This document shows, one piece after another, positions 1 through 64,000 of a stretch of 64,000 bases of DNA. Every line of letters starts with the position of its first letter. Within the stretch, counting starts at the first letter, position 1. The notes under the pieces are model-generated. The model was not told the origin of the DNA, made no database searches, and saw nothing but the letters and a program-made list of their open reading frames with translations. Position numbers and translations under genes: made by a program. This stretch comes from Variovorax fucosicus (GTDB lineage Bacteria; Pseudomonadota; Gammaproteobacteria; Burkholderiales; Burkholderiaceae_C). Where the stretch lies: assembly GCF_030316825.1 (NCBI RefSeq), contig NZ_JASZYU010000001.1, positions 1,736,001 through 1,800,000 on the forward strand, given 5' to 3'.

Positions 1-328
1 ACTCGCGCACACCACCCAGGCCCTCGGTGAAATGCGGCCAGCTCAGCAACTCGCGCACCTGATCCTTGCCCATGCCGGTGCGCATGGCGCGCAACGCCTC
101 CAGGCTCGGGAACGCGCCCTGCTCCCACTTGGCCGTGCTGAGCTTCGGGAAGTCTTCGTCCTTCGGCGGCGGCGGGTTGTCCCTTGCGACGTTGGCCTGC
201 GCCTCGGGCAAGAGGGGGTAGCTCGCGCTGGCGCAGCCGCCGAGCACCAGCACGCACGCAACCAGCGGCGGCAAGGCCCCCAGCGCCATTGCCAGCAACG
301 TCGCCTCCTGTGGTTTTTGATTTTTCAT
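1..328 (-). CDS. BamE-like/OmpA-type lipoprotein, 5' part (cut by window edge)
   Basis: The ATG lies at 328 and the frame stays open to the left edge, giving 109 codons. It has a short charged N-terminus, a hydrophobic segment and a lipobox LGGC with Cys32, so an outer-membrane lipoprotein is predicted. After a proline-rich linker comes a segment (MRTGMGKDQVRELLSWPHF) typical of the SmpA/BamE fold and nearly the same as in the intact paralogue at 15567-16469, which continues into an OmpA-type peptidoglycan-binding domain. GGGGAG sits 8 nt upstream of the ATG. The gene starts 17 nt after the stop of the 3014-aa adhesin on the same strand, so the two are very likely co-transcribed. A role in adhesin assembly or anchoring is inferred from this recurring pairing. 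Confidence 0.8.
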   Translation of the reverse strand, partial: MKNQKPQEATLLAMALGALPPLVACVLVLGGCASASYPLLPEAQANVARDNPPPPKDEDFPKLSTAKWEQGAFPSLEALRAMRTGMGKDQVRELLSWPHFTEGLGGVRE

Positions 329-345
329 GGTCGAACTCCCCTGAA

Positions 346-3300
346 TCAATTGAACACCCACTCGGCACCGACTGTTGCGGCCGGACCGGCACGGCTCATG
401 CCCACGCCACCCGTGACGCTCCAGCCATTGTTTTCGGCCGTCCGGCGGAAGCTCACGCCCACCGCGCTCTCGCCCTTGAAGGTGCCGTAGCCGATGCGCA
501 TCACCGTCTTGCCCGGCAGTGACTGGCCGGGCATCTGCACGGCCATCGCGGCGGCCACGCCGGCATACGCATTGCGACCCACCCTGTTGATCTCGCCGCC
601 GAGGGCATTGGCGCGTGCATCGGTGTATGCATTGGCCCCTGCGATGCCGCTGTTGAGCTGGTTCACGTTGACCGCGTCGGTGCCTGCCACGCCGGGCGCC
701 ACGTTGTGCACCGTGACCGGACCGGTCGCGTTGCTGCCGCCCATCGACACGGTGTTGTAGTTGATGGAGCCATCCGGGTTGGTGTCGTACTTGACCGCCG
801 ACCGGTCGACCACCGCTACCTGGCCCTGCACCCCCCTGAGCTGCGAGACGTTGACCGCATCGCTGTCGGCCGAACCCGCGGCCACGCCGGTGATCTGGCG
901 GAACTGCCCGGTGGCCGCATTGCCAACCGACACGGCCGCCAGCGTGCTGGTGGTCGCGCCGATGGCGATGCGCTGCGAATCCGTCGCGGTGGGCGGCACA
1001 TAGCCTGCCACGCCCGCGGCGGTGGAGGCCACCGACCCCGCGCCCAACGCCACGCCGCCGGCCTGCGTCACGTTGGTGCCCGCACCGAGCGCGACACCCT
1101 GAACAGCCGCCGCCGAAGCCTGTGTACCCAAGGCGATGGAGTCGGCCAGGTGCGAGGTCGCTCCCTGGCCGATCGCGATGCCGCCCGGCGCGCTCTGCTG
1201 CACCACGGCGCCATTGCCGATGCCCACGCCGTTGTTGCCGTTGACCACGGTCTGCGGTCCCACCGCCACGGACTCCGCCCCGATGGCGAGCGAGTCGGCT
1301 GCGGTGGAGTTGGCGTGGAAGTACTGGATCGGCGTGACCGCGAAAGACTGCAGCGCGCCGCTGAGTTGGCGCACCGTGACCGCGTCCTGCGCCTGCGTGC
1401 CGTCGGCGACGTTGGTGATCTGGCGGTAGGTAGTGGCGCTGCCGACCGAGAGGGCGCCCAGCAGCGTGCGGTCGGTGGTGTTGTAGTTGATCAATGAACT
1501 GCCCGCCGGAATGCTGCCGGTGGAAGGCGCGACGGCCCGGTCGGAGACGGAGCCCGAGCCGAGTGCAACGGAGCCGGCGACGGTTGCACTGGCGTCCTTG
1601 CCCGAGGCGATGGCGTCGGCACCTGTGGCACCGAGGTTGTCTTCGTTGCCACCACCGACGGAGTTGACGCTGTAGTACTTGGTCTTGCTGCCGGCCACCA
1701 CGGTGTTCAGCTGGTTCAGGTTGACAGCGTCCGTGGCGGCCGTGCCGGCTGCCACGTTCGTGATCTGCGTGCCGCCGGCATTGATGCCGGTGGTGGTTAC
1801 GCTCGGGCCACCCACGATGGTCAGGCCGGCGTTGTCGATCCTGGTGTTGCCTGTGGTCACGGAGTTGAAAGTCGGATCTGCCACCACATCGACCCTGATC
1901 TGGTTGCCCGTGCGCGTGACGGTCGTGTTGCTGCCGTTGGCAAAGTCTGCCGTTGCGCCTGGCGCAATGTTTTGCGGCGTTGCCTCGCCATTGGCACTCA
2001 GGTTCCAGCCCTTGTTGGCCGTCGTCGTCGCCGCATCGATTGCCTGATTGGTCTGGTACAGCTGGCTGCCGTTGATCGCATCGGTGCTGGTCGCAGAGAG
2101 CCGGCCCGCCGCCACGTTGGTGATGGTGCGCTCGGCGCCCACGCTGCCCACGCTGACCGTGCCCACAGGCGTGATGCCCTGGAAGTTGTAAGTCGTGCCG
2201 TTGATCGTCGTGCTGGGCGTGCCGACGGCTGTCGCCGTGGCCGAGCCCGCACCCAGCGCCACGCTGTTGGCCGTGCTGGCCGTGGCGCCCAGGCCCATGG
2301 CTACGCTGGAGGCACCTGCGGCCGTTGCGCCCTTGCCCGACGCGATGGCGTCGGCGCCGGTCGCGCCGAGGTTGTCCTCGTTGCCGCCACCGATGGAGTT
2401 GACGCTGTAGTACTTGGTCTTGCTACCGGCCACCACGGTGTTCAGCTGGGTCAGGTTGACAGCATCCGTGGCGGCCGTGCCGGCTGCCACGTTCGTGATC
2501 TGCGTGCCACCGGCATTGATGCCGGTGGTGGTTACGCTCGGGCCACCCACGATGGTCAGGCCGGTGTTGTCGATCCTGGTGTTGCCTGTGGTCACGGAGT
2601 TGAAAGTCGGATCTGCCACCACATCGACCCGGATCTGGTTGCCCGCGCGCGTGACGGTCGTGTTGCTGCCGTTGGCAAAGTCTGCCGTTGCGCCTGGCGC
2701 AATGTTTTGCGGCGTCGCCTCGCCATTGGCACTCAGGTTCCAGCCCTTGTTGGCCGTCGTCGTCACCGCATTGAGCTGGCTGCCGTTGACCGCATCGGTC
2801 GAGGTCGCCGAAACCACACCGGGTGCCACGTTGGTGATGACGTTGTTGCCCATGTTCACCGTGGTGCCAGGGTTCACCGTCAGGCTGCCGCCGATGGTCG
2901 TGCCGCCGGTCAGCGTGGTCGGGCCGGTGGCCGTCAGGCCCCCGGTGGTCACGCTGGTGAAGGTCGGCGTCGCCGAGGTCGCGATCTGCACCTCTGCACC
3001 GTTTTGCGTGATGGCAATGTTGTTGCCTGCCGTGTAGGTGGCCGTGCCGCCCGGGGCAATGTTCTGCGACGTGCTGCCCGTCACCGTGCCGGTGCCGGTG
3101 GCCGCCGTCGTGACGTTCCAGCCCTTGTTGGCCGTCGTGCCCACCGCATCGATCGCCTGGTTGGTCTGGTACAGCTGGCTGCCGTTCACCGCATCGGTGC
3201 TGGTGGCATTGAGCTGCCCTGCCGCCACGTTGGTGATCTGCCGCTCGTTGCCCGCGCTGCCCACGCTCACCACCCCCGTTGGCGCAGCGCCCGCGAAGGT

Positions 3301-6300
3301 GTAGGGCGTGCCGCCGATGGTGGCACCCGGCGTGGCAACCGCCGTGCCCGTGGTGCTGGCGTTGCCCAGCGCCACGCTGTTGGTCGTGGTGGCGCTTGCG
3401 CCGGTGCCGATGGCCACGCTGGTGTTGCCCGCGGCCGATGCGCCGGAGCCGACAGCGGTGCTGTCGGTGCCCGTGGAGACGGGCGCCACGTAGGTCGTGG
3501 GCGAGCCGATGATCCACTTGTTGCCTGCCGCCGTGACCTGGCTCACGTTCGCCGCGTCGGTCGGGTTGGTGCCCGCCGCCACATTGGTGATGACGTTGTT
3601 GCCCATGTTCACCGTGGTGCCCGGGTTCACCGTCAGGCTGCCGCCGATGGTGGTGCCGCCGCTGAGCGTAGTCGGACCGGTGGCCGTCAGGCTGTTGGTA
3701 GTCACGCTGGTGAAGGTCGGCGTGGCCGAGGTCGCAATCTGCACCTCGGCACCGTTCTGCGTGATGGCGATGTTGTTGCCCGCGGTGTAGGTTGCCGTGG
3801 CGCCCGGTGCAATGTTCTGCACGGTGGTGCCCGTCACCGTGCCGGTGCCGGTGGCGGCCGTGGTGGCGTTCCAGCCCTTGTTGGCCGTCGTGCTCACTGC
3901 GGTCAACTGGTTGACGTTCACCCCGTCGGTGCCAGCCACGCCAGGTGCCACGTTGGTGATCACTGTGTTGCCGGCGTTGATTCCCGTGCTGGTCACGCTC
4001 GGGCCGCCGGTGATGGTCAGGCCGTTGGTGTTCAGCGTGCTGTTGCCCGTGGTCACGCTGGTGAACACCGGCGTGTCCGTCATCTGCAACTGCACCTCGT
4101 TGCCGACCACGGCGGTGCGCAGGTTGGCACCGCTGTAGGTACCAGCCGTGCTGCCCACGCCGGTGATGGCCAGGGTCTCGCCCAGCTTTCTGTCCACCGT
4201 GCCGGTGTTGCCGGTGAAGGTCAGTGGCGTGTTGGACAGCGTGGTGATCTGACCCACGTTCGCCGCGTCGGTCGGGTTGCTGCCAGCCGCCACATTGGTG
4301 ACGACGTTGCCGCCCATGTTCACCGTGGTACCCGGGTTCACCGTCAGGCTGCCGCCGATGGTGGTACCGCCGCTGAGCGTCGTCGGGCCGGTGGCCGTCA
4401 GGCTGTTGGTAGTCACGCTGGTGAAGGTCGGCGTCGCCGAGGTGGCAATCTGCACTTCGGCACCGTTTTGCGTGATGGCAATGTTGTTGCCCGCGGTATA
4501 GGTCGCCGTGGCGCCCGGGGCAATGTTCTGCACCGTGGTGCCAGTGGCGGTGCCGGTGCCGGTGGCTGCCGTGGTGACGTTCCAGCCTGCGTTGGCGACA
4601 GCGCTCACCGCGTTCAGCTGGTTCACGTTCGTCGCATCGGTGCCGGCCACGCCGGGCGCCACATTGGTGATGACGGTGTTGCCGGCATTGATGCCCGTGC
4701 TGGTCACGCTCGGGCCGCCGGTGATGGTCAGGCCAGCGTTGTTGATCGTGGTGTTGCCCGTGGTCACGCTGGTCGCAACCAGATCTGGGTTGGTGGCAAT
4801 GGTCAGGTTGGTGCCGCTCTGCGTGATCGCAATGTTGTTGCCCGCCGTCGTCGTCACCAGCGCGCCAGGCGCCACGTTGGCCGTGCTGGTGCCAGTCACC
4901 GTGCCGGTGCCTGTGGCCGCCGTCGTCGTGTTCCAGCCCTTGTTGGCCGTCACGGATACCACATCGATCGCGCTGTTGGTCGCGAACAGCTGGCTGCCGT
5001 TGATGGCATCCGTGCTAGTGCCGCTGATGCGGCCTGCCGCCACGTTGGTGATGGTGCGCTCGGCGCCAACCGCCCCCACGCTCACCGTGCTGGCCGGGTT
5101 GGTGCCTTGGAAGACATAGGGCGTGCCCGCAATGGTCACGCCGGGCGTGCCCACGGCCGCTGCCGTGACCGAGCCCGAGCCCAGCGCCACGGCGCCCGCG
5201 TTGCTGGCCACAGCCGTGTCGCCCAAAGCCAGGCTGCCCGTACCCGTAGCCGTCGCGGCGTTGCCCAAGGCCACCGTGCCAGCACCTGTTGCGCTGGAAA
5301 GATTGCCGATTGCGATGGCCGGCCCTGTGCCCGGCCCTGTGCCCGGCACTCCGGTGGCTATCGCACCCGAGCCCAGTGCGACGTCGCGCGCTTCATTGGC
5401 GATTGCCCCGTCGCCGACAGCCGTTGAACCAAGGCCGGCAGCGATCGTGTTGTCGCCGAGCGCGGTCGACCAGTCGCCAGAGGCCGTCGAGTTTGTCCCT
5501 ACCGCGGTCGAAACAAAGCCCGTCGCATCCGTACTCCAGCCAATTGCGGTCGCCCCTTGCTTGGTGGCGGAAGAATTGAGGCCAATGGCAGCAGAGAACT
5601 TACCGCTGGCGACCGCCACATTGCCCATTGCCACCGAGGACTCGCCCGATGCACTGACATTGAGGCCAGCCGCTACCGCACCGTCACCCGTCGCGCCATC
5701 GTTGAGGTAGTTGCCTTGCTGCGGAGCCGGATTGTCCCTGACGCTGAAGTAGTGCGTCTGCACCGCCGCAGTTGCCGTGTTGAGCTGGGTCAGGTTGACC
5801 GCGTCGGTCGCGTTGAGACCCGCCGCCACGTTGGTGATGACGTTGTTGCCCATGTTCACCGTGGTGCCCGGGTTCACCGTTAGGCTGCCGCCGATGGTGG
5901 TGCCACCGCTGAGCGTCGTCGGGCCGGTGGCTGTCAGGTTGGTGGTGGTCACGCTGGCGAAGGTCGGCGTGGCCGAGGTCGCGATCTGCACCTCGGCACC
6001 GTTCTGCGTGATGGCAATGTTGTTGCCCGCCGTGTAGGTGGCGGTGGCGCCCGGCGCAATGTTCTTCGACGTACTGCCGCTCACCGTGCCGCTGCCCGTC
6101 GCCGCCGTCGTCACGTTGAAGCCCTTGTTGGCGACGGCGCTCACCGCGTCGATGGCGCCGTTGGTCGCGAACAGCTGGCTGCCGTTGATCGCGTCGGTGC
6201 TGGTGCCGCTGATCCGGCCTGCCGCCACGTTGGTGATGGTGCGTTCGGCGCCCGCCGAGCCGACGCTGACGGTGCTGGCAGGTGCCGCGCCGGCGAAGGT

Positions 6301-9300
6301 GTAGGCGGTGCCACCGATCGTCGCGCCGGCCGTTCCCACAGCGGCCGCCGTGGTGGAGCCCGAGCCCAGTGCCACATCGCCCGCGTTGGTTGCCTGCGCG
6401 CCCGATCCGATGGCGATGGCGGAGGTCCCGCTCGCCACTGAAAGGCCTCCAACGGCAAAAGAGTCTTTCCCGGAGGCATCCGCGAAAGTACCCAGCGCGA
6501 CCGCGTTGTCCCCCGAAGCGCTGGAGAACGAGCCCACAGCCGTTGCCTGTGTGCCGCTCGCGGCCGCGGTATTGCCGATGGCCACGCTGGAGCCCCCGCT
6601 GGCGCCCGCGCTGGTCCCCAGGGCCACGGCGTTGCCGGCCGTAGCCTGCGCACCGAAGCCAAGCGCGGTCGCGGCGCCCGCAGTGGCATTGGCCTGCTCG
6701 CCTAGGGCAACAGCGCTACTCCCGGAGGCGGTCGCGTTGAGGCCGATGGCGGTGGCGGCGGTCCCGCTCGCCACTGAAAGGCCTCCAACGGCAAAAGAGT
6801 CTTTCCCGGAGGCATCGGCGAAAGTACCCAGCGCGACCGCGTTGTCCCCCGAAGCGCTGGAGAACGAGCCCACAGCCGTTGCCGTGAGGCCGCTCGCGGT
6901 CGTGGTATTGCCGATGGCCACGCTGGAGCCCCCGCTGGCGCCCGCGCTGGTCCCCAGGGCCACGGCGTTGCCGGCCGTCGCCTGCGCACTCGAGCCAAGC
7001 GCGATCGCGGTGGTCGCGCTGGCCGTGGCCGCGCTGCCGATGGCCACGCCATTGGTGGCCGCCGCCGTTGTGCTGGCACCCACGCCAGCCGCTATGGAGT
7101 TGACGCCCACCGCTCCGTTGTTGGTGTAGTTCGCCTGCTGCGTGCCGCCGTCGTTCACGCTGTAGTAATGGGTGGGCGTGCTGGCCGCGATGGCCTGCAC
7201 CGCCTGGTTGGTGGCGTAGAGCTGCGAGCCGTTGATGGCATCCGTGCTGGTCGCGCTGATGCGACCCGCCGCCACGTTGGTGATGGTGCGCTCGGAACCC
7301 ACCGCGCCCACGCTGACCGTGCTGGCTGGCGTGGCGCCCGCGAAGGTGTAGGCGGTGCCACCGATCGTCGCGCCGGCCGTACCGACTGCGGCGGCCGTCT
7401 TCGAGCCTGCGCCCAGGGCCACTGCGCCCGCGTCGCTCGCCACGGCGCCTGAGCCCAGCGCCAAGGCATTGCTGGCGCTGGAACTGGCGGTGTCGCCCAA
7501 GGCGACGCCACCGGCGACAGTCGCCGACGAGGCATTGCCGAGGGCCACCGAGCCCTGGCCGGTCGCCGTGTTGCTGTTGCCGATGCCGACTGCGCCCTGG
7601 CCGGTCACGGTGTTGTGATAGCCGATGCCCACTGCACCTTGCGCCGCCGTCCCGGCAACACTGACCGCCTGACCGCCGCCGCCGACCATGTTGGTGTTGC
7701 CCAGGGACACCGCGCCATCGCCCGTTGCCGTGGCGTCCAGGCCTTGAGCGAGAGCGCCGTTGCCTGTTGCGGTGCTGGGGTCGCCGATGGCCACTGCGCC
7801 GTTGCCGCTGGCGACGTTGCCCGAGCCGATCGATACGGCGCGGCCGCCGGTGGCGACGGCGTTGGTGCCGATCGCAACCGCTTCGGCCGAATCGGCCCGC
7901 GCATTGCTGCCGACCGCGATGGTGTTCAAGGCCGAGGCGGTCGCCAGGCGGCCCATTGCGATCGCTTCGGTCTGGGTCGCGGACGACTCTCCGCCGATGG
8001 CGATGGCGTTGGTGCCCGCCGCGTTGGCGCCCGCGGTCGTGTTGCCGCCCAGCGCCACAGAACCGGTGCCCGAGGCGCGCACGGCGGTCGCGGCGCTGGT
8101 TCCGCCGGAGCCGAGCGCGGTGGCATTGTCGGCAGCCGCGTTGGCCCGGGTACCGACCGCTACGGCATCCAGGCCGGTTGCCCGGCTTACGATCCCCATC
8201 GCGACAGCGCGATCCTGCGATGCCGTCACATCCGTGCCAATGGCGACGGCGCCCACCGCAGTGGCGCCCGTTCCTGCAAGCGTGCGCGCGCCAAGATTGA
8301 TGGAATTTATCTTGGAGGCGATCGACCCGAAGCCAATCGCAATGGCATTCAGGGCGCTCGCGTTGGCGCTGCTGCCTTGCGCGATGGCATCCGTTACGGA
8401 AGCGATTGCCTGGGAGCCGATCGCGATTGCCCTGTCCGCGCTCGCATTCGCGTTCAGGCCGATCGACGTCGTCGCGTTGCTCGCGACGCCGATGCCTGCG
8501 TTGGTGCCGATGGCGATGTTGTCGTTGCCGCTGACCAGGCTGCCTGCCGCAGCTTTCAAGGTGGCATCGTAAGCAACCGTACCGTCGCCTGTGCCGAAGG
8601 CGACGTTGCGCGTTCCCGTGACGCCCGAACCCGCACCCCGCATCACGCTCGCAGTGCCTCCCCCCAGGGCGGTGTTCAGCGCGCCGCTGACCAGCGTTCC
8701 GGCGGCAACACCCACAGCGACCGAACCAGTATTGGCGATCGTCGAGCCCGCACCGGCACCCTGGCCGACCGAAACTGTGCTGTCCCCGATTGCGAGCGCT
8801 GACGTTCCGAGCGCCAGCGAACTATTCCCTAGTGCCCGAGCGAGGGCGCCGACGGCGGTGGCTGATGCGTTGGTTGCCTGGGCTTGGATGCCAACGGCAA
8901 CGGCAGCATTTCCACTGGCGGTCACGTCTGTGCCGATTGCAATGGCGCTCTGGGCCAATGCACCTGTCCCGGCGGCGGTGCGCGCACCCAGGTAAAGGGC
9001 GTTGGTCGCAGAGGCAAGGGCTTGGTAGCCGAGAGTCGTGGCATTCAGCCCCGTACTGAAGGCGTTAAAACCTATCGCAGTGGCTCCGCCAAAAGTCGCT
9101 TGGGACTGAAAACCCACGCACGTCGAGCTGCCGTTGTAGAAGTTGTAGGGCGCCGCATTGCAGTTCACCTGCGCCTGTGCCCAAGAGCCCCATCCCAAAC
9201 CGCCCATCGCCAGCAGCGCAGTCAGAACCCCCCTGCGCAGGCGCCCCGCCGGGACGGATGCAAGCACTCCGCCTGTGGCGGCAAGCGCCACGCGACTGGC

Positions 9301-9390
9301 GCCGCGCTTTCCGCGAGCGCAGGTGATCTCCGATGCCGCAACCCAGGCGCCAATGGATTCATTCCAAAGCGAGCGATAAGTTCTGTTCAT
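346..9390 (-). CDS. Giant trimeric autotransporter adhesin (YadA/Hia type), 3014 aa
   Basis: This is a type Vc secreted surface adhesin. The N-terminus (MNRTYRSLWNESIGAWVAAS) is an extended signal peptide region, followed by a hydrophobic core at about residues 54-72 and AQA as likely cleavage site. The passenger consists of hundreds of YadA-head repeats (A.AIG..A.A.. type) alternating with ITNVAAG...TDAVN.SQL neck and connector motifs and short stalks. The last ~95 residues form the YadA membrane anchor: a coiled coil (ANAYTDARANALGGEINR) then four beta strands ending in ...WVFN. Exact and near-exact internal repeats occur, for example around 6430-6600 and 6770-6930. It is followed closely by the lipoprotein at 1-328. 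Divergent from it, 702 bp away, is an OmpR-type regulator/CHASE2 kinase pair, which may control it. The ligand cannot be told from sequence. Confidence 0.95.
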   Translation of the reverse strand: MNRTYRSLWNESIGAWVAASEITCARGKRGASRVALAATGGVLASVPAGRLRRGVLTALLAMGGLGWGSWAQAQVNCNAAPYNFYNGSSTCVGFQSQATFGGATAIGFNAFSTGLNATTLGYQALASATNALYLGARTAAGTGALAQSAIAIGTDVTASGNAAVAVGIQAQATNASATAVGALARALGNSSLALGTSALAIGDSTVSVGQGAGAGSTIANTGSVAVGVAAGTLVSGALNTALGGGTASVMRGAGSGVTGTRNVAFGTGDGTVAYDATLKAAAGSLVSGNDNIAIGTNAGIGVASNATTSIGLNANASADRAIAIGSQAIASVTDAIAQGSSANASALNAIAIGFGSIASKINSINLGARTLAGTGATAVGAVAIGTDVTASQDRAVAMGIVSRATGLDAVAVGTRANAAADNATALGSGGTSAATAVRASGTGSVALGGNTTAGANAAGTNAIAIGGESSATQTEAIAMGRLATASALNTIAVGSNARADSAEAVAIGTNAVATGGRAVSIGSGNVASGNGAVAIGDPSTATGNGALAQGLDATATGDGAVSLGNTNMVGGGGQAVSVAGTAAQGAVGIGYHNTVTGQGAVGIGNSNTATGQGSVALGNASSATVAGGVALGDTASSSASNALALGSGAVASDAGAVALGAGSKTAAAVGTAGATIGGTAYTFAGATPASTVSVGAVGSERTITNVAAGRISATSTDAINGSQLYATNQAVQAIAASTPTHYYSVNDGGTQQANYTNNGAVGVNSIAAGVGASTTAAATNGVAIGSAATASATTAIALGSSAQATAGNAVALGTSAGASGGSSVAIGNTTTASGLTATAVGSFSSASGDNAVALGTFADASGKDSFAVGGLSVASGTAATAIGLNATASGSSAVALGEQANATAGAATALGFGAQATAGNAVALGTSAGASGGSSVAIGNTAAASGTQATAVGSFSSASGDNAVALGTFADASGKDSFAVGGLSVASGTSAIAIGSGAQATNAGDVALGSGSTTAAAVGTAGATIGGTAYTFAGAAPASTVSVGSAGAERTITNVAAGRISGTSTDAINGSQLFATNGAIDAVSAVANKGFNVTTAATGSGTVSGSTSKNIAPGATATYTAGNNIAITQNGAEVQIATSATPTFASVTTTNLTATGPTTLSGGTTIGGSLTVNPGTTVNMGNNVITNVAAGLNATDAVNLTQLNTATAAVQTHYFSVRDNPAPQQGNYLNDGATGDGAVAAGLNVSASGESSVAMGNVAVASGKFSAAIGLNSSATKQGATAIGWSTDATGFVSTAVGTNSTASGDWSTALGDNTIAAGLGSTAVGDGAIANEARDVALGSGAIATGVPGTGPGTGPAIAIGNLSSATGAGTVALGNAATATGTGSLALGDTAVASNAGAVALGSGSVTAAAVGTPGVTIAGTPYVFQGTNPASTVSVGAVGAERTITNVAAGRISGTSTDAINGSQLFATNSAIDVVSVTANKGWNTTTAATGTGTVTGTSTANVAPGALVTTTAGNNIAITQSGTNLTIATNPDLVATSVTTGNTTINNAGLTITGGPSVTSTGINAGNTVITNVAPGVAGTDATNVNQLNAVSAVANAGWNVTTAATGTGTATGTTVQNIAPGATATYTAGNNIAITQNGAEVQIATSATPTFTSVTTNSLTATGPTTLSGGTTIGGSLTVNPGTTVNMGGNVVTNVAAGSNPTDAANVGQITTLSNTPLTFTGNTGTVDRKLGETLAITGVGSTAGTYSGANLRTAVVGNEVQLQMTDTPVFTSVTTGNSTLNTNGLTITGGPSVTSTGINAGNTVITNVAPGVAGTDGVNVNQLTAVSTTANKGWNATTAATGTGTVTGTTVQNIAPGATATYTAGNNIAITQNGAEVQIATSATPTFTSVTTNSLTATGPTTLSGGTTIGGSLTVNPGTTVNMGNNVITNVAAGTNPTDAANVSQVTAAGNKWIIGSPTTYVAPVSTGTDSTAVGSGASAAGNTSVAIGTGASATTTNSVALGNASTTGTAVATPGATIGGTPYTFAGAAPTGVVSVGSAGNERQITNVAAGQLNATSTDAVNGSQLYQTNQAIDAVGTTANKGWNVTTAATGTGTVTGSTSQNIAPGGTATYTAGNNIAITQNGAEVQIATSATPTFTSVTTGGLTATGPTTLTGGTTIGGSLTVNPGTTVNMGNNVITNVAPGVVSATSTDAVNGSQLNAVTTTANKGWNLSANGEATPQNIAPGATADFANGSNTTVTRAGNQIRVDVVADPTFNSVTTGNTRIDNTGLTIVGGPSVTTTGINAGGTQITNVAAGTAATDAVNLTQLNTVVAGSKTKYYSVNSIGGGNEDNLGATGADAIASGKGATAAGASSVAMGLGATASTANSVALGAGSATATAVGTPSTTINGTTYNFQGITPVGTVSVGSVGAERTITNVAAGRLSATSTDAINGSQLYQTNQAIDAATTTANKGWNLSANGEATPQNIAPGATADFANGSNTTVTRTGNQIRVDVVADPTFNSVTTGNTRIDNAGLTIVGGPSVTTTGINAGGTQITNVAAGTAATDAVNLNQLNTVVAGSKTKYYSVNSVGGGNEDNLGATGADAIASGKDASATVAGSVALGSGSVSDRAVAPSTGSIPAGSSLINYNTTDRTLLGALSVGSATTYRQITNVADGTQAQDAVTVRQLSGALQSFAVTPIQYFHANSTAADSLAIGAESVAVGPQTVVNGNNGVGIGNGAVVQQSAPGGIAIGQGATSHLADSIALGTQASAAAVQGVALGAGTNVTQAGGVALGAGSVASTAAGVAGYVPPTATDSQRIAIGATTSTLAAVSVGNAATGQFRQITGVAAGSADSDAVNVSQLRGVQGQVAVVDRSAVKYDTNPDGSINYNTVSMGGSNATGPVTVHNVAPGVAGTDAVNVNQLNSGIAGANAYTDARANALGGEINRVGRNAYAGVAAAMAVQMPGQSLPGKTVMRIGYGTFKGESAVGVSFRRTAENNGWSVTGGVGMSRAGPAATVGAEWVFN
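6173..6634 (-). repeat. Adhesin head segment near-identical to 20144-20605
   Basis: This stretch of the 3014-aa adhesin matches 20144-20605 in the 1931-aa adhesin at a constant offset of 13,971 bp without gaps, with only about eight base differences seen by eye. Many third codon positions are identical, so this is recent duplication or gene conversion rather than protein-level conservation. Confidence 0.85.
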
Positions 9391-9423
9391 GTGCCCCGTC
9401 CATCCATTTAAAGCAAATTACTT

Positions 9424-9441
9424 AATGGCCTTAAGACCATT
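9424..9441. promoter_or_regulatory. 18-bp near-palindrome upstream of the 3014-aa adhesin
   Basis: The sequence AATGGCCTTAAGACCATT is a palindrome apart from one mismatched pair. It lies 34-51 bp upstream of the adhesin start codon, close to where a promoter or operator would sit. No regulator family can be named from the sequence alone. Confidence 0.4.
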
Positions 9442-9978
9442 TCGGCGCATGAAACCGTTCCTCTTGCCCAAGGCGGCGCCGATCTCTTATTTCCAAATTT
9501 GTAAAACATTGGTAGTACAAATGTGCGGCAGACTTAACATCAAAACCGGGATAAATAATGGCGGTCACATGGCGTAACAAAAACTCAAACATTGTCAAAT
9601 CAGCGAATTGACGGAACTTGCGGGAATTGAGCTGCAGCCCAGCGCCTTCGGATGGGCGCACATGTCTATCGAATTGACTATGTTTAACAATGTGAGGCAC
9701 GCGATCGTGCGAAATTACTCAGTTCGCGGGAACTTCCGGATCGTGAGGAAAAAGGGCCGCGTCGTGGCGATCACCTCACGCGTTGCAACAAAGCAACAGC
9801 GTATCGATGCGCTGCAACGACGTATTCAGATGGAGAGGATCTGAGGGCGGCTATATGCACTCATGCGGTGCAAAAAACCCTGGATTGGTGCGGTTTCGGC
9901 GTATTTCCAGTATCGATGCCGGGCATTGATACAAACCATGCTCAACGGCGTTTGAAACCCGTCACCATGGCCGCTCAT

Positions 9979-9994
9979 TTGACAATTGTTGACA
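9979..9994 (+). promoter_or_regulatory. TTGACA direct repeat, possible response-regulator site
   Basis: TTGACA-ATTG-TTGACA forms a direct repeat with 10-bp periodicity about 100 bp upstream of the response-regulator start. OmpR/PhoB-family regulators commonly bind direct repeats spaced by one helical turn, so an autoregulatory site is possible. The hexamers also resemble -35 boxes, but no matching -10 box is visible at normal spacing. Confidence 0.3.
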
Positions 9995-10092
9995 TTCGTC
10001 TGGCGCGCGAAGAACCGATTGTTACTAGACTCGGGGTCGACCCATCTACTACACGCCCGCATTGCCGTTTGGCTGGCCAGCAGCGAAATTTC

Positions 10093-10809
10093 ATGCGAAT
10101 TGCAGCACTTGATGACGATATCGACCAGCTCGATTTAACCAAAAGTACTCTAAAGGCGATGGGACACCATTGCCATACGTTTACGAATGGCGCCGCATTG
10201 CTGAATGAATTGCGGCGCGAGTCTTTCGATTTACTGTTGCTCGATTGGGAGCTGCCCGACATGAGCGGGCTGGACATCGTGCGCTGGGTCCGAAGCAACG
10301 TGCATGACCACGTGCCGATCCTTTTCGTGACCAACAGGCGCGGCGAGCGCGATGTGGTGGAAGGGCTCGAGGTGGGTGCGGATGACTTCATGAGCAAGCC
10401 GATTCGCGTGTCGGAACTGACTGCACGCGTGCGGGCGTTGCTGCGCCGCGCGTACTTCGAACCCAAGGCGGTCGAAGAATGCTGGGGGCGCTACCGGTTC
10501 TTGCCGGCCCAGACCAGTCTGGATGTCGACGGCAAGCCGGTGCCGTTGACGCAGAAGGAATTCGACTTGGCGCTGTTCCTGTTCCGCAACCTGGGCCGCC
10601 TGGTGTCGCGGCGCCACCTGCTGGAAGGGATGTGGAAGGCCAACAACCCGCTGGGTTCGGAATTGATGTCGCGTTCACTCGACACGCATGTGTCGCGGGT
10701 GAGAATCGCGCTGGGCTTGCGGCCCGAAAACGGCTACCGGTTGTGCGCGGTTTACGGTCAGGGCTATCGCCTCGAAGCCGTGCAGAACCTCGAGACCTGC
10801 GAGAACTGA
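10093..10809 (+). CDS. OmpR/PhoB-type response regulator
   Basis: This 238-aa protein has an N-terminal receiver with acidic residues D7-D9, phospho-acceptor D51 (in LLLLDWELPD) and conserved K102 (FMSKPIR). A C-terminal winged-helix DNA-binding domain ends in the typical ...VYGQGYRLE. The ATG at 10093 was chosen because the receiver's first strand (MRIAALDDD) begins there; the frame is open further upstream but lacks family features. It lies 30 bp before a CHASE2 histidine kinase on the same strand, so they form a two-component operon. It is paralogous to the regulator at 36547-37287. The divergent giant adhesin is the natural candidate target. Confidence 0.93.
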   Translation: MRIAALDDDIDQLDLTKSTLKAMGHHCHTFTNGAALLNELRRESFDLLLLDWELPDMSGLDIVRWVRSNVHDHVPILFVTNRRGERDVVEGLEVGADDFMSKPIRVSELTARVRALLRRAYFEPKAVEECWGRYRFLPAQTSLDVDGKPVPLTQKEFDLALFLFRNLGRLVSRRHLLEGMWKANNPLGSELMSRSLDTHVSRVRIALGLRPENGYRLCAVYGQGYRLEAVQNLETCEN

Positions 10810-10839
10810 TCCCCTTCGACCGGGTTCGTCTCTCTGTTC

Positions 10840-13230
10840 ATGCGAGCTTTCCAGACTCTACGGGCCGGCGTGCCCTTGAGCAGGTGCGTACGCCACCGAC
10901 TCGCGCGCAGGCTTGAGTGGATTGTCGTCGCGGCCATTGCCCTGGCGCTGGTCGTCGGCATGGATGTGTCCGGCATGTTGCGCCAGCCCAACCGTCTGGT
11001 GCAGGACGCGATCGTGGCAGCGCAGGGCCGGGATGTGCGCGACAGCGACGTGGTCATCGTCGCCATCGACGAGAAAAGCATGGCCGCGCTCGGGCGCTGG
11101 CCCTGGCGCCGGAAGCTGCATGCTCAGTTGATCGACCGAATCACGCAGGATGGGCCGCGCGCTATTGGCCTTGACCTTCTGCTGACGGAAGAAGACATAC
11201 AACACCCCGACGACGACGCCGCACTGGCGTCTGCGCTGGAGCGAAGCGGCAAGGTGGTGTTGCCGATGATGATGCACAACCATGGCGGCAGCCCGATGAC
11301 GATGGCGCCCACCGTGTCGCTCGCTGCCGCTGCGAATCGCCTGGGCTTCGACCACCTGTCGGTGGACAACGACGGCATCGCGCGCAACGTGTACTTGCGC
11401 GAAGGCCCGCGCGGTGCCCAGCAAGATCACTTCAGCCTCGCGATGCTCCGCATCGGGGAACCGGATCGTTCTATTGCGGATGTTCCCGGCAATCCGGACG
11501 ACGAGAAACTGATCCCTACCCCGCCCTCCAGCGAATGGCTCGATTGGCGGCGCTCGCACAAGATGGTGCTGCCTTTCGCGGGCCCCAGTGGCCATTTCCC
11601 GCGGATCTCGTACGTCGATGCGCTCAAGGGCGAAGTGCCGGCCGGCACGTTCCGGGGCAAGTACGTTCTGGTGGGTACCACGGCCGCAGGGCTGGGCAGC
11701 CAGTACGCGACGCCGGTCGCGAGCCAGGAGCAACTGATGCCGGGCATCGAGATCACGGCCAACGTGCTCGACAGTCTGTTGCGCCGCTATGAGGTGACAC
11801 CGACGCCGACGTGGCTGAACGCGGGCCTGAACGCACTGGTGGTGTTGCTGGCATTGATTGGCATGACCTTGGTCGGGCCCCTGGCGGCGCTGCTGCTCAC
11901 TGGCGCGCTGGCCCTGTGGCTGTGGCTGGCCACCTTCGTCGGCGGCGCGATGCTGCACCAGCAGTTTGCGCCGCTAGCGGGAATGCTGGGCCTGGGCATC
12001 GCGTATGCGCTATGGGGCTGGGGAAGGTTGAGCGCAGCCTCGCGCTACCTGATCGAGGCCTCGACCCATTTGCGTGCGAGTGCCAACCTGGGTCAGGCGC
12101 CCTCGGGTGGGAAACGTTCCTCGGGGGATTTTCTGGACCGGCGCATCAAGGCACTGGAGAAGACCACCTGGCAACTGCGCGACCTGCACCGGTTTGTGAG
12201 CGACAGCCTGGACAACCTGCCCGATGCGACGCTGGTGTGCGACCGGTCGGGCAAGTTGTTGCTGGCCAATGCCGCCGCAACACGCTACTTCAATGTGCCG
12301 GGCGGCGATTGGTCAGGCGATGCATCGGTGGTCGATCTGATGCGCTACGTGCGCTCGAATGACGACCATCATCAACTTGTCGTTACGCCGGAGTCGCTGG
12401 CCCAGGCCCCTGCTTCACGTGCAACAGCCGCACGGGACATTCCGGGCCGCGACCTGCTGGTCAAGCAGGCGCCTTCGTTCAGCGCCGACGGGCAGCATAC
12501 GGGCTGGATCGTGAGCATCGTCGACGTCACCGAAATGCGCGAGCTCCAGCGCCAGCGGGACGATGCCATGCACTTTCTCAGCCACGACATTCGTGCGCCA
12601 CATACATCCATCCTCACGCTGCTGGCGCTCGATCGGCATGATCCAACGGCGATGACGCCGCAGCAATTCCATGACCGGATCGAACGGCATGCGCGCAAGG
12701 CGCTGGCGTTGTCGGATGGCTTCATTCAATTGGCGCGGGCCCGGTCTCAACACTATCGCTTCGAGCCCTGCTGCCTGGCGGACATGCTGCGCGAATGCAT
12801 CGACGATGCGTGGGAAACGCGCCAGCGCAACAAGATCGAGGTGACGCTTGCGCCCGGGCCGCAGGAAGCGCTGAGCCATGTGGATCGCGAGCTGGTGGGC
12901 CGCGCGCTCGACAACCTGCTGGGCAACGCACTCAAATACGCGCCCGAGGGTTCCACGGTCACCTGCGCCGTCGAGCCGCATGCCGATGGCTGGGCCCTCC
13001 GGGTGGAGGATGAAGGGCCGGGCATCGCGGAGGATCAGCAAGCCGCGGTTTTCGAGCCCTTCCTGAAAGGCGCCTCGATGACTCGCACCGATGGCGCCGG
13101 GCTTGGCCTGGCCTTCGTCAAAACGGTTGCCGTGCGCCACGGCGGCAAGGTTTTGCTTGAAAGCACGGCCGGACGAGGCGCCACGTTTCAGCTCGTTCTG
13201 CCACGAGACATCGTGGCCGACGCGTGCTAG
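10840..13230 (+). CDS. CHASE2-domain sensor histidine kinase
   Basis: The 796-aa protein starts with a transmembrane helix at about residues 25-45, followed by a periplasmic CHASE2 sensor domain to about residue 320. Three closely spaced transmembrane helices (about 325-400) come next, then a PAS-like segment (about 455-565) and a HisKA domain with phospho-acceptor H582 in FLSHDIRAP. The ATPase domain shows an N box (NLLGNALKYAPEG), G1 (DEGPGI) and G2 (GAGLGLAF). All catalytic motifs are present, so an active kinase is expected, pairing with the regulator 30 bp upstream. It has the same layout as the kinase at 32895-35306, so the two arose by duplication. The signal it senses is unknown. Confidence 0.93.
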   Translation: MRAFQTLRAGVPLSRCVRHRLARRLEWIVVAAIALALVVGMDVSGMLRQPNRLVQDAIVAAQGRDVRDSDVVIVAIDEKSMAALGRWPWRRKLHAQLIDRITQDGPRAIGLDLLLTEEDIQHPDDDAALASALERSGKVVLPMMMHNHGGSPMTMAPTVSLAAAANRLGFDHLSVDNDGIARNVYLREGPRGAQQDHFSLAMLRIGEPDRSIADVPGNPDDEKLIPTPPSSEWLDWRRSHKMVLPFAGPSGHFPRISYVDALKGEVPAGTFRGKYVLVGTTAAGLGSQYATPVASQEQLMPGIEITANVLDSLLRRYEVTPTPTWLNAGLNALVVLLALIGMTLVGPLAALLLTGALALWLWLATFVGGAMLHQQFAPLAGMLGLGIAYALWGWGRLSAASRYLIEASTHLRASANLGQAPSGGKRSSGDFLDRRIKALEKTTWQLRDLHRFVSDSLDNLPDATLVCDRSGKLLLANAAATRYFNVPGGDWSGDASVVDLMRYVRSNDDHHQLVVTPESLAQAPASRATAARDIPGRDLLVKQAPSFSADGQHTGWIVSIVDVTEMRELQRQRDDAMHFLSHDIRAPHTSILTLLALDRHDPTAMTPQQFHDRIERHARKALALSDGFIQLARARSQHYRFEPCCLADMLRECIDDAWETRQRNKIEVTLAPGPQEALSHVDRELVGRALDNLLGNALKYAPEGSTVTCAVEPHADGWALRVEDEGPGIAEDQQAAVFEPFLKGASMTRTDGAGLGLAFVKTVAVRHGGKVLLESTAGRGATFQLVLPRDIVADAC

Positions 13231-13280
13231 CCACAGGCATAAATGTTGCTGTAACAAAACCTCACATATCCTGCTCGATC

Positions 13281-15416
13281 ATGCATTCCCAAGACAACGA
13301 AAACAGCACGCGACTGGCCCGCCGTACCTTCTGCATGGGCGCGGTGAGCTTGGCAGCGTTGGGAGCCGCAGGTTGCGGGGGCAATGGCGGCGGCGGCGTT
13401 GACGGATTCGGGAGCCCAAGCGCGCTCGGCGCCACGCAGGGTGCGGCGGCTTCGTCTGGCGGGGCAGTCGCGACAGGCGCTTCTACCGAAATCGTTGCAT
13501 CGACCGAACCCGTTGCGAGTTCAACGACGCAAGCGCGCAAGTTCACGCACCCCGGCCTGCTGCACAGCGAGGCTGATTTCGAGCGCATGCGCGTGAAAGT
13601 GGGCGCCGGCGCGCAGCCCTGGCTGAGCGGCTGGACCGCATTGACATCCAACGGCCGCGCGCAGCTCGGCGCCAGCCCGCGTCCGCTGGCCACCGTGATC
13701 CGCGGCGGCGACGACTCGAACTTCGCCCAGATGTACATCGACATCGCGCGCGCCTACCAACTGGCGCTGCGCTGGAAAGTCTCGCAAGACACGCGCTACG
13801 CCGACCTGGCGGTGGTGTTCCTGAACGCGTGGTCTTCCACGCTGACTGCCATCAACGGCAATGCGGACCGCTTCCTGGCGGCGGGCATCTATGGCTACCA
13901 GTTCGCCAATGCGGCCGAGATCATGCGCTCCTACACCGGCTGGGCGGCAGGCGATCTGGCGCGCTTCCAGAACATGATGCTGACCGTGTTCTACCCGCTC
14001 AACCACAGCTTCCTGGTCAACCACAACGGCTCGGTCATCACCAACTACTGGGCCAACTGGGACCAGTGCGCGCTGGCCTCGATGCTGGCCATCGGCGTGC
14101 TGTGCGACCGGCAGGACATCTATGACGAGGCGCTCGGCTACTACAAGACCGGCCAGGGCAACGGCGCGGGCCTGCAGGCGGTCTATCACGTGCATCCCGG
14201 TTACCTCGGCCAATGGCAGGAGAGCGGGCGCGACCAGGGGCATTGCACGCTCGGCATCGGTCTCGCGGGCGCGTTCTGCGAAATGGCATGGAACCAGGGC
14301 GACGACGTCTACGGCTACGAAAACAACCGCTTTCTGGCCGGCGCCGAGTACGTGGCGAAGTCCAACCTTCTAGATGGCTCCGGCGCCTTTTACACGGTGC
14401 CCTTCTTCACCAACATCAACAGGCAGGGCACGCAGTCGGTGCTGTCTAGCGCCGGCCAGGGCCACCGGCGTGGGATCTGGGAGAGCGTGCACAACCACTA
14501 TGCCAATCGCCTCGGCATCGCGACGCCCTACACCGCCCTGCAAGTCGCGCAAATGCGCCCCGAGGGGGACGGCGGCAACGGCGACCAGCTGGGCTTCGGC
14601 ACGCTGACTTTCACGCGTGATCCGCTCGCAACGCCTTTGCGCCCGAGCAGCCTCACGGCGCGGCTGCGCGGGCCGCAGGTGTTGCTGTCGTGGTGGGGCT
14701 GCACCGACGCACTGAGCTACACGGTCAAGCGTGGCGACAACGCGGGCGGCCCCTACGCCACGCTCGTCGCCGGTATCACCGACACGCTGACTTTCACGGA
14801 CAGCACCGCCGTTGCCGGTGCCGTGTACTACTACGCGGTCGTCGGCGTGAACGCGGCAGGCGAGAGCGCGCCCTCGACCGAAGCGAGGGTGGCGATCAAA
14901 CCCGAGCTGCTGCTGCAGAAGAAGACCGACGACGGCGGCAACGGCCACGCCACGCTCGCGACCGGTCTGGCAAAGGATCTTGCCGACTTCACGATCGCAG
15001 CCCGCGTGTTCCTGGACAGCGCCGCCACATGGTCGCGCGTGTTCGACTTCGGCTCCGGCCCGCGCCGCTACATGATGCTGACGCCGCGCAGCAATGCCGG
15101 CACGGTCCGCTATGCGATCTCCACGGTCCACGGCTACAACGAGCAGGTGATCGACGGCAACGCGGCACTGCCTACCGGCCGCTGGGTGCATGTGGCGGTG
15201 ACCTTGTCGGACAGCCTCGGCACGCTGTACGTCGACGGCATCGCGGTCGGCACCAACACGCAGATGACACTGGCGCCCTTCCATCTCGGCGAGACCACGC
15301 AGAACTGGCTCGGGCGCTCCCAGTTCGCGGCGGATCCGACACTGCCGGGGCGGCTGGACGACTTCCGGCTCTACAGCGGCGCGCTGAGCGCGGCGGAGAT
15401 CGCGGCACTGGTCTAG
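13281..15416 (+). CDS. Tat-exported lipoprotein, alginate-lyase-like + FN3 + LamG domains
   Basis: This 711-aa protein begins with a twin-arginine signal (RLARRTFCMG, R14-R15) and a possible lipobox AAGC at Cys32, then a Ser/Ala-rich linker. Residues ~85-400 resemble the alpha/alpha-barrel alginate/chondroitin lyase superfamily, with an N-H-N...NYWANW motif comparable to the NN...YW catalytic motif of PL5 lyases. Residues ~453-540 are a fibronectin type III domain, and ~545-711 a concanavalin-like LamG domain likely to bind carbohydrate. ATG at 13281 was chosen because the signal peptide starts there; the upstream extension is not signal-like. It lies 50 bp after the kinase and may belong to its regulon. 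Substrate is inferred only at the level of polyuronate or other acidic polysaccharide. Confidence 0.8.
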   Translation: MHSQDNENSTRLARRTFCMGAVSLAALGAAGCGGNGGGGVDGFGSPSALGATQGAAASSGGAVATGASTEIVASTEPVASSTTQARKFTHPGLLHSEADFERMRVKVGAGAQPWLSGWTALTSNGRAQLGASPRPLATVIRGGDDSNFAQMYIDIARAYQLALRWKVSQDTRYADLAVVFLNAWSSTLTAINGNADRFLAAGIYGYQFANAAEIMRSYTGWAAGDLARFQNMMLTVFYPLNHSFLVNHNGSVITNYWANWDQCALASMLAIGVLCDRQDIYDEALGYYKTGQGNGAGLQAVYHVHPGYLGQWQESGRDQGHCTLGIGLAGAFCEMAWNQGDDVYGYENNRFLAGAEYVAKSNLLDGSGAFYTVPFFTNINRQGTQSVLSSAGQGHRRGIWESVHNHYANRLGIATPYTALQVAQMRPEGDGGNGDQLGFGTLTFTRDPLATPLRPSSLTARLRGPQVLLSWWGCTDALSYTVKRGDNAGGPYATLVAGITDTLTFTDSTAVAGAVYYYAVVGVNAAGESAPSTEARVAIKPELLLQKKTDDGGNGHATLATGLAKDLADFTIAARVFLDSAATWSRVFDFGSGPRRYMMLTPRSNAGTVRYAISTVHGYNEQVIDGNAALPTGRWVHVAVTLSDSLGTLYVDGIAVGTNTQMTLAPFHLGETTQNWLGRSQFAADPTLPGRLDDFRLYSGALSAAEIAALV

Positions 15417-15470
15417 GCAGGCAGAGACCCATCTGCCGACTCGAGCTGCCCGAGCGTGCCGGGAAAAGCC

Positions 15471-15503
15471 AAAAAACCTGTACAGCCGCCAGGCCGTACA
15501 GGT
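15471..15503 (-). terminator. Rho-independent terminator of the lipoprotein gene
   Basis: An 8-bp perfect stem ACCTGTAC/GTACAGGT (15476-15503), with further GCC/GGC pairing inside, is followed on the minus strand by six T. It sits between the convergent ends of the lyase-like gene (15416) and the lipoprotein gene (15567), correctly placed to end the minus-strand transcript. Confidence 0.8.
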
Positions 15504-15566
15504 TCATGATCTTGAAGGGAGGGGGCGCTGCGAAACGCTCCCCTCGATCGCTAGCGGGTCGGGGCT

Positions 15567-16469
15567 TTACCGATCCCCGCTCACCTCGATCTCCACGCGA
15601 CGATTGGGCTGCAGGCAAGCCACCAGTGCGGGCGTCTTCGCGGCGCCTGGACATTGCGCGAGCGGCTGTCGCTCGCCCGTGCCTGCGGTACGGATCACCC
15701 CCTTTGGAACCCCTCCTTGCGCCAGCAAATCAGCTACGGTATTGGCACGAGCGAGCGAGAGCTTCTCGTTGTAGCTTTCGGAGCCCAGCCGGTCGGTATG
15801 GCCCGTCACCGCGACGTAGTTCAGCTTGCGGAAACTGCGCTTGATCTCCGCGGCCAGCTGCTCGATCTTCGCGCGCCCTGCGGGCTGCAGGTCGGCAAGG
15901 GAGCCACCATCGAAGCGGAACAGCCCGTCGGCGCCCAGCGTCACCTTCTGCGCCGGCGCAGGTGCAGGCGACGGCGTGACCACTGCCGGAATCGGCTTGA
16001 CCTGCGGCGGATCAACCAGCATCGCGCAATCGGGCTCCTTCCAATACATGCCGTTGGTCAGCATGTCGCGGTTGAAGCGCACCATGTACTGGCAGGTGGT
16101 GAACTCCGGGCCCTTGCCGGTGTGAAAGTGGAAGAAGTAGTTCCACTCGCGCACTCCGGCGATGCCCTCGCTGAAGTGAGGCGATCCGAGCAGCGCGCGC
16201 ACCTCGTCCTTGCCCATACCGGTACGCATGGTGCGCAGCGCCTCGGTACTCGGGAACGCGCCCTCCTTCCACTTCACGGCGTCGCGCTTGGGAAAATCCT
16301 CCGCACGGGGCGGCGGCGAATCTTCCTTGATCATTCCGGCCTGCGGCGCGACCGCCGCCGAGCCGGCACAGCCGCCGAGCGTGAGCAAAAAAGCAGCCAC
16401 GACCGCCAGCGGCACGAACTGCAGCATCGGCACGAGGGGTTTTGCCCGCTGTTGAATCATTTTTTTCAA
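15567..16469 (-). CDS. BamE-like + OmpA-type lipoprotein paired with adhesin
   Basis: The predicted 300-aa outer-membrane lipoprotein has a lipobox LGGC after one hydrophobic segment, an SmpA/BamE-like domain around MRTGMGKDEVRALLGSPHF, a Pro/Ala linker, and a C-terminal OmpA-type peptidoglycan-binding domain (GHTDRLGSESYNEKLSLARA ... NRRVEIEV). I chose a TTG start at 16469 because GGAG stands 8 nt upstream and the resulting N-terminus resembles the paralogue at the left edge; an ATG three codons later is possible. The reading frame is open further upstream (to 16688) and contains a signal-like stub (MHFTRRSLAAAV), perhaps a relic of another gene. It lies 181 bp after the 1931-aa adhesin. Anchoring the adhesin complex to peptidoglycan is inference. 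Confidence 0.88.
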   Translation of the reverse strand: MKKMIQQRAKPLVPMLQFVPLAVVAAFLLTLGGCAGSAAVAPQAGMIKEDSPPPRAEDFPKRDAVKWKEGAFPSTEALRTMRTGMGKDEVRALLGSPHFSEGIAGVREWNYFFHFHTGKGPEFTTCQYMVRFNRDMLTNGMYWKEPDCAMLVDPPQVKPIPAVVTPSPAPAPAQKVTLGADGLFRFDGGSLADLQPAGRAKIEQLAAEIKRSFRKLNYVAVTGHTDRLGSESYNEKLSLARANTVADLLAQGGVPKGVIRTAGTGERQPLAQCPGAAKTPALVACLQPNRRVEIEVSGDR

Positions 16470-16650
16470 GATCGAAACTCCGCGAATTGGTTGAACGTGC
16501 GCCCGGCGCCCCCCGAAGGGGAAGCTTTCGAGCGCGGGGAACGATGTCGGCTCCGCAGGCGAGCCAGGCGCGCCTTGGGCCGACACGGCAGCGGCGAGGC
16601 TGCGGCGAGTGAAGTGCATGGTGCTTTGCATGATTTCTCCAGGCGCCCCA

Positions 16651-19600
16651 TCAATCCCAAACACCCGAAATCCCCGCTCGCACCGCAACGCCGCCTGCCG
16701 GACTCACCGAGGCACCGCCCGTGACACTCCAGCGGCCGTTGTCCGACGTGCGCCGCAACGAAACGCCGACGGCACTCTGGGACTGGTAGTAGCCCAGCCC
16801 TGCGGCATAGGTCAGCTTGCCCGGGATGTACGGCGCGCTTTCCATTGCCATCGCCGACGCAACCCCCGCATACGACTTCTTGGCCACGTCGTTGATGCTG
16901 GTCTGCAAGCCGTTGACTCGCGAGTCGGTATAGGCAGTGGCCGCGGCGACACCGCTGTTCAACTGGTTCACGTTGACCGCGTCGGTGCCCTTCACCCCAG
17001 GTGCCACGTTCGAGATCACCGTACCGTTGGGCGCCTGGCCATTCCCCAGAGTGACCTGGTTGTAGTTGACGCTGCCATCCGGATTGGTGGCGTACTGCAC
17101 CGAAGCAGCACTGGCCGCCTGCAACTGCCGCAGATTCACCGCGTCGGTGGCCTGCGTGCCGCCGGCCACGTTGGTGATCTGGCGCTCGTTGCCTGCACTG
17201 CCGACCGACACCGCCGCCTGCGCGTTGACCGACACGCCGGTGTACGCCTCGGTGACCGTGCCCGCAGCCCTGTTGGCGACGGATCCGGTTCCCAGCGCGA
17301 CACCACCGGTTTGCTGGACGATGGCGCCGTAGCCGATCGCAGTGCCTCGCGAGATCGTCGGTGCGGCACTCAGCGGCGTACCGCCTGCGTCGGCGAAGTC
17401 GCCGACCGCCGTGCCCCCGCCCCCGGCGCGGGAGCTGGCGCCGAGGGCCACGGAACCCGTGGCAAGCGCACCGGTACCGATGGCAACGGCGTTCGTTCCG
17501 GTCGCCTGGGCGCCAAGGCCCACGGCGATCGCGCTGTCACCACTTGCCACTGCGTTCGGCCCGATCGCGACCGAGTTGGCACCGCTCGCGATCGAATCCG
17601 GCAGGGTCGAGTTGGCGTGGAAGTACCTGGTGCCCTGCGTGTAGACACCGGTCAACGCATCGCCCACGTTGTTCACGGTGCTGACCGTGCCGTTGGCATT
17701 GTTGATGGTGTACGAAGGAGCCGTCCAGGTGCCCGTCGTCGGGTTGTAGGAAGCGCCGCCACCCAATGCTGCGGCTGCGCCAGTCCCGACGCTGTCCAGG
17801 TTGCTGTTGGTGGTGCTCAGGCCGGTGGACAGCGAAGCAACGCCGGTCGAGAGACTGCTGATCCCGGTCGAGGTCGACGTCGAGAGCGAAGTCAGGCCCG
17901 TGGACAAACTGGCGATGCCACTGGTTGCCGTGCTCAGACCCGTGGAGGTCGAAGTCGACAGACTGGCGAGATTGCTGTCGGTCGTGCTCAGGCCCGTGGA
18001 CAGGCTGGCGATGCCGCTGGTCGCCGTGCTCAGACCCGTGGAGGTCGAAGTCGACAGGCTGGCAACCGTGCTGTCAGTCGTGCTCAAGCCGGTCGACAGG
18101 CTGCTGATGCCGGTCGAAGTCGAAGTCGACAGACTGGCAAGATTGCTGTCGGTCGTGCTCAGGCCCGTTGACAGGCTGCTGATGCCGGTCGAGGTCGAGG
18201 TCGACAGGCTGGCAACGGTGCTATCGGTCGTGCTCAGGCCCGTCGACAAGCTGGCGATGCCGCTGGTTGCCGTGCTCAGACCCGTGGAGGTCGAAGTCGA
18301 CAGGCTTGCAACGGTGCTGTCCGTCGTGCTCAGGCCAGTCGACAGGCTGGCGATGCCGCTAGTGGCAGTGCTCAGGCCGGTCGAGGTCGAGGTCGACAGG
18401 CTCGCCACAGTGCTGTCGGTTGTGCTCAGGCCCGTGGACAGACTGGCGATGCCGCTCGTTGCCGTGCTCAGACCCGTGGAGGTCGAAGTCGACAGGCTGG
18501 CAACAGTGCTGTCGGTCGTGCTCAAGCCGGTCGACAGGCTGGCGACGCCGCTGGTGGCTGTGCTCAAGCCAGTCGACAGGCTGTTGATGCCGGTCGAGGT
18601 CGAGGTCGACAGGCTTGCAACAGTGCTGTCAGTCGTGCTCAGGCCGGTCGACAGGCTCGCGATGCCACTGGTGGCTGTGCTCAAGCCAGTCGACAGGCTG
18701 CTGATGCCGGTCGAGGTCGAGGTCGACAGGCTGGCCACGGTGCTGTCGGTCGTGCTCAGGCCCGTCGACAAGCTGGCGATGCCGCTGGTTGTCGTGCTCA
18801 GACCCGTGGAGGTCGAAGTCGACAGGCTTGCAACAGTGCTGTCCGTCGTGCTCAAGCCGGTCGACAGGCTGCCGATGCCGGTCGAGGTCGAGGTCGACAA
18901 GCTGGCCACGGTGCTGTCGGTCGTGCTCAGGCCGGTCGACAGGCTGGCGATGCCGCTGGTTGTCGTGCTCAGACCCGTGGAGGTCGAAGTCGACAGGCTT
19001 GCAACCGTGCTGTCAGTCGTGCTCAAGCCGGTCGACAGGCTGCTGATGCCGGTCGAGGTCGAAGTCGACAGGCTGGCGACGCTGCTGGTTGCCGTGCTCA
19101 GGCCGGTGGAAGTCGAAGTCGACAGGCTTGCAACGGTGCTGTCCGTGGTGCTCAAGCTCGTCGATAGGCTCGCGATGCCGGTTGAGGTCGAGGTCGACAA
19201 GCTGGCGATGCCGCTGGTTGCGGTGCTCAGACCCGTGGATGTCGAAGTCGACAGGCTGGCCACGGTGCTGTCCGTCGTGCTCAGGCCTGTGGACAGGCTG
19301 CTGATGCCGGTTGAGGTCGAAGTCGACAGGCTGGCGATGCTGCTGGTCGCAGTGCTCAGACCGGTGGACGTCGAGGTCGACAAGCTGGCAACGGTGCTGT
19401 CGGTGGTGCTCAAGCCAGTCGACAGGCTCGCGATGCCGCTGGTTGCCGTGCTCAGGCCGGTGGAGGTCGAAGTCGACAGGCTCGCAACGGTGCTGTCGGT
19501 CGTGCTCAACGCAGTCGACAGACTCGAGAGACCGCTCGTCGACGAACTCACCGTGGTGGACAGGCTTGCAACGGTGCTGTCGGTGGTGCTGAGGCCGGTC

Positions 19601-22446
19601 GAAAGCGAAGTGATGCCGGTCGAGGCCGAAGTCGACAGCGACGTCAACTGGCTGAAGTTCACCGCGTCCGTGGGATTCACGCCCGCGGCGACATTGGTAA
19701 GGACCACTGGCGTTGTTGCACCCACGCCGCCCAGCGTCACAGACGTGTGGCCTGCGTTGTCATACATGACCGCATTGGAAAGACCCGTCGACAGCGAAGC
19801 AATGCCGGTCGACGTCGAAGTCGACAACGAGGTCACGGTGCTGTTGGTCGTGCTCAGGCCCGTCGACAGGCTGGTGATGCCGCTGGTCGCCGTGCTCAAG
19901 CCCGTGGACGTCGAGGTCGACAAGCTGGCCACGGTGCTGTCGGTCGTGCTCAAGCCGGTCGAGAGCGAACTGGCCGTGGTCGAGGTCGAAGTCGACAAAG
20001 AGGCCAGGTTGCTGCCGGTGGTCGACAAACCGGTCGACAGCGATGCAATTGCACTGCCTGACGTACTCAATCCTGTTGACAGCGAAGTGATGCCCGTGGA
20101 CGTTGAAGTCGAGAGCGTCTCGATCGCCGTGTTGGTGGCAAAGAGCTGGCTGCCGTTGATCGCGTCGGTGCTGGTGCCGTTGATCCGGCCTGCTGCCACG
20201 TTGGTGATGGTGCGTTCGGCGCCCGCCGAGCCGACGCTGACGGTGCTGGCAGGTGCCGCGCCGGCGAAGGTGTAGGCGGTGCCACCGATCGTCGCGCCGG
20301 CCGTTCCCACAGCGGCCGCCGTGGTGGAGCCCGAGCCCAGTGCCACATCGCCCGCGTTGGTTGCCTGCGCGCCCGATCCGATGGCGATGGCGGAGGTCCC
20401 GCTCGCCACCGAAAGGCCTCCAACGGCAAAAGAGTCTTTCCCGGAGGCATCCGCGAAAGTACCCAGCGCGACCGCGTTGTCCCCCGAAGCGCTGGAGAAC
20501 GAGCCCACAGCCGTTGCCTGCGTGCCGCTCGCGGCCGCCGTATTGCCGATGGCCACGCTGGAGCCCCCGCTGGCGCCCGCGTTGGTCCCCAGGGCCGTGG
20601 CGTTGCCGGCCGTAGCCTGCGCACTCGAGCCAAGCGCGATCGCAGTGGTCGCGCTGGCCGTGGCCGCGCTGCCGATGGCCACGCCATCGGTGGCCGCCGC
20701 CGTGGTGCTGGCACCCACGCCAACCGCAATGGAGTTTTTGCCCGCCGCCCCGTCGTTGGCGAAGTTGGCGCCTGTCGTGCCGCCGTCGTTCACACTGACA
20801 TAGTGCGTGGCGCTGGCTGTCAGGCTGTTGATGGCGCTGTTGGTCGCGAAGAGTTGCGAGCCATTGACTGCGTCGGTGCTGGTGCCGCTGAGCTGGCCTG
20901 CCGCCACGTTGGTGATGGTGCGTTCGGCGCCCGCCGAGCCGACGCTGACGGTGCTGGCAGGTGCCGCGCCGGCGAAGGTGTAGGCTTTGCCATTGATCGT
21001 CGCGCCGGCCGTTCCCACAGCGGCCGCCGTGGTGGAGCCCGAGCCCAGCGCCACATCGCCTGCGCTGGCCGCGGCAGTAGCCCCGTCGCCGATGGCTACG
21101 TTGCCCGCAATGCCCGCTGCCCCGGCCGTGCTGCCGTTACCCAGAGCCACTGAGCCCTGGCCGATGGCCTTGTTGTTGTTACCGATGGCGACCGCGCCAT
21201 TGGCCATGTTGGCCGCAGTGGCGGTGGCCGTGCCGTCGCTGTTGGCGATGTTGTCGGCACCACCGGTGAAGGCGCCCGTACCGCTCGAAAAGCTCGGGTC
21301 ACCAATCGACACGGCACCATTGCCATAGGCGGTATTGCGCGAACCGATGGATACGGACTTGCCGCCATTAGCCTGCGCGTGCGCACCGATGGCTACAGAT
21401 TCCAGTGAGGAAGCAACTGAGTTGTCGCCGACGGCAACGGACGAAACACCAGTGGCTCTTGCGCTAACGCCAAAGGCAGCGCTATTGCCGCCAGTTGCCG
21501 TAGCCCCAGTGCCGAAGGCGGAATCGTTCCCGCCGGCTGCCCTGGCAGAAGCACCAATCGCGGTGGAGCTGACACCGCCGGCAATGGCGGTGTGGCCGAT
21601 TGCGACGCTATCCGTGTTTGCATCCACGCCGGAGCCGATCCCGACCGCATAGTTTCCGTTCACCGTTAGGGTCCTGCCAATGGCAACGGTGTCCTGGCCA
21701 ATTGCCCTAGCCTGATAGCCGAGCGCGATACCCGTCTGGCCACCCGAGTAGCTCTGATCGCCGATGGCGATGCCAGAGTTGCTGTCCACTCTCGCAAGGT
21801 GTCCGATCGCCACCGAATCGTTGAAGGCCGCAGTAGCAAAGAAACCTACCGCAACAGACTCCACGCCGAGGGCGCTGGCGTTCGACCCGACTGCCGTTGC
21901 ATTGTCCGCACTCGCCCTCGTTTGCGTACCGATGGCATTTGCGTTGATGCCGCCGCGTGCAACGGCGTTGTACCCGATGGCAAGTCCTTGCTCACTGTCA
22001 GGCATCACAGTCGCAAAGGCACCGATGGCCGTCGCACGAAATGCCTGGGCCGTAGCAACCACACCCAACGCGGTTGCACTTTCGGCAGAAGCGCCTGCCA
22101 GGCACCCGATGGCGAGGGCAGAGGCCGGGTTGGCTGCAGCTTCGCAACCGGTGGTGACGTTGGTTTGGGTTCCGCCGCCAATGACGATGCTCGACGAATC
22201 GGCCATTGCATCGCGCGGAGCAAGCACGCCACCGCCAAGGAACATGCCCGCCGCAAGCACCGTAAGGGCGAAGCGCCCCGCCCCACCCCCAGCCGAAAGC
22301 CCAAGGCCCGAACCATCGCCGAGCGCGCCACCCTCCACGACGTTCACCGAAGAGCCGGCCTTCTTGCCAGCCGCCTTCGCCGTTTCCGGGGCGGCCACGA
22401 ATGTGCCGAGCGTCGTGTTCCAAATTGATCGATATACCTTGTTCAC
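16651..22446 (-). CDS. Trimeric autotransporter adhesin with Ser/Thr-rich stalk, 1931 aa
   Basis: This second type Vc adhesin starts with GTG at 22446, preceded by GAGGAGAAGACG. It carries an extended signal peptide region (MNKVYRSIWNTTLGTFVAAP) and a hydrophobic core at about residues 58-78. YadA-head repeats fill roughly residues 85-770, separated by ITNVAAG-type necks. Residues ~770-1550 are a highly regular stalk of Ser/Thr-rich coiled-coil repeats. A second small head follows, then the YadA anchor in the last ~95 residues (from AYTDSRVNGLQTSINDVAKK). Parts of its head are almost identical at DNA level to the 3014-aa adhesin. It is followed by a BamE/OmpA-type lipoprotein and preceded on the same strand by a DUF2827 gene. 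Confidence 0.95.
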   Translation of the reverse strand: MNKVYRSIWNTTLGTFVAAPETAKAAGKKAGSSVNVVEGGALGDGSGLGLSAGGGAGRFALTVLAAGMFLGGGVLAPRDAMADSSSIVIGGGTQTNVTTGCEAAANPASALAIGCLAGASAESATALGVVATAQAFRATAIGAFATVMPDSEQGLAIGYNAVARGGINANAIGTQTRASADNATAVGSNASALGVESVAVGFFATAAFNDSVAIGHLARVDSNSGIAIGDQSYSGGQTGIALGYQARAIGQDTVAIGRTLTVNGNYAVGIGSGVDANTDSVAIGHTAIAGGVSSTAIGASARAAGGNDSAFGTGATATGGNSAAFGVSARATGVSSVAVGDNSVASSLESVAIGAHAQANGGKSVSIGSRNTAYGNGAVSIGDPSFSSGTGAFTGGADNIANSDGTATATAANMANGAVAIGNNNKAIGQGSVALGNGSTAGAAGIAGNVAIGDGATAAASAGDVALGSGSTTAAAVGTAGATINGKAYTFAGAAPASTVSVGSAGAERTITNVAAGQLSGTSTDAVNGSQLFATNSAINSLTASATHYVSVNDGGTTGANFANDGAAGKNSIAVGVGASTTAAATDGVAIGSAATASATTAIALGSSAQATAGNATALGTNAGASGGSSVAIGNTAAASGTQATAVGSFSSASGDNAVALGTFADASGKDSFAVGGLSVASGTSAIAIGSGAQATNAGDVALGSGSTTAAAVGTAGATIGGTAYTFAGAAPASTVSVGSAGAERTITNVAAGRINGTSTDAINGSQLFATNTAIETLSTSTSTGITSLSTGLSTSGSAIASLSTGLSTTGSNLASLSTSTSTTASSLSTGLSTTDSTVASLSTSTSTGLSTATSGITSLSTGLSTTNSTVTSLSTSTSTGIASLSTGLSNAVMYDNAGHTSVTLGGVGATTPVVLTNVAAGVNPTDAVNFSQLTSLSTSASTGITSLSTGLSTTDSTVASLSTTVSSSTSGLSSLSTALSTTDSTVASLSTSTSTGLSTATSGIASLSTGLSTTDSTVASLSTSTSTGLSTATSSIASLSTSTSTGISSLSTGLSTTDSTVASLSTSTSTGLSTATSGIASLSTSTSTGIASLSTSLSTTDSTVASLSTSTSTGLSTATSSVASLSTSTSTGISSLSTGLSTTDSTVASLSTSTSTGLSTTTSGIASLSTGLSTTDSTVASLSTSTSTGIGSLSTGLSTTDSTVASLSTSTSTGLSTTTSGIASLSTGLSTTDSTVASLSTSTSTGISSLSTGLSTATSGIASLSTGLSTTDSTVASLSTSTSTGINSLSTGLSTATSGVASLSTGLSTTDSTVASLSTSTSTGLSTATSGIASLSTGLSTTDSTVASLSTSTSTGLSTATSGIASLSTGLSTTDSTVASLSTSTSTGLSTATSGIASLSTGLSTTDSTVASLSTSTSTGISSLSTGLSTTDSNLASLSTSTSTGISSLSTGLSTTDSTVASLSTSTSTGLSTATSGIASLSTGLSTTDSNLASLSTSTSTGLSTATSGIASLSTGLTSLSTSTSTGISSLSTGVASLSTGLSTTNSNLDSVGTGAAAALGGGASYNPTTGTWTAPSYTINNANGTVSTVNNVGDALTGVYTQGTRYFHANSTLPDSIASGANSVAIGPNAVASGDSAIAVGLGAQATGTNAVAIGTGALATGSVALGASSRAGGGGTAVGDFADAGGTPLSAAPTISRGTAIGYGAIVQQTGGVALGTGSVANRAAGTVTEAYTGVSVNAQAAVSVGSAGNERQITNVAGGTQATDAVNLRQLQAASAASVQYATNPDGSVNYNQVTLGNGQAPNGTVISNVAPGVKGTDAVNVNQLNSGVAAATAYTDSRVNGLQTSINDVAKKSYAGVASAMAMESAPYIPGKLTYAAGLGYYQSQSAVGVSLRRTSDNGRWSVTGGASVSPAGGVAVRAGISGVWD
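17790..20130 (-). repeat. Tandem coding repeats of the Ser/Thr coiled-coil stalk
   Basis: About 2.3 kb of the 1931-aa adhesin is built from three interchangeable units: SLSTGLSTTDSTVA (14 residues), SLSTSTSTGIS (11) and LSTATSGIA-type extensions that add 7. Unit lengths are thus multiples of 7 and 11, matching heptad and hendecad coiled-coil periods. More than half of the residues are Ser or Thr. One short interruption around 19640-19790 carries a neck-like TNVAAGVNPTDAVNFSQL motif. Such DNA is prone to slippage, so repeat number may vary between isolates. Confidence 0.9.
20144..20605 (-). repeat. Adhesin head segment near-identical to 6173-6634
   Basis: This is the partner of the block in the 3014-aa adhesin. 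The segment from about 20520 to 20730 also matches 6880-7090 of that gene, and 20900-21060 repeats part of the same neck/head unit, giving a mosaic pattern. Confidence 0.85.
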
Positions 22447-22751
22447 CGTCTTCTCCTCTTGGGCTGTACCGTTAATCGGAGCGCCGGTGAACGCGTTTTC
22501 GCGCCTTCCCCATTGCCCACATCGCGCAACAAAAATGTCGGCATCATTGATGCGCGTAACACTTCGTCGACAGACGGAGCGGATGGTGAAGGGGCCCTCT
22601 CGGCGAGTGAGGAATTCGCGAGAATTGATCAGATTTGGACCGCAACAAGGGCCCTGAAGGCGGCACTACTTCACAGATTTCTCCCAGAAGCTGTGGTGCC
22701 TGTGCGCTGCGGGCTGGCCAGGAACTGGCCGCGCAGCGCTGATCTGTTTTC
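22447..22751 (-). promoter_or_regulatory. Upstream region of the 1931-aa adhesin
   Basis: These 305 bp separate the DUF2827 gene end (22752) and the adhesin start on the same strand. I see no gene. A long hairpin lies at 22704-22739: arms GCGCTGCG/CGCAGCGC outside and GGCCAG/CTGGCC inside, with an internal bulge. It has no T-run on the minus side, so it is not a classic terminator; it may attenuate or stabilise the transcript. At 22617-22638 there is a GCGAGAATTG...TCAGA motif also found upstream of the degenerate receiver gene (32818-32841). Confidence 0.5.
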
Positions 22752-23888
22752 CTATAGCGCGGTGCGCTGCATCAGGCCGAGCAACAGGGTGTTGTAAGCC
22801 TCGGTGGCTGCGGCGTTGCCGGGGAGGTAGCGGCCGATCAGGCCGCGCTGGCGCTCCCGGTAGGCCTCGGCCTGGGCGTCGTGCGTGTCGATGGCCTCGA
22901 GCAGGCGGGCGCTGCCGCCGGCCACGTCGTTCCCCGGGTAGTAGTAGCCAAGATCCGCGCACAGGTGCGCGTTGTGTACCAGCGCATAGCCCTGCCAGCA
23001 GGTTTCCAGATAGAAGTAGTTGAGCGGGTTCTCCCACTGGTGCGAGACCACGATGTCGGTGTTCTGCGCCAGGAAGACGGGCGTTTCGTGCCGGCCGAGA
23101 AACACCGCCTTGTGGTCGCGGATGAGGTCGAGCTGGTTCATCAGCGTGATGAACTCCATGCTCTCCTTGGCGGGCCGTTCAGCGTTGGTAACCTGCAGCT
23201 GAGCGATGGCTTCAGGCCGCGTGCGGTAGGCCAACTCGGCAATGAAGACCGGGTAGAGGCAGAACTTGACGACGTTGATGTTGGGCTCCATCACGCTGAG
23301 CCGGCGGGGGCCGGCGTGCGGGTGGTAGATGCCGGCATGGGGCAGGTCGCGCGTGCGTTCGTCCAGAAACACCGGGCTCCAGACGAAAGGCACGGGGCGC
23401 GCCTCGGCCCGGCGCAGCACTTCGAAGTAGGGTTGGCTGATATTTGCCACCTGCGGAACCATCCAGATGTCGTCGTAGCGCCGGTTCACGAACAGGTTCT
23501 GCCCCCAGAGCGGCTTGTTGAACAGCATGGACTCCATGGCGCTCACGTATTCGCAGCCGCAGCAGTAAGACACGAGCCGCGTGCCGCGGCGCTTGAGATA
23601 GTCGGTCTGCTCCGGGCCGATCTGGCCGCCAAGCTCGATGAGAACGTCGACGCTGTCCTTGGCGCTCTCGAAAGGAACCGTGGGCCAGCGTGTCTGGTCC
23701 CAGGGCAGGGCCGGCGTGATCGGGATGGCCGTGGTGTTGACCAGTACCACCGAGGCCACGGCCGGGCAGTGCTTCAGGGCTTCCGCCAGGAACACGGCGT
23801 TTTGCTTGATGCCGTTGTTCCAGAGGGTTTCGGCTTCGTGGTGCAGGCCGATGGTGATTCCTACTCGGAGGCTTGTATTAGTCGCCAT
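22752..23888 (-). CDS. DUF2827 protein, candidate glycosyltransferase (copy 1)
   Basis: The 378-aa soluble protein has no signal peptide or membrane segment. It shares with the two neighbours at 24041-26340 a set of spaced motifs: W.NG..QN..FL near residue 25, YDDIW..P, WSP.FL, MEPNINVVK, a KAVFLGRHE segment, VVSHQWENPLNYFY and a C-terminal ALVHN...GYYYPGND...G. These match the family of unknown function DUF2827. The C-terminal pattern (a conserved acidic/His stretch, then LVHN and a glycine-rich turn) resembles the nucleotide-sugar half of GT-B glycosyltransferases, which is my inference. It lies directly upstream of the Ser/Thr-rich adhesin on the same strand and may be co-transcribed with it. 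Confidence 0.8.
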   Translation of the reverse strand: MATNTSLRVGITIGLHHEAETLWNNGIKQNAVFLAEALKHCPAVASVVLVNTTAIPITPALPWDQTRWPTVPFESAKDSVDVLIELGGQIGPEQTDYLKRRGTRLVSYCCGCEYVSAMESMLFNKPLWGQNLFVNRRYDDIWMVPQVANISQPYFEVLRRAEARPVPFVWSPVFLDERTRDLPHAGIYHPHAGPRRLSVMEPNINVVKFCLYPVFIAELAYRTRPEAIAQLQVTNAERPAKESMEFITLMNQLDLIRDHKAVFLGRHETPVFLAQNTDIVVSHQWENPLNYFYLETCWQGYALVHNAHLCADLGYYYPGNDVAGGSARLLEAIDTHDAQAEAYRERQRGLIGRYLPGNAAATEAYNTLLLGLMQRTAL

Positions 23889-24040
23889 TGCCTTGATTGT
23901 TAAAAATAGTTAAACGTCGCAATGATTTTGGTCGCCCGCATCATAGGGTGTGGCCGCCCGCATCGATGGAAAGCAAAAGAAGGAAATAAGCCACAGCATC
24001 GGCCGCGGCCGGGTCGTTTTTTTTGGTACACCTTGAGCCC
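23889..24040. promoter_or_regulatory. Divergent promoter region between DUF2827 genes
   Basis: These 152 bp lie between the start codons of DUF2827 copies 1 (minus) and 2 (plus). The part next to copy 1 is AT-rich (around ATTGTTAAAAATAGTTAAAC). Expression of all three copies is presumably driven from here, but no sure -35/-10 pair was found. Confidence 0.45.
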
Positions 24041-25192
24041 ATGCGAATTGGTATTTCAATCCTTACTCACGCCGAGCAGAACATCTGGGAAAACGGGATG
24101 GGGCAGAACGTCCTGTTTCTGGCCCGGCTGCTGCAACGCATCGAGTTCGTCGAATCGGTAACGCTGATCGATGCCGGCGACCAGCCGAACATGCCGCCTC
24201 AGGTGGATCTGGCCGCCATGGGCCTGGCCTTCGGGCGGGCACACGAGCTGACCGATGCGCTGGACGTGGTCATCGAGATGGCGGGCGCGCTCGATGTGCA
24301 ATGGCTCTCTTACTTCCGCGCGCGCGGCGGCCGCGTCGTTTTTCATTGCGTGGGCCAGCCTTTCGTGGCGCTGGCCGAGCCGATCGTGTTCACCGGCAAG
24401 GGCCACTTCAGCAAGCCCGACCGCTGCGACGAGGTGTGGCTGCTGCCCAAGGACGCGGTGTTCACGCCCATGATGCGCACCCTGCACCGCCGCCCGGTGT
24501 TCGAGGTGCCTTACCTGTGGTCGCCGTATTTCCTGGCCCAGCGCGCCGCGGAGGTCGAGGCCGCGGGCCATCGTTTCGGCTACACGCGACGCACGGCGGA
24601 GCAGCCGGGCTTCCGCGTGGCGATCTTCGAGCCCAACATCTCGGTGGTGAAGTCGAGCAGCGTGCCCATGCTGATCTGCGACGGAGCCTACCGCGCCAAC
24701 CCGGCCGCCGTCACCTCCATGCAGGTGCTCAACACCCTGCACATCAAGGATCACCCGACCATGCTCTACCTGGCGAACTCGCTCGACATCGTGCGCCAGC
24801 ACAAGGCGGTGTTCCATGGCCGGCACGACTTCGCGGGCTTCATGGTGCAGTTCGCCGACGCGGTGGTGTCGCACCAGTGGCAGAACGACCAGAACTACAG
24901 CTACCTCGATGCGCTCTACGGCAACTACCCGCTGGTGCACAACTCGCCCTGGCTGCGCGATGCGGGCTACTACTACCCCGACTTCGACATCGCCGCGGGC
25001 GCGGCGCAGTTGCTGCAAGCCGTGCGCGACCACGACCAGCAGCAGGGCGACTACCGCGCCCGCTCCTTGCGGGTTCTGGAGTCGGTCGACCCGCTCAACC
25101 CCGCGAACGTCGACGGCTATGCGCAGCGCCTGCTGCACCTGGTGGGTGGCAATGCCGCATTCCGGGCCGACGGCATGAGGGCGGCCGCATGA
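24041..25192 (+). CDS. DUF2827 protein, candidate glycosyltransferase (copy 2)
   Basis: This is a 383-aa cytoplasmic protein. ATG at 24041 was chosen because MRIGISI forms the first beta strand seen in all three copies. Shared motifs include IWENGMGQNVLFLARLL, a WLLPKD/YLWSPYFL region, FEPNISVVK, KAVFHGRHD, VVSHQWQNDQNYSY and LVHNSPWLRDAGYYYPDFD. The stop overlaps the next start in an ATGA arrangement, showing translational coupling to copy 3. It is divergent from copy 1. Function is unproven; a GT-B-like transferase acting on the nearby adhesins is an inference from motif layout and context. Confidence 0.82.
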   Translation: MRIGISILTHAEQNIWENGMGQNVLFLARLLQRIEFVESVTLIDAGDQPNMPPQVDLAAMGLAFGRAHELTDALDVVIEMAGALDVQWLSYFRARGGRVVFHCVGQPFVALAEPIVFTGKGHFSKPDRCDEVWLLPKDAVFTPMMRTLHRRPVFEVPYLWSPYFLAQRAAEVEAAGHRFGYTRRTAEQPGFRVAIFEPNISVVKSSSVPMLICDGAYRANPAAVTSMQVLNTLHIKDHPTMLYLANSLDIVRQHKAVFHGRHDFAGFMVQFADAVVSHQWQNDQNYSYLDALYGNYPLVHNSPWLRDAGYYYPDFDIAAGAAQLLQAVRDHDQQQGDYRARSLRVLESVDPLNPANVDGYAQRLLHLVGGNAAFRADGMRAAA

Positions 25193-26340
25193 GCGGAGCG
25201 CAACAGAAAAAGACCGCCATGCCGGTGAAGCTGAAGGTCGGCGTTTCCATCTTCATCCGCAAGGGCGAGCAGAGCCTCTGGGAAAACGGCGTGTACCAGA
25301 ACTGCCTGTTCCTCGTGATGCTGCTGCTGCGTTCGCCGCGCGTGGAAAGCGCCGTGCTGGTGGCCGGCGGCGGCGACGGCGGCCCTGCAGATGCCACCAA
25401 CTTTCTCGCCGATTCGCCTGTGCCCGTCATCGACATGGCCACGGCCGCGCAAGAACTCGACCTCATGATCGAGATGAGCGCCCAGCTGGCCATGCCGTGG
25501 TCCGTGGCGTTCCGCGAGCGCGGCGGCAAGATCGTTTCGATGCGCGTGGGCAACGACTACGTGATCGACATCGAGCGCATGATCTTCGACAAGCCGAACG
25601 GCCTGCTGATCTCGGGCGCACCTTACGACGAGGTCTGGACGATCCCCGAGTACGAGGTGTCGTGCAAGCCCTACTTCGAGAGCACCTTCCGCGCGCCGGT
25701 GCGGCTCATGCCGCACCTCTGGAGCCCTATGGTGCTGGAGCGCGCGATGGCCCGCGCGCCGCAGAGCCCGCCCTTTGCCTACGAGCCCGGCCGCAAGCAG
25801 TGGCGCGTAGCCATCTTCGAGCCCAACATCTGCATGGTGAAGACCAGCTTCATCCCGATGCTCGGCTGCGAGGCGGCGCACCGCGCGCAGCCCCGGCTGA
25901 TCGAGAAGGTTTGGGTCTACAACAGCTTCCACCTGAAGGACAAGCCGCTGTTCATTGGCTTCGCCCAGAGCCTGGATATCGTGCAGCACGGGCTGGCCAC
26001 CTTCGAGGGGCGCTTTCCGATGTACCAGGTGATGCCGGGCAGGATCGACGCCGTGTTCGCGCACCATTGGGAGAACGCGCAGAACTATCTCTACTACGAG
26101 GCCTTGTACGGCGGCTACGCGCTGATCCACAACTCGCACCTCATCGGCGACTGCGGCTACCGCTACCACGGCTTCGACTGCGAGGACGGTGGCCGCGCCC
26201 TGCAGCGCGCCCTTGCCGAGCACGATGCCAACCTGCCGGCCTACCGCGAGCGCGCTCGCCGCTTCATCGCCACGCTCGACCCCGAGGGCGAGGACAACGT
26301 GCGCGCCTACACCGCCACCATCGAAAACCTTTACGCATAA
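25189..26340 (+). CDS. DUF2827 protein, candidate glycosyltransferase (copy 3)
   Basis: The 383-aa protein starts within the stop codon of copy 2 (ATGA). It carries the family motifs SLWENGVYQNCLFLVMLLL, YDEVWTIPE, LWSPMVLE, FEPNICMVK, FAHHWENAQNYLYYEALYGG and ALIHNSHLIGDCGYRYHGFD. The usual VSHQWEN reads AHHWEN here, but the His and Trp-Glu-Asn core is kept. The three copies are divergent in sequence, suggesting different substrates or a sequential pathway rather than recent duplication. The gene for an exported accessory protein follows after 8 bp, so the operon is copy 2-copy 3-accessory protein. Confidence 0.82.
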   Translation: MSGAQQKKTAMPVKLKVGVSIFIRKGEQSLWENGVYQNCLFLVMLLLRSPRVESAVLVAGGGDGGPADATNFLADSPVPVIDMATAAQELDLMIEMSAQLAMPWSVAFRERGGKIVSMRVGNDYVIDIERMIFDKPNGLLISGAPYDEVWTIPEYEVSCKPYFESTFRAPVRLMPHLWSPMVLERAMARAPQSPPFAYEPGRKQWRVAIFEPNICMVKTSFIPMLGCEAAHRAQPRLIEKVWVYNSFHLKDKPLFIGFAQSLDIVQHGLATFEGRFPMYQVMPGRIDAVFAHHWENAQNYLYYEALYGGYALIHNSHLIGDCGYRYHGFDCEDGGRALQRALAEHDANLPAYRERARRFIATLDPEGEDNVRAYTATIENLYA

Positions 26341-26348
26341 GTACCGGG

Positions 26349-26963
26349 ATGAGGCCGGCCCAACGATTTCCTCGCATGCTGACCGCTGCCCTCGCATGGG
26401 CAGCCGCCGGCACAGCACTCGCCCAGGGCGTGCTGGTTCCCCAGGCACCCCCCGCGGCGCCGCAGGACACGCTGACGCGCGCCGCCACCAGCGTGGGCAT
26501 CAAGCGCTGCCTCCCCGCCATCACGCGGCTTTCCACGCTGACCGTGCAGGGTGCCCGCAGCCACGACGTGCTGCTCGACTGGGATCGCAAGCGCCCCGAT
26601 GCCGGGCCGACGTTCGCGTTGGTCGGCATGGAGTTTCCGAACGCCGGCGTGGCTGCGTCGATCACCGCCATTCCCGACGACAGCGGCGCCTGCACCGTGT
26701 CGGCCGAGCGCATTTCGGTCGCGCCCTTTACGTGTGCGAGCGTCGGCCAGCAGGAGCTGGCGAACTACAAGATGACGCGGCTGCTGCCCAACTACGCGGT
26801 CTATACCGATGAGAAGGAGCCGACCTCGTCGGTCTCGCTGATCGATTCGCCGCCGGGCTGCCTGATCATCCGGCGCTATGTCGAATATGGCTGGCAGAAC
26901 GCCGCTGCCGGGCCGGGCGTGGCGCCTGTTGGTGCGACGGGGCAGCTGCCGAAGAAGCGATAG
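26349..26963 (+). CDS. Exported accessory protein of the adhesin region (type A)
   Basis: The 204-aa protein has an N-terminal signal peptide ending around ALAQG and no membrane segment after it. I do not recognise a named family. It shares with the protein at 37833-38369 the pattern LTRAATSVGIKRCLPAI...G..SH..LL (there LDQLARTAGVQKCAQAA...GA.HG.LL), a Cys-containing middle and a closing GCL-I-I-R segment (there GCVSIRKE). They are therefore distant paralogues, each next to an adhesin or adhesin-scar locus. The gene starts 8 bp after DUF2827 copy 3 and ends 9 bp from the convergent hydrolase gene. Periplasmic or surface location is predicted. Confidence 0.78.
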   Translation: MRPAQRFPRMLTAALAWAAAGTALAQGVLVPQAPPAAPQDTLTRAATSVGIKRCLPAITRLSTLTVQGARSHDVLLDWDRKRPDAGPTFALVGMEFPNAGVAASITAIPDDSGACTVSAERISVAPFTCASVGQQELANYKMTRLLPNYAVYTDEKEPTSSVSLIDSPPGCLIIRRYVEYGWQNAAAGPGVAPVGATGQLPKKR

Positions 26964-26972
26964 GCGAGACAG

Positions 26973-28091
26973 TCAGGGGGCCTGTACGGCCGGCAGGATG
27001 TACTTGCTCATGATCTCGAAGGGCCGCTGCGCCTTTCTCGAGTTGTAGTTTCCTCCGGTGAAGACGGCCACGAGTTCGAGTTCGGGAACCACGAAGATGT
27101 ACTGGCCTCCATTTCCATCCGCAAGGATCGCCCGGACTTGACGCCCTCGATACGGCGCAGGCTGGGGCCACCAGAGATAGCCGTACGGCCGTCTGTTGTC
27201 GATTCGCGTGTGCTCACGGGTTGACTGCTCGATCCACGCGCGGGACACCAGCTGGCGCCCGTTCCACACGCCTCCTTGCAGCACGAGCTGGCCGATCCTG
27301 AGCATGTCCTGCGGCCGCAGGAAGAGATGGCCACCAGTGTCGGTCTGCCGACCATTGTCGAAGCGGCTCCAGCGTGCCCCCGTGATGCCCAGCGGATCGA
27401 ACAAGGCATTGTTGGCAAACTCCGGTACGGAAGCCTTGCTGGTAGCGGCGAGGATCCTGCCGAGAGCGACCACGCCGCCCGTGCAGTAGTGCGCCGCTTC
27501 GCCTGCGGGGTTTGCCATCGGCAACGCCAGGAAGAAGCCAACCCAGTCCCGCTCGCGGTACATCTTGTCTTCCTGGCCGGGGGAGCCCCCATCGTGATCG
27601 TTGCACGCGGCGCCGCTGCGCATCGTCAGCAGATGCTCCACCTTGACGTCCTGCTTCAGCAAGGCGCTCTCGGGATAGATCGAGCCGAGATAAGTGCGCA
27701 CGGGTTCCTGCACGCTCTTGACGAGGCCTCTGTCCACGGCAATTCCGAGCAGAAGCGAAGTGACGCTCTTGGTCGCAGAACGGATGTCTTGCTGGACATT
27801 GCCATCGCGTCCGTTCCAGTAGGTTTCAAGAACCAGTTTTCCGCGACGCATCACCAGCATGCTCCGCAGGCCATGCTCGCTCTCCGGGGGCAGATCCGAG
27901 ACGGCCTGCCGCAGGAGCGCGCCATCCATTTCGACCTCCGAGGGCTGTGCCGAAGGCAGCGGCGCGGAGAGTTCATCCGCTGCACGGACAAGCGGCTCGG
28001 GCGAGCTGCATCCTTGCACCGAACCGAGCACGAAGAGCAGCATCAGTGCGTGGCCGATGTTCTTCAGTTTCGCGGGCAGTGCTGAGGTCAT
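26973..28091 (-). CDS. Serine hydrolase lipoprotein, class C beta-lactamase family
   Basis: The 372-aa protein has a signal peptide with lipobox VQGC (Cys28). The catalytic SxxK motif is S105-A-T-K108, and Tyr202 in HYCTGG is in the position of the YxN motif. A DGNGGQYIF segment stands for the third KTG-like motif, in a form more usual for esterases and D-Ala-D-Ala peptidase-like members than for true beta-lactamases. Length and layout fit the family. The substrate (peptidoglycan fragment, ester or amide) cannot be assigned. It is convergent with the accessory protein gene and does not look like part of the adhesin system. Confidence 0.85.
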   Translation of the reverse strand: MTSALPAKLKNIGHALMLLFVLGSVQGCSSPEPLVRAADELSAPLPSAQPSEVEMDGALLRQAVSDLPPESEHGLRSMLVMRRGKLVLETYWNGRDGNVQQDIRSATKSVTSLLLGIAVDRGLVKSVQEPVRTYLGSIYPESALLKQDVKVEHLLTMRSGAACNDHDGGSPGQEDKMYRERDWVGFFLALPMANPAGEAAHYCTGGVVALGRILAATSKASVPEFANNALFDPLGITGARWSRFDNGRQTDTGGHLFLRPQDMLRIGQLVLQGGVWNGRQLVSRAWIEQSTREHTRIDNRRPYGYLWWPQPAPYRGRQVRAILADGNGGQYIFVVPELELVAVFTGGNYNSRKAQRPFEIMSKYILPAVQAP

Positions 28092-28125
28092 GCGTCCCTA
28101 ACAATAAACGAGGGCCGAATATAGG

Positions 28126-28176
28126 CTAGCGCCCGGTGTCAGCGCTCGCGAGGCCGATGCGCCAAGCGTCCTTCGT
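28126..28176 (-). pseudogene. Remnant of the small membrane protein gene (C-terminal 16 codons)
   Basis: On the minus strand this reads TKDAWRIGLASADTGR and a stop, against TKDACRVGLATADGGR and a stop at the end of the 90-aa protein at 30746-31018. Similarity ends on both sides, and an in-frame stop lies just upstream. It is a direct repeat, in the same orientation, flanking the NCS1 permease/GntR pair. Confidence 0.7.
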
Positions 28177-28223
28177 CTCTTGCTACCTGAGCCACTCCCT
28201 TTACGTCGGCACGGTCCGGTGCA

Positions 28224-29711
28224 CTACGAGGTGGCGATTGATCCAGGTCTTGTCGTCACGGCAACGCCCGCACGGTTGATCAAGACATAGAGGATCGCGC
28301 CCGAGCTCGCGCCGATCAGCCATCCCCAGTCACCCACGTTGAACATCAGCCCAAACGCGCCGGCCAGTGCCAGCCCGATCGACAGTGCGCCCGACAACGC
28401 CAGCGCGATCAGCGCTTTCCTGTTCCAGCCGCCGTCGAAGTGCAGGCTGCCCTTGGGCGACAGCGTGTAGAGGTCTTCCAGCACGATGGTCTGCTTTTTC
28501 ACCAGGTAGTAGTCGGCCACCATGATCCCGAACATCGGGCCGAGCACGGCGCCGAAGATGCTCACGAAGACTGTGATGGCATGGGCACTGGACACGAAGA
28601 ACCAAGGGCAGACCAGAACCGACAGGATGGACGTGATCAGGCCGCCCATTTTGAAGTTGATCTTCTGTGGCGCGAGGTTGGCGATGTCGTAGGCCGGCGA
28701 GACGAAGTTGGCCACGATGTTGATGCCCATCGTCGCGACGATGAAGGTGATGGAACCGACGATGGTCGCTATGGGATTGTTGATCTTCTCGACAATCAGC
28801 ACCGGATCCATGATGGCTTCACCGAACACCTTCATCGATCCGCCGGTGACGATCACCGTGATGATCGCGAACAGGATGAAGTTGACTGGCAAGCCCCAGA
28901 AGTTGCCGCGCTTCATGGCCGAGTCACTCTTGGCGAAGCGGGAGAAGTCGCCGAAGTTCAGGAGCAGCGCGGCGAAGTAGGCCACGATGAGCATCGCAGC
29001 ATTGGCCATGAGGCCGATTGACTCGATGCCCGTGTACTTCTTGTCCGAAAGCTGCATCGAGAAGCTGTCCAGGCCTGTCTTGGAGATCATCCATCCGGCC
29101 AGTACGAACATCACGATGTAGACGATCGGCCCACAAAAATCGATGAATTTGCGAATCGACTCCATGCCCGACAGGAAGATGACGAGCTGGAAAAACCACA
29201 TGAACAGGAAGCTGGCCCAGCCGAGGGTCGAGAGACCGAACATGTTGTTGTGCGTGAGGTCGGCCGCCGACGGAAAGAGCGTGATGACCAGCACCTCGAC
29301 TGCCTTGGACGCAAAGTACGTTTGCACGCCGTACCAGACGATGCCGACGATGCCGCGCACGATGGCCGCCAGGTTCGCGCCCATCACGCCAAAGGCCATC
29401 CGGGCAAACACCGGAAATGGCACGCCGTATTTCTGCGACGGCCGGCCTACCAGGTTCATGAGGTAGTACACGATGGTGATGCCCACGACCATCGACAGCA
29501 GCACTTGCCAGCCCGCGAGTCCGAGGAAGAACAAGCTCGCCGCGAAGGTGTAGCCGCCGACCGAATGGACGTCGGACATCCACATCGCAAACAGACTGAA
29601 GGTGCCCCACGTTCGGCCCTCGGGCGCCACAGGCGCAAGGTCGTGGTTGTAGAGCTGCGGATGGGCGCCGGTAACGACGATCACCGGAACTTCATTGGCG
29701 CTGGATGACAT
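28224..29711 (-). CDS. NCS1-family nucleobase:cation symporter
   Basis: The 495-aa integral membrane protein has about 12 hydrophobic helices. The N-terminal YNHDLAPVAPEGRTWGTFSL and the following helix (SDVHSVGGYTFAASLFFLG) are hallmarks of the NCS1 family of uracil, cytosine, allantoin and hydantoin transporters. ATG at 29711 has AAGGAG at good spacing; the frame is open upstream but without family sequence. It is divergent from a GntR regulator 274 bp away, the likely controller. Substrate is not assignable; no catabolic enzyme lies next to it. Confidence 0.9.
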   Translation of the reverse strand: MSSSANEVPVIVVTGAHPQLYNHDLAPVAPEGRTWGTFSLFAMWMSDVHSVGGYTFAASLFFLGLAGWQVLLSMVVGITIVYYLMNLVGRPSQKYGVPFPVFARMAFGVMGANLAAIVRGIVGIVWYGVQTYFASKAVEVLVITLFPSAADLTHNNMFGLSTLGWASFLFMWFFQLVIFLSGMESIRKFIDFCGPIVYIVMFVLAGWMISKTGLDSFSMQLSDKKYTGIESIGLMANAAMLIVAYFAALLLNFGDFSRFAKSDSAMKRGNFWGLPVNFILFAIITVIVTGGSMKVFGEAIMDPVLIVEKINNPIATIVGSITFIVATMGINIVANFVSPAYDIANLAPQKINFKMGGLITSILSVLVCPWFFVSSAHAITVFVSIFGAVLGPMFGIMVADYYLVKKQTIVLEDLYTLSPKGSLHFDGGWNRKALIALALSGALSIGLALAGAFGLMFNVGDWGWLIGASSGAILYVLINRAGVAVTTRPGSIATS

Positions 29712-29985
29712 GGTGACTCCTTGAAGGATTGGTTGGCGACCCCTCTGATCAGGTGTCGCAACCGATGTGCTTGCAATAAACAGGCCAGATTGAACGCAAT
29801 GTGCTTTTCGCTTTGTCGGCAAACCATGACTAGTTTGACAGCAAAAAGTGCAATCAGCTGGTCACCGAGATCGAGCAGAACGCCTGTCTATGGGGCGGCC
29901 GAGGCGCGAAACTGGTGCGATCCGCAGCGGCGATCGATTTGCGCCAACAGATAATCGAATCAACCATGCGCATCAGCAAACCTTC
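29712..29985. promoter_or_regulatory. Divergent permease/GntR control region
   Basis: These 274 bp separate the two divergent starts and should hold both promoters and the GntR operator. I could not single out an operator with confidence. A 7-codon mini-ORF (ATG at 29966) ends in a TGA that overlaps the GntR start codon, which may couple its translation. Confidence 0.5.
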
Positions 29986-30717
29986 ATGACGACGTCGCTC
30001 AGCAACCAGGAAATCTACGAACGCATCTACTCGGCGATCAGTGAGCGGCGCTTGCTTCCCGGGACAAAACTCAACGAGGAGCGGCTGGCCGAGGCGTTTC
30101 AATCCGGCCGCGCTCGCATTCGTGAGGTCCTGGCTCGACTGAGCCAGGAAATGCTGGTGGAATTGCACGTCAACCGTGGCGCGTTTGTCGCCTCTCCTTC
30201 GCCCCGAGACTTGAGGGATGTATTCGAGATGCGTCGGGCATTGGAACGGGCCATCGTTGCCCAATTGACCACCCAGTTCGCGGGGCAGCCCGTGGTCGTG
30301 CTGCGAAGTCACATCGACGACGAAGACCGTGCGCGTGCGGCCGGTGATCGGGCTACGCTGGCACGTCTTACGGGTGATTTTCACGTCAGGATGGCGCTGA
30401 TCACAGAGAACAAGATGTTCGGAGATAACCTCCGCCGCCTCGCCACACTCACCAGCCTTGCAATTTCTCAGTACGACTCCCTTGCCACCAGCGCCTGCCC
30501 TCCAGACGAGCATGCCAAGCTGGTCGAAGCAATCGAATCCGGTGATGTGCGCCGCGCCGAGCGTTTGATGCTGGAACATCTGGATCATGTTGAGCGTGGT
30601 ATCCAACAACCCGCGACGCAAGAGGAGTTGGACTTCAAAACCATCTTTGGAGTCATGTCTCCCAAGGCAGCCGGCGACGCTCGAAAGGAGCGCAGACCAC
30701 GGGCCAAGAGGCCGTAG
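29986..30717 (+). CDS. GntR-family transcriptional regulator (FadR/FCD type)
   Basis: The 243-aa protein has an N-terminal winged helix (LSNQEIYERIYSAISERRLL, then GTKLNEERLAEAFQSGRARI and REVLARL), the typical GntR signature. A mostly helical FCD effector domain follows, with DVFEMRRALE, a D..FH segment (GDFHVRM) and a late H in PDEHAKLVEAI that could bind metal. The ATG at 29986 was chosen because the HTH domain begins right after it; the frame runs further upstream without meaning. It is divergent from the NCS1 permease, which it probably controls in response to a nucleobase-like effector or carboxylate. Confidence 0.9.
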   Translation: MTTSLSNQEIYERIYSAISERRLLPGTKLNEERLAEAFQSGRARIREVLARLSQEMLVELHVNRGAFVASPSPRDLRDVFEMRRALERAIVAQLTTQFAGQPVVVLRSHIDDEDRARAAGDRATLARLTGDFHVRMALITENKMFGDNLRRLATLTSLAISQYDSLATSACPPDEHAKLVEAIESGDVRRAERLMLEHLDHVERGIQQPATQEELDFKTIFGVMSPKAAGDARKERRPRAKRP

Positions 30718-30745
30718 CTCGGCATCAAATAAATCTCCGGCGCGA

Positions 30746-31018
30746 TCAGCGCCCGCCGTCGGCCGTTGCGAGGCCAACGCGGCAAGCGTCTTTGGTACGG
30801 TGTGTCGCGGCTTCGAAGCAGCGCGCTTGCGCCGCGCGTGCGGCCGCCTCGCGCGCCTGGCGTTCGATGCCTGCTTCAACCTGGGCCTCGGCGAGCCACT
30901 TCATGACCAGCACCTGCGCGATCAGCATGCCGATCAGCGCGCCGAGCAGGATCGGGCGCCAGGCGTACAACCTGGCGCCTGCGGAAGGGCGGGTCGGCTC
31001 GTGGCCGCCTACGCGCAT
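30746..31018 (-). CDS. Small single-pass membrane protein, unknown
   Basis: This 90-aa protein has one transmembrane helix (WRPILLGALIGMLIAQVLVM, about residues 20-39) followed by a charged Ala-rich helix (AQVEAGIERQAREAAARAAQ) and a C-terminal tail with two Cys. I do not recognise it. Its start overlaps the end of the upstream I78-type gene by 10 nt, supporting a real, co-translated gene. A 16-codon copy of its C-terminus at 28126-28176 shows it has been duplicated. It lies downstream of a decayed adhesin-lipoprotein locus and may be part of that module. Confidence 0.6.
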   Translation of the reverse strand: MRVGGHEPTRPSAGARLYAWRPILLGALIGMLIAQVLVMKWLAEAQVEAGIERQAREAAARAAQARCFEAATHRTKDACRVGLATADGGR

Positions 31019-31338
31019 CGCGTGCCCACGATGCGGCCGTTCGGCTCGATGTCCACGGTCAGTCGCGCGGCATCGTATTCGGTGCTCTGGAGGCCATCGA
31101 CCGGCTGCGTGCGGGCGCGCCGGGCGCCGGTACGCTGGCGCAGTTCTTCCAGCAGCGGAGCGCTGATGCGCTGGGCCAAGGCGAAGTGGCTCCGGGAAGC
31201 ACTGCAGGCCTCGGGCGCAGCGACAAAGGCCGGGGGGCGCGGCACCTCGGACGACAGCGGGCGCACGTCGCCGCGCATCTGGCAGCCGGCTGCCAACGCG
31301 ATGGGCAAGAGGATCAGGTAGCGACTACGGTCACTCAT
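31009..31338 (-). CDS. I78-type peptidase inhibitor-like lipoprotein
   Basis: The 109-aa protein starts MSDRSRYLILLPIALAAGCQ, a signal with lipobox AAGC. The mature part matches the small I78 inhibitor fold: a Cys near the start, a helix, a GA..AR turn, then STEYDAARLTVDIEPNGRI and a final Cys pair partner. Inhibition of a serine protease is known for some family members and inferred here. It begins 22 bp after the stop of the lipoprotein remnant on the same strand and overlaps the next gene by 10 nt. Confidence 0.75.
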   Translation of the reverse strand: MSDRSRYLILLPIALAAGCQMRGDVRPLSSEVPRPPAFVAAPEACSASRSHFALAQRISAPLLEELRQRTGARRARTQPVDGLQSTEYDAARLTVDIEPNGRIVGTRCA

Positions 31339-31360
31339 ACAGTTCTTGCCTGCCTTGCTG

Positions 31361-31643
31361 CTAGCGCCCACCCACCACTTCGATTTCCACGCGCGGAGCC
31401 CGGCCAGTCGCCCACGGGCCCGCCGACGAAGTCCCACTTGGCCGGGCTGAGCTTGAGAAAGTCTTCGTCCTTCGGCGGTGGCGGGTTCTCCCGCGCTGCG
31501 TTGGCGTGCGCCTGCGGCGTGATGGGGTAGCTCGGGCTGGCGCAGCCCCCGAGCACCACCACGCATATGGCGGCGACAAGCGGCGGCAAGGCCACCAGCG
31601 CCATTGCCAGCATCGTCGCGCGGAATTGTTTTTGCTTTTCCAT
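31361..31643 (-). pseudogene. Internally deleted adhesin-associated lipoprotein
   Basis: From ATG 31643 the product begins like the left-edge lipoprotein, including the lipobox LGGC and ENPPPPKDEDF...KLSPAKW, but after ~65 codons it jumps to the extreme C-terminus. In another frame, RVEIEVVGGR and a stop at 31361-31363 match the RVEIEVSGDR end of the intact gene at 15567. The BamE-like and OmpA domains, about 230 codons, are missing, and the join is out of frame. The ribosome binding site (GGGAGGGA) is kept, so a short lipoprotein could still be made. Confidence 0.85.
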
Positions 31644-31660
31644 GATCGTCCCTCCCTGAA

Positions 31661-31752
31661 TCAACTGAACACCCACGGCACCGACTGTCGCCGTGCCCGC
31701 CCGGCACCACGTTCGAGATCACCGTGCCGTTCGGCGCCTGCCCATTGCCGAC
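31661..31752 (-). pseudogene. Scar of a deleted trimeric autotransporter adhesin
   Basis: On the minus strand it reads VGNGQAPNGTVISNVVPG, matching GNGQAPNGTVISNVAPG near the C-terminus of the 1931-aa adhesin. It then jumps to ATVGA and, after a 2-nt loss, to a VF-S-stop matching the WVFN-stop end of the 3014-aa adhesin. Virtually the whole gene is gone; only ~90 nt on either side of an internal deletion remain. It abuts the stop codon of the DUF4019 gene, marking the other breakpoint. Confidence 0.85.
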
Positions 31753-32193
31753 TCAGCGGGCTTCACCGCGCACGGTGTACCCGCTCGCGCGCCATGTCTT
31801 GTCTTCGTCGAGTCGGAACGAAACCAGTTCGCGCACCGCCTTGTTGCCCTGGAACTGGGTCTCGAACTGGACGGTGCTGTACATGCCGGCCGGCACTGAC
31901 TCCGTGGCTGCTGCCAGTCGCTGGCGCGAGATCGCAACCCAGTAACGGGTGCCCGGGGTGCCCAAGGGCTGGCGTGCGCGCAGGGTTGCCTCGGTGAAGT
32001 CCTTGCGCGTGACGCGTTGTTTCACCACGCCGGACATGTCCTCCCAAACGCCCGCGGGGCTACCCTCGTCGATCTTCTGGATGGTGGCTTGCGCCGCCTT
32101 CACCAATGCAGACGGGTCGAGGTCCTGGGCGGATGCCGCGCTGCAGAAAATTGCGAGCGCCAATGGCCACGCCGCCTTCAAATTGATTCTCAT
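31753..32193 (-). CDS. Exported DUF4019-family protein
   Basis: The 146-aa protein has a clear signal peptide (MRINLKAAWPLALAIFCSAA, cut after ASA). The mature part shows the DUF4019 pattern: W..MS..VK..VTRKDF, RQPLGTPGTRYW, a P.G.Y..VQFET.F segment and a closing WRASGYTVR. ATG 32193 was chosen as the start of the signal peptide. The function is unknown; periplasmic location is predicted. The stop codon touches the adhesin scar, so the 3' neighbourhood has been rearranged though the reading frame looks complete. Confidence 0.82.
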   Translation of the reverse strand: MRINLKAAWPLALAIFCSAASAQDLDPSALVKAAQATIQKIDEGSPAGVWEDMSGVVKQRVTRKDFTEATLRARQPLGTPGTRYWVAISRQRLAAATESVPAGMYSTVQFETQFQGNKAVRELVSFRLDEDKTWRASGYTVRGEAR

Positions 32194-32230
32194 GATTGAC
32201 CCTGTTCCTTTGGTTGACTTGTTTCCACGA

Positions 32231-32755
32231 TTACAGCGGCATAGGCTGGTTTTCGTCGCCGTGCCGGCTTTCGATGAACCCCTGCATTCGCCGTGCAAGG
32301 TCGAAGTTGACCTGGCGGCTCCAGTTCAGATACAGCAGGCCGAGCCGCGTGAGGAGCTCTTCCTCGGAGAACGGGGCCATCAGGAAGTCGTAGTAGTCGC
32401 TTCCCATCACGTCGGCCGCGAGGTCGACCTGTTCAATGTCTATCAACAGCATGATCGGCACCTCGGGCCCGACGCATTCGACCAGGTGCTCCAGTTCGAC
32501 GCGTACGCGGGCGATGCTGCCTTCAAAGGCCAGAACGAGCATGGTGAAGCGGTGCCCCGCGGCGAGCTTGGCACTCAACTCGGCAGATCGATCGAAACCC
32601 AGCGTCGGCAGGCCCAGCCCTGCGAGCAGGCGGCGCGTGCGCGCCCGCTTGAAGGGCACCGGGTCGAGTACGGCTACAAACTCGGCCGGCTTCGGTTTTG
32701 TGGCGGTGGCGGTGCCGGCGTGCCGGCGCTTCGGAGGTTCGTGTGTCGTATTCAT
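32231..32755 (-). CDS. Degenerate receiver-domain protein
   Basis: The 174-aa protein has a basic tail of ~25 residues and then a receiver-like alpha/beta domain (VAVLDPVPFKRARTRRLL ... LVLAFEG ... PIMLLIDIE ... DFLMAPFSEEEL). The expected phospho-acceptor Asp is missing (LVLAFEG) and the conserved Lys before Pro is Ala (MAPF), so phosphorylation as in true response regulators is unlikely. No output domain is present. ATG 32755 was chosen; a TTG four codons upstream is possible. It lies upstream of the DUF4019 gene and near the CHASE2-kinase operon on the same strand, so it could bind the kinase or regulator as a decoy. Confidence 0.72.
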   Translation of the reverse strand: MNTTHEPPKRRHAGTATATKPKPAEFVAVLDPVPFKRARTRRLLAGLGLPTLGFDRSAELSAKLAAGHRFTMLVLAFEGSIARVRVELEHLVECVGPEVPIMLLIDIEQVDLAADVMGSDYYDFLMAPFSEEELLTRLGLLYLNWSRQVNFDLARRMQGFIESRHGDENQPMPL

Positions 32756-32894
32756 GCGGGCGCTCAACTGTGTGACTTGTCAATTGGGCAAGAAACAGTG
32801 GCGACCACCGGGCCGCTCGCGAGAATTGCTCAGAATTTTGGTGTGCCAGGCGACTGAAAGCGTTAATACCGCACATACGGCGCCGGGCGGGGGA

Positions 32895-35306
32895 TCAGAA
32901 TTTGGCGGCCATCGTGGCCATCGCGGCCACTGCGGCCACCGCGGGCAAATGCAGCGGCAGGTCGAGCACGAACGTCGTTCCGACGCCTCGCGCGCTGGAG
33001 CCCTTGAGCAGTCCGCCGTGCCGCTCGACAACGGCGCGCACGATGGCCAGCCCGATGCCATGCGAGCGCGCGGTGCCGGGCGGTACAGGAGCCGCGGACG
33101 GGACCGCCGGGCTGCCCGGTTCAGTCGGCTGCAGCAACGATTGCATCTGCTGTGATGTCATGCCTTCGCCCTGATCGCGAATGGCGAGCAACACGCGGCC
33201 GGGCCTTGCGTCGGTATCGGTGGTGATGCAAAGCTCGATCGTGCTGCCCGCCGCGCTGTGGCGAATGGCATTGCGCAGCAGGTTGACGATGGCGCGGGTC
33301 AGCAGCGCCAGGTCGACCCAGAGCATTGCGTCTTCTGCTTCGAAGCGGGTCGTCAGCGCCACGCCGCTTGCCATCGCATGGGCCCATACCTGATCGACCG
33401 CATCGAGTGCCACGGCGCCGGCGGGCATTTCGGCAAAGCGGTAGGTGTGCAGGCGTGCCTGAATCAAGTCGACGAAGCCGTCGGCGAGCGCCAAGGAGCG
33501 TTCAGCCTCGCGGCGCACGCCTTCGGTCAATCGGCCCGGATTCATGCCGTTGGCGCCACCGGCATGCAGGTTCAGCAAGCCAAGGATGTTGATCTGCGGC
33601 GTGCGCATGTCGTGCGACATGAAGCTCAACCATTGCTCGCGCTCGCGCTCGGCGCGGCGTTGGTCTGTGAGGTCGCGCAGCACCACCATCCATGCCGTTA
33701 CCCTGCCGTGCGCGTCGGCCAATGGCGCGGCGCGGCCCCGGAACACCTTGCCTGTTATTGCCGTGCGCTCCGTGTACAACTCATCCGACCAATGCTCGGC
33801 CACGTTGGGCTCGAGCCGCGCGGGCGGGCTTTCGCACGTCGCTTGCTGAAGCACTCCGCGCACTGTGCTGCCACGCAACGGGTCGTCCGCGAAAGATCCA
33901 CTGGGCAACCCCGCGAGCAGCAGTGAGCGGGCGGCAGCATTGCTCTGGACGATCGTGCCGGCGTCGCTGCAGACCAGCACCGCCACCGGCATTTGCCAGA
34001 GCCCGGTTGCAAGCAGCGCCTGCATCCGGGCGATGCGGTCGATGGCGCCGTCCAGCGCCTGCGTCTGTGCTTCCACGCTGTCCCAGGCTTGCGCGGGCGC
34101 CCGGGGTTCGGGTTCGAAGGCGCCGGCCGGAACGGCATTCAGCGCTGCCACGCGTTCGCGGAAGAAGCGGAGCAGCGCGTCGAGCCGGCGCCAGCTCCAG
34201 AGAAAGTAAACCAGCGCGATGCCGAGCAAGGGCGCCGCAGGCGGCAGCCACAGGTGCTGGCGCCAGAGCAGGCCCAGACTCACCACGAGGCAGGCTGCAC
34301 CCAGCCCAAATGCAAATGCCCATGCGTGCCGCGCTGCCCACAGGAACAGCGCCAACGCGAGCCAGACCGGCAGCGTCGTCCACAGCAGCAGCCCAGCTCC
34401 GTCGGCAAAAGTCACGGTGCGGCCATGCCGCAGCGCCTCGATGGCATTGGCATGCAGTTCGATGCCGGAAAACTGCATCACCGGCCCGGCACCGGCCACC
34501 GCCAGCTCGTCGCCCAACCTGGCATTCGCGAGCGCTCCAATGAGCACCAGCTTGCCGCGCAGCAACTCCGGCGGCACCTCGCCACGCAGCACGCTCGCGT
34601 AAGAGACGGTGCGCCAGGTGCCGGCGGGTCCGGCGAACGGTATGCCGAAGGACCCCTGCGCCTGCCAGCCGTCGCGCTCCGGCGTTGCTGGCGCAGCGAC
34701 GGCTAGCGCAGGCGCCGCGCTCCCCGCCAACGCGTTTGCCATTTGCCAACCCACATAGGGCTTCATTGCGCCGGGCGTGCCTTCGCTCAGGTTCATTCGC
34801 CGTGTGACGCCGTCCGCATCGGTGGTAAGGAGCGCGTGACCGACCGCCCTGGCGTTGTGGGCGAACATGGGCAAGGGTTCCTCGAAGTGGGGTATTTCGC
34901 CGGTTCCGGCTTCTGCGGGGCTGACATAGCGCAACGGGAGGTACACCGGCACTTGCGCCAGCGCCCTTGCCAGGCGCTGGTCGTCGTCGGGGTACTGGGA
35001 AGGCGAATCCAGAAACAGGTCGAGCAAGACGGCCTGCGGTGCCTGCAATGCCAGCTGCTCCAACAGCCGGGCATGCACGCTGCGCGGCCATGGCCAGGGG
35101 CCCAGCGCGTTCAGGCTGCGCTCATCGATGCCCACCACCAGCACGTCGAGCGAGGGATCGGGTCGTCTGTGGGCGATTGCCCAGTCGTACAGCGCCAGAT
35201 CGGCCTGCGACAGCCCGGGCGCACTTTGCAGCCACCACAGCAGTGGCGGCAACAACAGCGCCATGAGCAGCCATTCCGCAAGAAAGCGCCAGCTACGCCG
35301 TCTCAC
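32895..35306 (-). CDS. CHASE2-domain sensor histidine kinase (second copy)
   Basis: This 803-aa kinase has an N-terminal transmembrane helix, a CHASE2 sensor domain, three transmembrane helices, a PAS-like domain, HisKA with H565 in FMSHDMRTP, and an ATPase domain with NLLRNAIRHSAAG, RDQGEGM and HGIGLAIVRAV. The GTG at 35306 was chosen: it lies 2 nt after the stop of the LysM-FecR gene with GGAG upstream, whereas the longer open frame would overlap that gene. Order in the operon is regulator, LysM-FecR protein, kinase. It is paralogous to the kinase at 10840-13230. The C-terminal Ala-rich extension is unusual. Confidence 0.9.
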   Translation of the reverse strand: MRRRSWRFLAEWLLMALLLPPLLWWLQSAPGLSQADLALYDWAIAHRRPDPSLDVLVVGIDERSLNALGPWPWPRSVHARLLEQLALQAPQAVLLDLFLDSPSQYPDDDQRLARALAQVPVYLPLRYVSPAEAGTGEIPHFEEPLPMFAHNARAVGHALLTTDADGVTRRMNLSEGTPGAMKPYVGWQMANALAGSAAPALAVAAPATPERDGWQAQGSFGIPFAGPAGTWRTVSYASVLRGEVPPELLRGKLVLIGALANARLGDELAVAGAGPVMQFSGIELHANAIEALRHGRTVTFADGAGLLLWTTLPVWLALALFLWAARHAWAFAFGLGAACLVVSLGLLWRQHLWLPPAAPLLGIALVYFLWSWRRLDALLRFFRERVAALNAVPAGAFEPEPRAPAQAWDSVEAQTQALDGAIDRIARMQALLATGLWQMPVAVLVCSDAGTIVQSNAAARSLLLAGLPSGSFADDPLRGSTVRGVLQQATCESPPARLEPNVAEHWSDELYTERTAITGKVFRGRAAPLADAHGRVTAWMVVLRDLTDQRRAEREREQWLSFMSHDMRTPQINILGLLNLHAGGANGMNPGRLTEGVRREAERSLALADGFVDLIQARLHTYRFAEMPAGAVALDAVDQVWAHAMASGVALTTRFEAEDAMLWVDLALLTRAIVNLLRNAIRHSAAGSTIELCITTDTDARPGRVLLAIRDQGEGMTSQQMQSLLQPTEPGSPAVPSAAPVPPGTARSHGIGLAIVRAVVERHGGLLKGSSARGVGTTFVLDLPLHLPAVAAVAAMATMAAKF

Positions 35307-35308
35307 GC

Positions 35309-36550
35309 TCAAGGACTCCGGGGCGCCTGGGCAGGCACTTCGAAGCTGCCTTCCTGGACGCCGCCCGGTGCATCGGTGCCCGGCGTCAGTGCGCGACTGC
35401 GCCAGTGGTAAGGCCCAGGCGTATCGAGCGGCCCCACGACCACGCCGCCACCGTACACGACGGGCTCGCTCACCAGCGGCGGTGCGAAAGCCGGCGTGCG
35501 CGCCAGTTCGAAGAGGTAGCGCTGTCCCGGGCGTGCCGGCCAACGGATCTCGTAGCGGCCGTCGCTCATGCGCAGCACACTGCTGCGCGGCATGCCGCCG
35601 GGCACGTAGATCGTGCTGTCGCCGGGCATCCCTTCGATCTGCTGCGGGTCGAGGGCGGTCAGCCGCAGGTGGTAGAAGCCGGCGTCCAGCTCATTCGGCA
35701 GCGTGAACCTGCCTTGCGCCGAACGCGCCTCGTGCACGATCTGCAGAAAGCGCTCGTCGCGCGCCAGTTGCAACCGGTAGCTTCGGGCCCCTTCGATGGG
35801 CACTGCTGCCACCTCGGCGCCGGATGTGTCCGTTGCCCGCTGCGGCGGCGGCAACAGCGGTTGTGCCTTCAGTGCGTCGGCACCGTCGAGCCGCGTGCCG
35901 CTCGCGGCCGCCAGCACCAGCACGGGTTGGCCGTTGCTTGAAACCGCCACCGCCCCTTCGATCACCTCGGCGGCCGTGACGCCGTCTTCATCGCGTGCAC
36001 GGAAATGCGTGCCCCTCACGCCGAGCCCCGAAGTGCGATTGCGTATCTCGAACTCCCGGCCGTTCTGCTTTTGGACGTGCGCTTCGACCCGCCCGCTCAG
36101 CAGCTCAAGCCGCGTCACGCGCCCATTCGCGACGAGCACCTGCAGCGCGCTGCTCGAAGGCACGACCACGCGGCTGCCGTCGGCCAGCTCCAGGCTGAGA
36201 AATGCGTCGCGGTCGGTGATGAGCACGTCGTCGGCCTGCACCGCGGTCCCCACCAGCAGTGCGCGCGGCGCATCGTTGCCGCGCTTGATCCATGCCATGC
36301 CCTCAAGCTCTCGCACGGCGGCTACCGCACCGCCAAGCTGCAGCACCCGCCCGGGTTGCAGCTTCCGCGGTAGCGGCACCGCGTTGTCGCGCTGCAGTTC
36401 GGGCCAGCGCAGCGGCGTGTTCATGTGCTGGCGCGAAATGTCCCACAGCGTCTCGCCGGGCCGCACCACGTGGGTTCCTTGCGCCTGCACTGCGCCGGTC
36501 AGCACAAGGGCCAAGGCGAGGGTCAGCGCGTCATTGAGCCTCAAGCTCAT
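35309..36550 (-). CDS. LysM-FecR domain protein
   Basis: The 413-aa exported protein has a signal peptide (cut near VQAQ) and a LysM peptidoglycan-binding motif at ~27-72 (HVVRPGETLWDISRQHMN). A FecR-like beta domain follows at ~95-200 (DAFLSLELADGSRVVVPSSS ... GLGVRGTHFRARD). The remainder looks like one or two Ig/FN3-like folds. FecR domains act in periplasmic signalling; here the protein sits between a response regulator and a CHASE2 kinase, with ATGA overlap to the regulator. It may pass a cell-wall or surface signal to the kinase; that role is inferred. The first copy of the two-component system has no such gene beside it. Confidence 0.88.
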   Translation of the reverse strand: MSLRLNDALTLALALVLTGAVQAQGTHVVRPGETLWDISRQHMNTPLRWPELQRDNAVPLPRKLQPGRVLQLGGAVAAVRELEGMAWIKRGNDAPRALLVGTAVQADDVLITDRDAFLSLELADGSRVVVPSSSALQVLVANGRVTRLELLSGRVEAHVQKQNGREFEIRNRTSGLGVRGTHFRARDEDGVTAAEVIEGAVAVSSNGQPVLVLAAASGTRLDGADALKAQPLLPPPQRATDTSGAEVAAVPIEGARSYRLQLARDERFLQIVHEARSAQGRFTLPNELDAGFYHLRLTALDPQQIEGMPGDSTIYVPGGMPRSSVLRMSDGRYEIRWPARPGQRYLFELARTPAFAPPLVSEPVVYGGGVVVGPLDTPGPYHWRSRALTPGTDAPGGVQEGSFEVPAQAPRSP

Positions 36551-37287
36551 GAGGACTCCTTGGGGTTCGCCTCGGCCACCAGTTCCAGTCGATAGCCCAG
36601 GCCGTACACCGTCTGCAGCCGCACCCCGTGCGAAGCGTACAGGCCGAGCTTGGTGCGCACCCGGTAGATGTGGGTGTCAAGCGCGCGGGTGGGCCCTTCG
36701 CCGTTCTGGCCGATGCACTCCACCAGGTAGGCGCGCGACACCGGCCTGCCGAGATTGCGGAACAGCGCCAGTGCGAGGCGGTACTCGCTGTCGGTCAGCA
36801 CCTGCTGCCACCCGGGGGCCTGATCGTGGGCTTCCACTTTGACGCTGGACGAAGCCCGATCGAATGCCCAGGCACCGAAACGCTCCACCGGTGCTGCCAC
36901 GGCCGGCTGCTGCCGCCCCAGGAGGCGGCGGATGCGTGCCGCAAGTTCCAGGGGACGAAAAGGCTTGGCCACGTAGTCGTCGGCGCCGGCGCCGAGTGCG
37001 CCTGCCACGTCGCGCTCCGAGGCACGCGCGCTCAGGATGATCACCGGCACAGAGCCTTCCTGCATTTGCCGCAGCCATTGGAGCAGTTCGACCCCATCCA
37101 GATCGGGCACGTTCCAGTCGAGCACCAGCAGGTCGAAGGTTTCGCGACGCAGCGCGCGGCGCAAATCCTCGCCCTGATCGAAGGGCACACATACCACCGG
37201 CTCGTCGCCCACCGTCAACTGACGCTCGATGGTGTTGATGAAATGGCTCATCTGGGTGGGTTCGTCTTCGAGGATGGCGATGCGCAT
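36547..37287 (-). CDS. OmpR/PhoB-type response regulator (second copy)
   Basis: The 246-aa protein has an N-terminal receiver with acidic residues E7-D8-E9, phospho-acceptor D57 (LLVLDWNVPD) and K108 (YVAKPF). The C-terminal winged helix ends ...VYGLGYRLEL. It is the first gene of the regulator/LysM-FecR/kinase operon and overlaps the next start by 4 nt. It is a paralogue of the regulator at 10093-10809. The accessory protein gene and adhesin scar at 37833-38497 lie just upstream on the same strand. Confidence 0.92.
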   Translation of the reverse strand: MRIAILEDEPTQMSHFINTIERQLTVGDEPVVCVPFDQGEDLRRALRRETFDLLVLDWNVPDLDGVELLQWLRQMQEGSVPVIILSARASERDVAGALGAGADDYVAKPFRPLELAARIRRLLGRQQPAVAAPVERFGAWAFDRASSSVKVEAHDQAPGWQQVLTDSEYRLALALFRNLGRPVSRAYLVECIGQNGEGPTRALDTHIYRVRTKLGLYASHGVRLQTVYGLGYRLELVAEANPKESS

Positions 37288-37566
37288 GGTGGAGGCCGCT
37301 ATAGGGAGTCAAGAACGGGGTTTGCGCGAGGGTGCCGCTGTGTCGAGCATCGAAATCCGACGCATCTCGACAAGAACGGTTGAGGCGCGGAGTGAGAAAC
37401 GCGGCGTGTGCGGTAGTGCCGCATCTGGATGGGTTGTCGCCGTGGAATCTGGTGAATTCTTGCCAACGGCTCGCCGCACGACAGGCCCACGGCACCATGC
37501 AGCCCCAACGGAATGCAACTCAAAAACGGGAGCGAGTTGCAGATGCCGCACGAGCAAAGGGCGACG

Positions 37567-37842
37567 ATGGACAGCGGCTTGAACATGGGTCTGGCATCGC
37601 GGGCGCACGCCGAGCGGTGCGTGGCCATCGTCGACTCCAATCGGCGTTCCCGCCGCCGCGTGAGCAGCGTGGTCAACCGGCTCGGCCACATGCCTGTCGC
37701 GTTCCAGGACGCGCAAGCGCTGCGTGCGCACGGCGTGCGCGGCCTGCGCGCCGAACACGGCTGGATGCTGCGGGCCATCGCGCGGTGCGGGTATGAATTG
37801 CAGGAACCCGTGCGTGACCATCTGCCTGAGCTTCATGGGTAG
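37567..37842 (+). CDS. Short receiver-like protein, possibly truncated
   Basis: The 91-aa product begins with a receiver-like strand and first helix (CVAIVDSNRRSRRRVSSVVN, then RLGHMPVAFQDAQALR), then loses the fold: there is no phospho-acceptor Asp and no Lys-Pro. It resembles the start of the degenerate receiver at 32231-32755. AAAGGG stands 5 nt before ATG 37567; an earlier in-frame ATG at 37543 is possible. Its end overlaps the convergent accessory protein gene by 10 nt. It could be a real small modulator or the broken remains of a regulator gene. Confidence 0.45.
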   Translation: MDSGLNMGLASRAHAERCVAIVDSNRRSRRRVSSVVNRLGHMPVAFQDAQALRAHGVRGLRAEHGWMLRAIARCGYELQEPVRDHLPELHG

Positions 37843-38369
37843 AGCACTTCCTTGCGGATGCTGACGCAGCCGGCTGGTGTGCCGATCAGGTAGACGTGAT
37901 GGGTCGGGCCGAGCGCGAGAACGCCGATGCTGCGGCCGACCCCGACCAACGGAACCGCATGGTTGAACACTTCGCGCGCCACGTCCTGGCAGGCCTTGGG
38001 CCACACGTCGATCAGGTCGTAGCCCACGTCGCAGTTGCCGCGCGGGGTGGGCGCGAACCAGGCGCTGACCAGGCTCGGCCCGTGCTCGGTGGTTCGTTCG
38101 ATGGTGGCGCCGAACATCGCGGCATCCGGCGCCACCGGGTGCGCCATGAGCAATGCCCCGTGTTCCGCGCCGAAGCCCGTCATGAATGGGCTCACTGCGG
38201 TGGCGGCCTGCGCGCACTTCTGAACCCCCGCGGTGCGGGCGAGCTGATCCAGCGTGTTGGCATTCGGGCCGGCCGGTGCGCCCTGCTGCGCATACGCAGC
38301 CACCCCCGCCAGCGCGGCGAGGGCTGCAAAGCCTGCGAAGCCGGCCCGACGACACATTGCCCGCGCCAT
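37833..38369 (-). CDS. Exported accessory protein of the adhesin region (type B)
   Basis: The 178-aa protein has a signal peptide (MARAMCRRAGFAGFAALAAL, cut near AYAQ). It is a distant paralogue of the protein at 26349-26963: shared LDQLARTAGVQKC, a conserved Cys in the middle, and a final GCVSIRKE. ATG 38369 has GGGGAG 8 nt upstream; a second ATG two codons earlier overlaps the stop of the 41-codon fusion ORF (ATGA), so translation may be coupled. It is the only apparently functional gene left from a deleted adhesin-lipoprotein-accessory locus. The molecular role is unknown. Confidence 0.75.
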   Translation of the reverse strand: MARAMCRRAGFAGFAALAALAGVAAYAQQGAPAGPNANTLDQLARTAGVQKCAQAATAVSPFMTGFGAEHGALLMAHPVAPDAAMFGATIERTTEHGPSLVSAWFAPTPRGNCDVGYDLIDVWPKACQDVAREVFNHAVPLVGVGRSIGVLALGPTHHVYLIGTPAGCVSIRKEVLYP

Positions 38370-38371
38370 GC

Positions 38372-38497
38372 TCATCGCTCCCCGGAGACCTCGAAGTCGA
38401 CCTGGCCGTTGGGCTGCCTGCGCGTTGGCGCCTCCGCGCGCCAGGCCGACACAAACGATGGCGATGCGTCCCAGATGGTTTTGTTGAATCGGTTCAT
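38372..38497 (-). pseudogene. 41-codon fusion scar: adhesin signal start joined to lipoprotein end
   Basis: The frame starts MNRFNKTIWDASPSFVSAW, an adhesin extended-signal start (compare MNKVYRSIWNTTLGTFVAA), and ends RRQPNGQVDFEVSGER-stop, matching the lipoprotein end PNRRVEIEVSGDR-stop. A deletion has fused codon ~23 of an adhesin in frame to the last ~15 codons of its lipoprotein, removing several kilobases. A G-rich ribosome site (GGGGGG) precedes the ATG and the stop overlaps the next start, so the scar may still serve as a translated leader for the accessory gene. Confidence 0.85.
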
Positions 38498-39141
38498 TGA
38501 GCCCCCCTTGAGTTGATGTGCCCACCATCAGACGAAAGGCTGGCAGGAGCCGGGCGGGAGTATCAAATTCACGCGGGCAACCTGATAGGCAAAACTGCAC
38601 AGAACGCCCACGGACATTTCTTTTTTGCGGCCGATCCGTGACAAAAAGCGCAAAAACAGAGCGATGGAATTGCCACTTAGTCATCGATTAGTGATATGAG
38701 AATGTCAAACAATGTTTCCGCGGTCACAGGATCTCCTTGTGCGTGTTCCATCAGTTGGCTTGCACAACCACATCGGTTGTTTGCGCAAACAATTGAGTTT
38801 GGCTCGAATGTTTGCGCAAACAAATAGGTATGAACCCTAAATCGGCGGTGGTCTGAGCACCGAGGGTCTTGTGGCGGGAGCTGGACCCTGAGGTCGGGCG
38901 GGATCAGGGCGGCGGAACCGTTTCGCGCTGAACACAACGATCGTGCCCTGGCCGATGGTGGTGGGTGGCCCCTGCAGCGAAATAAAGGAGGAGGGCGAAG
39001 CCCGGGGGACATTCGCGGAAGGGGCCACCCGCCGCCAGCGGCCTACCCCACGCCACAGGCCCTACCCCGGAACGTCAAGCACGAAGCGCGGACGCAATGC
39101 CTGCTGCGCAGAGAGCGGCGTTCCTCACGCCGCGCCTCACT
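38498..39141. other. 644-bp gap without a convincing gene
   Basis: The left two thirds (to ~38830) is AT-rich and contains the upstream region of the fused adhesin scar, including tandem palindromes at 38777-38822. The right third is GC-rich and only shows short shadow frames. One minus-strand frame ending at 38677 has a natural-looking C-terminus (MEHAQGDPVTAETLFDILIS) but no start with a ribosome site, so it is not called. Confidence 0.6.
38777..38822. promoter_or_regulatory. Tandem 14-bp palindromes, probable operator pair
   Basis: TGTTTGCGCAAACA occurs twice as a perfect palindrome, at 38778-38791 (extended to 16 bp with flanking T/A) and 38809-38822. Their centres are 31 bp apart, close to three helical turns, which suits two dimers bound on one face of the DNA. 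A further inverted repeat ACAACC-N5-GGTTGT lies at 38764-38780. They lie about 280 bp upstream of the adhesin scar start on the minus strand. The regulator is unknown. Confidence 0.65.
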
Positions 39142-39543
39142 TCAGAAGCGGAAGTCGGCTGTTTTGGGTGCGCCGCCGACAGTGACCGACTCCTTCAGTG
39201 TTGCACCGCCTGTGGCAGCTTGCACGGTGTAGCGACCGGCCGGCAGATCGATCAGGCAAACCGGGCCGTCCGCGCGCAACGCCAGCGTCGGGCCGCCGTC
39301 GCTGCGCTGGATCGTCACGTCGATCTCGGCCAGGTAGGCGCCGTCCTTGCGCGCGAACAGCAGCGAGAGCGGATGCGATTTCATCGCCGACCGCATCGCA
39401 GTGGACTCGTCCACGCCGATGCCGCCGCAAACCCAGCGCACCGCGCCATCGCCCTTCATGGGCGGGATAGCGACGGGGGTCTGCGCCTGGGCCTGCAACG
39501 CACTGGCGATGCCGAGGGCGGCGATCCATTGAAGACGGTTCAT
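39142..39543 (-). CDS. Small exported protein, carboxypeptidase-regulatory-like fold
   Basis: The 133-aa protein has a signal peptide (MNRLQWIAALGIASALQAQA). The mature part contains a WVCGGIGVDES motif and a beta-rich C-terminal half (DGPVCLIDLPAGRYTVQAAT ... LKESVTV) like the transthyretin-type carboxypeptidase regulatory domain. Its start overlaps the end of glcF by 4 nt (ATGA), so it is translated with the glycolate oxidase operon. I know no defined role; a periplasmic helper is possible. Confidence 0.75.
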   Translation of the reverse strand: MNRLQWIAALGIASALQAQAQTPVAIPPMKGDGAVRWVCGGIGVDESTAMRSAMKSHPLSLLFARKDGAYLAEIDVTIQRSDGGPTLALRADGPVCLIDLPAGRYTVQAATGGATLKESVTVGGAPKTADFRF

Positions 39544-40793
39544 GACGTTTGCTCCTTCGAAGACGGTGAAACCACCAGGGCAGCATCGAGCAGCTCGACC
39601 CAATGCCTGACCGGGACTTCGCTGCCGCTTTGCAGGTGCGTGATGCAGCCGATGTTGGCCGAGGCGATGGTGGTCGGCTGCAACTGCTGCAAGTGGCCCA
39701 ACTTCCGGTCGCGCAGCGGATAGGCCAAGTCCGGTTGCAGCACCGAGTAGGTACCGGCCGAGCCGCAGCACAGGTGGGATTCATTCCTCGTCAGCTGTAG
39801 GTCGAAGCCGAGCGCGCGCAGGTTCACTTCGACACCGCCGCGCAACTTTTGCCCATGCTGCAGAGTGCAGGGCGGATGGTAGGCCACCACGCCGGCCGGT
39901 GCCTTTACGCGGGCCTTGAGCAGCGGCACCAGCTCGGGCAGCAACTCGCTGAGGTCGCGCGTGAGTTCGCTGATGCGCTTGGCCTTCAGCGAATAGGCCG
40001 CGTCGTCTCGCAGGATGTGGCCGTACTCGCGCACGGTGACACCGCAGCCCGAGGCGTTCATGACGATCGCTTCCACCTCGTCGCGCTCGACCTGGGGCCA
40101 CCAGGCGTCGATGTTGGCGCGCATCTGCGCCATGCCGCCCTGCTGGTCGTTCAGGTGGAACTTGACCGCGCCGCAGCAGCCGGCCTCTTTCGCGATCACC
40201 GTCTCGATGCCGGCGGCGTCGAGCACCCGCGCGGTGGCGCTGTTGATGTTCGGCATCATCGCGGGCTGCACGCAGCCGGCCAGCATCAGCATCTTGCGTG
40301 CATGCGTTCGCGTCGGCCACGCGCCGGCATCCTGCTTGGCTGGCACCTTGGCCTTGAGCGCCTCGGGCAGCAGGCCGCGCACCGATTGCCCGAGCTTCAT
40401 CGCAGGGCCGAACAGCGGCGACGGCAGCGCCTCTTTCAATAGCCAGCGCGTGGCCGATTCCATCGCGGGGCGTGGCACCTTCTGGTCGACGATCTTGCGG
40501 CCGATGTCGACCAGGTGGCCGTACTGCACGCCGCTGGGGCAGGTGCTTTCGCAGTTGCGGCAGGTCAGACAGCGGTCCAGGTGCAGCTGCGTGCTGCGCG
40601 TCGGCGCCTTGCCTTCGAGCACCTGCTTGATGAGGTAGATGCGGCCACGCGGCCCGTCGAGTTCGTCGCCGAGCAATTGATACGTGGGACAGGTCGCGGT
40701 GCAGAAGCCGCAGTGCACGCACTTGCGCAGGATGGCTTCGGCTTCGCGGCCATCGGCGGTGTCGCGGAATTCGGGGGCGAGTTCGGTTTGCAT
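39540..40793 (-). CDS. glcF: Glycolate oxidase iron-sulfur subunit GlcF
   Basis: The 417-aa protein carries two CxxCxxCxxxCP clusters for 4Fe-4S centres (CVHCGFCTATCP near residue 27 and CLTCRNCESTCP near residue 77) and two CCG motifs (CCGAVKF, CCGSAGTY) of the heterodisulfide-reductase type domain. With GlcD and GlcE it oxidises glycolate to glyoxylate and passes electrons to the membrane quinone pool. Length matches the family. It is separated from glcE by a DUF1275 gene, an inserted partner within the same minus-strand cluster. Confidence 0.96.
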   Translation of the reverse strand: MQTELAPEFRDTADGREAEAILRKCVHCGFCTATCPTYQLLGDELDGPRGRIYLIKQVLEGKAPTRSTQLHLDRCLTCRNCESTCPSGVQYGHLVDIGRKIVDQKVPRPAMESATRWLLKEALPSPLFGPAMKLGQSVRGLLPEALKAKVPAKQDAGAWPTRTHARKMLMLAGCVQPAMMPNINSATARVLDAAGIETVIAKEAGCCGAVKFHLNDQQGGMAQMRANIDAWWPQVERDEVEAIVMNASGCGVTVREYGHILRDDAAYSLKAKRISELTRDLSELLPELVPLLKARVKAPAGVVAYHPPCTLQHGQKLRGGVEVNLRALGFDLQLTRNESHLCCGSAGTYSVLQPDLAYPLRDRKLGHLQQLQPTTIASANIGCITHLQSGSEVPVRHWVELLDAALVVSPSSKEQTS

Positions 40794-40802
40794 GGAATGT
40801 GT

Positions 40803-41603
40803 TCAGCGGTGGCTGGCGTGCGGCCACAGTGCCCGCGCGATGCGCCCGATGGCTGCGCGCAGGTAGATGGAATGCCGCAGATCCTGCAGCAACGGCGGCA
40901 GCGACACCGCGAACAGCAGCGCCGCAAGCGGCACCACCCAGATGAAGCCGATGTACTTGAAGCCCGCGGCACCGACCAGCCCGCCGATCAGGAACATCGC
41001 CAGCAGCAGGCTGAACAGCCGCAGCTTCGCGCGATTGGCACGCACCTGTGCGCTGGCCGGCGTGCCAGCCCGGTTCCAGTAGAAAAGCTTGCCGAGCTCG
41101 ATGCCGAGGTCGGTGATCACGCCCGTCATGTGCGTGGTGCGGATCTGCGCCGACGACACCTTGCTGACCAGCGCGTTCTGCAGCCCCATCAGGAACGCCA
41201 GCAGCAGCACGGTCAACGGCACCGCGAACGGTGTCGCCTGGCTGAGCGTTGTGGCACCCACCAGCCCGAACAGCAACAGCAGCAGGGCTTCTAACAGCAG
41301 CGGCAATGCGAAGCCGCTGCGCAGACGATGCTGGCGCGCCCAGTTCACGACCACGGCCGTGAAGGCCGCGCCGCAGACAAAGGCCAGCAACGCGCCCGTG
41401 GCGCCGAGCACCAGCGCCATGTTGCCCAGCACCAGGTTGTCGGCCAGCATCGAGACGAAGCCGGTCATGTGCGAGGTGTACATGTGCACCACGAGAAAGC
41501 CGCCCGCATTGACAGCGCCCGCGATGAACGCAAGCAGCAGCCCGAGCAGGCGGTTGATGGACGGCGTTCGGTGCCGGCCGGTGAGAAAGCGCAGGCGCCG
41601 CAT
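40803..41603 (-). CDS. DUF1275 (YoaK-type) membrane protein
   Basis: The 266-aa integral membrane protein has about six hydrophobic helices. The family signature is visible in LLAFIAGAVNAGGFLVV..YTSHMTGF near the N-terminus and in the repeat half at AFLMGLQNALVSKVSSAQIR with TTHMTGVITDLG. Its function is not established. It sits between glcE (6 bp) and glcF (9 bp) and so is translated within the glycolate operon. A role in moving glycolate or related small acids is possible but only inferred from position. Confidence 0.88.
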   Translation of the reverse strand: MRRLRFLTGRHRTPSINRLLGLLLAFIAGAVNAGGFLVVHMYTSHMTGFVSMLADNLVLGNMALVLGATGALLAFVCGAAFTAVVVNWARQHRLRSGFALPLLLEALLLLLFGLVGATTLSQATPFAVPLTVLLLAFLMGLQNALVSKVSSAQIRTTHMTGVITDLGIELGKLFYWNRAGTPASAQVRANRAKLRLFSLLLAMFLIGGLVGAAGFKYIGFIWVVPLAALLFAVSLPPLLQDLRHSIYLRAAIGRIARALWPHASHR

Positions 41604-41609
41604 GCTGGC

Positions 41610-42737
41610 CTACCAGGCGGCGTGCAGCCGGCCGCGGTTGAACACACCGTGCGGATCGAACTCGCGCTTGAGCGCGCGGTGGATGCGCTCGAGCACCGGC
41701 GACAGCGGTTCGAAAGTGGAACCAGATCGGGCTGGCGCGCCCGCGCCGGTTGCGGCCGCTGCCCTGAAAAGGGTGGCGTGGCCACCGACGCCGCGGGCTG
41801 AAGTGCGGATCGCAGCACCCTGCCCCGGCGCCGCGCGGTACCAGCGCTGACCGCCGTGCCATTCAATCAGCGGCGGCGCGCCATCGATCGCCAGCACCGG
41901 CGCGGTTTGCGGCACCGACACGCGCCACAGGTCATGCGCATCAGCGTCGAACCATGGGTCCTGCTGGTCGCGCAACGCCTGCCACGCGGCCGCACTGCGA
42001 TCGGCGTCCTGACGCGCACCGCCCAGATGCGCGCAGGCCGCCTCCACTGCGGCCACTGCGCCGCGCAGGCGCAGCGAAAGCACACCCGCGCCGTCGCGTT
42101 CGCGCCAGACGCTGGCGTTCAGCGGCAGCGGCTGGCCGCCCCATGCGTTCAGCAGGCGCAGTGCGTCGGCCTGGCTGCATTCGAAGTCAAGCGTGGCTTC
42201 GGCCGGCGCCATCGGCAGCACCTTGAGGCTGACTTCGGTGATGAGCCCCAGCGTGCCGAGCGCTCCGGCCAGCACGCGCGAGACGTCGTAGCCGGCGACG
42301 TTCTTCATCACCGTGCCGCCGAAGCGCAGCAACTCGGCCTTGCCGTTGAGCAGCTCGGCGCCGAGCAGGTGATCGCGCACTGCGCCGACGCTGGCACGCG
42401 CCGGGCCGCTCAGGCCCGCCGCCACCATGCCGCCAACCGTGCCGCCGGGCTGGAAGCGCGGCGGCTCGAAAGCAAGGCACTGGCCCTCGGTGGCGAGCAG
42501 GGTTTCGAGTTCGAGCAGCCGCGTGCCGGCGCGCACCGTGACCACCAGCTCGCTCGGCTCGTAGCTCGTGATGCCGGCGAGCGGCGTGGTGTCGAGCGCT
42601 TCGCCCTGCAGCGCTTCGCCGTAGAAGTCCTTGGTGCCACCGCCGTGGATGCGCAGCGGGCTGGCGTGCGCAGCGGCGGCGCGCACGCGGTCAATGAGGG
42701 TATGCAGGGCGTGAGGGGCGGAATCGGTCAAGGTCAC
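41610..42737 (-). CDS. glcE: Glycolate oxidase FAD-binding subunit GlcE
   Basis: The 375-aa protein contains a PCMH-type FAD-binding domain (LRIHGGGTKDFYG, then PPRFQPGGTVGGMVAAGLSG and FGGTVMKNVAGYDVSRVLAG). The C-terminus FDPHGVFNRGRL is typical of the family. The GTG at 42737 was chosen because it lies 5 nt after the glcD stop; the open frame running further upstream overlaps glcD and has no family features. It forms the glycolate oxidase complex with GlcD and GlcF. Confidence 0.95.
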   Translation of the reverse strand: MTLTDSAPHALHTLIDRVRAAAAHASPLRIHGGGTKDFYGEALQGEALDTTPLAGITSYEPSELVVTVRAGTRLLELETLLATEGQCLAFEPPRFQPGGTVGGMVAAGLSGPARASVGAVRDHLLGAELLNGKAELLRFGGTVMKNVAGYDVSRVLAGALGTLGLITEVSLKVLPMAPAEATLDFECSQADALRLLNAWGGQPLPLNASVWRERDGAGVLSLRLRGAVAAVEAACAHLGGARQDADRSAAAWQALRDQQDPWFDADAHDLWRVSVPQTAPVLAIDGAPPLIEWHGGQRWYRAAPGQGAAIRTSARGVGGHATLFRAAAATGAGAPARSGSTFEPLSPVLERIHRALKREFDPHGVFNRGRLHAAW

Positions 42738-42742
42738 GCGCC

Positions 42743-44248
42743 TCAAAACCGCGGCAGTTCGGCGAACGGCAGCGTCTTGCCGCCCCGCACCACCTGCTTG
42801 CCGTATTCGGCGCAGCGCTGCAGCGTCGGGATCACCTTGCCGGGGTTGAGCAGGCCGACCGGATCGAACGCGCGCTTGACGCCGAACATCTGCTCGTTTT
42901 CGGGCCCTGTGAATTGCACGCACATGCTGTTGAGTTTTTCCACGCCCACGCCATGCTCGCCCGACACGGTGCCGCCCATCGCGACGCTGGTCTCGAGGAT
43001 GTCGGCGCCGAACAGCTCGCAGCGGTGCAGCTCGTCGGGGTCGTTGGCATCGAACAGCACCAGCGGGTGCAGGTTGCCGTCGCCGGCATGAAACACGTTG
43101 CAGCAGCGCAGGTTGTATTTGATTTCCATCTGCTGAATCGCGAGCAGGATGTCGGCCAGGCGCTTGCGCGGAATGGTCGAGTCGAGGCACATGTAGTCGG
43201 GGCTGATGCGGCCCGAGGCCGGGAACGCGTTCTTGCGGCCGCTCCAGAACTTGAGGCGCTCGTCCTCGTTTTCGCTCACCGCGATGGCAGTGGCGCCGCA
43301 GCGGCGCAGCACCTCGCTCATGCGGCCGATCTCTTCCTCGACCTCTTCGGGCGTGCCGTCGGATTCGCACAGCAGGATGGCCTCGGCCGTGAGGTCGTAG
43401 CCGGCGCGCACGAAATCCTCGACGGCGGCGGTCATCGGCTTGTCCATCATCTCCAGGCCCGCCGGGATGATGCCGGCCGCAATCACGGCCGCGACCGCGT
43501 CGCCGGCTTTGCGCACGTCGTCGAAGCTGGCCATGATGCAGCGCGCGAGCTGCGGCCTGGGCACCAGCTTGACCAGCACCTCGGTGGTGACGGCCAGCAT
43601 GCCTTCACTGCCGATCACGAGTGCAAGCAGATCGAGGCCTGCGGCATCGAGCGCGGCGCTGCCGAACTCGACCGCCTCGCCATCGGCCATGAAGCCGCGC
43701 ACGCGCAGCACGTTGTGCAAGGTAAGGCCGTACTTGAGGCAGTGCACGCCGCCCGAGTTCTCGGCCACGTTGCCGCCGATGGTGCAGGCGATCTGGCTCG
43801 ATGGATCGGGCGCGTAGTAGAGGCCATAGGGTGCAGCGGCTTCGCTGATCGCGAGGTTGCGCACGCCGCACTGCACGCTGGCCGTGCGCGCGACTGGATC
43901 GATGTCGAGGATCCTGTTGAACTTGGCGAGCGAGAGCGTCACGCCCATCGCATCGGGCATCGCACCGCCCGAGAGCCCGGTGCCGGCGCCGCGCGCCACC
44001 ACCGGCACACCGAGCTGGTGGCAGGTCTTGAGAACGGCCTGCACCTGCGCTTCGGTTTCGGGCAAGGCCACCACCAGCGGGCGCTGGCGATAGGCGGTGA
44101 GGCCGTCGCATTCGTAAGGCGTGGTGTCCTCGTCGTGCCAGATCAGCGCGTGCGAAGGCAAGCTGGCCTGCAGCGCCCGCACCACCTGCGCCTGGCGCTC
44201 TGACTTCGAGAGCAGATCGTGCTGGATCGGGCTCAACGGCGCATTCAT
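42743..44248 (-). CDS. glcD: Glycolate oxidase catalytic subunit GlcD
   Basis: The 501-aa flavoprotein has a PCMH-type FAD domain (VVARGAGTGLSGGAMP, then ACTIGGNVAENSGGVHCLKY and VIGSEGMLAVTTEV) and an FAD-oxidase C-terminal domain with FHAGDGNLHPL and SGEHGVGVEK, which include the metal/substrate-binding His residues. It ends with FDPVGLLNPGKVIP. ATG 44248 has AAGG seven nt upstream. It is the first gene of glcD-glcE-DUF1275-glcF-small exported protein. No glcC-type regulator lies next to it. Confidence 0.97.
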   Translation of the reverse strand: MNAPLSPIQHDLLSKSERQAQVVRALQASLPSHALIWHDEDTTPYECDGLTAYRQRPLVVALPETEAQVQAVLKTCHQLGVPVVARGAGTGLSGGAMPDAMGVTLSLAKFNRILDIDPVARTASVQCGVRNLAISEAAAPYGLYYAPDPSSQIACTIGGNVAENSGGVHCLKYGLTLHNVLRVRGFMADGEAVEFGSAALDAAGLDLLALVIGSEGMLAVTTEVLVKLVPRPQLARCIMASFDDVRKAGDAVAAVIAAGIIPAGLEMMDKPMTAAVEDFVRAGYDLTAEAILLCESDGTPEEVEEEIGRMSEVLRRCGATAIAVSENEDERLKFWSGRKNAFPASGRISPDYMCLDSTIPRKRLADILLAIQQMEIKYNLRCCNVFHAGDGNLHPLVLFDANDPDELHRCELFGADILETSVAMGGTVSGEHGVGVEKLNSMCVQFTGPENEQMFGVKRAFDPVGLLNPGKVIPTLQRCAEYGKQVVRGGKTLPFAELPRF

Positions 44249-44294
44249 GCAGATACCTTCATGCCGCCGATGGTAGACCCGCCAGCCCGGCGCG

Positions 44295-45212
44295 TCAGTC
44301 CTCGAAGAACGCAACGGGCAGCCCGGGCGTGGCGACGCGCTGCTGAATGACGCTGCCCGACGCCGGCAGTCGCGCGATCTCCGCGGCCGGGCGGCCCTTG
44401 CGCCCGCTTGTGACGAACAGCGTGCGCAAGTCGTCGCCGCCGAAGCAGGGCATCGTCGGGCACTGCACCGGCAGCGCGATCGCCTCGCGCACTTCGCCGG
44501 CAGGCGAGAGGCGCAGCAGTTGCGCGCCTTCGAACATCGCGACCCAGTAGTCGCCGGCCGCGTCGATGGTGGCGCCGTCCGGCCGGCCCTGGTAGGGCAC
44601 GCCGCTCTCCGGCGTCCAGCTTGCAGGCTTCATGTCGAACTGGTGGAACACGCGTTCGCGCGTGAGCGCATTGGCCTCGCCGGCCCAGTCCCAGGCGCGC
44701 ACCGCGTGCGCCGCGGTGTCGGCCCAGTAGACGGTGCGCGCGTCGGGCGCAAAGCCGAGTCCGTTGGCCGTGGTGGCGGCATTGGCCATCTTCGTCACGA
44801 CGGGCGCGCGTCCGGCACGGGCATCGAGGCAGTAGAGCGTGGCGTTGGCCTGGTCTTTCGGCTCGTTCAGCGTGCCGGCCCAGAAGCGGCCGAGCGGATC
44901 GCACTTGCCGTCGTTGAAGCGCAGGGTGGTGGTGTCGTAGTCGGCCGGCGCCAGCAACTGCAGTGCGCCACCCCATTCGCGTGCACGGTAGATGCCGCTG
45001 CGCAGCGCCAGCACCAGGCCGCCGCGCCGCGCCGGCGCGATGCAGCCCGGCTCCTCGGCGAGAGGCCAGCGCTGGACCTCACCGCCGGTCGCGCCGCGTG
45101 TGCGCAGCACGGCGCGGCCCGGAATGTCGATCCAGTAGAGCGATTGCTCGTGCGGATGCCAGAACGGCGATTCGCCAAGTTCGCAGAGGGAGTTTGGAAG
45201 CGTTTGCCACAT
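44295..45212 (-). CDS. SMP-30/gluconolactonase family sugar lactonase
   Basis: The 305-aa protein shows the SMP-30/regucalcin beta-propeller motifs: LGESPFWHP (metal-binding Glu), LRFNDGKCDPLGRFWAGTLN, ANGLGFAPDARTVYWADT and YQGRPDGATIDAAGDYWVAM with its metal Asp. It probably opens a sugar-acid lactone ring in the cytoplasm. ATG 45212 was chosen as it directly precedes the first propeller strand. It is divergent from a Bug-type solute receptor gene, so the two may share a promoter region and a substrate pathway. Confidence 0.9.
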   Translation of the reverse strand: MWQTLPNSLCELGESPFWHPHEQSLYWIDIPGRAVLRTRGATGGEVQRWPLAEEPGCIAPARRGGLVLALRSGIYRAREWGGALQLLAPADYDTTTLRFNDGKCDPLGRFWAGTLNEPKDQANATLYCLDARAGRAPVVTKMANAATTANGLGFAPDARTVYWADTAAHAVRAWDWAGEANALTRERVFHQFDMKPASWTPESGVPYQGRPDGATIDAAGDYWVAMFEGAQLLRLSPAGEVREAIALPVQCPTMPCFGGDDLRTLFVTSGRKGRPAAEIARLPASGSVIQQRVATPGLPVAFFED

Positions 45213-45304
45213 GGTGCGGGATTGTGCGGGCATGGGCGGCCTTGTGAGCCCGTCCACACGCTCCTATGATGCAGCGGCTGGCCTCTCCAGCACGGGAGCA
45301 ACAC

Positions 45305-46321
45305 ATGGAACACGACGGATCGAACGCCTCGCTTTCACGCCGGGCGGCGTTGCAACTCGGTTTGGGGGGCCTCGGCGGCATGCTGCCGGGCTTCGCATCA
45401 GCACAAGCGGCCTGGCCGACCAAAGCGGTGACGCTGGTGGTCGGCTATCCGCCCGGCGGGCAGACCGACTTTGCCGGGCGGGTGCTCACCGCCGGCATGC
45501 AGACCAGCCTGGGCCAGGGGGTGGTGATCGACAACAAGCCCGGCGTCAACGGCAACATCGCCACCGACTACATCGCGAAGTCGCCGCCGGACGGCTATCG
45601 GCTGCTGGTGGGCAATGGCAGCAACATGGTGCTCAATCCGCACACCTACCGCAACACCACCGTGGCGGATCCGCTCAAGCTCACGCCCATCGGGCTGCTG
45701 CTGACCTCGTCGCTGATGCTGGTCGTGCCGGCGAACCTGCCGGTCAAGACGGTCGAGGAATTCATCGCCTGGGTCAAGGCCGAAGACAAGGCCGGCAAGA
45801 CCGTCGACTACGCCTCGGGCGGGCCCGGCAGCCTGGTGCAGACCACCATGGAGCTGTTCCGCGAGCGCATCGGCAAGCCGAAGATGAGCCATGTGCCCTA
45901 CAAGGGCAGCAGCCCGGCCATGATCGACCTGATCGCCGGCCGCATCCCCTGCATGTTCGACGCTTCTTCCGTGGTCGCGCCCATGCTCAAGTCCGGACAG
46001 CTCAAGGCGCTGATGTCCACCGGCGCGAAGCGCGTGCCGGCCTTCCCCGACGTGCCCACCGCGAAGGAGCGGGGCATCAAGGACTTCGAGATCATTTCGT
46101 TCATCGGCCTGTACGGGCCGGCCGGCCTGCCCGCCGACATCGTGAAGAAGGTCAACACGGCAATGAACACCGCGATCAAGGACCCCGCCATCCAGAAGAC
46201 CATTGCCGAGCGCGGCGACGACGCCGGCGGCGGCACCCCCGAGCAGTTGGCCGCGATGACGCGCGACTACTACAAGCTGCTCGGCGAGGTCGTGAAGAAC
46301 AACGACATCCGCGCCGAATAG
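45305..46321 (+). CDS. Bug/TctC-family periplasmic solute receptor
   Basis: The 338-aa protein has a twin-arginine-like signal (SRRAALQLGLGGLGG, cut near ASAQA). The mature part has the family hallmarks WPTKAVTLVVGYPPGGQTDF, NKPGVNGNIATDYIAKSPPD and HVPYKGSSPAMIDLIAG, typical of Bug receptors abundant in Burkholderiales. They bind carboxylates and other small organics, with or without a TctAB transporter; no such membrane genes lie here. GGGAG stands 6 nt before the ATG. A strong terminator follows. Confidence 0.95.
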   Translation: MEHDGSNASLSRRAALQLGLGGLGGMLPGFASAQAAWPTKAVTLVVGYPPGGQTDFAGRVLTAGMQTSLGQGVVIDNKPGVNGNIATDYIAKSPPDGYRLLVGNGSNMVLNPHTYRNTTVADPLKLTPIGLLLTSSLMLVVPANLPVKTVEEFIAWVKAEDKAGKTVDYASGGPGSLVQTTMELFRERIGKPKMSHVPYKGSSPAMIDLIAGRIPCMFDASSVVAPMLKSGQLKALMSTGAKRVPAFPDVPTAKERGIKDFEIISFIGLYGPAGLPADIVKKVNTAMNTAIKDPAIQKTIAERGDDAGGGTPEQLAAMTRDYYKLLGEVVKNNDIRAE

Positions 46322-46341
46322 CCAAGACCCCCCGAGTCAGA

Positions 46342-46373
46342 CAAGAAAAAGCCACCCGAGGGTGGCTTTTTCT
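46342..46373. terminator. Bidirectional Rho-independent terminator
   Basis: The hairpin GCCACC-CGAG-GGTGGC (46351-46366) is flanked by A-rich sequence on the left and TTTTTTC on the right, so it can end the solute-receptor transcript on the plus strand and the amtB transcript on the minus strand. Confidence 0.9.
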
Positions 46374-46474
46374 TGAGTTCCAGAAACACCGCGGAACCGG
46401 CTCAGCCGGGCCGCTGGTGTTGCCCCCAGCAGGGGGGAAGGAGAAGCGACACGCAGTGCGCGAAGCCTGGGGGG

Positions 46475-48010
46475 TTACCTGTTATATGCGGTTTCGCCGT
46501 GCGCGGAGATGTCGAGGCCTTCGCGCTCTTCTTCTTCCGTCACGCGCAGACCGATGGTCAGGTCGGCGATCTTGTAGGCGATGAACGAGACCACGCCCGA
46601 CCACACGATGGTCAGCACCACAGCCTTGAGCTGGATCCAGACCTGGGTGCCGATCGGGTTGGAGATGACCGACGCCGTGACCCAGTCGCCCACGAGGCCG
46701 GGGCCGCCGAGTGCCTGCGTGTTGAACACACCGGTGAGCAGTGCGCCGACGATACCGCCGACACCGTGCACGCCGAACACGTCGAGCGAGTCGTCCGCAC
46801 CCAGCAGCTTCTTGAGGCCGTTGACGCCCCAGAGGCAGGCGAAGCCGGCGACGAAGCCGATCACGATGGCACCCATGAGGCCGACGTTGCCGGCAGCCGG
46901 CGTGATGGCCACGAGGCCGGCGACGGCGCCCGAAGCGGCACCCAGCATCGAGGCCTTGCCGCGCATCAGCGCTTCACCGATGCACCATGCGAGCACGGCA
47001 GCGGCGGTGGCAGAGAAGGTGTTCATGAACGCGAGCACGGCGCTGGTGCCGGCTTCGAGGGCCGAACCGGCGTTGAAGCCGAACCAGCCCACCCACAGCA
47101 GCGAGGCACCGACCATGGTCAACGTCAGCGAATGCGGCGTGAAGGCTTCCTTGCCGTAACCGACGCGCTTGCCGATCACATAGGCACCGACCAGGCCGGC
47201 AACGGCCGCGTTGATGTGCACCACGGTGCCGCCTGCGAAGTCGAGCGCGCCCCACTGCCAGATCAGGCCGGCCTTGCCGTTCATCTCGTCGACCACGCCA
47301 GCGGCGGTGTAGGCGTCCGGGCCCATCCAGAACCAGACCATGTGCGCGATCGGCGCATAGCTGAAGGTGAACCAGATCACCATGAACAGCAGCACCGCCG
47401 AGAACTTGGCGCGCTCGGCGAAGGCACCGACGATCAGGCAGCAGGTGATGCCGGCGAACGTGGCCTGGAAGGCGGCGAACAGCAACTCGGGGATGTAGAC
47501 ACCCTTGCTGAAGGTCGCGCCCGGGGCGAACACGCCGGTGGCCGGGTCGAAGATGCCCTTCATGAACAGCCGGTCGAACCCGCCTATGAAGGAGTTGCCC
47601 TCGGTGAACGCGAGGCTGTAGCCGTAGATGAGCCACAGCACCACGATCATCGAGAACGTGACCATGACCTGCATCAGCACCGACAACATGTTCTTGCTGC
47701 GGACCAGGCCGCCGTAGAACAGTGCGAGGCCCGGGATGGTCATCATGATGACCAGCAACGTCGACAGCATCATCCAGCTGGTGTCGCCCTTGTTGAAGGA
47801 CGGGGCGGGTGCGGCGGCAGGTGCGGCGGCAGCTGCCGCGGGCGCTGCTGCAGCAGCGGGGGCGGCCGGTGCGGGTGCTGCGGCCGGGGCTGCCGCGGCG
47901 GCGGGAGCCGAAGCTTCAGCAGCGGCCGGCGCCGGCGTCTGGGCAAAGCCGGTGACGCCGGCAGTGAGAACGCTCAGGCCGAGCGCGAGGGAGACGAGCA
48001 GTTTTTTCAT
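46475..48010 (-). CDS. amtB: Ammonium transporter AmtB
   Basis: The 511-aa protein has a signal peptide (cut near GFAQ), an unusual ~45-residue Ala/Pro linker, then the 11-helix ammonium channel. Family motifs include MMLSTLLVIMMTIPGLALFY, FSYAPIAHMVW (first pore His), FNAGSALEAG, the twin-His region near HSLTLTMVG and HGVGGIVGALLTG. ATG 48010 was chosen as the signal peptide start. It is the last gene of the TorF-glnK-amtB operon, 34 bp after glnK; GlnK gates AmtB when nitrogen is sufficient. Nitrogen control by sigma-54/NtrC is supported by the promoter upstream of the operon. Confidence 0.97.
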   Translation of the reverse strand: MKKLLVSLALGLSVLTAGVTGFAQTPAPAAAEASAPAAAAAPAAAPAPAAPAAAAAPAAAAAAPAAAPAPSFNKGDTSWMMLSTLLVIMMTIPGLALFYGGLVRSKNMLSVLMQVMVTFSMIVVLWLIYGYSLAFTEGNSFIGGFDRLFMKGIFDPATGVFAPGATFSKGVYIPELLFAAFQATFAGITCCLIVGAFAERAKFSAVLLFMVIWFTFSYAPIAHMVWFWMGPDAYTAAGVVDEMNGKAGLIWQWGALDFAGGTVVHINAAVAGLVGAYVIGKRVGYGKEAFTPHSLTLTMVGASLLWVGWFGFNAGSALEAGTSAVLAFMNTFSATAAAVLAWCIGEALMRGKASMLGAASGAVAGLVAITPAAGNVGLMGAIVIGFVAGFACLWGVNGLKKLLGADDSLDVFGVHGVGGIVGALLTGVFNTQALGGPGLVGDWVTASVISNPIGTQVWIQLKAVVLTIVWSGVVSFIAYKIADLTIGLRVTEEEEREGLDISAHGETAYNR

Positions 48011-48044
48011 TTCGGTGTTCTTTCGTGCCTTGAAATACCTGAAA

Positions 48045-48425
<381 letters not shown>

Positions 48426-48451
48426 TCAGGCCGCGCCTGGCTGTGTCGCGT

Positions 48452-49315
48452 TCAGAGCGTCTTGGTGAGGGTGACGATGAAGCGGGCCTTGTTGACGGAC
48501 TGCTGCTGGGCGCCGAATGTACCGAAGTCCGGGATTTCAATGCCGGGGTTGCTGGTCAGCAGGTAGGAGCTCTTCTTGTTGGCGCCCACGACCGCGCCCG
48601 AAAGCGACAGGCCGCCGCCGAAGTCGTAGCTGGCACCCACGTTGTAGTCCACATAGCTCTTGTAGCCGAGGCTGCGGATGTCGCTGGACATGCGCGTGTA
48701 GCCGACCGCCGCCTTCAGCGTGAGCTTCGGAACGATTTCCTTGCTGTAGGCCAGGTTCAGGTAGCCGGTGCCGCGGCCCTTCAGGCCCGAACCGTTCTTG
48801 GCGCCAGCGTAGCCGAAGTAATCCTTCGACACGGTGTGCGAGTACTTGAGGGTGAACGAGCCGATCGCGTCGTCGGCCCAGGTGCCGGCACCGTAGATTT
48901 CGGTGGTGTTGCCGAGGCTGTTGCCCGGGTAGATGTAGGTCAGCACGCCCACGTCCCAGTCGATCGGGCCGCCCTTGAACTTGTAGCCGCCGTAGATGTC
49001 GCTCTCGATGCTATTGCCCTGGAGCCAGTTGACGCTGGAGTTCCAGTTGCCCACGTAGAAGCCGCTCTCGTGCGCGTAGTCGAAACCGCCCTGGATCGCG
49101 GGCTTGACGGCGCGCGTCTTGTAGTAGTCGTTCTTGCCGATCTGATCCTGATCCTGGCCACGGAACTTGTAGTTGGTGGTCAGCGAGATGTTGGCCGTCA
49201 ACGGCGACGCGGGCGCCGGGTCCGCTGCCGGCGTCGTTTGGGCCAGGACAGCGCTCGACGCGGTCAGAGCGGCGGCCAGCGCGACCAAAGCCTTGGCGGT
49301 TTTACGGTGCATCAT
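48452..49315 (-). CDS. TorF-family putative porin
   Basis: The 287-aa protein has a signal peptide (cut near AVLAQ) and a mature beta-rich outer-membrane protein starting LTANISLTTNYKFRGQDQ, a family signature, with alternating aromatic/hydrophobic strands and a hydrophobic C-terminal strand (ARFIVTLTKTL). It is first in the operon with glnK and amtB, suggesting that it helps ammonium or another nitrogen source cross the outer membrane. Two adjacent start codons (49315, 49312) are possible. A sigma-54-type promoter lies ~50 bp upstream. Confidence 0.9.
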   Translation of the reverse strand: MMHRKTAKALVALAAALTASSAVLAQTTPAADPAPASPLTANISLTTNYKFRGQDQDQIGKNDYYKTRAVKPAIQGGFDYAHESGFYVGNWNSSVNWLQGNSIESDIYGGYKFKGGPIDWDVGVLTYIYPGNSLGNTTEIYGAGTWADDAIGSFTLKYSHTVSKDYFGYAGAKNGSGLKGRGTGYLNLAYSKEIVPKLTLKAAVGYTRMSSDIRSLGYKSYVDYNVGASYDFGGGLSLSGAVVGANKKSSYLLTSNPGIEIPDFGTFGAQQQSVNKARFIVTLTKTL

Positions 49316-49362
49316 CGGGGAAACTCCTCGGAGGGTGTGGATGGGGGTGGAACCCGTTCATA

Positions 49363-49377
49363 GCAGGGAGCGTGCCA
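49363..49377 (-). promoter_or_regulatory. Sigma-54 promoter of the TorF-glnK-amtB operon
   Basis: On the minus strand this reads TGGCACG-CTCC-CTGC, against the consensus TGGCACG-N4-TTGC: only one mismatch, with the invariant GG and GC at correct spacing. It lies 48-62 bp upstream of the TorF start codon, leaving a leader of about 35-40 nt. Confidence 0.85.
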
Positions 49378-49500
49378 AAGTGCACAGCGGCGACGCCGTG
49401 GGGCAACGCGAGTTCCCTTGCAAACAACCGATTCGTCATCCAATGTTTCCGCATCGCGGCGAGTAGACCGGAAAGAAAGCAAGATTGCACCAAAGATGGA

Positions 49501-49517
49501 CGCACCATCTTGGTGAA
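49501..49517. promoter_or_regulatory. NtrC-like binding site
   Basis: CGCACCATCTTGGTGAA closely matches the dyad consensus TGCACYATNTTGGTGCA of NtrC. It lies about 125 bp upstream of the sigma-54 promoter, a normal enhancer distance. A weaker half-site (TTGCACC) is next to it at 49485-49491. It also overlaps the region just before the comM start, so it might affect that gene too. Confidence 0.7.
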
Positions 49518-49527
49518 GGGAGAGAAA

Positions 49528-51072
49528 ATGAGTCTGTCTTTGGTGCAGAGCCGTGCATTGCTCGGCCTGGAAGCGGCCAGTGTCACGGTCGAGGTGCATC
49601 TGGCCAATGGTCTGCCCAGTTTCACGCTGGTCGGCCTGGCGGATGTCGAAGTGAAAGAGGCGCGTGAGCGGGTGCGTTGCGCGATCCAGAACGCCGGCCT
49701 CGAGTTTCCGAACAACAAGCGCATCACGGTCAATCTGGCACCGGCCGATCTGCCGAAGGATTCCGGCCGCTTCGACCTGCCGATCGCACTCGGCATCCTT
49801 GCCGCCAGCGGCCAGATCGACGCGGCACGGCTGGCCGGCTGGGAATTTGCCGGCGAGTTGTCGCTGTCGGGCCAGCTGCGGCCGGTGCGCGGCGCACTCG
49901 CCATGGCGCTGGCGCTGCACAGCCGGGGCATTGCGACCCGGCTTGTGCTGCCAGCCGACAGCGCCCGGGAGGCCTCCCTGGTGCCGGGCTCGCATGTCTA
50001 TGGTGCTCGCCATCTGCTCGATGTGGTGCGCCAGTTTCTGCCGGCAGGCGCCACCGATCTCCCGGAGCCGGCGCCCGGCGACGATGGATGGACAAGGGTT
50101 TCAGCCGAAGCCGGCACTCACGTCGTGAACTATCCCGAGCTATCGGACGTGAAGGGCCATGCCGGCGCCAAGCGCGCGCTCGAGATCGCAGCGGCAGGTT
50201 CGCACAGCCTTCTGATGGTCGGCCCGCCAGGCTCCGGCAAGTCGATGCTGGCGCAGCGGTTCGCGGGCCTGTTGCCGGCCATGACGGTCGAAGAGGCACT
50301 GGAGAGCGCAGCGGTGTCGAGCCTTGGCGGCCGCTTCGCGGTCGAGCGCTGGATGCGCCGCCCACTCGCCGCGCCGCACCACACCTCAAGTGCGATCGCG
50401 CTGGTGGGCGGTGGCTCGCCGCCGCGCCCTGGCGAGATCTCGCTGGCGCACCATGGTGTGCTGTTCCTCGACGAGTTGCCCGAGTTTCCGCGCGGCGCGC
50501 TGGAGGCGCTGCGCGAGCCACTGGAGACCGGCACGATCACGATCGCGCGGGCCGCCAGGCGCGCCGAGTTCCCCGCGCGCTTCCAGCTCATTGCCGCGAT
50601 GAACCCGTGCCCCTGCGGTTTTTCGGGCTCGGCGCTGAAGGCCTGCCGCTGCACGCCCGACCAGATTTCGCGCTACCAGGGCAAGCTGAGCGGCCCGCTG
50701 CTGGACCGCATCGACCTTCACATCGAAGTGCCGGCCGTGTCGGCGCAAGAGCTGCTGACGGCGCAGCCGGGCGAAGCGACCGGCGGGATCCGTGCCCGGG
50801 TCGAGGCGGCTCGCGAGTGCGCGGCCACGCGCCAGGGCAAGCCGAACCAGGCGCTCCACGGGCGCGAAATCGACACCCACGCCGCGCTGGACGATGCGGG
50901 CCTGCGCTTCATGCAAACCGCTGCCGCCAAACTCGGCTGGAGTGCCCGCTCTACGCACCGCACGCTCAAGGTCGCGCGCACCATCGCCGACCTGGCCGGC
51001 GCCACGCAGGTGCAGACGGCACATGTGGCCGAAGCGGTGCAGTATCGCCGGGCGCTGCGCGGCGCGGCCTGA
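49528..51072 (+). CDS. comM: YifB/ComM-family Mg-chelatase-like AAA+ ATPase
   Basis: The 514-aa protein has the N-terminal ChlI-like subdomain (LPSFTLVGLADVEVKEARER ... GRFDLPIALGILAASG) and an AAA+ core with Walker A GPPGSGKS (residues ~232-239) and Walker B VLFLDELPEF (~311). A C-terminal domain includes a zinc-like Cys cluster (NPCPCGFSGSALKACRC). ComM is a hexameric helicase that promotes branch migration in natural transformation and recombination. GGGAGAGAAA precedes ATG 49528. It stands alone, divergent from the nitrogen operon. Confidence 0.94.
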   Translation: MSLSLVQSRALLGLEAASVTVEVHLANGLPSFTLVGLADVEVKEARERVRCAIQNAGLEFPNNKRITVNLAPADLPKDSGRFDLPIALGILAASGQIDAARLAGWEFAGELSLSGQLRPVRGALAMALALHSRGIATRLVLPADSAREASLVPGSHVYGARHLLDVVRQFLPAGATDLPEPAPGDDGWTRVSAEAGTHVVNYPELSDVKGHAGAKRALEIAAAGSHSLLMVGPPGSGKSMLAQRFAGLLPAMTVEEALESAAVSSLGGRFAVERWMRRPLAAPHHTSSAIALVGGGSPPRPGEISLAHHGVLFLDELPEFPRGALEALREPLETGTITIARAARRAEFPARFQLIAAMNPCPCGFSGSALKACRCTPDQISRYQGKLSGPLLDRIDLHIEVPAVSAQELLTAQPGEATGGIRARVEAARECAATRQGKPNQALHGREIDTHAALDDAGLRFMQTAAAKLGWSARSTHRTLKVARTIADLAGATQVQTAHVAEAVQYRRALRGAA

Positions 51073-51095
51073 GTGGCCGCTGCATCAGGGGATCG

Positions 51096-51341
51096 CTATG
51101 CGCGCTTGACGAGGCGAACGATGAACAACAGCACCACGGCACCGACGGTGGCAACAACGATGCTGCCAATGAGGCCGCCACCGAGCGAGACGCCAAAGGT
51201 GCTGAAAAGAAAGCCGCCGAGGAAGGCGCCGATCACGCCGACGATGAGATCGCCGACAAGGCCGAAGCCACCGCCCTTGACGAGAACGCCGGCCAGCCAG
51301 CCCGCAACAAGACCCACGACGAGAAACCACAACAAGCTCAT
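51096..51341 (-). CDS. GlsB/YeaQ/YmgE-family small membrane protein
   Basis: The 81-aa protein has three glycine-rich hydrophobic helices (WFLVVGLVAGWLAGVLV, GDLIVGVIGAFLGGFLF, GSIVVATVGAVVLLFIV), the standard form of this transglycosylase-associated or stress-linked family. The biochemical role is not established. It is convergent with comM (23 bp gap). Confidence 0.9.
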   Translation of the reverse strand: MSLLWFLVVGLVAGWLAGVLVKGGGFGLVGDLIVGVIGAFLGGFLFSTFGVSLGGGLIGSIVVATVGAVVLLFIVRLVKRA

Positions 51342-51507
51342 TTATCTACTCCCTTGATTGGTCGAAATGACCGTTCAGCGGCGAGCCTAACAGCGGCGCA
51401 AGTCATGAAGGAACAAGGATGAAGGCGAGCCGTGAACTTGTGCTTTCCGGGCAGGTTTTTCGGATGAGGGTTCGACCCGCTGCACCGGAGGCTAAACTGC
51501 CGCCCCT

Positions 51508-51531
51508 CGCTGCCAGCGCCTGCTGGCAGCG
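51508..51531. repeat. Perfect 9-bp inverted repeat upstream of HU gene
   Basis: CGCTGCCAG-CGCCTG-CTGGCAGCG forms a strong hairpin 46 bp before the HU start codon. No T-run follows, so it is more likely an operator or a 5'-leader structure than a terminator. Confidence 0.6.
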
Positions 51532-51576
51532 TTGCAACAGGCAAGTGCCTGATCTCTAGTCCAAGGAAATCTCTCA

Positions 51577-51939
51577 GTGAACCGCATCGAACTCGTCGAA
51601 AAAATCGCCACCACCCATACCGTCAGCAAGGCCGAAGCCGCGCGCATCCTCGAAACCGTGACCAGCGCCATCGTCGCTGCAGTCAAGAAGGGCGACCCCG
51701 TTCAGATCGTCGGCTTCGGCACGTTCAAGCAGGTGGCACGTGCTGCGCGCACCGGTTTCAATCCGCAAGCTGGCACCAAGATCAAGATTGCCGCACAGAA
51801 GGTGCCCAAGTTCGTCCCGGGCGCATCGTTCAAGGCGGCCGTGGATCCCAAGGCCGCGAAGCGCAAGGCCGACAAGGCAGCCGTTGCAAAGCCGGCCGCC
51901 AAGCCGGTTGCCAAGAAGGCCGCTGCCAAGAAGAAGTGA
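51577..51939 (+). CDS. HU-family DNA-binding protein with Lys/Ala tail
   Basis: The 120-aa protein starts with GTG, with AAGGA 10 nt upstream. Residues 1-~90 form the HU fold (MNRIELVEKIATTHTVSKAE ... VGFGTFKQVARAARTGFNPQ ... KFVPGASFKAAV). A C-terminal tail of ~28 residues is rich in Lys, Ala and Pro (KPAAKPVAKKAAAKKK), like histone H1 tails, as seen in some betaproteobacteria. It bends and compacts DNA in the nucleoid. Confidence 0.93.
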   Translation: MNRIELVEKIATTHTVSKAEAARILETVTSAIVAAVKKGDPVQIVGFGTFKQVARAARTGFNPQAGTKIKIAAQKVPKFVPGASFKAAVDPKAAKRKADKAAVAKPAAKPVAKKAAAKKK

Positions 51940-51974
51940 TCGGCCTCGCAGCGCATGCTGCGGAGTGAGCACCG

Positions 51975-52001
51975 CGGCCCTGAGGGGCCGTTTTCGTTTT
52001 T
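51975..52001 (+). terminator. Rho-independent terminator of the HU gene
   Basis: The hairpin CGGCCC-TGAG-GGGCCG (51975-51990) is followed by TTTTCGTTTTT. It lies 36 bp after the HU stop and just before the MFS gene. Confidence 0.85.
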
Positions 52002-52017
52002 GTTGAGAGAACGCACG

Positions 52018-53229
52018 ATGTTGATGTCGAGTCGATCGCCCGCAGCGCCCTACGACGGCCGCATGGTCGGCTGGCTGTCGGTCGGCCAGCTCATCACCTG
52101 GGGCAGCGTGTTCTATGCATTCGCGCTGCTGATGGCGCCGGTCGAGCAGGCGCTGGGCTTGAGCCGCGCACAGTCGTCGCTGGCATTCAGCCTCGCGCTG
52201 CTGGCCGAAGGCGTGATGGCGTGGACGGTCGGCCGCTGGATCGACCGCGGCCACGAACGCGCCGTGATGACCGGGGGCTCGCTCGTGATGGCCGCCGGCC
52301 TCTTTGCCCACAGCTTCATCCAGAACGCAGCCGGCTTCTACGCCGTGTGGATCGTGCTCGGCGCGGCACTGGCCGCCACCCTCTACAACCCGGCGTTCGC
52401 GATCGTGACGCGCCGCTTTCCAGATGACTTTCGCCGCGCCATCATCACGCTGACATTTCTGGGCGGGCTGGCCAGCACGGTGTTCATCCCGCTGGTCGCG
52501 GGGCTGGTGGGCGCGCTGGGCTGGCGGCACGCGCTGTGGGTGCTGGCAGCGATCCACCTGTTCGTCTGCGTCCCGCTGCATGCACGGGTGCTGCGCCACG
52601 CGCCGCCGGCGCGTGCCAAGACCGACGCACCGGCCGGCACTGCACCCCTGCCGGTCGCGCACTACCTGCGCAGCGCACCGTTCCTGCTGGTGGGCGTGTT
52701 CGTGGTGCTGCTGATGGCCGTGACCGTGGCCCTGCCGCCGCACATGGTGAGCCTGCTGCGCGAAAGCGGGCTGTCGGAGTCGTGGGCGATCGCGATTCCC
52801 GCCAGCATCGGCCTGGTGCAGGTGCTGGGACGCGCGCTGCTCTACTTCTTCGAACACCGCTTCGACCTGCACCTGGCGAATCGGTTGATCCCGTGCCTGA
52901 TCCCGCTCGGGCTCGTCGCCTTGCTGGCCGGCGGTGGCCATGCGGGCGCGGCGCTGCTGTTCGTGGCGCTCTACGGCATGGGTAACGGCATGCTGACGAT
53001 CGTCAAGGGCACGGCCATCGCGCAGTACGTGAACCGCGACCACGTTGCCACGCTCAATGGCGCGCTCGGCTTGCCGAGCGCCATCGCGCGTGCCGTCGCG
53101 CCGCTGATGCTGGGCCTGCTGTGGACGCCGGCGCTGGGCTACACCGCGGGCCTGTGGGTGCTGCTGGTCGTGAGCGTGGTGGCGGTGCTGGCGCTGGTGG
53201 GCGCGCAGCGGTTCAGCGCGCGGACCTGA
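52018..53229 (+). CDS. MFS transporter
   Basis: The 403-aa protein has about 12 transmembrane helices. Helix 1 starts MVGWLSVGQLITWGSVFYAF, resembling the monocarboxylate/oxalate-type MFS group; the 2-3 loop carries GRWIDRGHER, the family A-motif. ATG 52018 was chosen; a second one lies two codons later. Substrate unknown. Its 3' end overlaps the convergent zinc-ribbon gene by 17 nt. Confidence 0.88.
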   Translation: MLMSSRSPAAPYDGRMVGWLSVGQLITWGSVFYAFALLMAPVEQALGLSRAQSSLAFSLALLAEGVMAWTVGRWIDRGHERAVMTGGSLVMAAGLFAHSFIQNAAGFYAVWIVLGAALAATLYNPAFAIVTRRFPDDFRRAIITLTFLGGLASTVFIPLVAGLVGALGWRHALWVLAAIHLFVCVPLHARVLRHAPPARAKTDAPAGTAPLPVAHYLRSAPFLLVGVFVVLLMAVTVALPPHMVSLLRESGLSESWAIAIPASIGLVQVLGRALLYFFEHRFDLHLANRLIPCLIPLGLVALLAGGGHAGAALLFVALYGMGNGMLTIVKGTAIAQYVNRDHVATLNGALGLPSAIARAVAPLMLGLLWTPALGYTAGLWVLLVVSVVAVLALVGAQRFSART

Positions 53230-53467
53230 ACATCACGATCAGCATCACGATACCGGCCAGGAAGGCGAGCAGCCGCACCACCCACGGCACCACCAGCCAG
53301 GCGCCGACGACCGCTGCAATCTTGCCGAGCAGCCCGGCATTGACGAGCGGCTCGCGCCGCCCCGCGGCGGGCGCGGTGCTGCCGGGCACCGGCGCACCGC
53401 ACGAAGGACATGTGCTGGCCTGCGTCGACACCTGTTTGCCGCATTCGGGACATGCGATGAGCGCCAT
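53213..53467 (-). CDS. Zinc-ribbon membrane protein
   Basis: The 84-aa protein begins with a zinc ribbon (CPECGKQVSTQASTCPSCG: two CxxC pairs), a Pro/Ala linker and two hydrophobic helices (GKIAAVVGAWLVVPWVVRLL, FLAGIVMLIVMF). Function unknown. It follows the OmpA-type gene on the same strand after 14 bp and could be transcribed with the CsgG-like operon, but it does not share its themes. Confidence 0.8.
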   Translation of the reverse strand: MALIACPECGKQVSTQASTCPSCGAPVPGSTAPAAGRREPLVNAGLLGKIAAVVGAWLVVPWVVRLLAFLAGIVMLIVMFRSAR

Positions 53468-53481
53468 GGTCGTTCTCCTCC

Positions 53482-54189
53482 TCAGGATTTCTTGCCCGCC
53501 ACCGCGGTGGGTGGCTGGATGATGATCTCGACGCGCCGATTGCGTTGCCGGCCGTCCGGGTCGTCACTGCCATCGGGTCGGGTGTTCGATGCAAGCGGCC
53601 GCTGCTTGCCGAACCCGTGCACCGCGAACGCGCGGGCCGGCTCGCCCTGCAGCCGGGCGGCCACGGCCTGTGCGCGCCGCTTCGAGAGCACTTCGTTGTA
53701 GGCATCGGTGCCTTTGCCGTCGGAGTGTCCGTTGATGGTGACCGGCGCTTCGGGGTAGCTGCGCAAGAGCTCGGCAGCCTTCTCGAGCGAGGCGCGCGCA
53801 TCGGGCCGCAGCTCGGCCTTGTCGAAATCGAACAGCACGTCGGCGGGCAGGTCGATCACGATGGCCTGCTGCTCGGTCTGGCGCGCCTGCAGCGTGTCGA
53901 GCAGTTCGCGCGTTACGGCGACGCGGGCCGGTGGCACTTCGGCCAGGCGGAACACCGTGCTCGGCGCCGCTGCGCTGCCCAGCTGCGACGGCGTGGCGCT
54001 GCTGGCGAGCGCGCCCGCCACACCGGCCTTGCGGAACTCCGTGCGCGGCGCATCGGCCACGCGCACGAAGCTGCTCGGCACGTCCTTCAGGCTCCGGGCG
54101 ACGCGCTCGACCGTGAGGGCCGACGCAGGCGCCACCAGCCCCGTGCCGGCGCACCACAACACGGCCAGCACGTGCGCGCCTCGCGTCAT
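53482..54189 (-). CDS. OmpA-type peptidoglycan-binding protein (last gene of CsgG-like operon)
   Basis: The 235-aa protein has a signal peptide (cut near ASA) and a ~90-residue N-terminal region of unknown fold. The C-terminal OmpA-like domain is clear (LFDFDKAELRPDARASLEKA ... GHSDGKGTDAYNEVLSKRRA ... NRRVEIII). It should sit in the periplasm or outer membrane and bind peptidoglycan, perhaps to fix the CsgG-like secretion or anchor complex to the wall. Its start overlaps the preceding gene by 4 nt. Confidence 0.85.
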   Translation of the reverse strand: MTRGAHVLAVLWCAGTGLVAPASALTVERVARSLKDVPSSFVRVADAPRTEFRKAGVAGALASSATPSQLGSAAAPSTVFRLAEVPPARVAVTRELLDTLQARQTEQQAIVIDLPADVLFDFDKAELRPDARASLEKAAELLRSYPEAPVTINGHSDGKGTDAYNEVLSKRRAQAVAARLQGEPARAFAVHGFGKQRPLASNTRPDGSDDPDGRQRNRRVEIIIQPPTAVAGKKS

Positions 54190-54776
54190 GTACCGCCTTG
54201 CTGCAACGGCAGCGTGATCGAGAGGCCGGGGCCCGCGGTGTTGTCGGGCGTGTTGCCCTCGTTGAATACCAGCCGCAACTGCGGTGTGCCGGGCGGCACG
54301 GCGCCAAGGAACACCAGCTTGCCTTCCATCGTGTCGCCCGACACGATGCGCAGATAGCGGTTGTCCTCAGGCGGCCGCAGCATCAGGCGGTTGCCCGCGG
54401 GGTCGGCCAGGTAGGTGACGGTCTCCGCAAGGTTGGTGAAGTTGGTCTCGCGGCTGCCGAAGGACGCGCTCACGGTGAGCACGGTCGCGTCCTCGCCCAG
54501 CTCGATGTTCTTCACGCGCACCGTCAGGCCCGCGCTCGCGACGCCCTGCACGCTCAGCGCGACCTGCTTGGGCGCTGCCGCGGCTGCGGGTGCCGGCATC
54601 GCAGCGGTCGGTGGCGGCGCGGCGAGTGCAGGCGTGGGTTGTGCTGCAGGTGCGATTGGGGCGGGTGAAACTGCGGCGGGCGCAGTCGACGCTGGCGGTG
54701 CACTCTTGTCGCCGCACCCGGCGAGCGCCAAGGCGAACACGATGGCCAGCAACGTGATGGAGGATTCGGGTTTCAT
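54186..54776 (-). CDS. Lipoprotein of the CsgG-like operon
   Basis: The 196-aa lipoprotein has lipobox LAGC (Cys21), then a ~50-residue Ala/Pro linker and a beta-rich domain (VALSVQGVASAGLTVRVKNI ... LTVSASFGSRETNFTNLAET ... GPGLSITLPLQ). I do not recognise the domain. Four-nt overlaps with both neighbours show tight translational coupling. An outer-membrane-tethered chaperone or guide for the fibre proteins is a possible role, by analogy of position with csgE/csgF genes only. Confidence 0.75.
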   Translation of the reverse strand: MKPESSITLLAIVFALALAGCGDKSAPPASTAPAAVSPAPIAPAAQPTPALAAPPPTAAMPAPAAAAAPKQVALSVQGVASAGLTVRVKNIELGEDATVLTVSASFGSRETNFTNLAETVTYLADPAGNRLMLRPPEDNRYLRIVSGDTMEGKLVFLGAVPPGTPQLRLVFNEGNTPDNTAGPGLSITLPLQQGGT

Positions 54777-55120
54777 CGGATGTTGACGCTGTTGACGTTG
54801 GCGTTCGGCACCGTGCCGCCCTTGCAATCGGCGTCGGCGCGCACGTCGCGGCTGTTGCGCCCGGTGACGATCACCGTCTTGCCCTGCAGCGCGCGGCCGT
54901 CGATGTTGACGCTGTTGACGTTGCCGGCTGCCGCCGTGTTCTTCGTATTGCCGTCGGCGCATTGCACCTGTACGTTCTGCGCCTTGTTGCCGCTGACCTC
55001 TATGCGGTTGGTGCCGCTGCCCGGGTTCTCGATGACGGTGGTGCCAGCCGCGGCAGCGGGCGCCGCCGCCACGATGCCGAGAGAACAGAAGATGTGAAGT
55101 AAATGGCTGCGGTGATGCAT
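54773..55120 (-). CDS. Exported NSV-repeat protein (115 aa), candidate fibre subunit
   Basis: After a signal peptide (cut near AAAAG) the mature ~90 residues hold two copies of the repeat shared in this operon: RIEVSGNKAQNVQVQC ... AAAGNVNSVNIDG and KTVIVTGRNSRDVRADADC ... NANVNSVNIR. The pattern I.V.GN.A..V..(G)..NSV.I recurs in the 119- and 1166-aa proteins. This copy has Cys residues in place of the glycines of the loop, so a disulfide is possible. ATG 55120 was chosen as the start of the signal peptide. Such short repeat proteins beside a CsgG-like pore recall curli subunits. Confidence 0.8.
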   Translation of the reverse strand: MHHRSHLLHIFCSLGIVAAAPAAAAGTTVIENPGSGTNRIEVSGNKAQNVQVQCADGNTKNTAAAGNVNSVNIDGRALQGKTVIVTGRNSRDVRADADCKGGTVPNANVNSVNIR

Positions 55121-55131
55121 GCAGAAGCTCC

Positions 55132-55983
55132 TCAAGGTTGGCGCGTCAGGCTGTCGCGCCCGGGCAGGCTGCCGGGCGGCGCCGAAGGTTGCGCGGCCAC
55201 GCCTTCGGGCTGAACGGCGCCCATGCCCGGCAGGCGGGCCAGCGAACTCGCTGTCTTGGCGACGGGTGGTGCAGTCTGCGCGCCCGCGGCTGCCGACGCT
55301 GCCTCGGGCGACAAACCGCCCTGCCGGCGGATGGTGTTTTCCAGGTCGCTCGCAAAGCGCTCGGCCAGGGCCATTTCTTCCGTCGCCATTTCGCCGCCCA
55401 GCGAGGTGATGGCCTCGGTCGCCTGCCGGGCGCTGGTGCTGCCGGGCGGTGCGAGCCGCTGGGTCAGGCGCGCATAGCCGAGCGCCTTGATGTTGTCCTG
55501 CGGCGCGCCGCGCCCGTTCTTGTAGAGCTCGCTCAGCCGCTGCATCGCACGCGGGTCGCCACGCACCGCGCCGAGCAGGTACCAGCGGTAGGCCTGGCCG
55601 ATGTCGGACACGCCGCTGCGGTTGCTTTGATAGGCGTCGCCCAACAGCGTCAGCAGGTTCGGGTTGTTGGTGCGCAGCGCGTCTTCTTTCAGCCGCGCGA
55701 TCTCGCTCTGGTACAGCGGCCCCTGGCAACCCGGGTTGACCACGCCGCGCTCGAGCGCCTGCTGGCACGACTCGACGTAGCGCGCCCCGGTGCCGGCCAC
55801 CGGAGCGCCGATGGTGCCGGACGAGGTCGCAGGCGCGGGGGTGCCGCCGGTACCGGCCGCCACCGACGCGCGCGCCGCGCCGCTTTGCGTCACGGCGCCC
55901 GTGCTCGCGGCCGCCTGTGCCCACGCCAGCCCGCCATGCAGCAACGCGAGCATGGCCAGCACCGGCAAGGCGAACTGGCGCAT
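55132..55983 (-). CDS. Exported Sel1-like repeat protein
   Basis: The 283-aa protein has a signal peptide (cut near AWAQA), a Ser/Thr/Ala-rich linker, and Sel1-type helical repeats around residues 100-175 (LTLLGDAYQSNRSGVSDIGQ, AYRWYLLGAVRGDPRAMQRL, SELYKNGRGAPQDNIKALGY). The C-terminal third is low-complexity Ala/Pro. Sel1 repeats mediate protein contacts; a periplasmic adaptor role is inferred. The start overlaps the CsgG-like gene's stop by 1 nt (TGATG). Confidence 0.8.
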   Translation of the reverse strand: MRQFALPVLAMLALLHGGLAWAQAAASTGAVTQSGAARASVAAGTGGTPAPATSSGTIGAPVAGTGARYVESCQQALERGVVNPGCQGPLYQSEIARLKEDALRTNNPNLLTLLGDAYQSNRSGVSDIGQAYRWYLLGAVRGDPRAMQRLSELYKNGRGAPQDNIKALGYARLTQRLAPPGSTSARQATEAITSLGGEMATEEMALAERFASDLENTIRRQGGLSPEAASAAAGAQTAPPVAKTASSLARLPGMGAVQPEGVAAQPSAPPGSLPGRDSLTRQP

Positions 55984-57140
55984 CAGGTGCCCGCCTTCGC
56001 CGGTGGCGCGCCGGCCTGAGTGACCAGCGGCGGATCCCAGGGCATCGGCACGCCGAAGAACAGCGGCTCGAAGCCCTGCCAGGTCAGCACGTCGACGCTG
56101 TCGCCGACCTGCGGGTAGCGTGTCGAGTACACGTTGCGCAGCGCCTCGCGCGTGGGCTCGTCGAGCTTCTGGTTGACGGTCACGTTCTGGCCGTACTTGC
56201 GCAGCATCACCTGGACCAGTCCGATCTTCAGCTGGGGCGTGAGGCCTTCAAACGAGGCGCGCATGTTGTCGACCACCACCGGATCCGGCACGCCGTTCGG
56301 AATGCAGCGCCAGTAAGGCGTGTTGGTGGCCTTGCCCATGAGCTCGAGCACGCTCAGGTCGACCAGCGTGCGGATGGCCGAGTGCCGGCCCTGCAGGTAG
56401 CGGCCTTCGAGCTTGAAGCCGAACGAGTCGCCGTAGAAGCCCAGGCTCGCGTTGTCTTCTGCCGTGAAGTTCAGCACCTTGATGACGTTCGAGGCCTGGA
56501 TGCGCGGCACCATCTGCTGAGTGCTGAAGCTCACCAGGTTGAGGTCGAGCGCGAGCGCCGACAGGATGGCGGTGCGCTTCACGTCGGCGCCCAGCGCGGT
56601 CTCGCCCTTGCCCTTGCCGAACTCGACGCTGGCCGAGTTCGAGCGGCCGGCGCCCGACAGCGCGCGGTCGAACTCGGTAAGCGCGCCGGTGATGAGGAAG
56701 TCGGGCATCGTCACACCGAACTTCGCGCCGAGCTGCGCCTGCGAGATCAGGTAGTCGGGGTGGTACGGCACGTACACGATGCGCGCGCCGATGCGGTTGA
56801 CCGCGGTGCGAACCATCTCTGTGATGTCGCCCGGGATCTCGGAGCCCACCAGCGGGTTCGACAGGTTGGTCGCATCGAGGATGTTGCGGGTCTGCATGTA
56901 GACCACCGGATCGCCGTCCTTGTAGATGTCGAGCATGCGGCCGAAGCGCCCGAGCGAGGTGGCGTAGTTGCTGAGATTGGCCGAGGGAAGTTGCTTGGCG
57001 GCCTCCCTGGCGGCCAGCAGCTTGTCGGCGTCGCCGAGTGCGTTTTCAGTGGTGGCACAGCCGGCCAGCAACGTGGTGGCGGCCAGGGCGAGGATCCCGC
57101 GCCGGAAGCGCGAAGTGGTTTGCGAGGTCATGCGTTTCAC
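55983..57140 (-). CDS. CsgG/HfaB-like outer-membrane secretion lipoprotein
   Basis: The 385-aa lipoprotein has lipobox LAGC (Cys28 from the GTG start; an ATG three codons later is equally possible). The core matches the CsgG family: PDFLITGALTEFDRAL, a strand pair around LALDLNLVSFSTQQMVPRIQ, and SFGFKLEGRYLQGRHSAIRT followed by LVDLSVLELMG and PYW, parallel to the CsgG C-terminal helix region. A C-terminal extension (~300-370; LKIGLVQVMLRKYGQNVTVN) resembles a peptidoglycan-binding-like helical domain absent from E. coli CsgG. CsgG forms a nonameric pore exporting amyloid subunits; HfaB is the holdfast-anchor homologue. It is the hallmark gene of this operon. Confidence 0.82.
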   Translation of the reverse strand: MKRMTSQTTSRFRRGILALAATTLLAGCATTENALGDADKLLAAREAAKQLPSANLSNYATSLGRFGRMLDIYKDGDPVVYMQTRNILDATNLSNPLVGSEIPGDITEMVRTAVNRIGARIVYVPYHPDYLISQAQLGAKFGVTMPDFLITGALTEFDRALSGAGRSNSASVEFGKGKGETALGADVKRTAILSALALDLNLVSFSTQQMVPRIQASNVIKVLNFTAEDNASLGFYGDSFGFKLEGRYLQGRHSAIRTLVDLSVLELMGKATNTPYWRCIPNGVPDPVVVDNMRASFEGLTPQLKIGLVQVMLRKYGQNVTVNQKLDEPTREALRNVYSTRYPQVGDSVDVLTWQGFEPLFFGVPMPWDPPLVTQAGAPPAKAGT

Positions 57141-57195
57141 GGGAAAAGTTGTTCTTGTTCATGCTCGTTCGCCGGACGCTGTTGCGCAGCGCAGC

Positions 57196-57627
57196 TCATC
57201 GGCCGTTGTTCAGGACCGTGATGTTCTCCACCCCCTTGCCATCGACGAACAGCGTCACGTTGCCGCTCACGTTGCCCTGAATGGTCGGGCTCGCGATGCG
57301 CAGCTGGCCATCGGCGCCCTGCTGCACGTTGTTGTAGTTGGTGCGGATCACCAGGTTGGTCTGGTTCGGCGGCAGCTTCAGCGTGCCGTCGGGCTGCACC
57401 AGCGCCTGCTGCTCCACCACCTTGTTCTGTTCGAGCGCCCGCGCGACGCGTGCCTTGGCCGTGACGCCTGGCGTCACGCCGTCGACCAGCTTGACGCCGG
57501 CTTCCTTCGAATCCTTGTAGGCGCCCATCGCTTCGCCGTAGTTGACGAGCTGTGCCGAGGCGTGGCCGCCCAGCGCGAGCAGTGCGGCGCCCAGCGCGGC
57601 GGTGGTGGTGATGCGGACGAAGTTCAT
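57196..57627 (-). CDS. Exported 143-aa protein of the CsgG-like operon
   Basis: The product has a signal peptide (MNFVRITTTAALGAALLALG, cut near ASAQ), a helical middle (KARVARALEQNKVVEQQALV) and a beta-like C-terminus with NNVQQGADGQLRIAS, then IQGNVSGNVTLFVDGKGVEN. The end echoes the GN/V.. style of the operon repeats without the NSV core. AAGGAG precedes the ATG. A minor subunit, nucleator or export guide is possible; the layout resembles small genes next to hfaB. No family recognised. Confidence 0.72.
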   Translation of the reverse strand: MNFVRITTTAALGAALLALGGHASAQLVNYGEAMGAYKDSKEAGVKLVDGVTPGVTAKARVARALEQNKVVEQQALVQPDGTLKLPPNQTNLVIRTNYNNVQQGADGQLRIASPTIQGNVSGNVTLFVDGKGVENITVLNNGR

Positions 57628-57647
57628 GGTGACTCTCCTTGCATGCG

Positions 57648-60600
57648 TTACATGCTGAGCACGGTGACGGCCGGGCCCACGGTGACGCTGTGGTTGACCA
57701 CGCCGCTCGACGGCTTGGTCACCGTGTAGCCGACGTTCGCAGCCCACGGCGTGTTGCCGGCAACGCCGGCCGAACCGGCCAGCACGCCGGCCGTGGTGCG
57801 CACGCTGCCCGTGGTGATGCCGACGCCGGCCATCGACTGGTTGCCGACGATCGCGACGCTGCCCGTGATCACGCCGCGGTTGATGACCGAGTTCGACGTG
57901 CCGCCCGCCATGGCCGTGCCGCGGTTGCCGGCGATGACCACGTTGCCGGCCAGCACGCCGCGGTTCACCACCGAGTTGACCGTGCCGCCGCCCTGCGCGC
58001 TGCCCTGGTTGCCGAGGATGGCAATACGGCCGGTCAGGAGCCCCTGGTTGTCGACGCTGTTCACCATGCCGCCGCCGTTGGCGCTGCCGCGGTTGCCGAT
58101 GATGGCGATGTTGCTGCTGATCAGGTTGCCGTTGCCGCGGTTGTGCACGCTGTTGACCGTGCCGCTGCCTTGCGCCGAGCCCGTGTTGCCGGCGATGACG
58201 ATGTTGCTGGCGCCGATGCGGCCCTGGTTGATCACCGAGTTGACCGTGCCGCCACCCTGCGTGCTGCCCTGGTTGCCCAGGATGTGGATCTGGCTGCCGG
58301 CGATGTTGCCGTTGTTGATCACGCTGTTGGCAATACCGCCGCCCTCGACCGAGCCGCGGTTGCCGATGATCGTGATGTTGCTGCCGCCCAGCGTGCCCTG
58401 GTTGTCGACGCTGTTGATGCTGCCCTTTTGCGCGACCCGGCCCTGGTTGCCGGAGATCGTGACGTTGGTGCCCGCCATGCGCGCGCCTTCGCGGTTGCGC
58501 ACGCTGTTGGCGCTGACGTCTTCGGAGCCGACCTGCGCGCTGCCTCGGTTGGCTGCGATGGTGAGCGAGGAGCCGGTCAGCTGGCCTTCGTTGTAGACGC
58601 TGTTGGCGACCGCCGTCTTGCCGTCGCGCGTGCTCACGCCTTCGGCGTTGTTGGCCGTGATGGTGGTCTGCGTCGCATCGGTTGCGCCCGACTTGTCGAC
58701 CACCGCGCTGTTGGCCAGCGCCACGCCCTTGTCGGCCGAGACGTCGGTCGCGGTGTTGCCGAGCAACTGCATGCTGCTGGCACGCAGCGCGCCCATCACC
58801 TGCACCGCATTGGCGCTGGCGTAGCCTACGCCGCGGTCCATCACCGCATAGCCCGCGACAGTGCCTTCGTCGCCATGACTGCGCACGTTCTCGGCGCGGT
58901 TGTTCGACAGCGTGATGGCGCTGCCCTGCATGTCGCCGCTGCCGTTGAGCGCCAGCGCATTGGCATTGACACGTCCGCCGTCCGCATTGAGCGCCTTCGC
59001 CACGTTGCCCTGGATGCTCACCGGCGAACCGTTGAGGCGCACGCCGCCCTCGCCTTCGAGGTAGATGCCGTTGGCCACGAGGATGCCGTTCTTCGCGCTG
59101 CCGATACCGGCGGCCTGGTTGTAGCCGCCGCCGGTGCGCACGTCGTCGGCCGTATTGTTCGCGATGGTGATCGGGCTGCCCGTCACGCTCGCATCGCGGT
59201 AGCCCGCCAGGGCGTTCACCAGCGCCGTGCCGCCGATGGCGCCGACGTTGTTGGCGCGGTTGCCGGCCACCGAGATCGGCGAGGCGGCGTCGACGCGCAC
59301 GTTCTGGTAGAGCACCACTGCGTTGGTGGCCGCGCGGGCCACGCTCTTCTCGCTGAACACGTTGCCGGGGCCGGCCATCGAGCTGGCGCCGGTCGACACC
59401 TGCGACGCGGTGTTGCCGCTGACGCTGGTGGCTGCCGACAGGCGCGAGCCGCCGCCCTCGCCCTTTTCCACGCTCACGCTGTTGGCCACCAGCTTGCCGC
59501 CCTGCGCCGACAGGTCGCGCGCGGTGTTGCCCGAGAGCGCGACCGAGCCCGCATCCACCGTGGAGCCGAACACCCCCAGGCTGTTGGCGAGTGCCATCGC
59601 GTTCTGCTTGCTCGAGAACAGCAGGCCGCCGCCGGCGCTGCCCTCGAAGCCGCTGGCGCGTACGTTCTCGGCGGTGTTGCCTGCGATGTTGAGCGTGCCG
59701 TTCTGCACGCGGGCATCGCTCAGCAGCGCGCTGTTGGCGGCGGCGAGCCCGCCCGAACCCTGCACGCCGCGCGCGGTATTGCCGCTGATCGTGATCGGCG
59801 TGTTCTGCAAGGTGGCATTGCTGTCGAGCGCCAGGCTGTTGGCCAGCGCACGGCCGTTGCGTTCGAACGAGCCCACCACGCCGCCACCGATGCTCGCGCC
59901 GCCGCCGGCGGTGTTGATGTCGCTCGCGGTGTTGCCGCTCAGCGTGACGTTGCTGCGCTGCGTGGTCGACTGCTGCAGCCAGATGCTGTTGGCCGCGGCC
60001 GCACCGCCGACGGCCTGCACCTTGTCGGCCGTATTGCCGGTGAGCGTGTGCTGCGTGGCACCCTGCACGTCGCCCTTCTGGATCGACACGCTGTTGGCGA
60101 GCGCCGATGCCGACATGGTCACGTCGGCCAGGGCGCCCATCAGCAGCGAGCCGCTGCCGCCGCTGGCTTCTACCTTGCTCGCGCGGTTGCCCGACTGCAA
60201 GGCCTGGTAGTTGCGCAGATCGCTGCCCGTGTAGTCGGCCAGGTTCACGCTGTTGGCCAGGGCGCTGCCGCCGAGTGCCCACATGCCGTTGGTGTCGTTG
60301 CCCTGCTGCGTGATGCGCGCGCCCTTGACCTGGCTGCCGGCCGCCGCAAAGGAGTTGGCGGCCGCCACGCCGCTCAGATCCGCCGAGGCGACCATGCCGC
60401 CACCGACGCTGCCCGAACCACCGCCCGCGCGCACGTCGCGCGCCGTGTTGCCACCCTGGGTGACGGTCAGGTCTTCGGCCGTGCTGCGCGCCAGCGTGGT
60501 GGCGTTGGCGAGTGCCGCCCCGCCGACCGATTGCACGCCGTCGGCCTTGTTGCCGGTGACCGACAGCTGCATGCGGCGCATTTCGGATTCGTCGGCCAGC

Positions 60601-61148
60601 ACGCCGTTGGCCGTGGCGCGGCCCGGCAGCTGGAGCGAGCCGATCGCGCCGAGGGCAATCGCGCCCTTGGCACCGATCGCCTCGATGTTGTTTGCCTGGT
60701 TGCCGCTCACCAGCACGCGGCTGTCGGCCAGCGGCCGGCGGCCGGTGCCGCCCGAGAGCAGCACCGTGTTGGCCGTGGCCGCACCGCCCACCGCGGAGAC
60801 GAAGCCCTGCACCTGGTTTTGCAGCACGCTGACCTGCGAGTTGCCGACCTGCAGCGCCGACAGGCCGATGGTGTTGGCCTGCGCGGTGGAAACGAGTTCG
60901 GCCGAGGCCGCGAGCCCGAGGCCGGCGCCGGCCTTGCCGCCGCTCGCACTGACCTGCGCCGGGGCCCGGTTGCCGGTGGCGATGGCGCTGGAGCGCCCGT
61001 CCACCTCGCTGCCGGGCCGGGCCGTGAGCCAGCCCAGGCCATGGAGCACGCCCTCCTGCGCCTGCGCCGCCAGCGGCAGCGCGAAGCCGGCGCCAAGCAG
61101 CGCCATGGCGATCAGGGTCTTGCGGTGTTGCACGAGGGCGAAGGGCAC
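57648..61148 (-). CDS. Large exported NSV-repeat surface protein (1166 aa)
   Basis: A GTG start at 61148 with GGAG 6 nt upstream gives a signal peptide (LIAMALLGAGFALPLAAQAQ). The whole mature protein is made of repeats pairing a strand ending GN.A..V or GN.GS with a later ANSV or VNSV. In the N-terminal two thirds the repeats are irregular (30-60 residues); near the C-terminus they become a regular ladder of ~29 residues. This predicts an extended beta-solenoid or amyloid-like fibre. No YadA anchor, LPXTG or autotransporter barrel is present, so export must depend on another pore, most simply the CsgG-like protein two genes downstream. Confidence 0.82.
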   Translation of the reverse strand: MPFALVQHRKTLIAMALLGAGFALPLAAQAQEGVLHGLGWLTARPGSEVDGRSSAIATGNRAPAQVSASGGKAGAGLGLAASAELVSTAQANTIGLSALQVGNSQVSVLQNQVQGFVSAVGGAATANTVLLSGGTGRRPLADSRVLVSGNQANNIEAIGAKGAIALGAIGSLQLPGRATANGVLADESEMRRMQLSVTGNKADGVQSVGGAALANATTLARSTAEDLTVTQGGNTARDVRAGGGSGSVGGGMVASADLSGVAAANSFAAAGSQVKGARITQQGNDTNGMWALGGSALANSVNLADYTGSDLRNYQALQSGNRASKVEASGGSGSLLMGALADVTMSASALANSVSIQKGDVQGATQHTLTGNTADKVQAVGGAAAANSIWLQQSTTQRSNVTLSGNTASDINTAGGGASIGGGVVGSFERNGRALANSLALDSNATLQNTPITISGNTARGVQGSGGLAAANSALLSDARVQNGTLNIAGNTAENVRASGFEGSAGGGLLFSSKQNAMALANSLGVFGSTVDAGSVALSGNTARDLSAQGGKLVANSVSVEKGEGGGSRLSAATSVSGNTASQVSTGASSMAGPGNVFSEKSVARAATNAVVLYQNVRVDAASPISVAGNRANNVGAIGGTALVNALAGYRDASVTGSPITIANNTADDVRTGGGYNQAAGIGSAKNGILVANGIYLEGEGGVRLNGSPVSIQGNVAKALNADGGRVNANALALNGSGDMQGSAITLSNNRAENVRSHGDEGTVAGYAVMDRGVGYASANAVQVMGALRASSMQLLGNTATDVSADKGVALANSAVVDKSGATDATQTTITANNAEGVSTRDGKTAVANSVYNEGQLTGSSLTIAANRGSAQVGSEDVSANSVRNREGARMAGTNVTISGNQGRVAQKGSINSVDNQGTLGGSNITIIGNRGSVEGGGIANSVINNGNIAGSQIHILGNQGSTQGGGTVNSVINQGRIGASNIVIAGNTGSAQGSGTVNSVHNRGNGNLISSNIAIIGNRGSANGGGMVNSVDNQGLLTGRIAILGNQGSAQGGGTVNSVVNRGVLAGNVVIAGNRGTAMAGGTSNSVINRGVITGSVAIVGNQSMAGVGITTGSVRTTAGVLAGSAGVAGNTPWAANVGYTVTKPSSGVVNHSVTVGPAVTVLSM
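57830..58490 (-). repeat. Regular ~29-residue repeat ladder in the 1166-aa protein
   Basis: About eight tandem units of 26-31 residues follow the consensus GN.GS..GGG..NSV.N.G preceded by a short strand (I.I.). Six are close to identical in the core. This is a coding beta-solenoid-type repeat, not a CRISPR or DNA-level satellite, because spacing and variation follow the reading frame. Confidence 0.85.
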
Positions 61149-61204
61149 AGGCGTCTCCAGAACAGGTCGTCGGGCCGTGGATCGGCCCGCGGGACGGGTC
61201 GAAC

Positions 61205-61564
61205 TCAGTTGATGTTCACGGAGTTGACGTTGGCCGTGCCGCCGATCGCCTTGATGTCTTCGGCCGTGTTGCCGGTGACCATGATTTCGCTGTTCTTGAC
61301 CTTGGAGCCGGTGATGTTCACGCTGTTGACGTTGGCCATACCGCTCATCTCGACGCCGGCCAGCTTGAGGCCCACCGAGCCGCCGCCGGAGATGACATTC
61401 TTGGCGCTGTTGTTGCTCACCGTGATCTTGCTGTTGGTGACTTCGGAGCCGGTCGAACCGGAGGCCTTGCCCACGCCCGGAATGCTGATGTTGCCGCTCT
61501 GCGCGAAGGCCGAGGCGGAAAAGAATGCGAGCGTGACGACGCCGGCTGCAGCGAATTTCTTCAT
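61205..61564 (-). CDS. Exported NSV-repeat protein (119 aa), candidate major subunit
   Basis: The protein has a signal peptide (MKKFAAAGVVTLAFFSASAF, cut near FAQ) and ~98 mature residues with two shared repeats: KITVSNNSAKNVISGGGSVG ... NVNSVNITG and EIMVTGNTAEDIKAIGGTAN with VNSVNIN at the end. It is glycine- and asparagine-rich, with no cysteine in the mature part. It is the first gene of the operon, with AGGAG upstream and its own AT-rich promoter region, so it is probably the most expressed. Size, position and repeats fit a curlin-like subunit; the repeat is not the curlin repeat itself. Confidence 0.82.
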   Translation of the reverse strand: MKKFAAAGVVTLAFFSASAFAQSGNISIPGVGKASGSTGSEVTNSKITVSNNSAKNVISGGGSVGLKLAGVEMSGMANVNSVNITGSKVKNSEIMVTGNTAEDIKAIGGTANVNSVNIN

Positions 61565-62089
61565 GTGTTCACTCCTGAAAGGATTGCGGTTGAAGGGTTG
61601 AAGCGCAGTCCGGGGGTGTGGACCACGAGCGGCCAATCTACCGAGGGCACATGACAAATTGCTTCTTATTTGTAAATCCATGTTGACGGCGCTATTCCTT
61701 ACAAAAAGAAATAGACGGCAGCGATCCACGCGAACTTTTTTCGCATCGATTTATGGGCCGTAAATTAAACGCGCGCGTCGCATAGAGGGCCGAAAAAGCG
61801 CTGCCCGAATTCGCACGTGAACGCTTGCTCTTAATTAAAGCGGCATTCGGTAATGCGGGGATTGCGTGGCGGGTGGGCATGCCAACGGATGACCGAGTCC
61901 GGACACCGCACGCGGGCGATGTCAACCCTTGGCGGCCGAATCAAAACGAATCCAAACGCAAATGCAATGGATTCTGCAATATTTAGTTACAAGTCCTTGC
62001 CGCTAAAGGGAATTCACGTCGGACGAGTCTGACAGGAGGCGCGCACTCACTCGCGCAAACTTGAGTCGTTCTCACTTCCCGAATACCTA
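61565..62089. promoter_or_regulatory. AT-rich divergent region upstream of the CsgG-like operon
   Basis: This 525-bp gap separates the operon's first gene (minus) from a lipoprotein gene (plus). The centre (about 61650-61990) is AT-rich against GC-rich neighbours, as expected for a regulated promoter or a silenced region. I see no gene and no operator I can name. Confidence 0.5.
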
Positions 62090-62716
62090 ATGTCGACCTT
62101 TCGTGATCGTTTTTGTTCCTCTTTTTTCGCGCGACGCGCATCGGCCGCGGCCGTCGTGGTGCTTTCGGCGGCCGGCCTGTCCGCCTGCAAATCCGATATC
62201 GCTTTTCCGGCCGATGCCGATATCGCGCAGGCGCTGCAGGCCAACTTCGAGCAGGACGCCAACAACGCCAAGGCACGCGAGCTGGTTCAGACGCTGGGTG
62301 GCGAGAAGGGACAACTCGATTACAAGGTGCGCCGGGTGATCTACCGTCAAGGCGCATTCGAGGCGCAGTACGACGTGAGCCTGCGCATGGCCCGCAGCGG
62401 CGCCGAGAGCCTGCAAAAGCTCTACGCCACGATGATCCCCAAGGAAGAGGCCGCGAAGCTGCCCGAGCAGACGCTGGCGTCTTACGAGAAGTGGCTCGGC
62501 GACAGCGCGCAGGCCCTGGAGAAAACCAACCCGCCGCAGGCCACGGCGCTGCGCGACACGCTGCGCAAGCTCGGCGAGTGCTATCGCGACACCAAGGCGA
62601 ATGACAGCGTGGCACTGATGGACGGGCTCGGTGCGCTGATCTCGCCCGCGCGCGACGGCTGGTACGCCGACAAGCTGCAGTCGCCCCAGGCGCAGTTGCG
62701 CTGCCTGCCGGTGTAG
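62090..62716 (+). CDS. Lipoprotein of unknown function
   Basis: The 208-aa protein has a signal with lipobox LSAC (Cys33). The mature part is mostly helical and charged (ADIAQALQANFEQDANNAKA ... QTLASYEKWLGDSAQALEKT) and ends with a Cys-containing tail. I do not recognise a family. It is divergent from the CsgG-like operon across the AT-rich gap and might be co-regulated. Confidence 0.75.
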   Translation: MSTFRDRFCSSFFARRASAAAVVVLSAAGLSACKSDIAFPADADIAQALQANFEQDANNAKARELVQTLGGEKGQLDYKVRRVIYRQGAFEAQYDVSLRMARSGAESLQKLYATMIPKEEAAKLPEQTLASYEKWLGDSAQALEKTNPPQATALRDTLRKLGECYRDTKANDSVALMDGLGALISPARDGWYADKLQSPQAQLRCLPV

Positions 62717-62761
62717 TTCAGCAGCGCCGGCTTGCCGCTCGCGAACCGAGGGCGGCGAAGG

Positions 62762-63223
62762 CTATCCGCTGTGAGGAACCGTGCTGCGTCGGTCGATCTT
62801 TCGACTGAGCACCATGGAGGTGTGGGTCTGGTGGATGCCGTCGATCTGACCCAGCTGATCGAGCAACTCGTCCAGCTGTTCGGGCGTGCCGCAGCGCAGA
62901 AGGACCATGTAGTCGAACTGACCGCTCACGGCCCAGACCTCCTCCACCTCGGGCAGGCGCTCGAGCGCCGCGATGACCGCGGGGGCGCTTTTGGCGTTGA
63001 CGCTGAGCCCGCAGAACGCGCGAACCGCAGCGCGTTCGAGTCGCTGGCCGAGGCGAACCCCGTAACCCGCGACGATGCCCTCACGCTCCAGCCGGGCGAT
63101 GCGCGCGACCACCGTGGTTCTGGCGATTCCCAGCTTGCGCGCCAGGTTGGCCGCCGGCTCGCGGGCGTTGGCCTGCAGCAAGCTCAGAAGGTGCTGATCG
63201 AGGTCATCAAGTCGTGAGTCCAT
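62762..63223 (-). CDS. Lrp/AsnC-family transcriptional regulator
   Basis: The 153-aa protein has the AsnC-type helix-turn-helix at the N-terminus (LDDLDQHLLSLLQANAREPA, ANLARKLGIARTTVVARIAR, LEREGIVAGYGVRLG) and an amino-acid-binding RAM domain after it (VRAFCGLSV ... LPEVEEVWAVSGQFDYMVLL). ATG 63223 was chosen as the HTH begins right after. It is divergent from the saccharopine dehydrogenase-like gene, which it probably controls in response to an amino acid, lysine being the natural candidate. Confidence 0.92.
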   Translation of the reverse strand: MDSRLDDLDQHLLSLLQANAREPAANLARKLGIARTTVVARIARLEREGIVAGYGVRLGQRLERAAVRAFCGLSVNAKSAPAVIAALERLPEVEEVWAVSGQFDYMVLLRCGTPEQLDELLDQLGQIDGIHQTHTSMVLSRKIDRRSTVPHSG

Positions 63224-63410
63224 GGGGGAACCTTGCAAAACTCAGCGATTGTGGCGTGGCCTGACCGGCGAGGCCCGTGGTCGCAAGTGACCAACGCCCG
63301 CGTCAGACTGACGAACCCCCTCGCTCTTTCGACGATCTGCTCTCTACCATCTGCCAGCACTCGCTCCTACAGTTTCTCCAGCGGGCAAACATGCTCACAG
63401 GAGAAATGAA

Positions 63411-64000
63411 ATGACGAAGCTGCAGATCAAGAATGTTCTGGTTCTGGGTGCTGGCAAGGTTGGCAGCACGGTGGCGGACATGATCGCCGAGTACCACCGC
63501 TTGCCGGTCACGCTTGCCGATGTGAAACCGGGCCGCGCCACCGAAAGCGACGCGCTGGTTCGCAGGATCGCGCTCGACGTCGAAAGCGCGCAGGACCTAG
63601 GCGCGGCGCTCTCGGCCCATTCGGTCGTGATCAACTGCCTGCCCTTCTACCTCGCGCAGCGCGTGGCGACCGAGGCTGCAAGGTGCGGCGTCCACTACTT
63701 CGACCTCACCGAAGACGTGGCGGCGACGAGGGCCATCCGCGCGATATCGAAGGACGCGACTTCGATCCTCATGCCGCAGTGCGGCCTGGCGCCCGGCGTG
63801 ATCGGCATGCTCGGCGGCTACCTGGCCGGCCGCTTCGACGAGCTCTACGACCTGCGGCTGCGCGTCGGCGCCCTCACGCGCAATGCGACGAACAGCCTGC
63901 GCTACAACTTCACATGGAGCATCGACGGCGTCATCAACGAGTACTGCAACCCGTGCGATGCCATCGTCAACGGCCAGCTCGTGTCGGTGCAGCCGATGGA
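63411..64000 (+). CDS. Saccharopine dehydrogenase-like protein (5' part, cut by window edge)
   Basis: The frame is open from ATG 63411 (AGGAG upstream) to the right edge, 196 codons. The N-terminus is a Rossmann fold for NAD(P) (NVLVLGAGKVGSTVADMIAE). LDVESAQDLGAALSAHSVVI and CLPFYLA follow, then HYFDLTEDV and MPQCGLAPGVIGMLGGYLAG, all typical of the saccharopine dehydrogenase/homospermidine synthase-like family used in lysine metabolism. Divergent pairing with an Lrp-type regulator supports an amino-acid catabolic role. Confidence 0.88.
   Translation, partial: MTKLQIKNVLVLGAGKVGSTVADMIAEYHRLPVTLADVKPGRATESDALVRRIALDVESAQDLGAALSAHSVVINCLPFYLAQRVATEAARCGVHYFDLTEDVAATRAIRAISKDATSILMPQCGLAPGVIGMLGGYLAGRFDELYDLRLRVGALTRNATNSLRYNFTWSIDGVINEYCNPCDAIVNGQLVSVQPM

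Follow-up and report, generated by a model that had tools for sequence, protein, structure and literature searches.

Nine minus-strand genes and one divergent gene in the 64-kb window, i.e., the whole stretch of DNA that we analyzed, form a conserved operon in which a predicted lipoprotein of the CsgG/HfaB superfamily (gene D) is linked to proteins with signal-like starts and a common repeat, here termed NSV (genes A, B and F). Our reading, to which we assign a probability of about 0.6, is that this operon encodes an exporter built on an outer-membrane lipoprotein of the CsgG/HfaB family, tethered to peptidoglycan and delivering beta-solenoid proteins to the cell surface. CsgG-type export is known mainly from curli and the holdfast anchor; the operon would encode a relative of the curli exporter that handles other cargo.

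Organization and conservation of the operon

The conserved block consists of genes A to I on the minus strand (53213-61564) and the linked divergent gene J (62090-62716). A sequence-only reading of this region had described eight genes; its gene sizes stand, as do its three overlaps (D and E by 1 nt at 55983, F and G by 4 nt at 54773-54776, G and H by 4 nt at 54186-54189), but its count does not, since a ninth gene, I, and the divergent J are also conserved.

Gene order is conserved across 33 related loci, up to the contig ends. Genes B and C are present in all 33, gene A in 32 (the exception, L010, lies on a contig that begins within B) and gene J in 29. Among contigs that extend far enough, F is found in 28 of 28 loci and I in 27 of 28; the tally for F left out two rows that pointed at gene A (L008 and L018), and F of L018 is present in the gene-order survey. 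Within the genus, J occurs in 5 of 81 genomes, namely the four with D and G878, whose contig stops just past gene A. These surveys are not independent, because the collections share part of their genomes: L005 and L006 belong to one strain, and the data suggest that L008 is G837 and L001 is G869.

Genes A and J are separated by a 525-bp intergenic region (61565-62089, assigned to neither strand), the presumed site of divergent promoters, in which the sigma-70 consensus was not found. The promoter scan gave 0 promoter-like sites and the terminator scan 11 terminator-like sites, against 7.8 ± 2.9 expected, and neither a tRNA nor an Rfam family was found anywhere in the 64-kb window.

Relationship of gene D to CsgG and HfaB

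Gene D (55983-57140, minus strand) encodes a 385-aa CsgG/HfaB-like lipoprotein with a predicted lipobox cysteine (Cys28) and an extra C-terminal domain. Its similarity to CsgG/HfaB had been claimed from the sequence, and our profile check recovered it, by profile methods only. Comparison of a D profile with a CsgG/HfaB profile gave 96.9% (E 1.6e-10, D columns 16-290), against no more than 6.7% in seven control comparisons. Using a further profile, A5, built from five D-type and 17 related sequences, we searched the PDB, where the best five of the 22 matches listed were CsgG (E 4.2e-4 to 1.3e-3) and peptidoglycan-binding domains came next, aligned to the C-terminal part of the profile; A5 also matched a genuine HfaB, itself above the HfaB cut-off, at positions 52-264 (E 1.1e-10). 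A profile of D only found no CsgG in the PDB, its sole match being a chance one to Cas3 (E 0.18). The single-sequence Pfam search of D gave no match, CsgG (PF03783) included, and a PF03783 search of the host's own genome missed D and matched just one other gene (C7:74728-75012). The top NCBIfam match of D was HfaB (NF037935) at just 18.7 bits, under the cut-off of 300. Judged by profile similarity over the CsgG domain, D belongs to the CsgG/HfaB superfamily.

Residues G27 and C28 of the lipobox are invariant across 20 sequences, which predicts acylation and an outer-membrane location. The alignment of D to CsgG/HfaB covers the segments equivalent to the transmembrane-hairpin segments, at what we take to be the positions of the CsgG hairpins in that alignment. 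Beta-amphipathicity is strongest in the window 240-248, with another such window at 175-183, and the hairpins are thereby only suggested. An AlphaFold2 model of D, made with 20 close homologs, was too poor for use (pLDDT 45.5), and therefore the pore fold is not visible; Foldseek with this model returned nothing at E <= 0.001.

The C-terminal domain of D

The sequence-only reading had noted that this CsgG-like protein carries an extra C-terminal domain. The domain is there, at residues 283-366 (56043-56294, minus strand), and is now read as peptidoglycan-binding-like, i.e., PG_binding_1-like, from its profile and fold. A profile of the domain matched the PG_binding_1 region of relatives at 92.6% (E 4.4e-7), and in structure comparison the top three matches were all peptidoglycan-binding proteins, with AmpDh2 aligned over 76 residues (Z 7.3, rmsd 2.7). 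In D itself the domain has no Pfam match, and the PG_binding_1 match of the homolog in L080 (E 0.0041) lies below the cut-off. By sequence and fold similarity the domain is like those that bind peptidoglycan, and it may do so itself.

LpoB is a CsgG-fold periplasmic lipoprotein, and D may likewise be no pore but a lipoprotein of this kind that, through its peptidoglycan-binding-like domain and together with H, acts on the cell wall or serves it as a scaffold, with A, B and F as periplasmic or outer-membrane-bound scaffold proteins. The peptidoglycan-binding-like domain in D and the OmpA domain in H would suit such a role, as would hairpins that are only suggested and a poor model of D. However, the CsgG/HfaB alignment of D runs through the hairpin-bearing segments, NCBIfam gives D no LpoB match, and relatives of D repeatedly adjoin small secreted repeat proteins, as CsgG and HfaB do; we consider a non-pore D unlikely.

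The NSV-repeat proteins

Gene A (nsvS1; 61205-61564, minus strand) encodes 119 aa with two NSV units, a long one and a short one, and the end ANVNSVNIN, and gene F (nsvS2; 54773-55120, minus strand) encodes 115 aa with two NSV units and Cys residues. Between them in the operon, gene B (nsvL; 57648-61148, minus strand) starts with GTG and encodes 1166 aa, laid out as about eight double units of 85 residues (about 51 + 34) followed by roughly ten units of 28-29 residues. All three have signal-peptide-like N-termini, as judged by eye.

That one repeat is common to A, B and F, as first noticed in the sequence, is borne out by several comparisons, which for A and F are profile matches. Shifted against itself by 85 residues, B has an identity of 0.154; for the best lag in 200 shuffles the 95th percentile is 0.125. 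The motif GN.[AS] with V/I/L within 2-3 residues occurs 16 times in B, against a mean of 1.7 and a maximum of 9 in 2000 shuffles. Motif counts alone do not lift A (2, maximum 2) or F (1, maximum 2) above their own shuffle maxima. In its own genome, a profile of A matched F at E 1.8e-7 and B at several places, with 7.7e-13 as the best E-value, and the profiles of A and F matched each other at 97.7% (E 1.8e-12), with reversed controls below 1%. A, B and F match no Pfam family, and the curlin repeat (PF07012) is absent from them by Pfam and from their own genome; the control is detected in E. coli.

Prediction agrees with the earlier claim of a beta-solenoid in the case of the large protein B. 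Its AlphaFold2 model (pLDDT 79.2, pTM 0.79) has strands throughout, and in a second-look structure alignment its best match was the adhesin EtpA (Z 21.2, rmsd 5.0, 624 residues aligned); Foldseek of the model gave no PDB match at E <= 0.001. B is predicted to be a long beta-solenoid.

Linkage of the NSV repeat to D across genomes

Repeat proteins found without the pore gene in most genomes would speak against the pairing, and our survey shows that this is not so. Among 299 genomes of the family, the D-type putative pore gene and the NSV repeat (gene A) occur in the identical 15 and neither occurs in the other 284; all NSV matches among the matches listed lie within 5 kb of D. The pairing recurs in G016, a genome of another family, where a single, small NSV protein adjoins the D gene and B is absent. 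Relatives of D beside other small repeat proteins were found far outside the host's family.

These small partners bear on whether B is cargo at all: D may be a pore for A and F only, as in the curli or Hfa systems, with B leaving the cell otherwise or attaching independently. The operon of G016 fits this, as do the many relatives of D that are accompanied by small repeat proteins only. We know of no CsgG substrate that is not far smaller than 1166 aa. Curli subunits with up to 22 repeat units are described in excerpts of one report (PMC3521004). Against a pore restricted to A and F, B lies between A and D in 33 of 33 Comamonadaceae-type loci, and by Pfam the ten operon gene products include no TpsB or other alternative transporter, so that we regard it as improbable.

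The remaining genes, possibly accessory

Gene C (57196-57627, minus strand) encodes 143 aa with a signal-like N-terminus and the conserved end IASP.I.GNV.GNVTL.V.G...NITVLN, and has no Pfam or NCBIfam match. Comparison of C with five CsgF sequences gave 0.4%. Tried as a CsgF, as an HfaA or as a counterpart of the proteins encoded at the C position in relatives, C showed no detectable similarity except in signal peptides, in a comparison set with one HfaA and two F28 sequences.

The two partners named in the sequence-only reading fared differently. Gene H (53482-54189, minus strand; 235 aa) has an OmpA C-terminal-type, i.e., peptidoglycan-binding, domain that matches PF00691 above the cut-off (E 2.5e-18). 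In gene E (55132-55983, minus strand; 283 aa, signal-like N-terminus) the Sel1 match is present but weak: its E-value is 0.0019, and its 19.1 bits fall short of the 30.7 bits required. Gene G (54186-54776, minus strand) encodes a lipoprotein-like protein of 196 aa (LAGC) with an Ala/Pro-rich linker and a conserved C-terminal domain without a family assignment. Gene I (53213-53467, minus strand; 84 aa) combines a zinc ribbon (PF13248, E 1.7e-7, above the cut-off) with a hydrophobic C-terminal half, and the divergent J (62090-62716, plus strand) encodes a further lipoprotein-like protein (LSAC) of 208 aa.

Proposed system

In the exporter that we propose, the CsgG part of D would form a pore in the outer membrane and its C-terminal domain would grip peptidoglycan, with H binding peptidoglycan too. 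A, B and F, with their signal-like starts and common repeat, would be the cargo of D and be displayed on the surface, B as a long beta-solenoid rod and A and F as one-double-unit forms of its repeat, able perhaps to close off the rod, to start it or to link up with it; a fibre or amyloid nature of these proteins is conceivable. C, encoded directly before the pore gene in the place of HfaA or CsgF, could be an escort or a surface anchor, and E, G, I and J may be accessory.

A more specific version, which we advance tentatively and at rather less than even odds, is a distinct export-and-display system. Here a pore of the CsgG type, held to the wall by a peptidoglycan-binding domain of its own, would export the 1166-residue B unfolded to become a rod outside the cell, capped or seeded by A and F, and would serve beta-helix adhesins as two-partner secretion does, without TpsB. 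It would belong, as one branch among others, to a broad and undescribed clan of CsgG + PG-binding operons with unrelated repeat cargo.

Should our reading hold, the tasks of the CsgG family would include large surface proteins of the beta-solenoid type, and the family would have peptidoglycan-tied versions and be spread, with unrelated repeat cargo, over the Burkholderiales and beyond. Common environmental bacteria would then allow a direct test of the export range and size limit of the CsgG pore, and many unannotated operons could be named.

Comparison with known systems

The HfaABD system of Caulobacter resembles this operon in joining a CsgG-like lipoprotein with small and large secreted proteins. 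It differs in that D has the extra peptidoglycan-binding-like domain and scores far under the HfaB cut-off, B has 1166 aa with NSV repeats, genes E to J are additional and C is unmatched to the one HfaA compared. Excerpts of one study place HfaB beneath the outer membrane and describe surface HfaA and HfaD as anchoring the holdfast polysaccharide (PMC6707917). Following this precedent, and with HfaB as the top NCBIfam match of D, the system could anchor or secrete a polysaccharide or another partner, with the NSV proteins as the anchor itself. Yet Pfam assigns no polysaccharide-enzyme family to any of the ten operon genes and C lacks detectable similarity to the one HfaA compared, and we hold this to be very improbable.

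Curli (CsgG, CsgA/B, CsgE and CsgF) are alike in the pore family and the small secreted repeat proteins; unlike them, the present operon lacks the curlin repeat and any detectable link of C to CsgF, and its gene content is otherwise different. EtpA and other TpsA-type beta-helix adhesins are of the fold class of B by the second-look alignment, whereas B has no sequence family match or TPS domain and the operon no TpsB by Pfam. Two operons considered from partial texts were set aside, namely the "BiofilmReg" operon of Burkholderia (PMC5192318), which has a LysM/FecR protein and is unrelated, and the B. thailandensis csgG operon BTH_I3204-3206 (PMC3966863), described there as consisting of three genes for lipoproteins, a description that mentions no repeat protein. 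Among open-licence papers we found none that treats these operons or a CsgG protein bearing a domain that binds peptidoglycan.

The closest relatives of D are proteins with CsgG, PG_binding_1 and DUF4384, which we call group 2 and which occur in Burkholderiales and beyond. The D profile matches that of group 2 along the full length of D (99.9%, E 1e-36), and the two have the same domain order and a common G-K-.-.-.-.-P-Y-W-.-C, with small repeat proteins and in many cases OmpA in the neighbourhood. In contrast to the 385 aa of D, group 2 proteins are 500-600 aa long and end in DUF4384; of seven checked by Pfam, all have DUF4384 and six exceed the PG_binding_1 cut-off. Their repeats and C-position proteins have no profile link to those of this operon, and kinship of the NSV repeats with the repeats of other CsgG + PG-binding operons was rejected (profile at most 0.6%). 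As a separate observation, V.I.GN runs can be seen by eye in both sets of repeats.

A nine-gene operon links NSV-repeat proteins to a CsgG-like lipoprotein

Nine close-set genes (A-I) lie on the minus strand of the window, which spans G000:C1:1736001-1800000, and are transcribed from 61564 to 53213, with overlaps of 1 nt at D/E and 4 nt at both F/G and G/H, and a divergent gene, J (62090-62716), starts 525 bp upstream of A. The close packing described by the sequence-only reading therefore stands, but the operon is larger than it proposed, comprising nine genes plus the linked gene J. The products of A, B and F (119, 1166 and 115 aa, respectively) have a common repeat, the NSV repeat, as that reading had claimed, and a profile of A also recovers B and F. 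Partly by eye, A consists of a signal-like stretch followed by one long and one short unit, and F of two units. C encodes a small protein (143 aa) with a signal-like N-terminus, D a CsgG-like lipoprotein (385 aa), E a protein with a weak Sel1 match, G a lipoprotein-like protein, and H and I proteins with an OmpA domain (E 2.5e-18) and a zinc ribbon, respectively, both by Pfam.

Using D as the query against the genome collection, we identified 33 loci, three of them assigned only to a higher rank than genus, and most from genera that we take to be Comamonadaceae (Variovorax, Xenophilus, Pseudacidovorax, Acidovorax, Xylophilus, Ottowia, Diaphorobacter and Brachymonas). The order A-B-C-D-E-F-G-H-I is retained in these loci up to the contig ends, with B and C present in all 33 and A in 32; E occurs in 30 loci, each of F, G and H in 28, and I in 27. 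These counts are limited by early contig ends in L002, L008, L010, L017 and L032, and no copy of I was detected in L013. A divergent J lies upstream in 29 loci; it is absent from the three Brachymonas loci, and in L010 its position falls beyond the contig. Identity to the window's D is 64-90% (19 aligned loci). In the draft locus L008 (5934-9940), B and C are broken across frames, and therefore contain frameshifts or assembly errors.

A survey of 299 family genomes gave 15 strong matches to the D profile (E <= 4.1e-197; the next match reached only 1.9e-20), and the A profile (E <= 0.001) matched the same 15 genomes and none of the 284 others. Among the A-profile matches listed, which include B and F, all are within 5 kb of D. 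Repeat proteins lacking the pore gene in most genomes, which the sequence-only reading had named as evidence against its proposal, were not what we found. In a genome from another family (G016), the sole NSV match genome-wide is a 107 aa protein inside the D operon, which lacks B. Upstream of this operon (L080, 11415-18857, minus strand) we noted by eye three further genes: one of OmpA type, a large one resembling WD40/caspase genes, and one for a TpsB/ShlB-like transporter. Within the genus, D is present in 4 of 81 genomes and J in five, i.e., these four and G878, the one genus genome with A and no detected D; here J and A share a 3.4 kb contig that stops just after A, in an assembly that is 88% complete. 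By same-genome occurrence, proximity to D and the genus counts, this operon is patchy in distribution yet moves as a block.

Profile searches relate D to CsgG and HfaB

Single-sequence searches with D were weak: Pfam did not match it to CsgG, and the HfaB family model gave E 8e-4 (18.7 bits against a cut-off of 300). A D-only profile found no match in the PDB, and PF03783 failed to recover D in its own genome, recovering a different gene instead (G000:C7:74728-75012, L173; E 2.3e-7, within a 474-aa open frame). Profile methods, however, agree in pointing to D as a CsgG/HfaB relative, the similarity for which a profile check had been proposed. The D profile scored 96.9% (E 1.6e-10) against 13 CsgG/HfaB sequences, with controls at 6.7% or below. 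D also matched a group of longer relatives (group 2) at 99.9% (E 1e-36), and these matched CsgG/HfaB at 97.7%. A joint profile of D and group 2 returned CsgG sequences as its top five PDB matches (E 4.2e-4 to 1.3e-3), and matched HfaB genes at E 1.1e-10.

The PDB matches following CsgG were peptidoglycan-binding domains, against the C-terminal part of the joint profile. The extra C-terminal domain noticed previously in D can accordingly be described as PG_binding_1-like: D's C-terminal 80 residues, which alone are well predicted in the D model, align to the group 2 PG_binding_1 domain (92.6%), and to the peptidoglycan-binding part of AmpDh2 with Z 7.3 (rmsd 2.7, 76 residues), followed by two more peptidoglycan-binding matches (Z 7.0 and 6.8) and then a drop to 4.8, although values below 8 may reflect a common arrangement.

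Related CsgG and peptidoglycan-binding operons

Across the family and order, the weak hits of D were CsgG-like proteins of 500-600 aa, longer than D, with DUF4384 in all seven checked and PG_binding_1 over the cut-off in six. In 10 of 20 neighbourhoods fetched, the gene is preceded by one for a small repeat protein and one for a small protein in the position of C. Neither the NSV repeats nor gene C showed a profile link to their counterparts in these related operons. These group 2 operons are apparently an undescribed curli-like family. At ten group 2 loci (L083, L086-L092, L097 and L099), small secreted proteins with N.A.G....A.QNLASN.G units are encoded directly before the CsgG+PG_binding_1+DUF4384 gene, together with, by eye, a divergent response-regulator-like gene.

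In 299 phylum genomes, the joint profile gave a match better than 1e-60 in 15, 10 of these outside the class; most weaker matches span only the peptidoglycan-binding part. Outside the class, six of seven neighbourhoods contain an OmpA-type gene, and five of seven encode small secreted repeat proteins directly before the pore gene (repeats by eye). Genes that we take by eye to be caspase/WD40-, adhesin-like DUF2807- and Sel1-like recur in these neighbourhoods and in L080. At L165-L168 and L171, also outside the class, tandem small proteins with VQIQGNT...V.GGV units precede the CsgG+PG-binding genes, and OmpA genes follow.

A predicted solenoid and a possible export route

B contains about eight 85-residue double units (~51 + 34), then roughly ten units of 28-29 residues (partly by eye). 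Its AlphaFold2 model is an all-strand solenoid over residues ~48-1136 (pLDDT 79.2, pTM 0.79), in which the loops of the long units are disordered. Foldseek found no PDB match for this model at E <= 0.001; a second structure alignment ranked EtpA, an adhesin of ETEC, highest (Z 21.2, rmsd 5.0, 624 aligned), above alginate lyases and phage tailspikes, a likeness of the predicted model that indicates fold class, not kinship. Of the amyloid-like or beta-solenoid fibre proposed earlier, the solenoid is thus confidently predicted for B, whereas any amyloid or fibre character is something we infer.

We favour, with a probability of about 0.6, a model in which D would form an outer-membrane pore anchored to peptidoglycan, A, B and F would pass out through it and then fold into solenoids at the cell surface, and C would act as an escort. 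This model has two precedents: HfaB lies below the outer membrane and is needed for surface HfaA and HfaD (PMC6707917), and curli subunits are thought to leave the cell unfolded (PMC3521004). The operon, the CsgG relationship and the repeat-pore linkage of the sequence-only reading are supported computationally, whereas export of the repeat proteins as cargo, the pore and the surface location are what we infer from them.

Other genes in the window

Two very large trimeric autotransporter adhesins are encoded on the minus strand, one of 3014 aa (346-9390) and one of 1931 aa (16651-22446), both with an ESPR and YadA head and stalk repeats, and the region is therefore rich in surface proteins; of the two, just the 1931-aa adhesin has a listed YadA anchor. 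Between them, on the plus strand (10840-15416), are a CHASE2/PAS histidine kinase (796 aa) and then a 730 aa alginate-lyase and laminin-G-type protein, and a DUF2827 protein (E 3.2e-139) is encoded at 22752-23888 on the minus strand.
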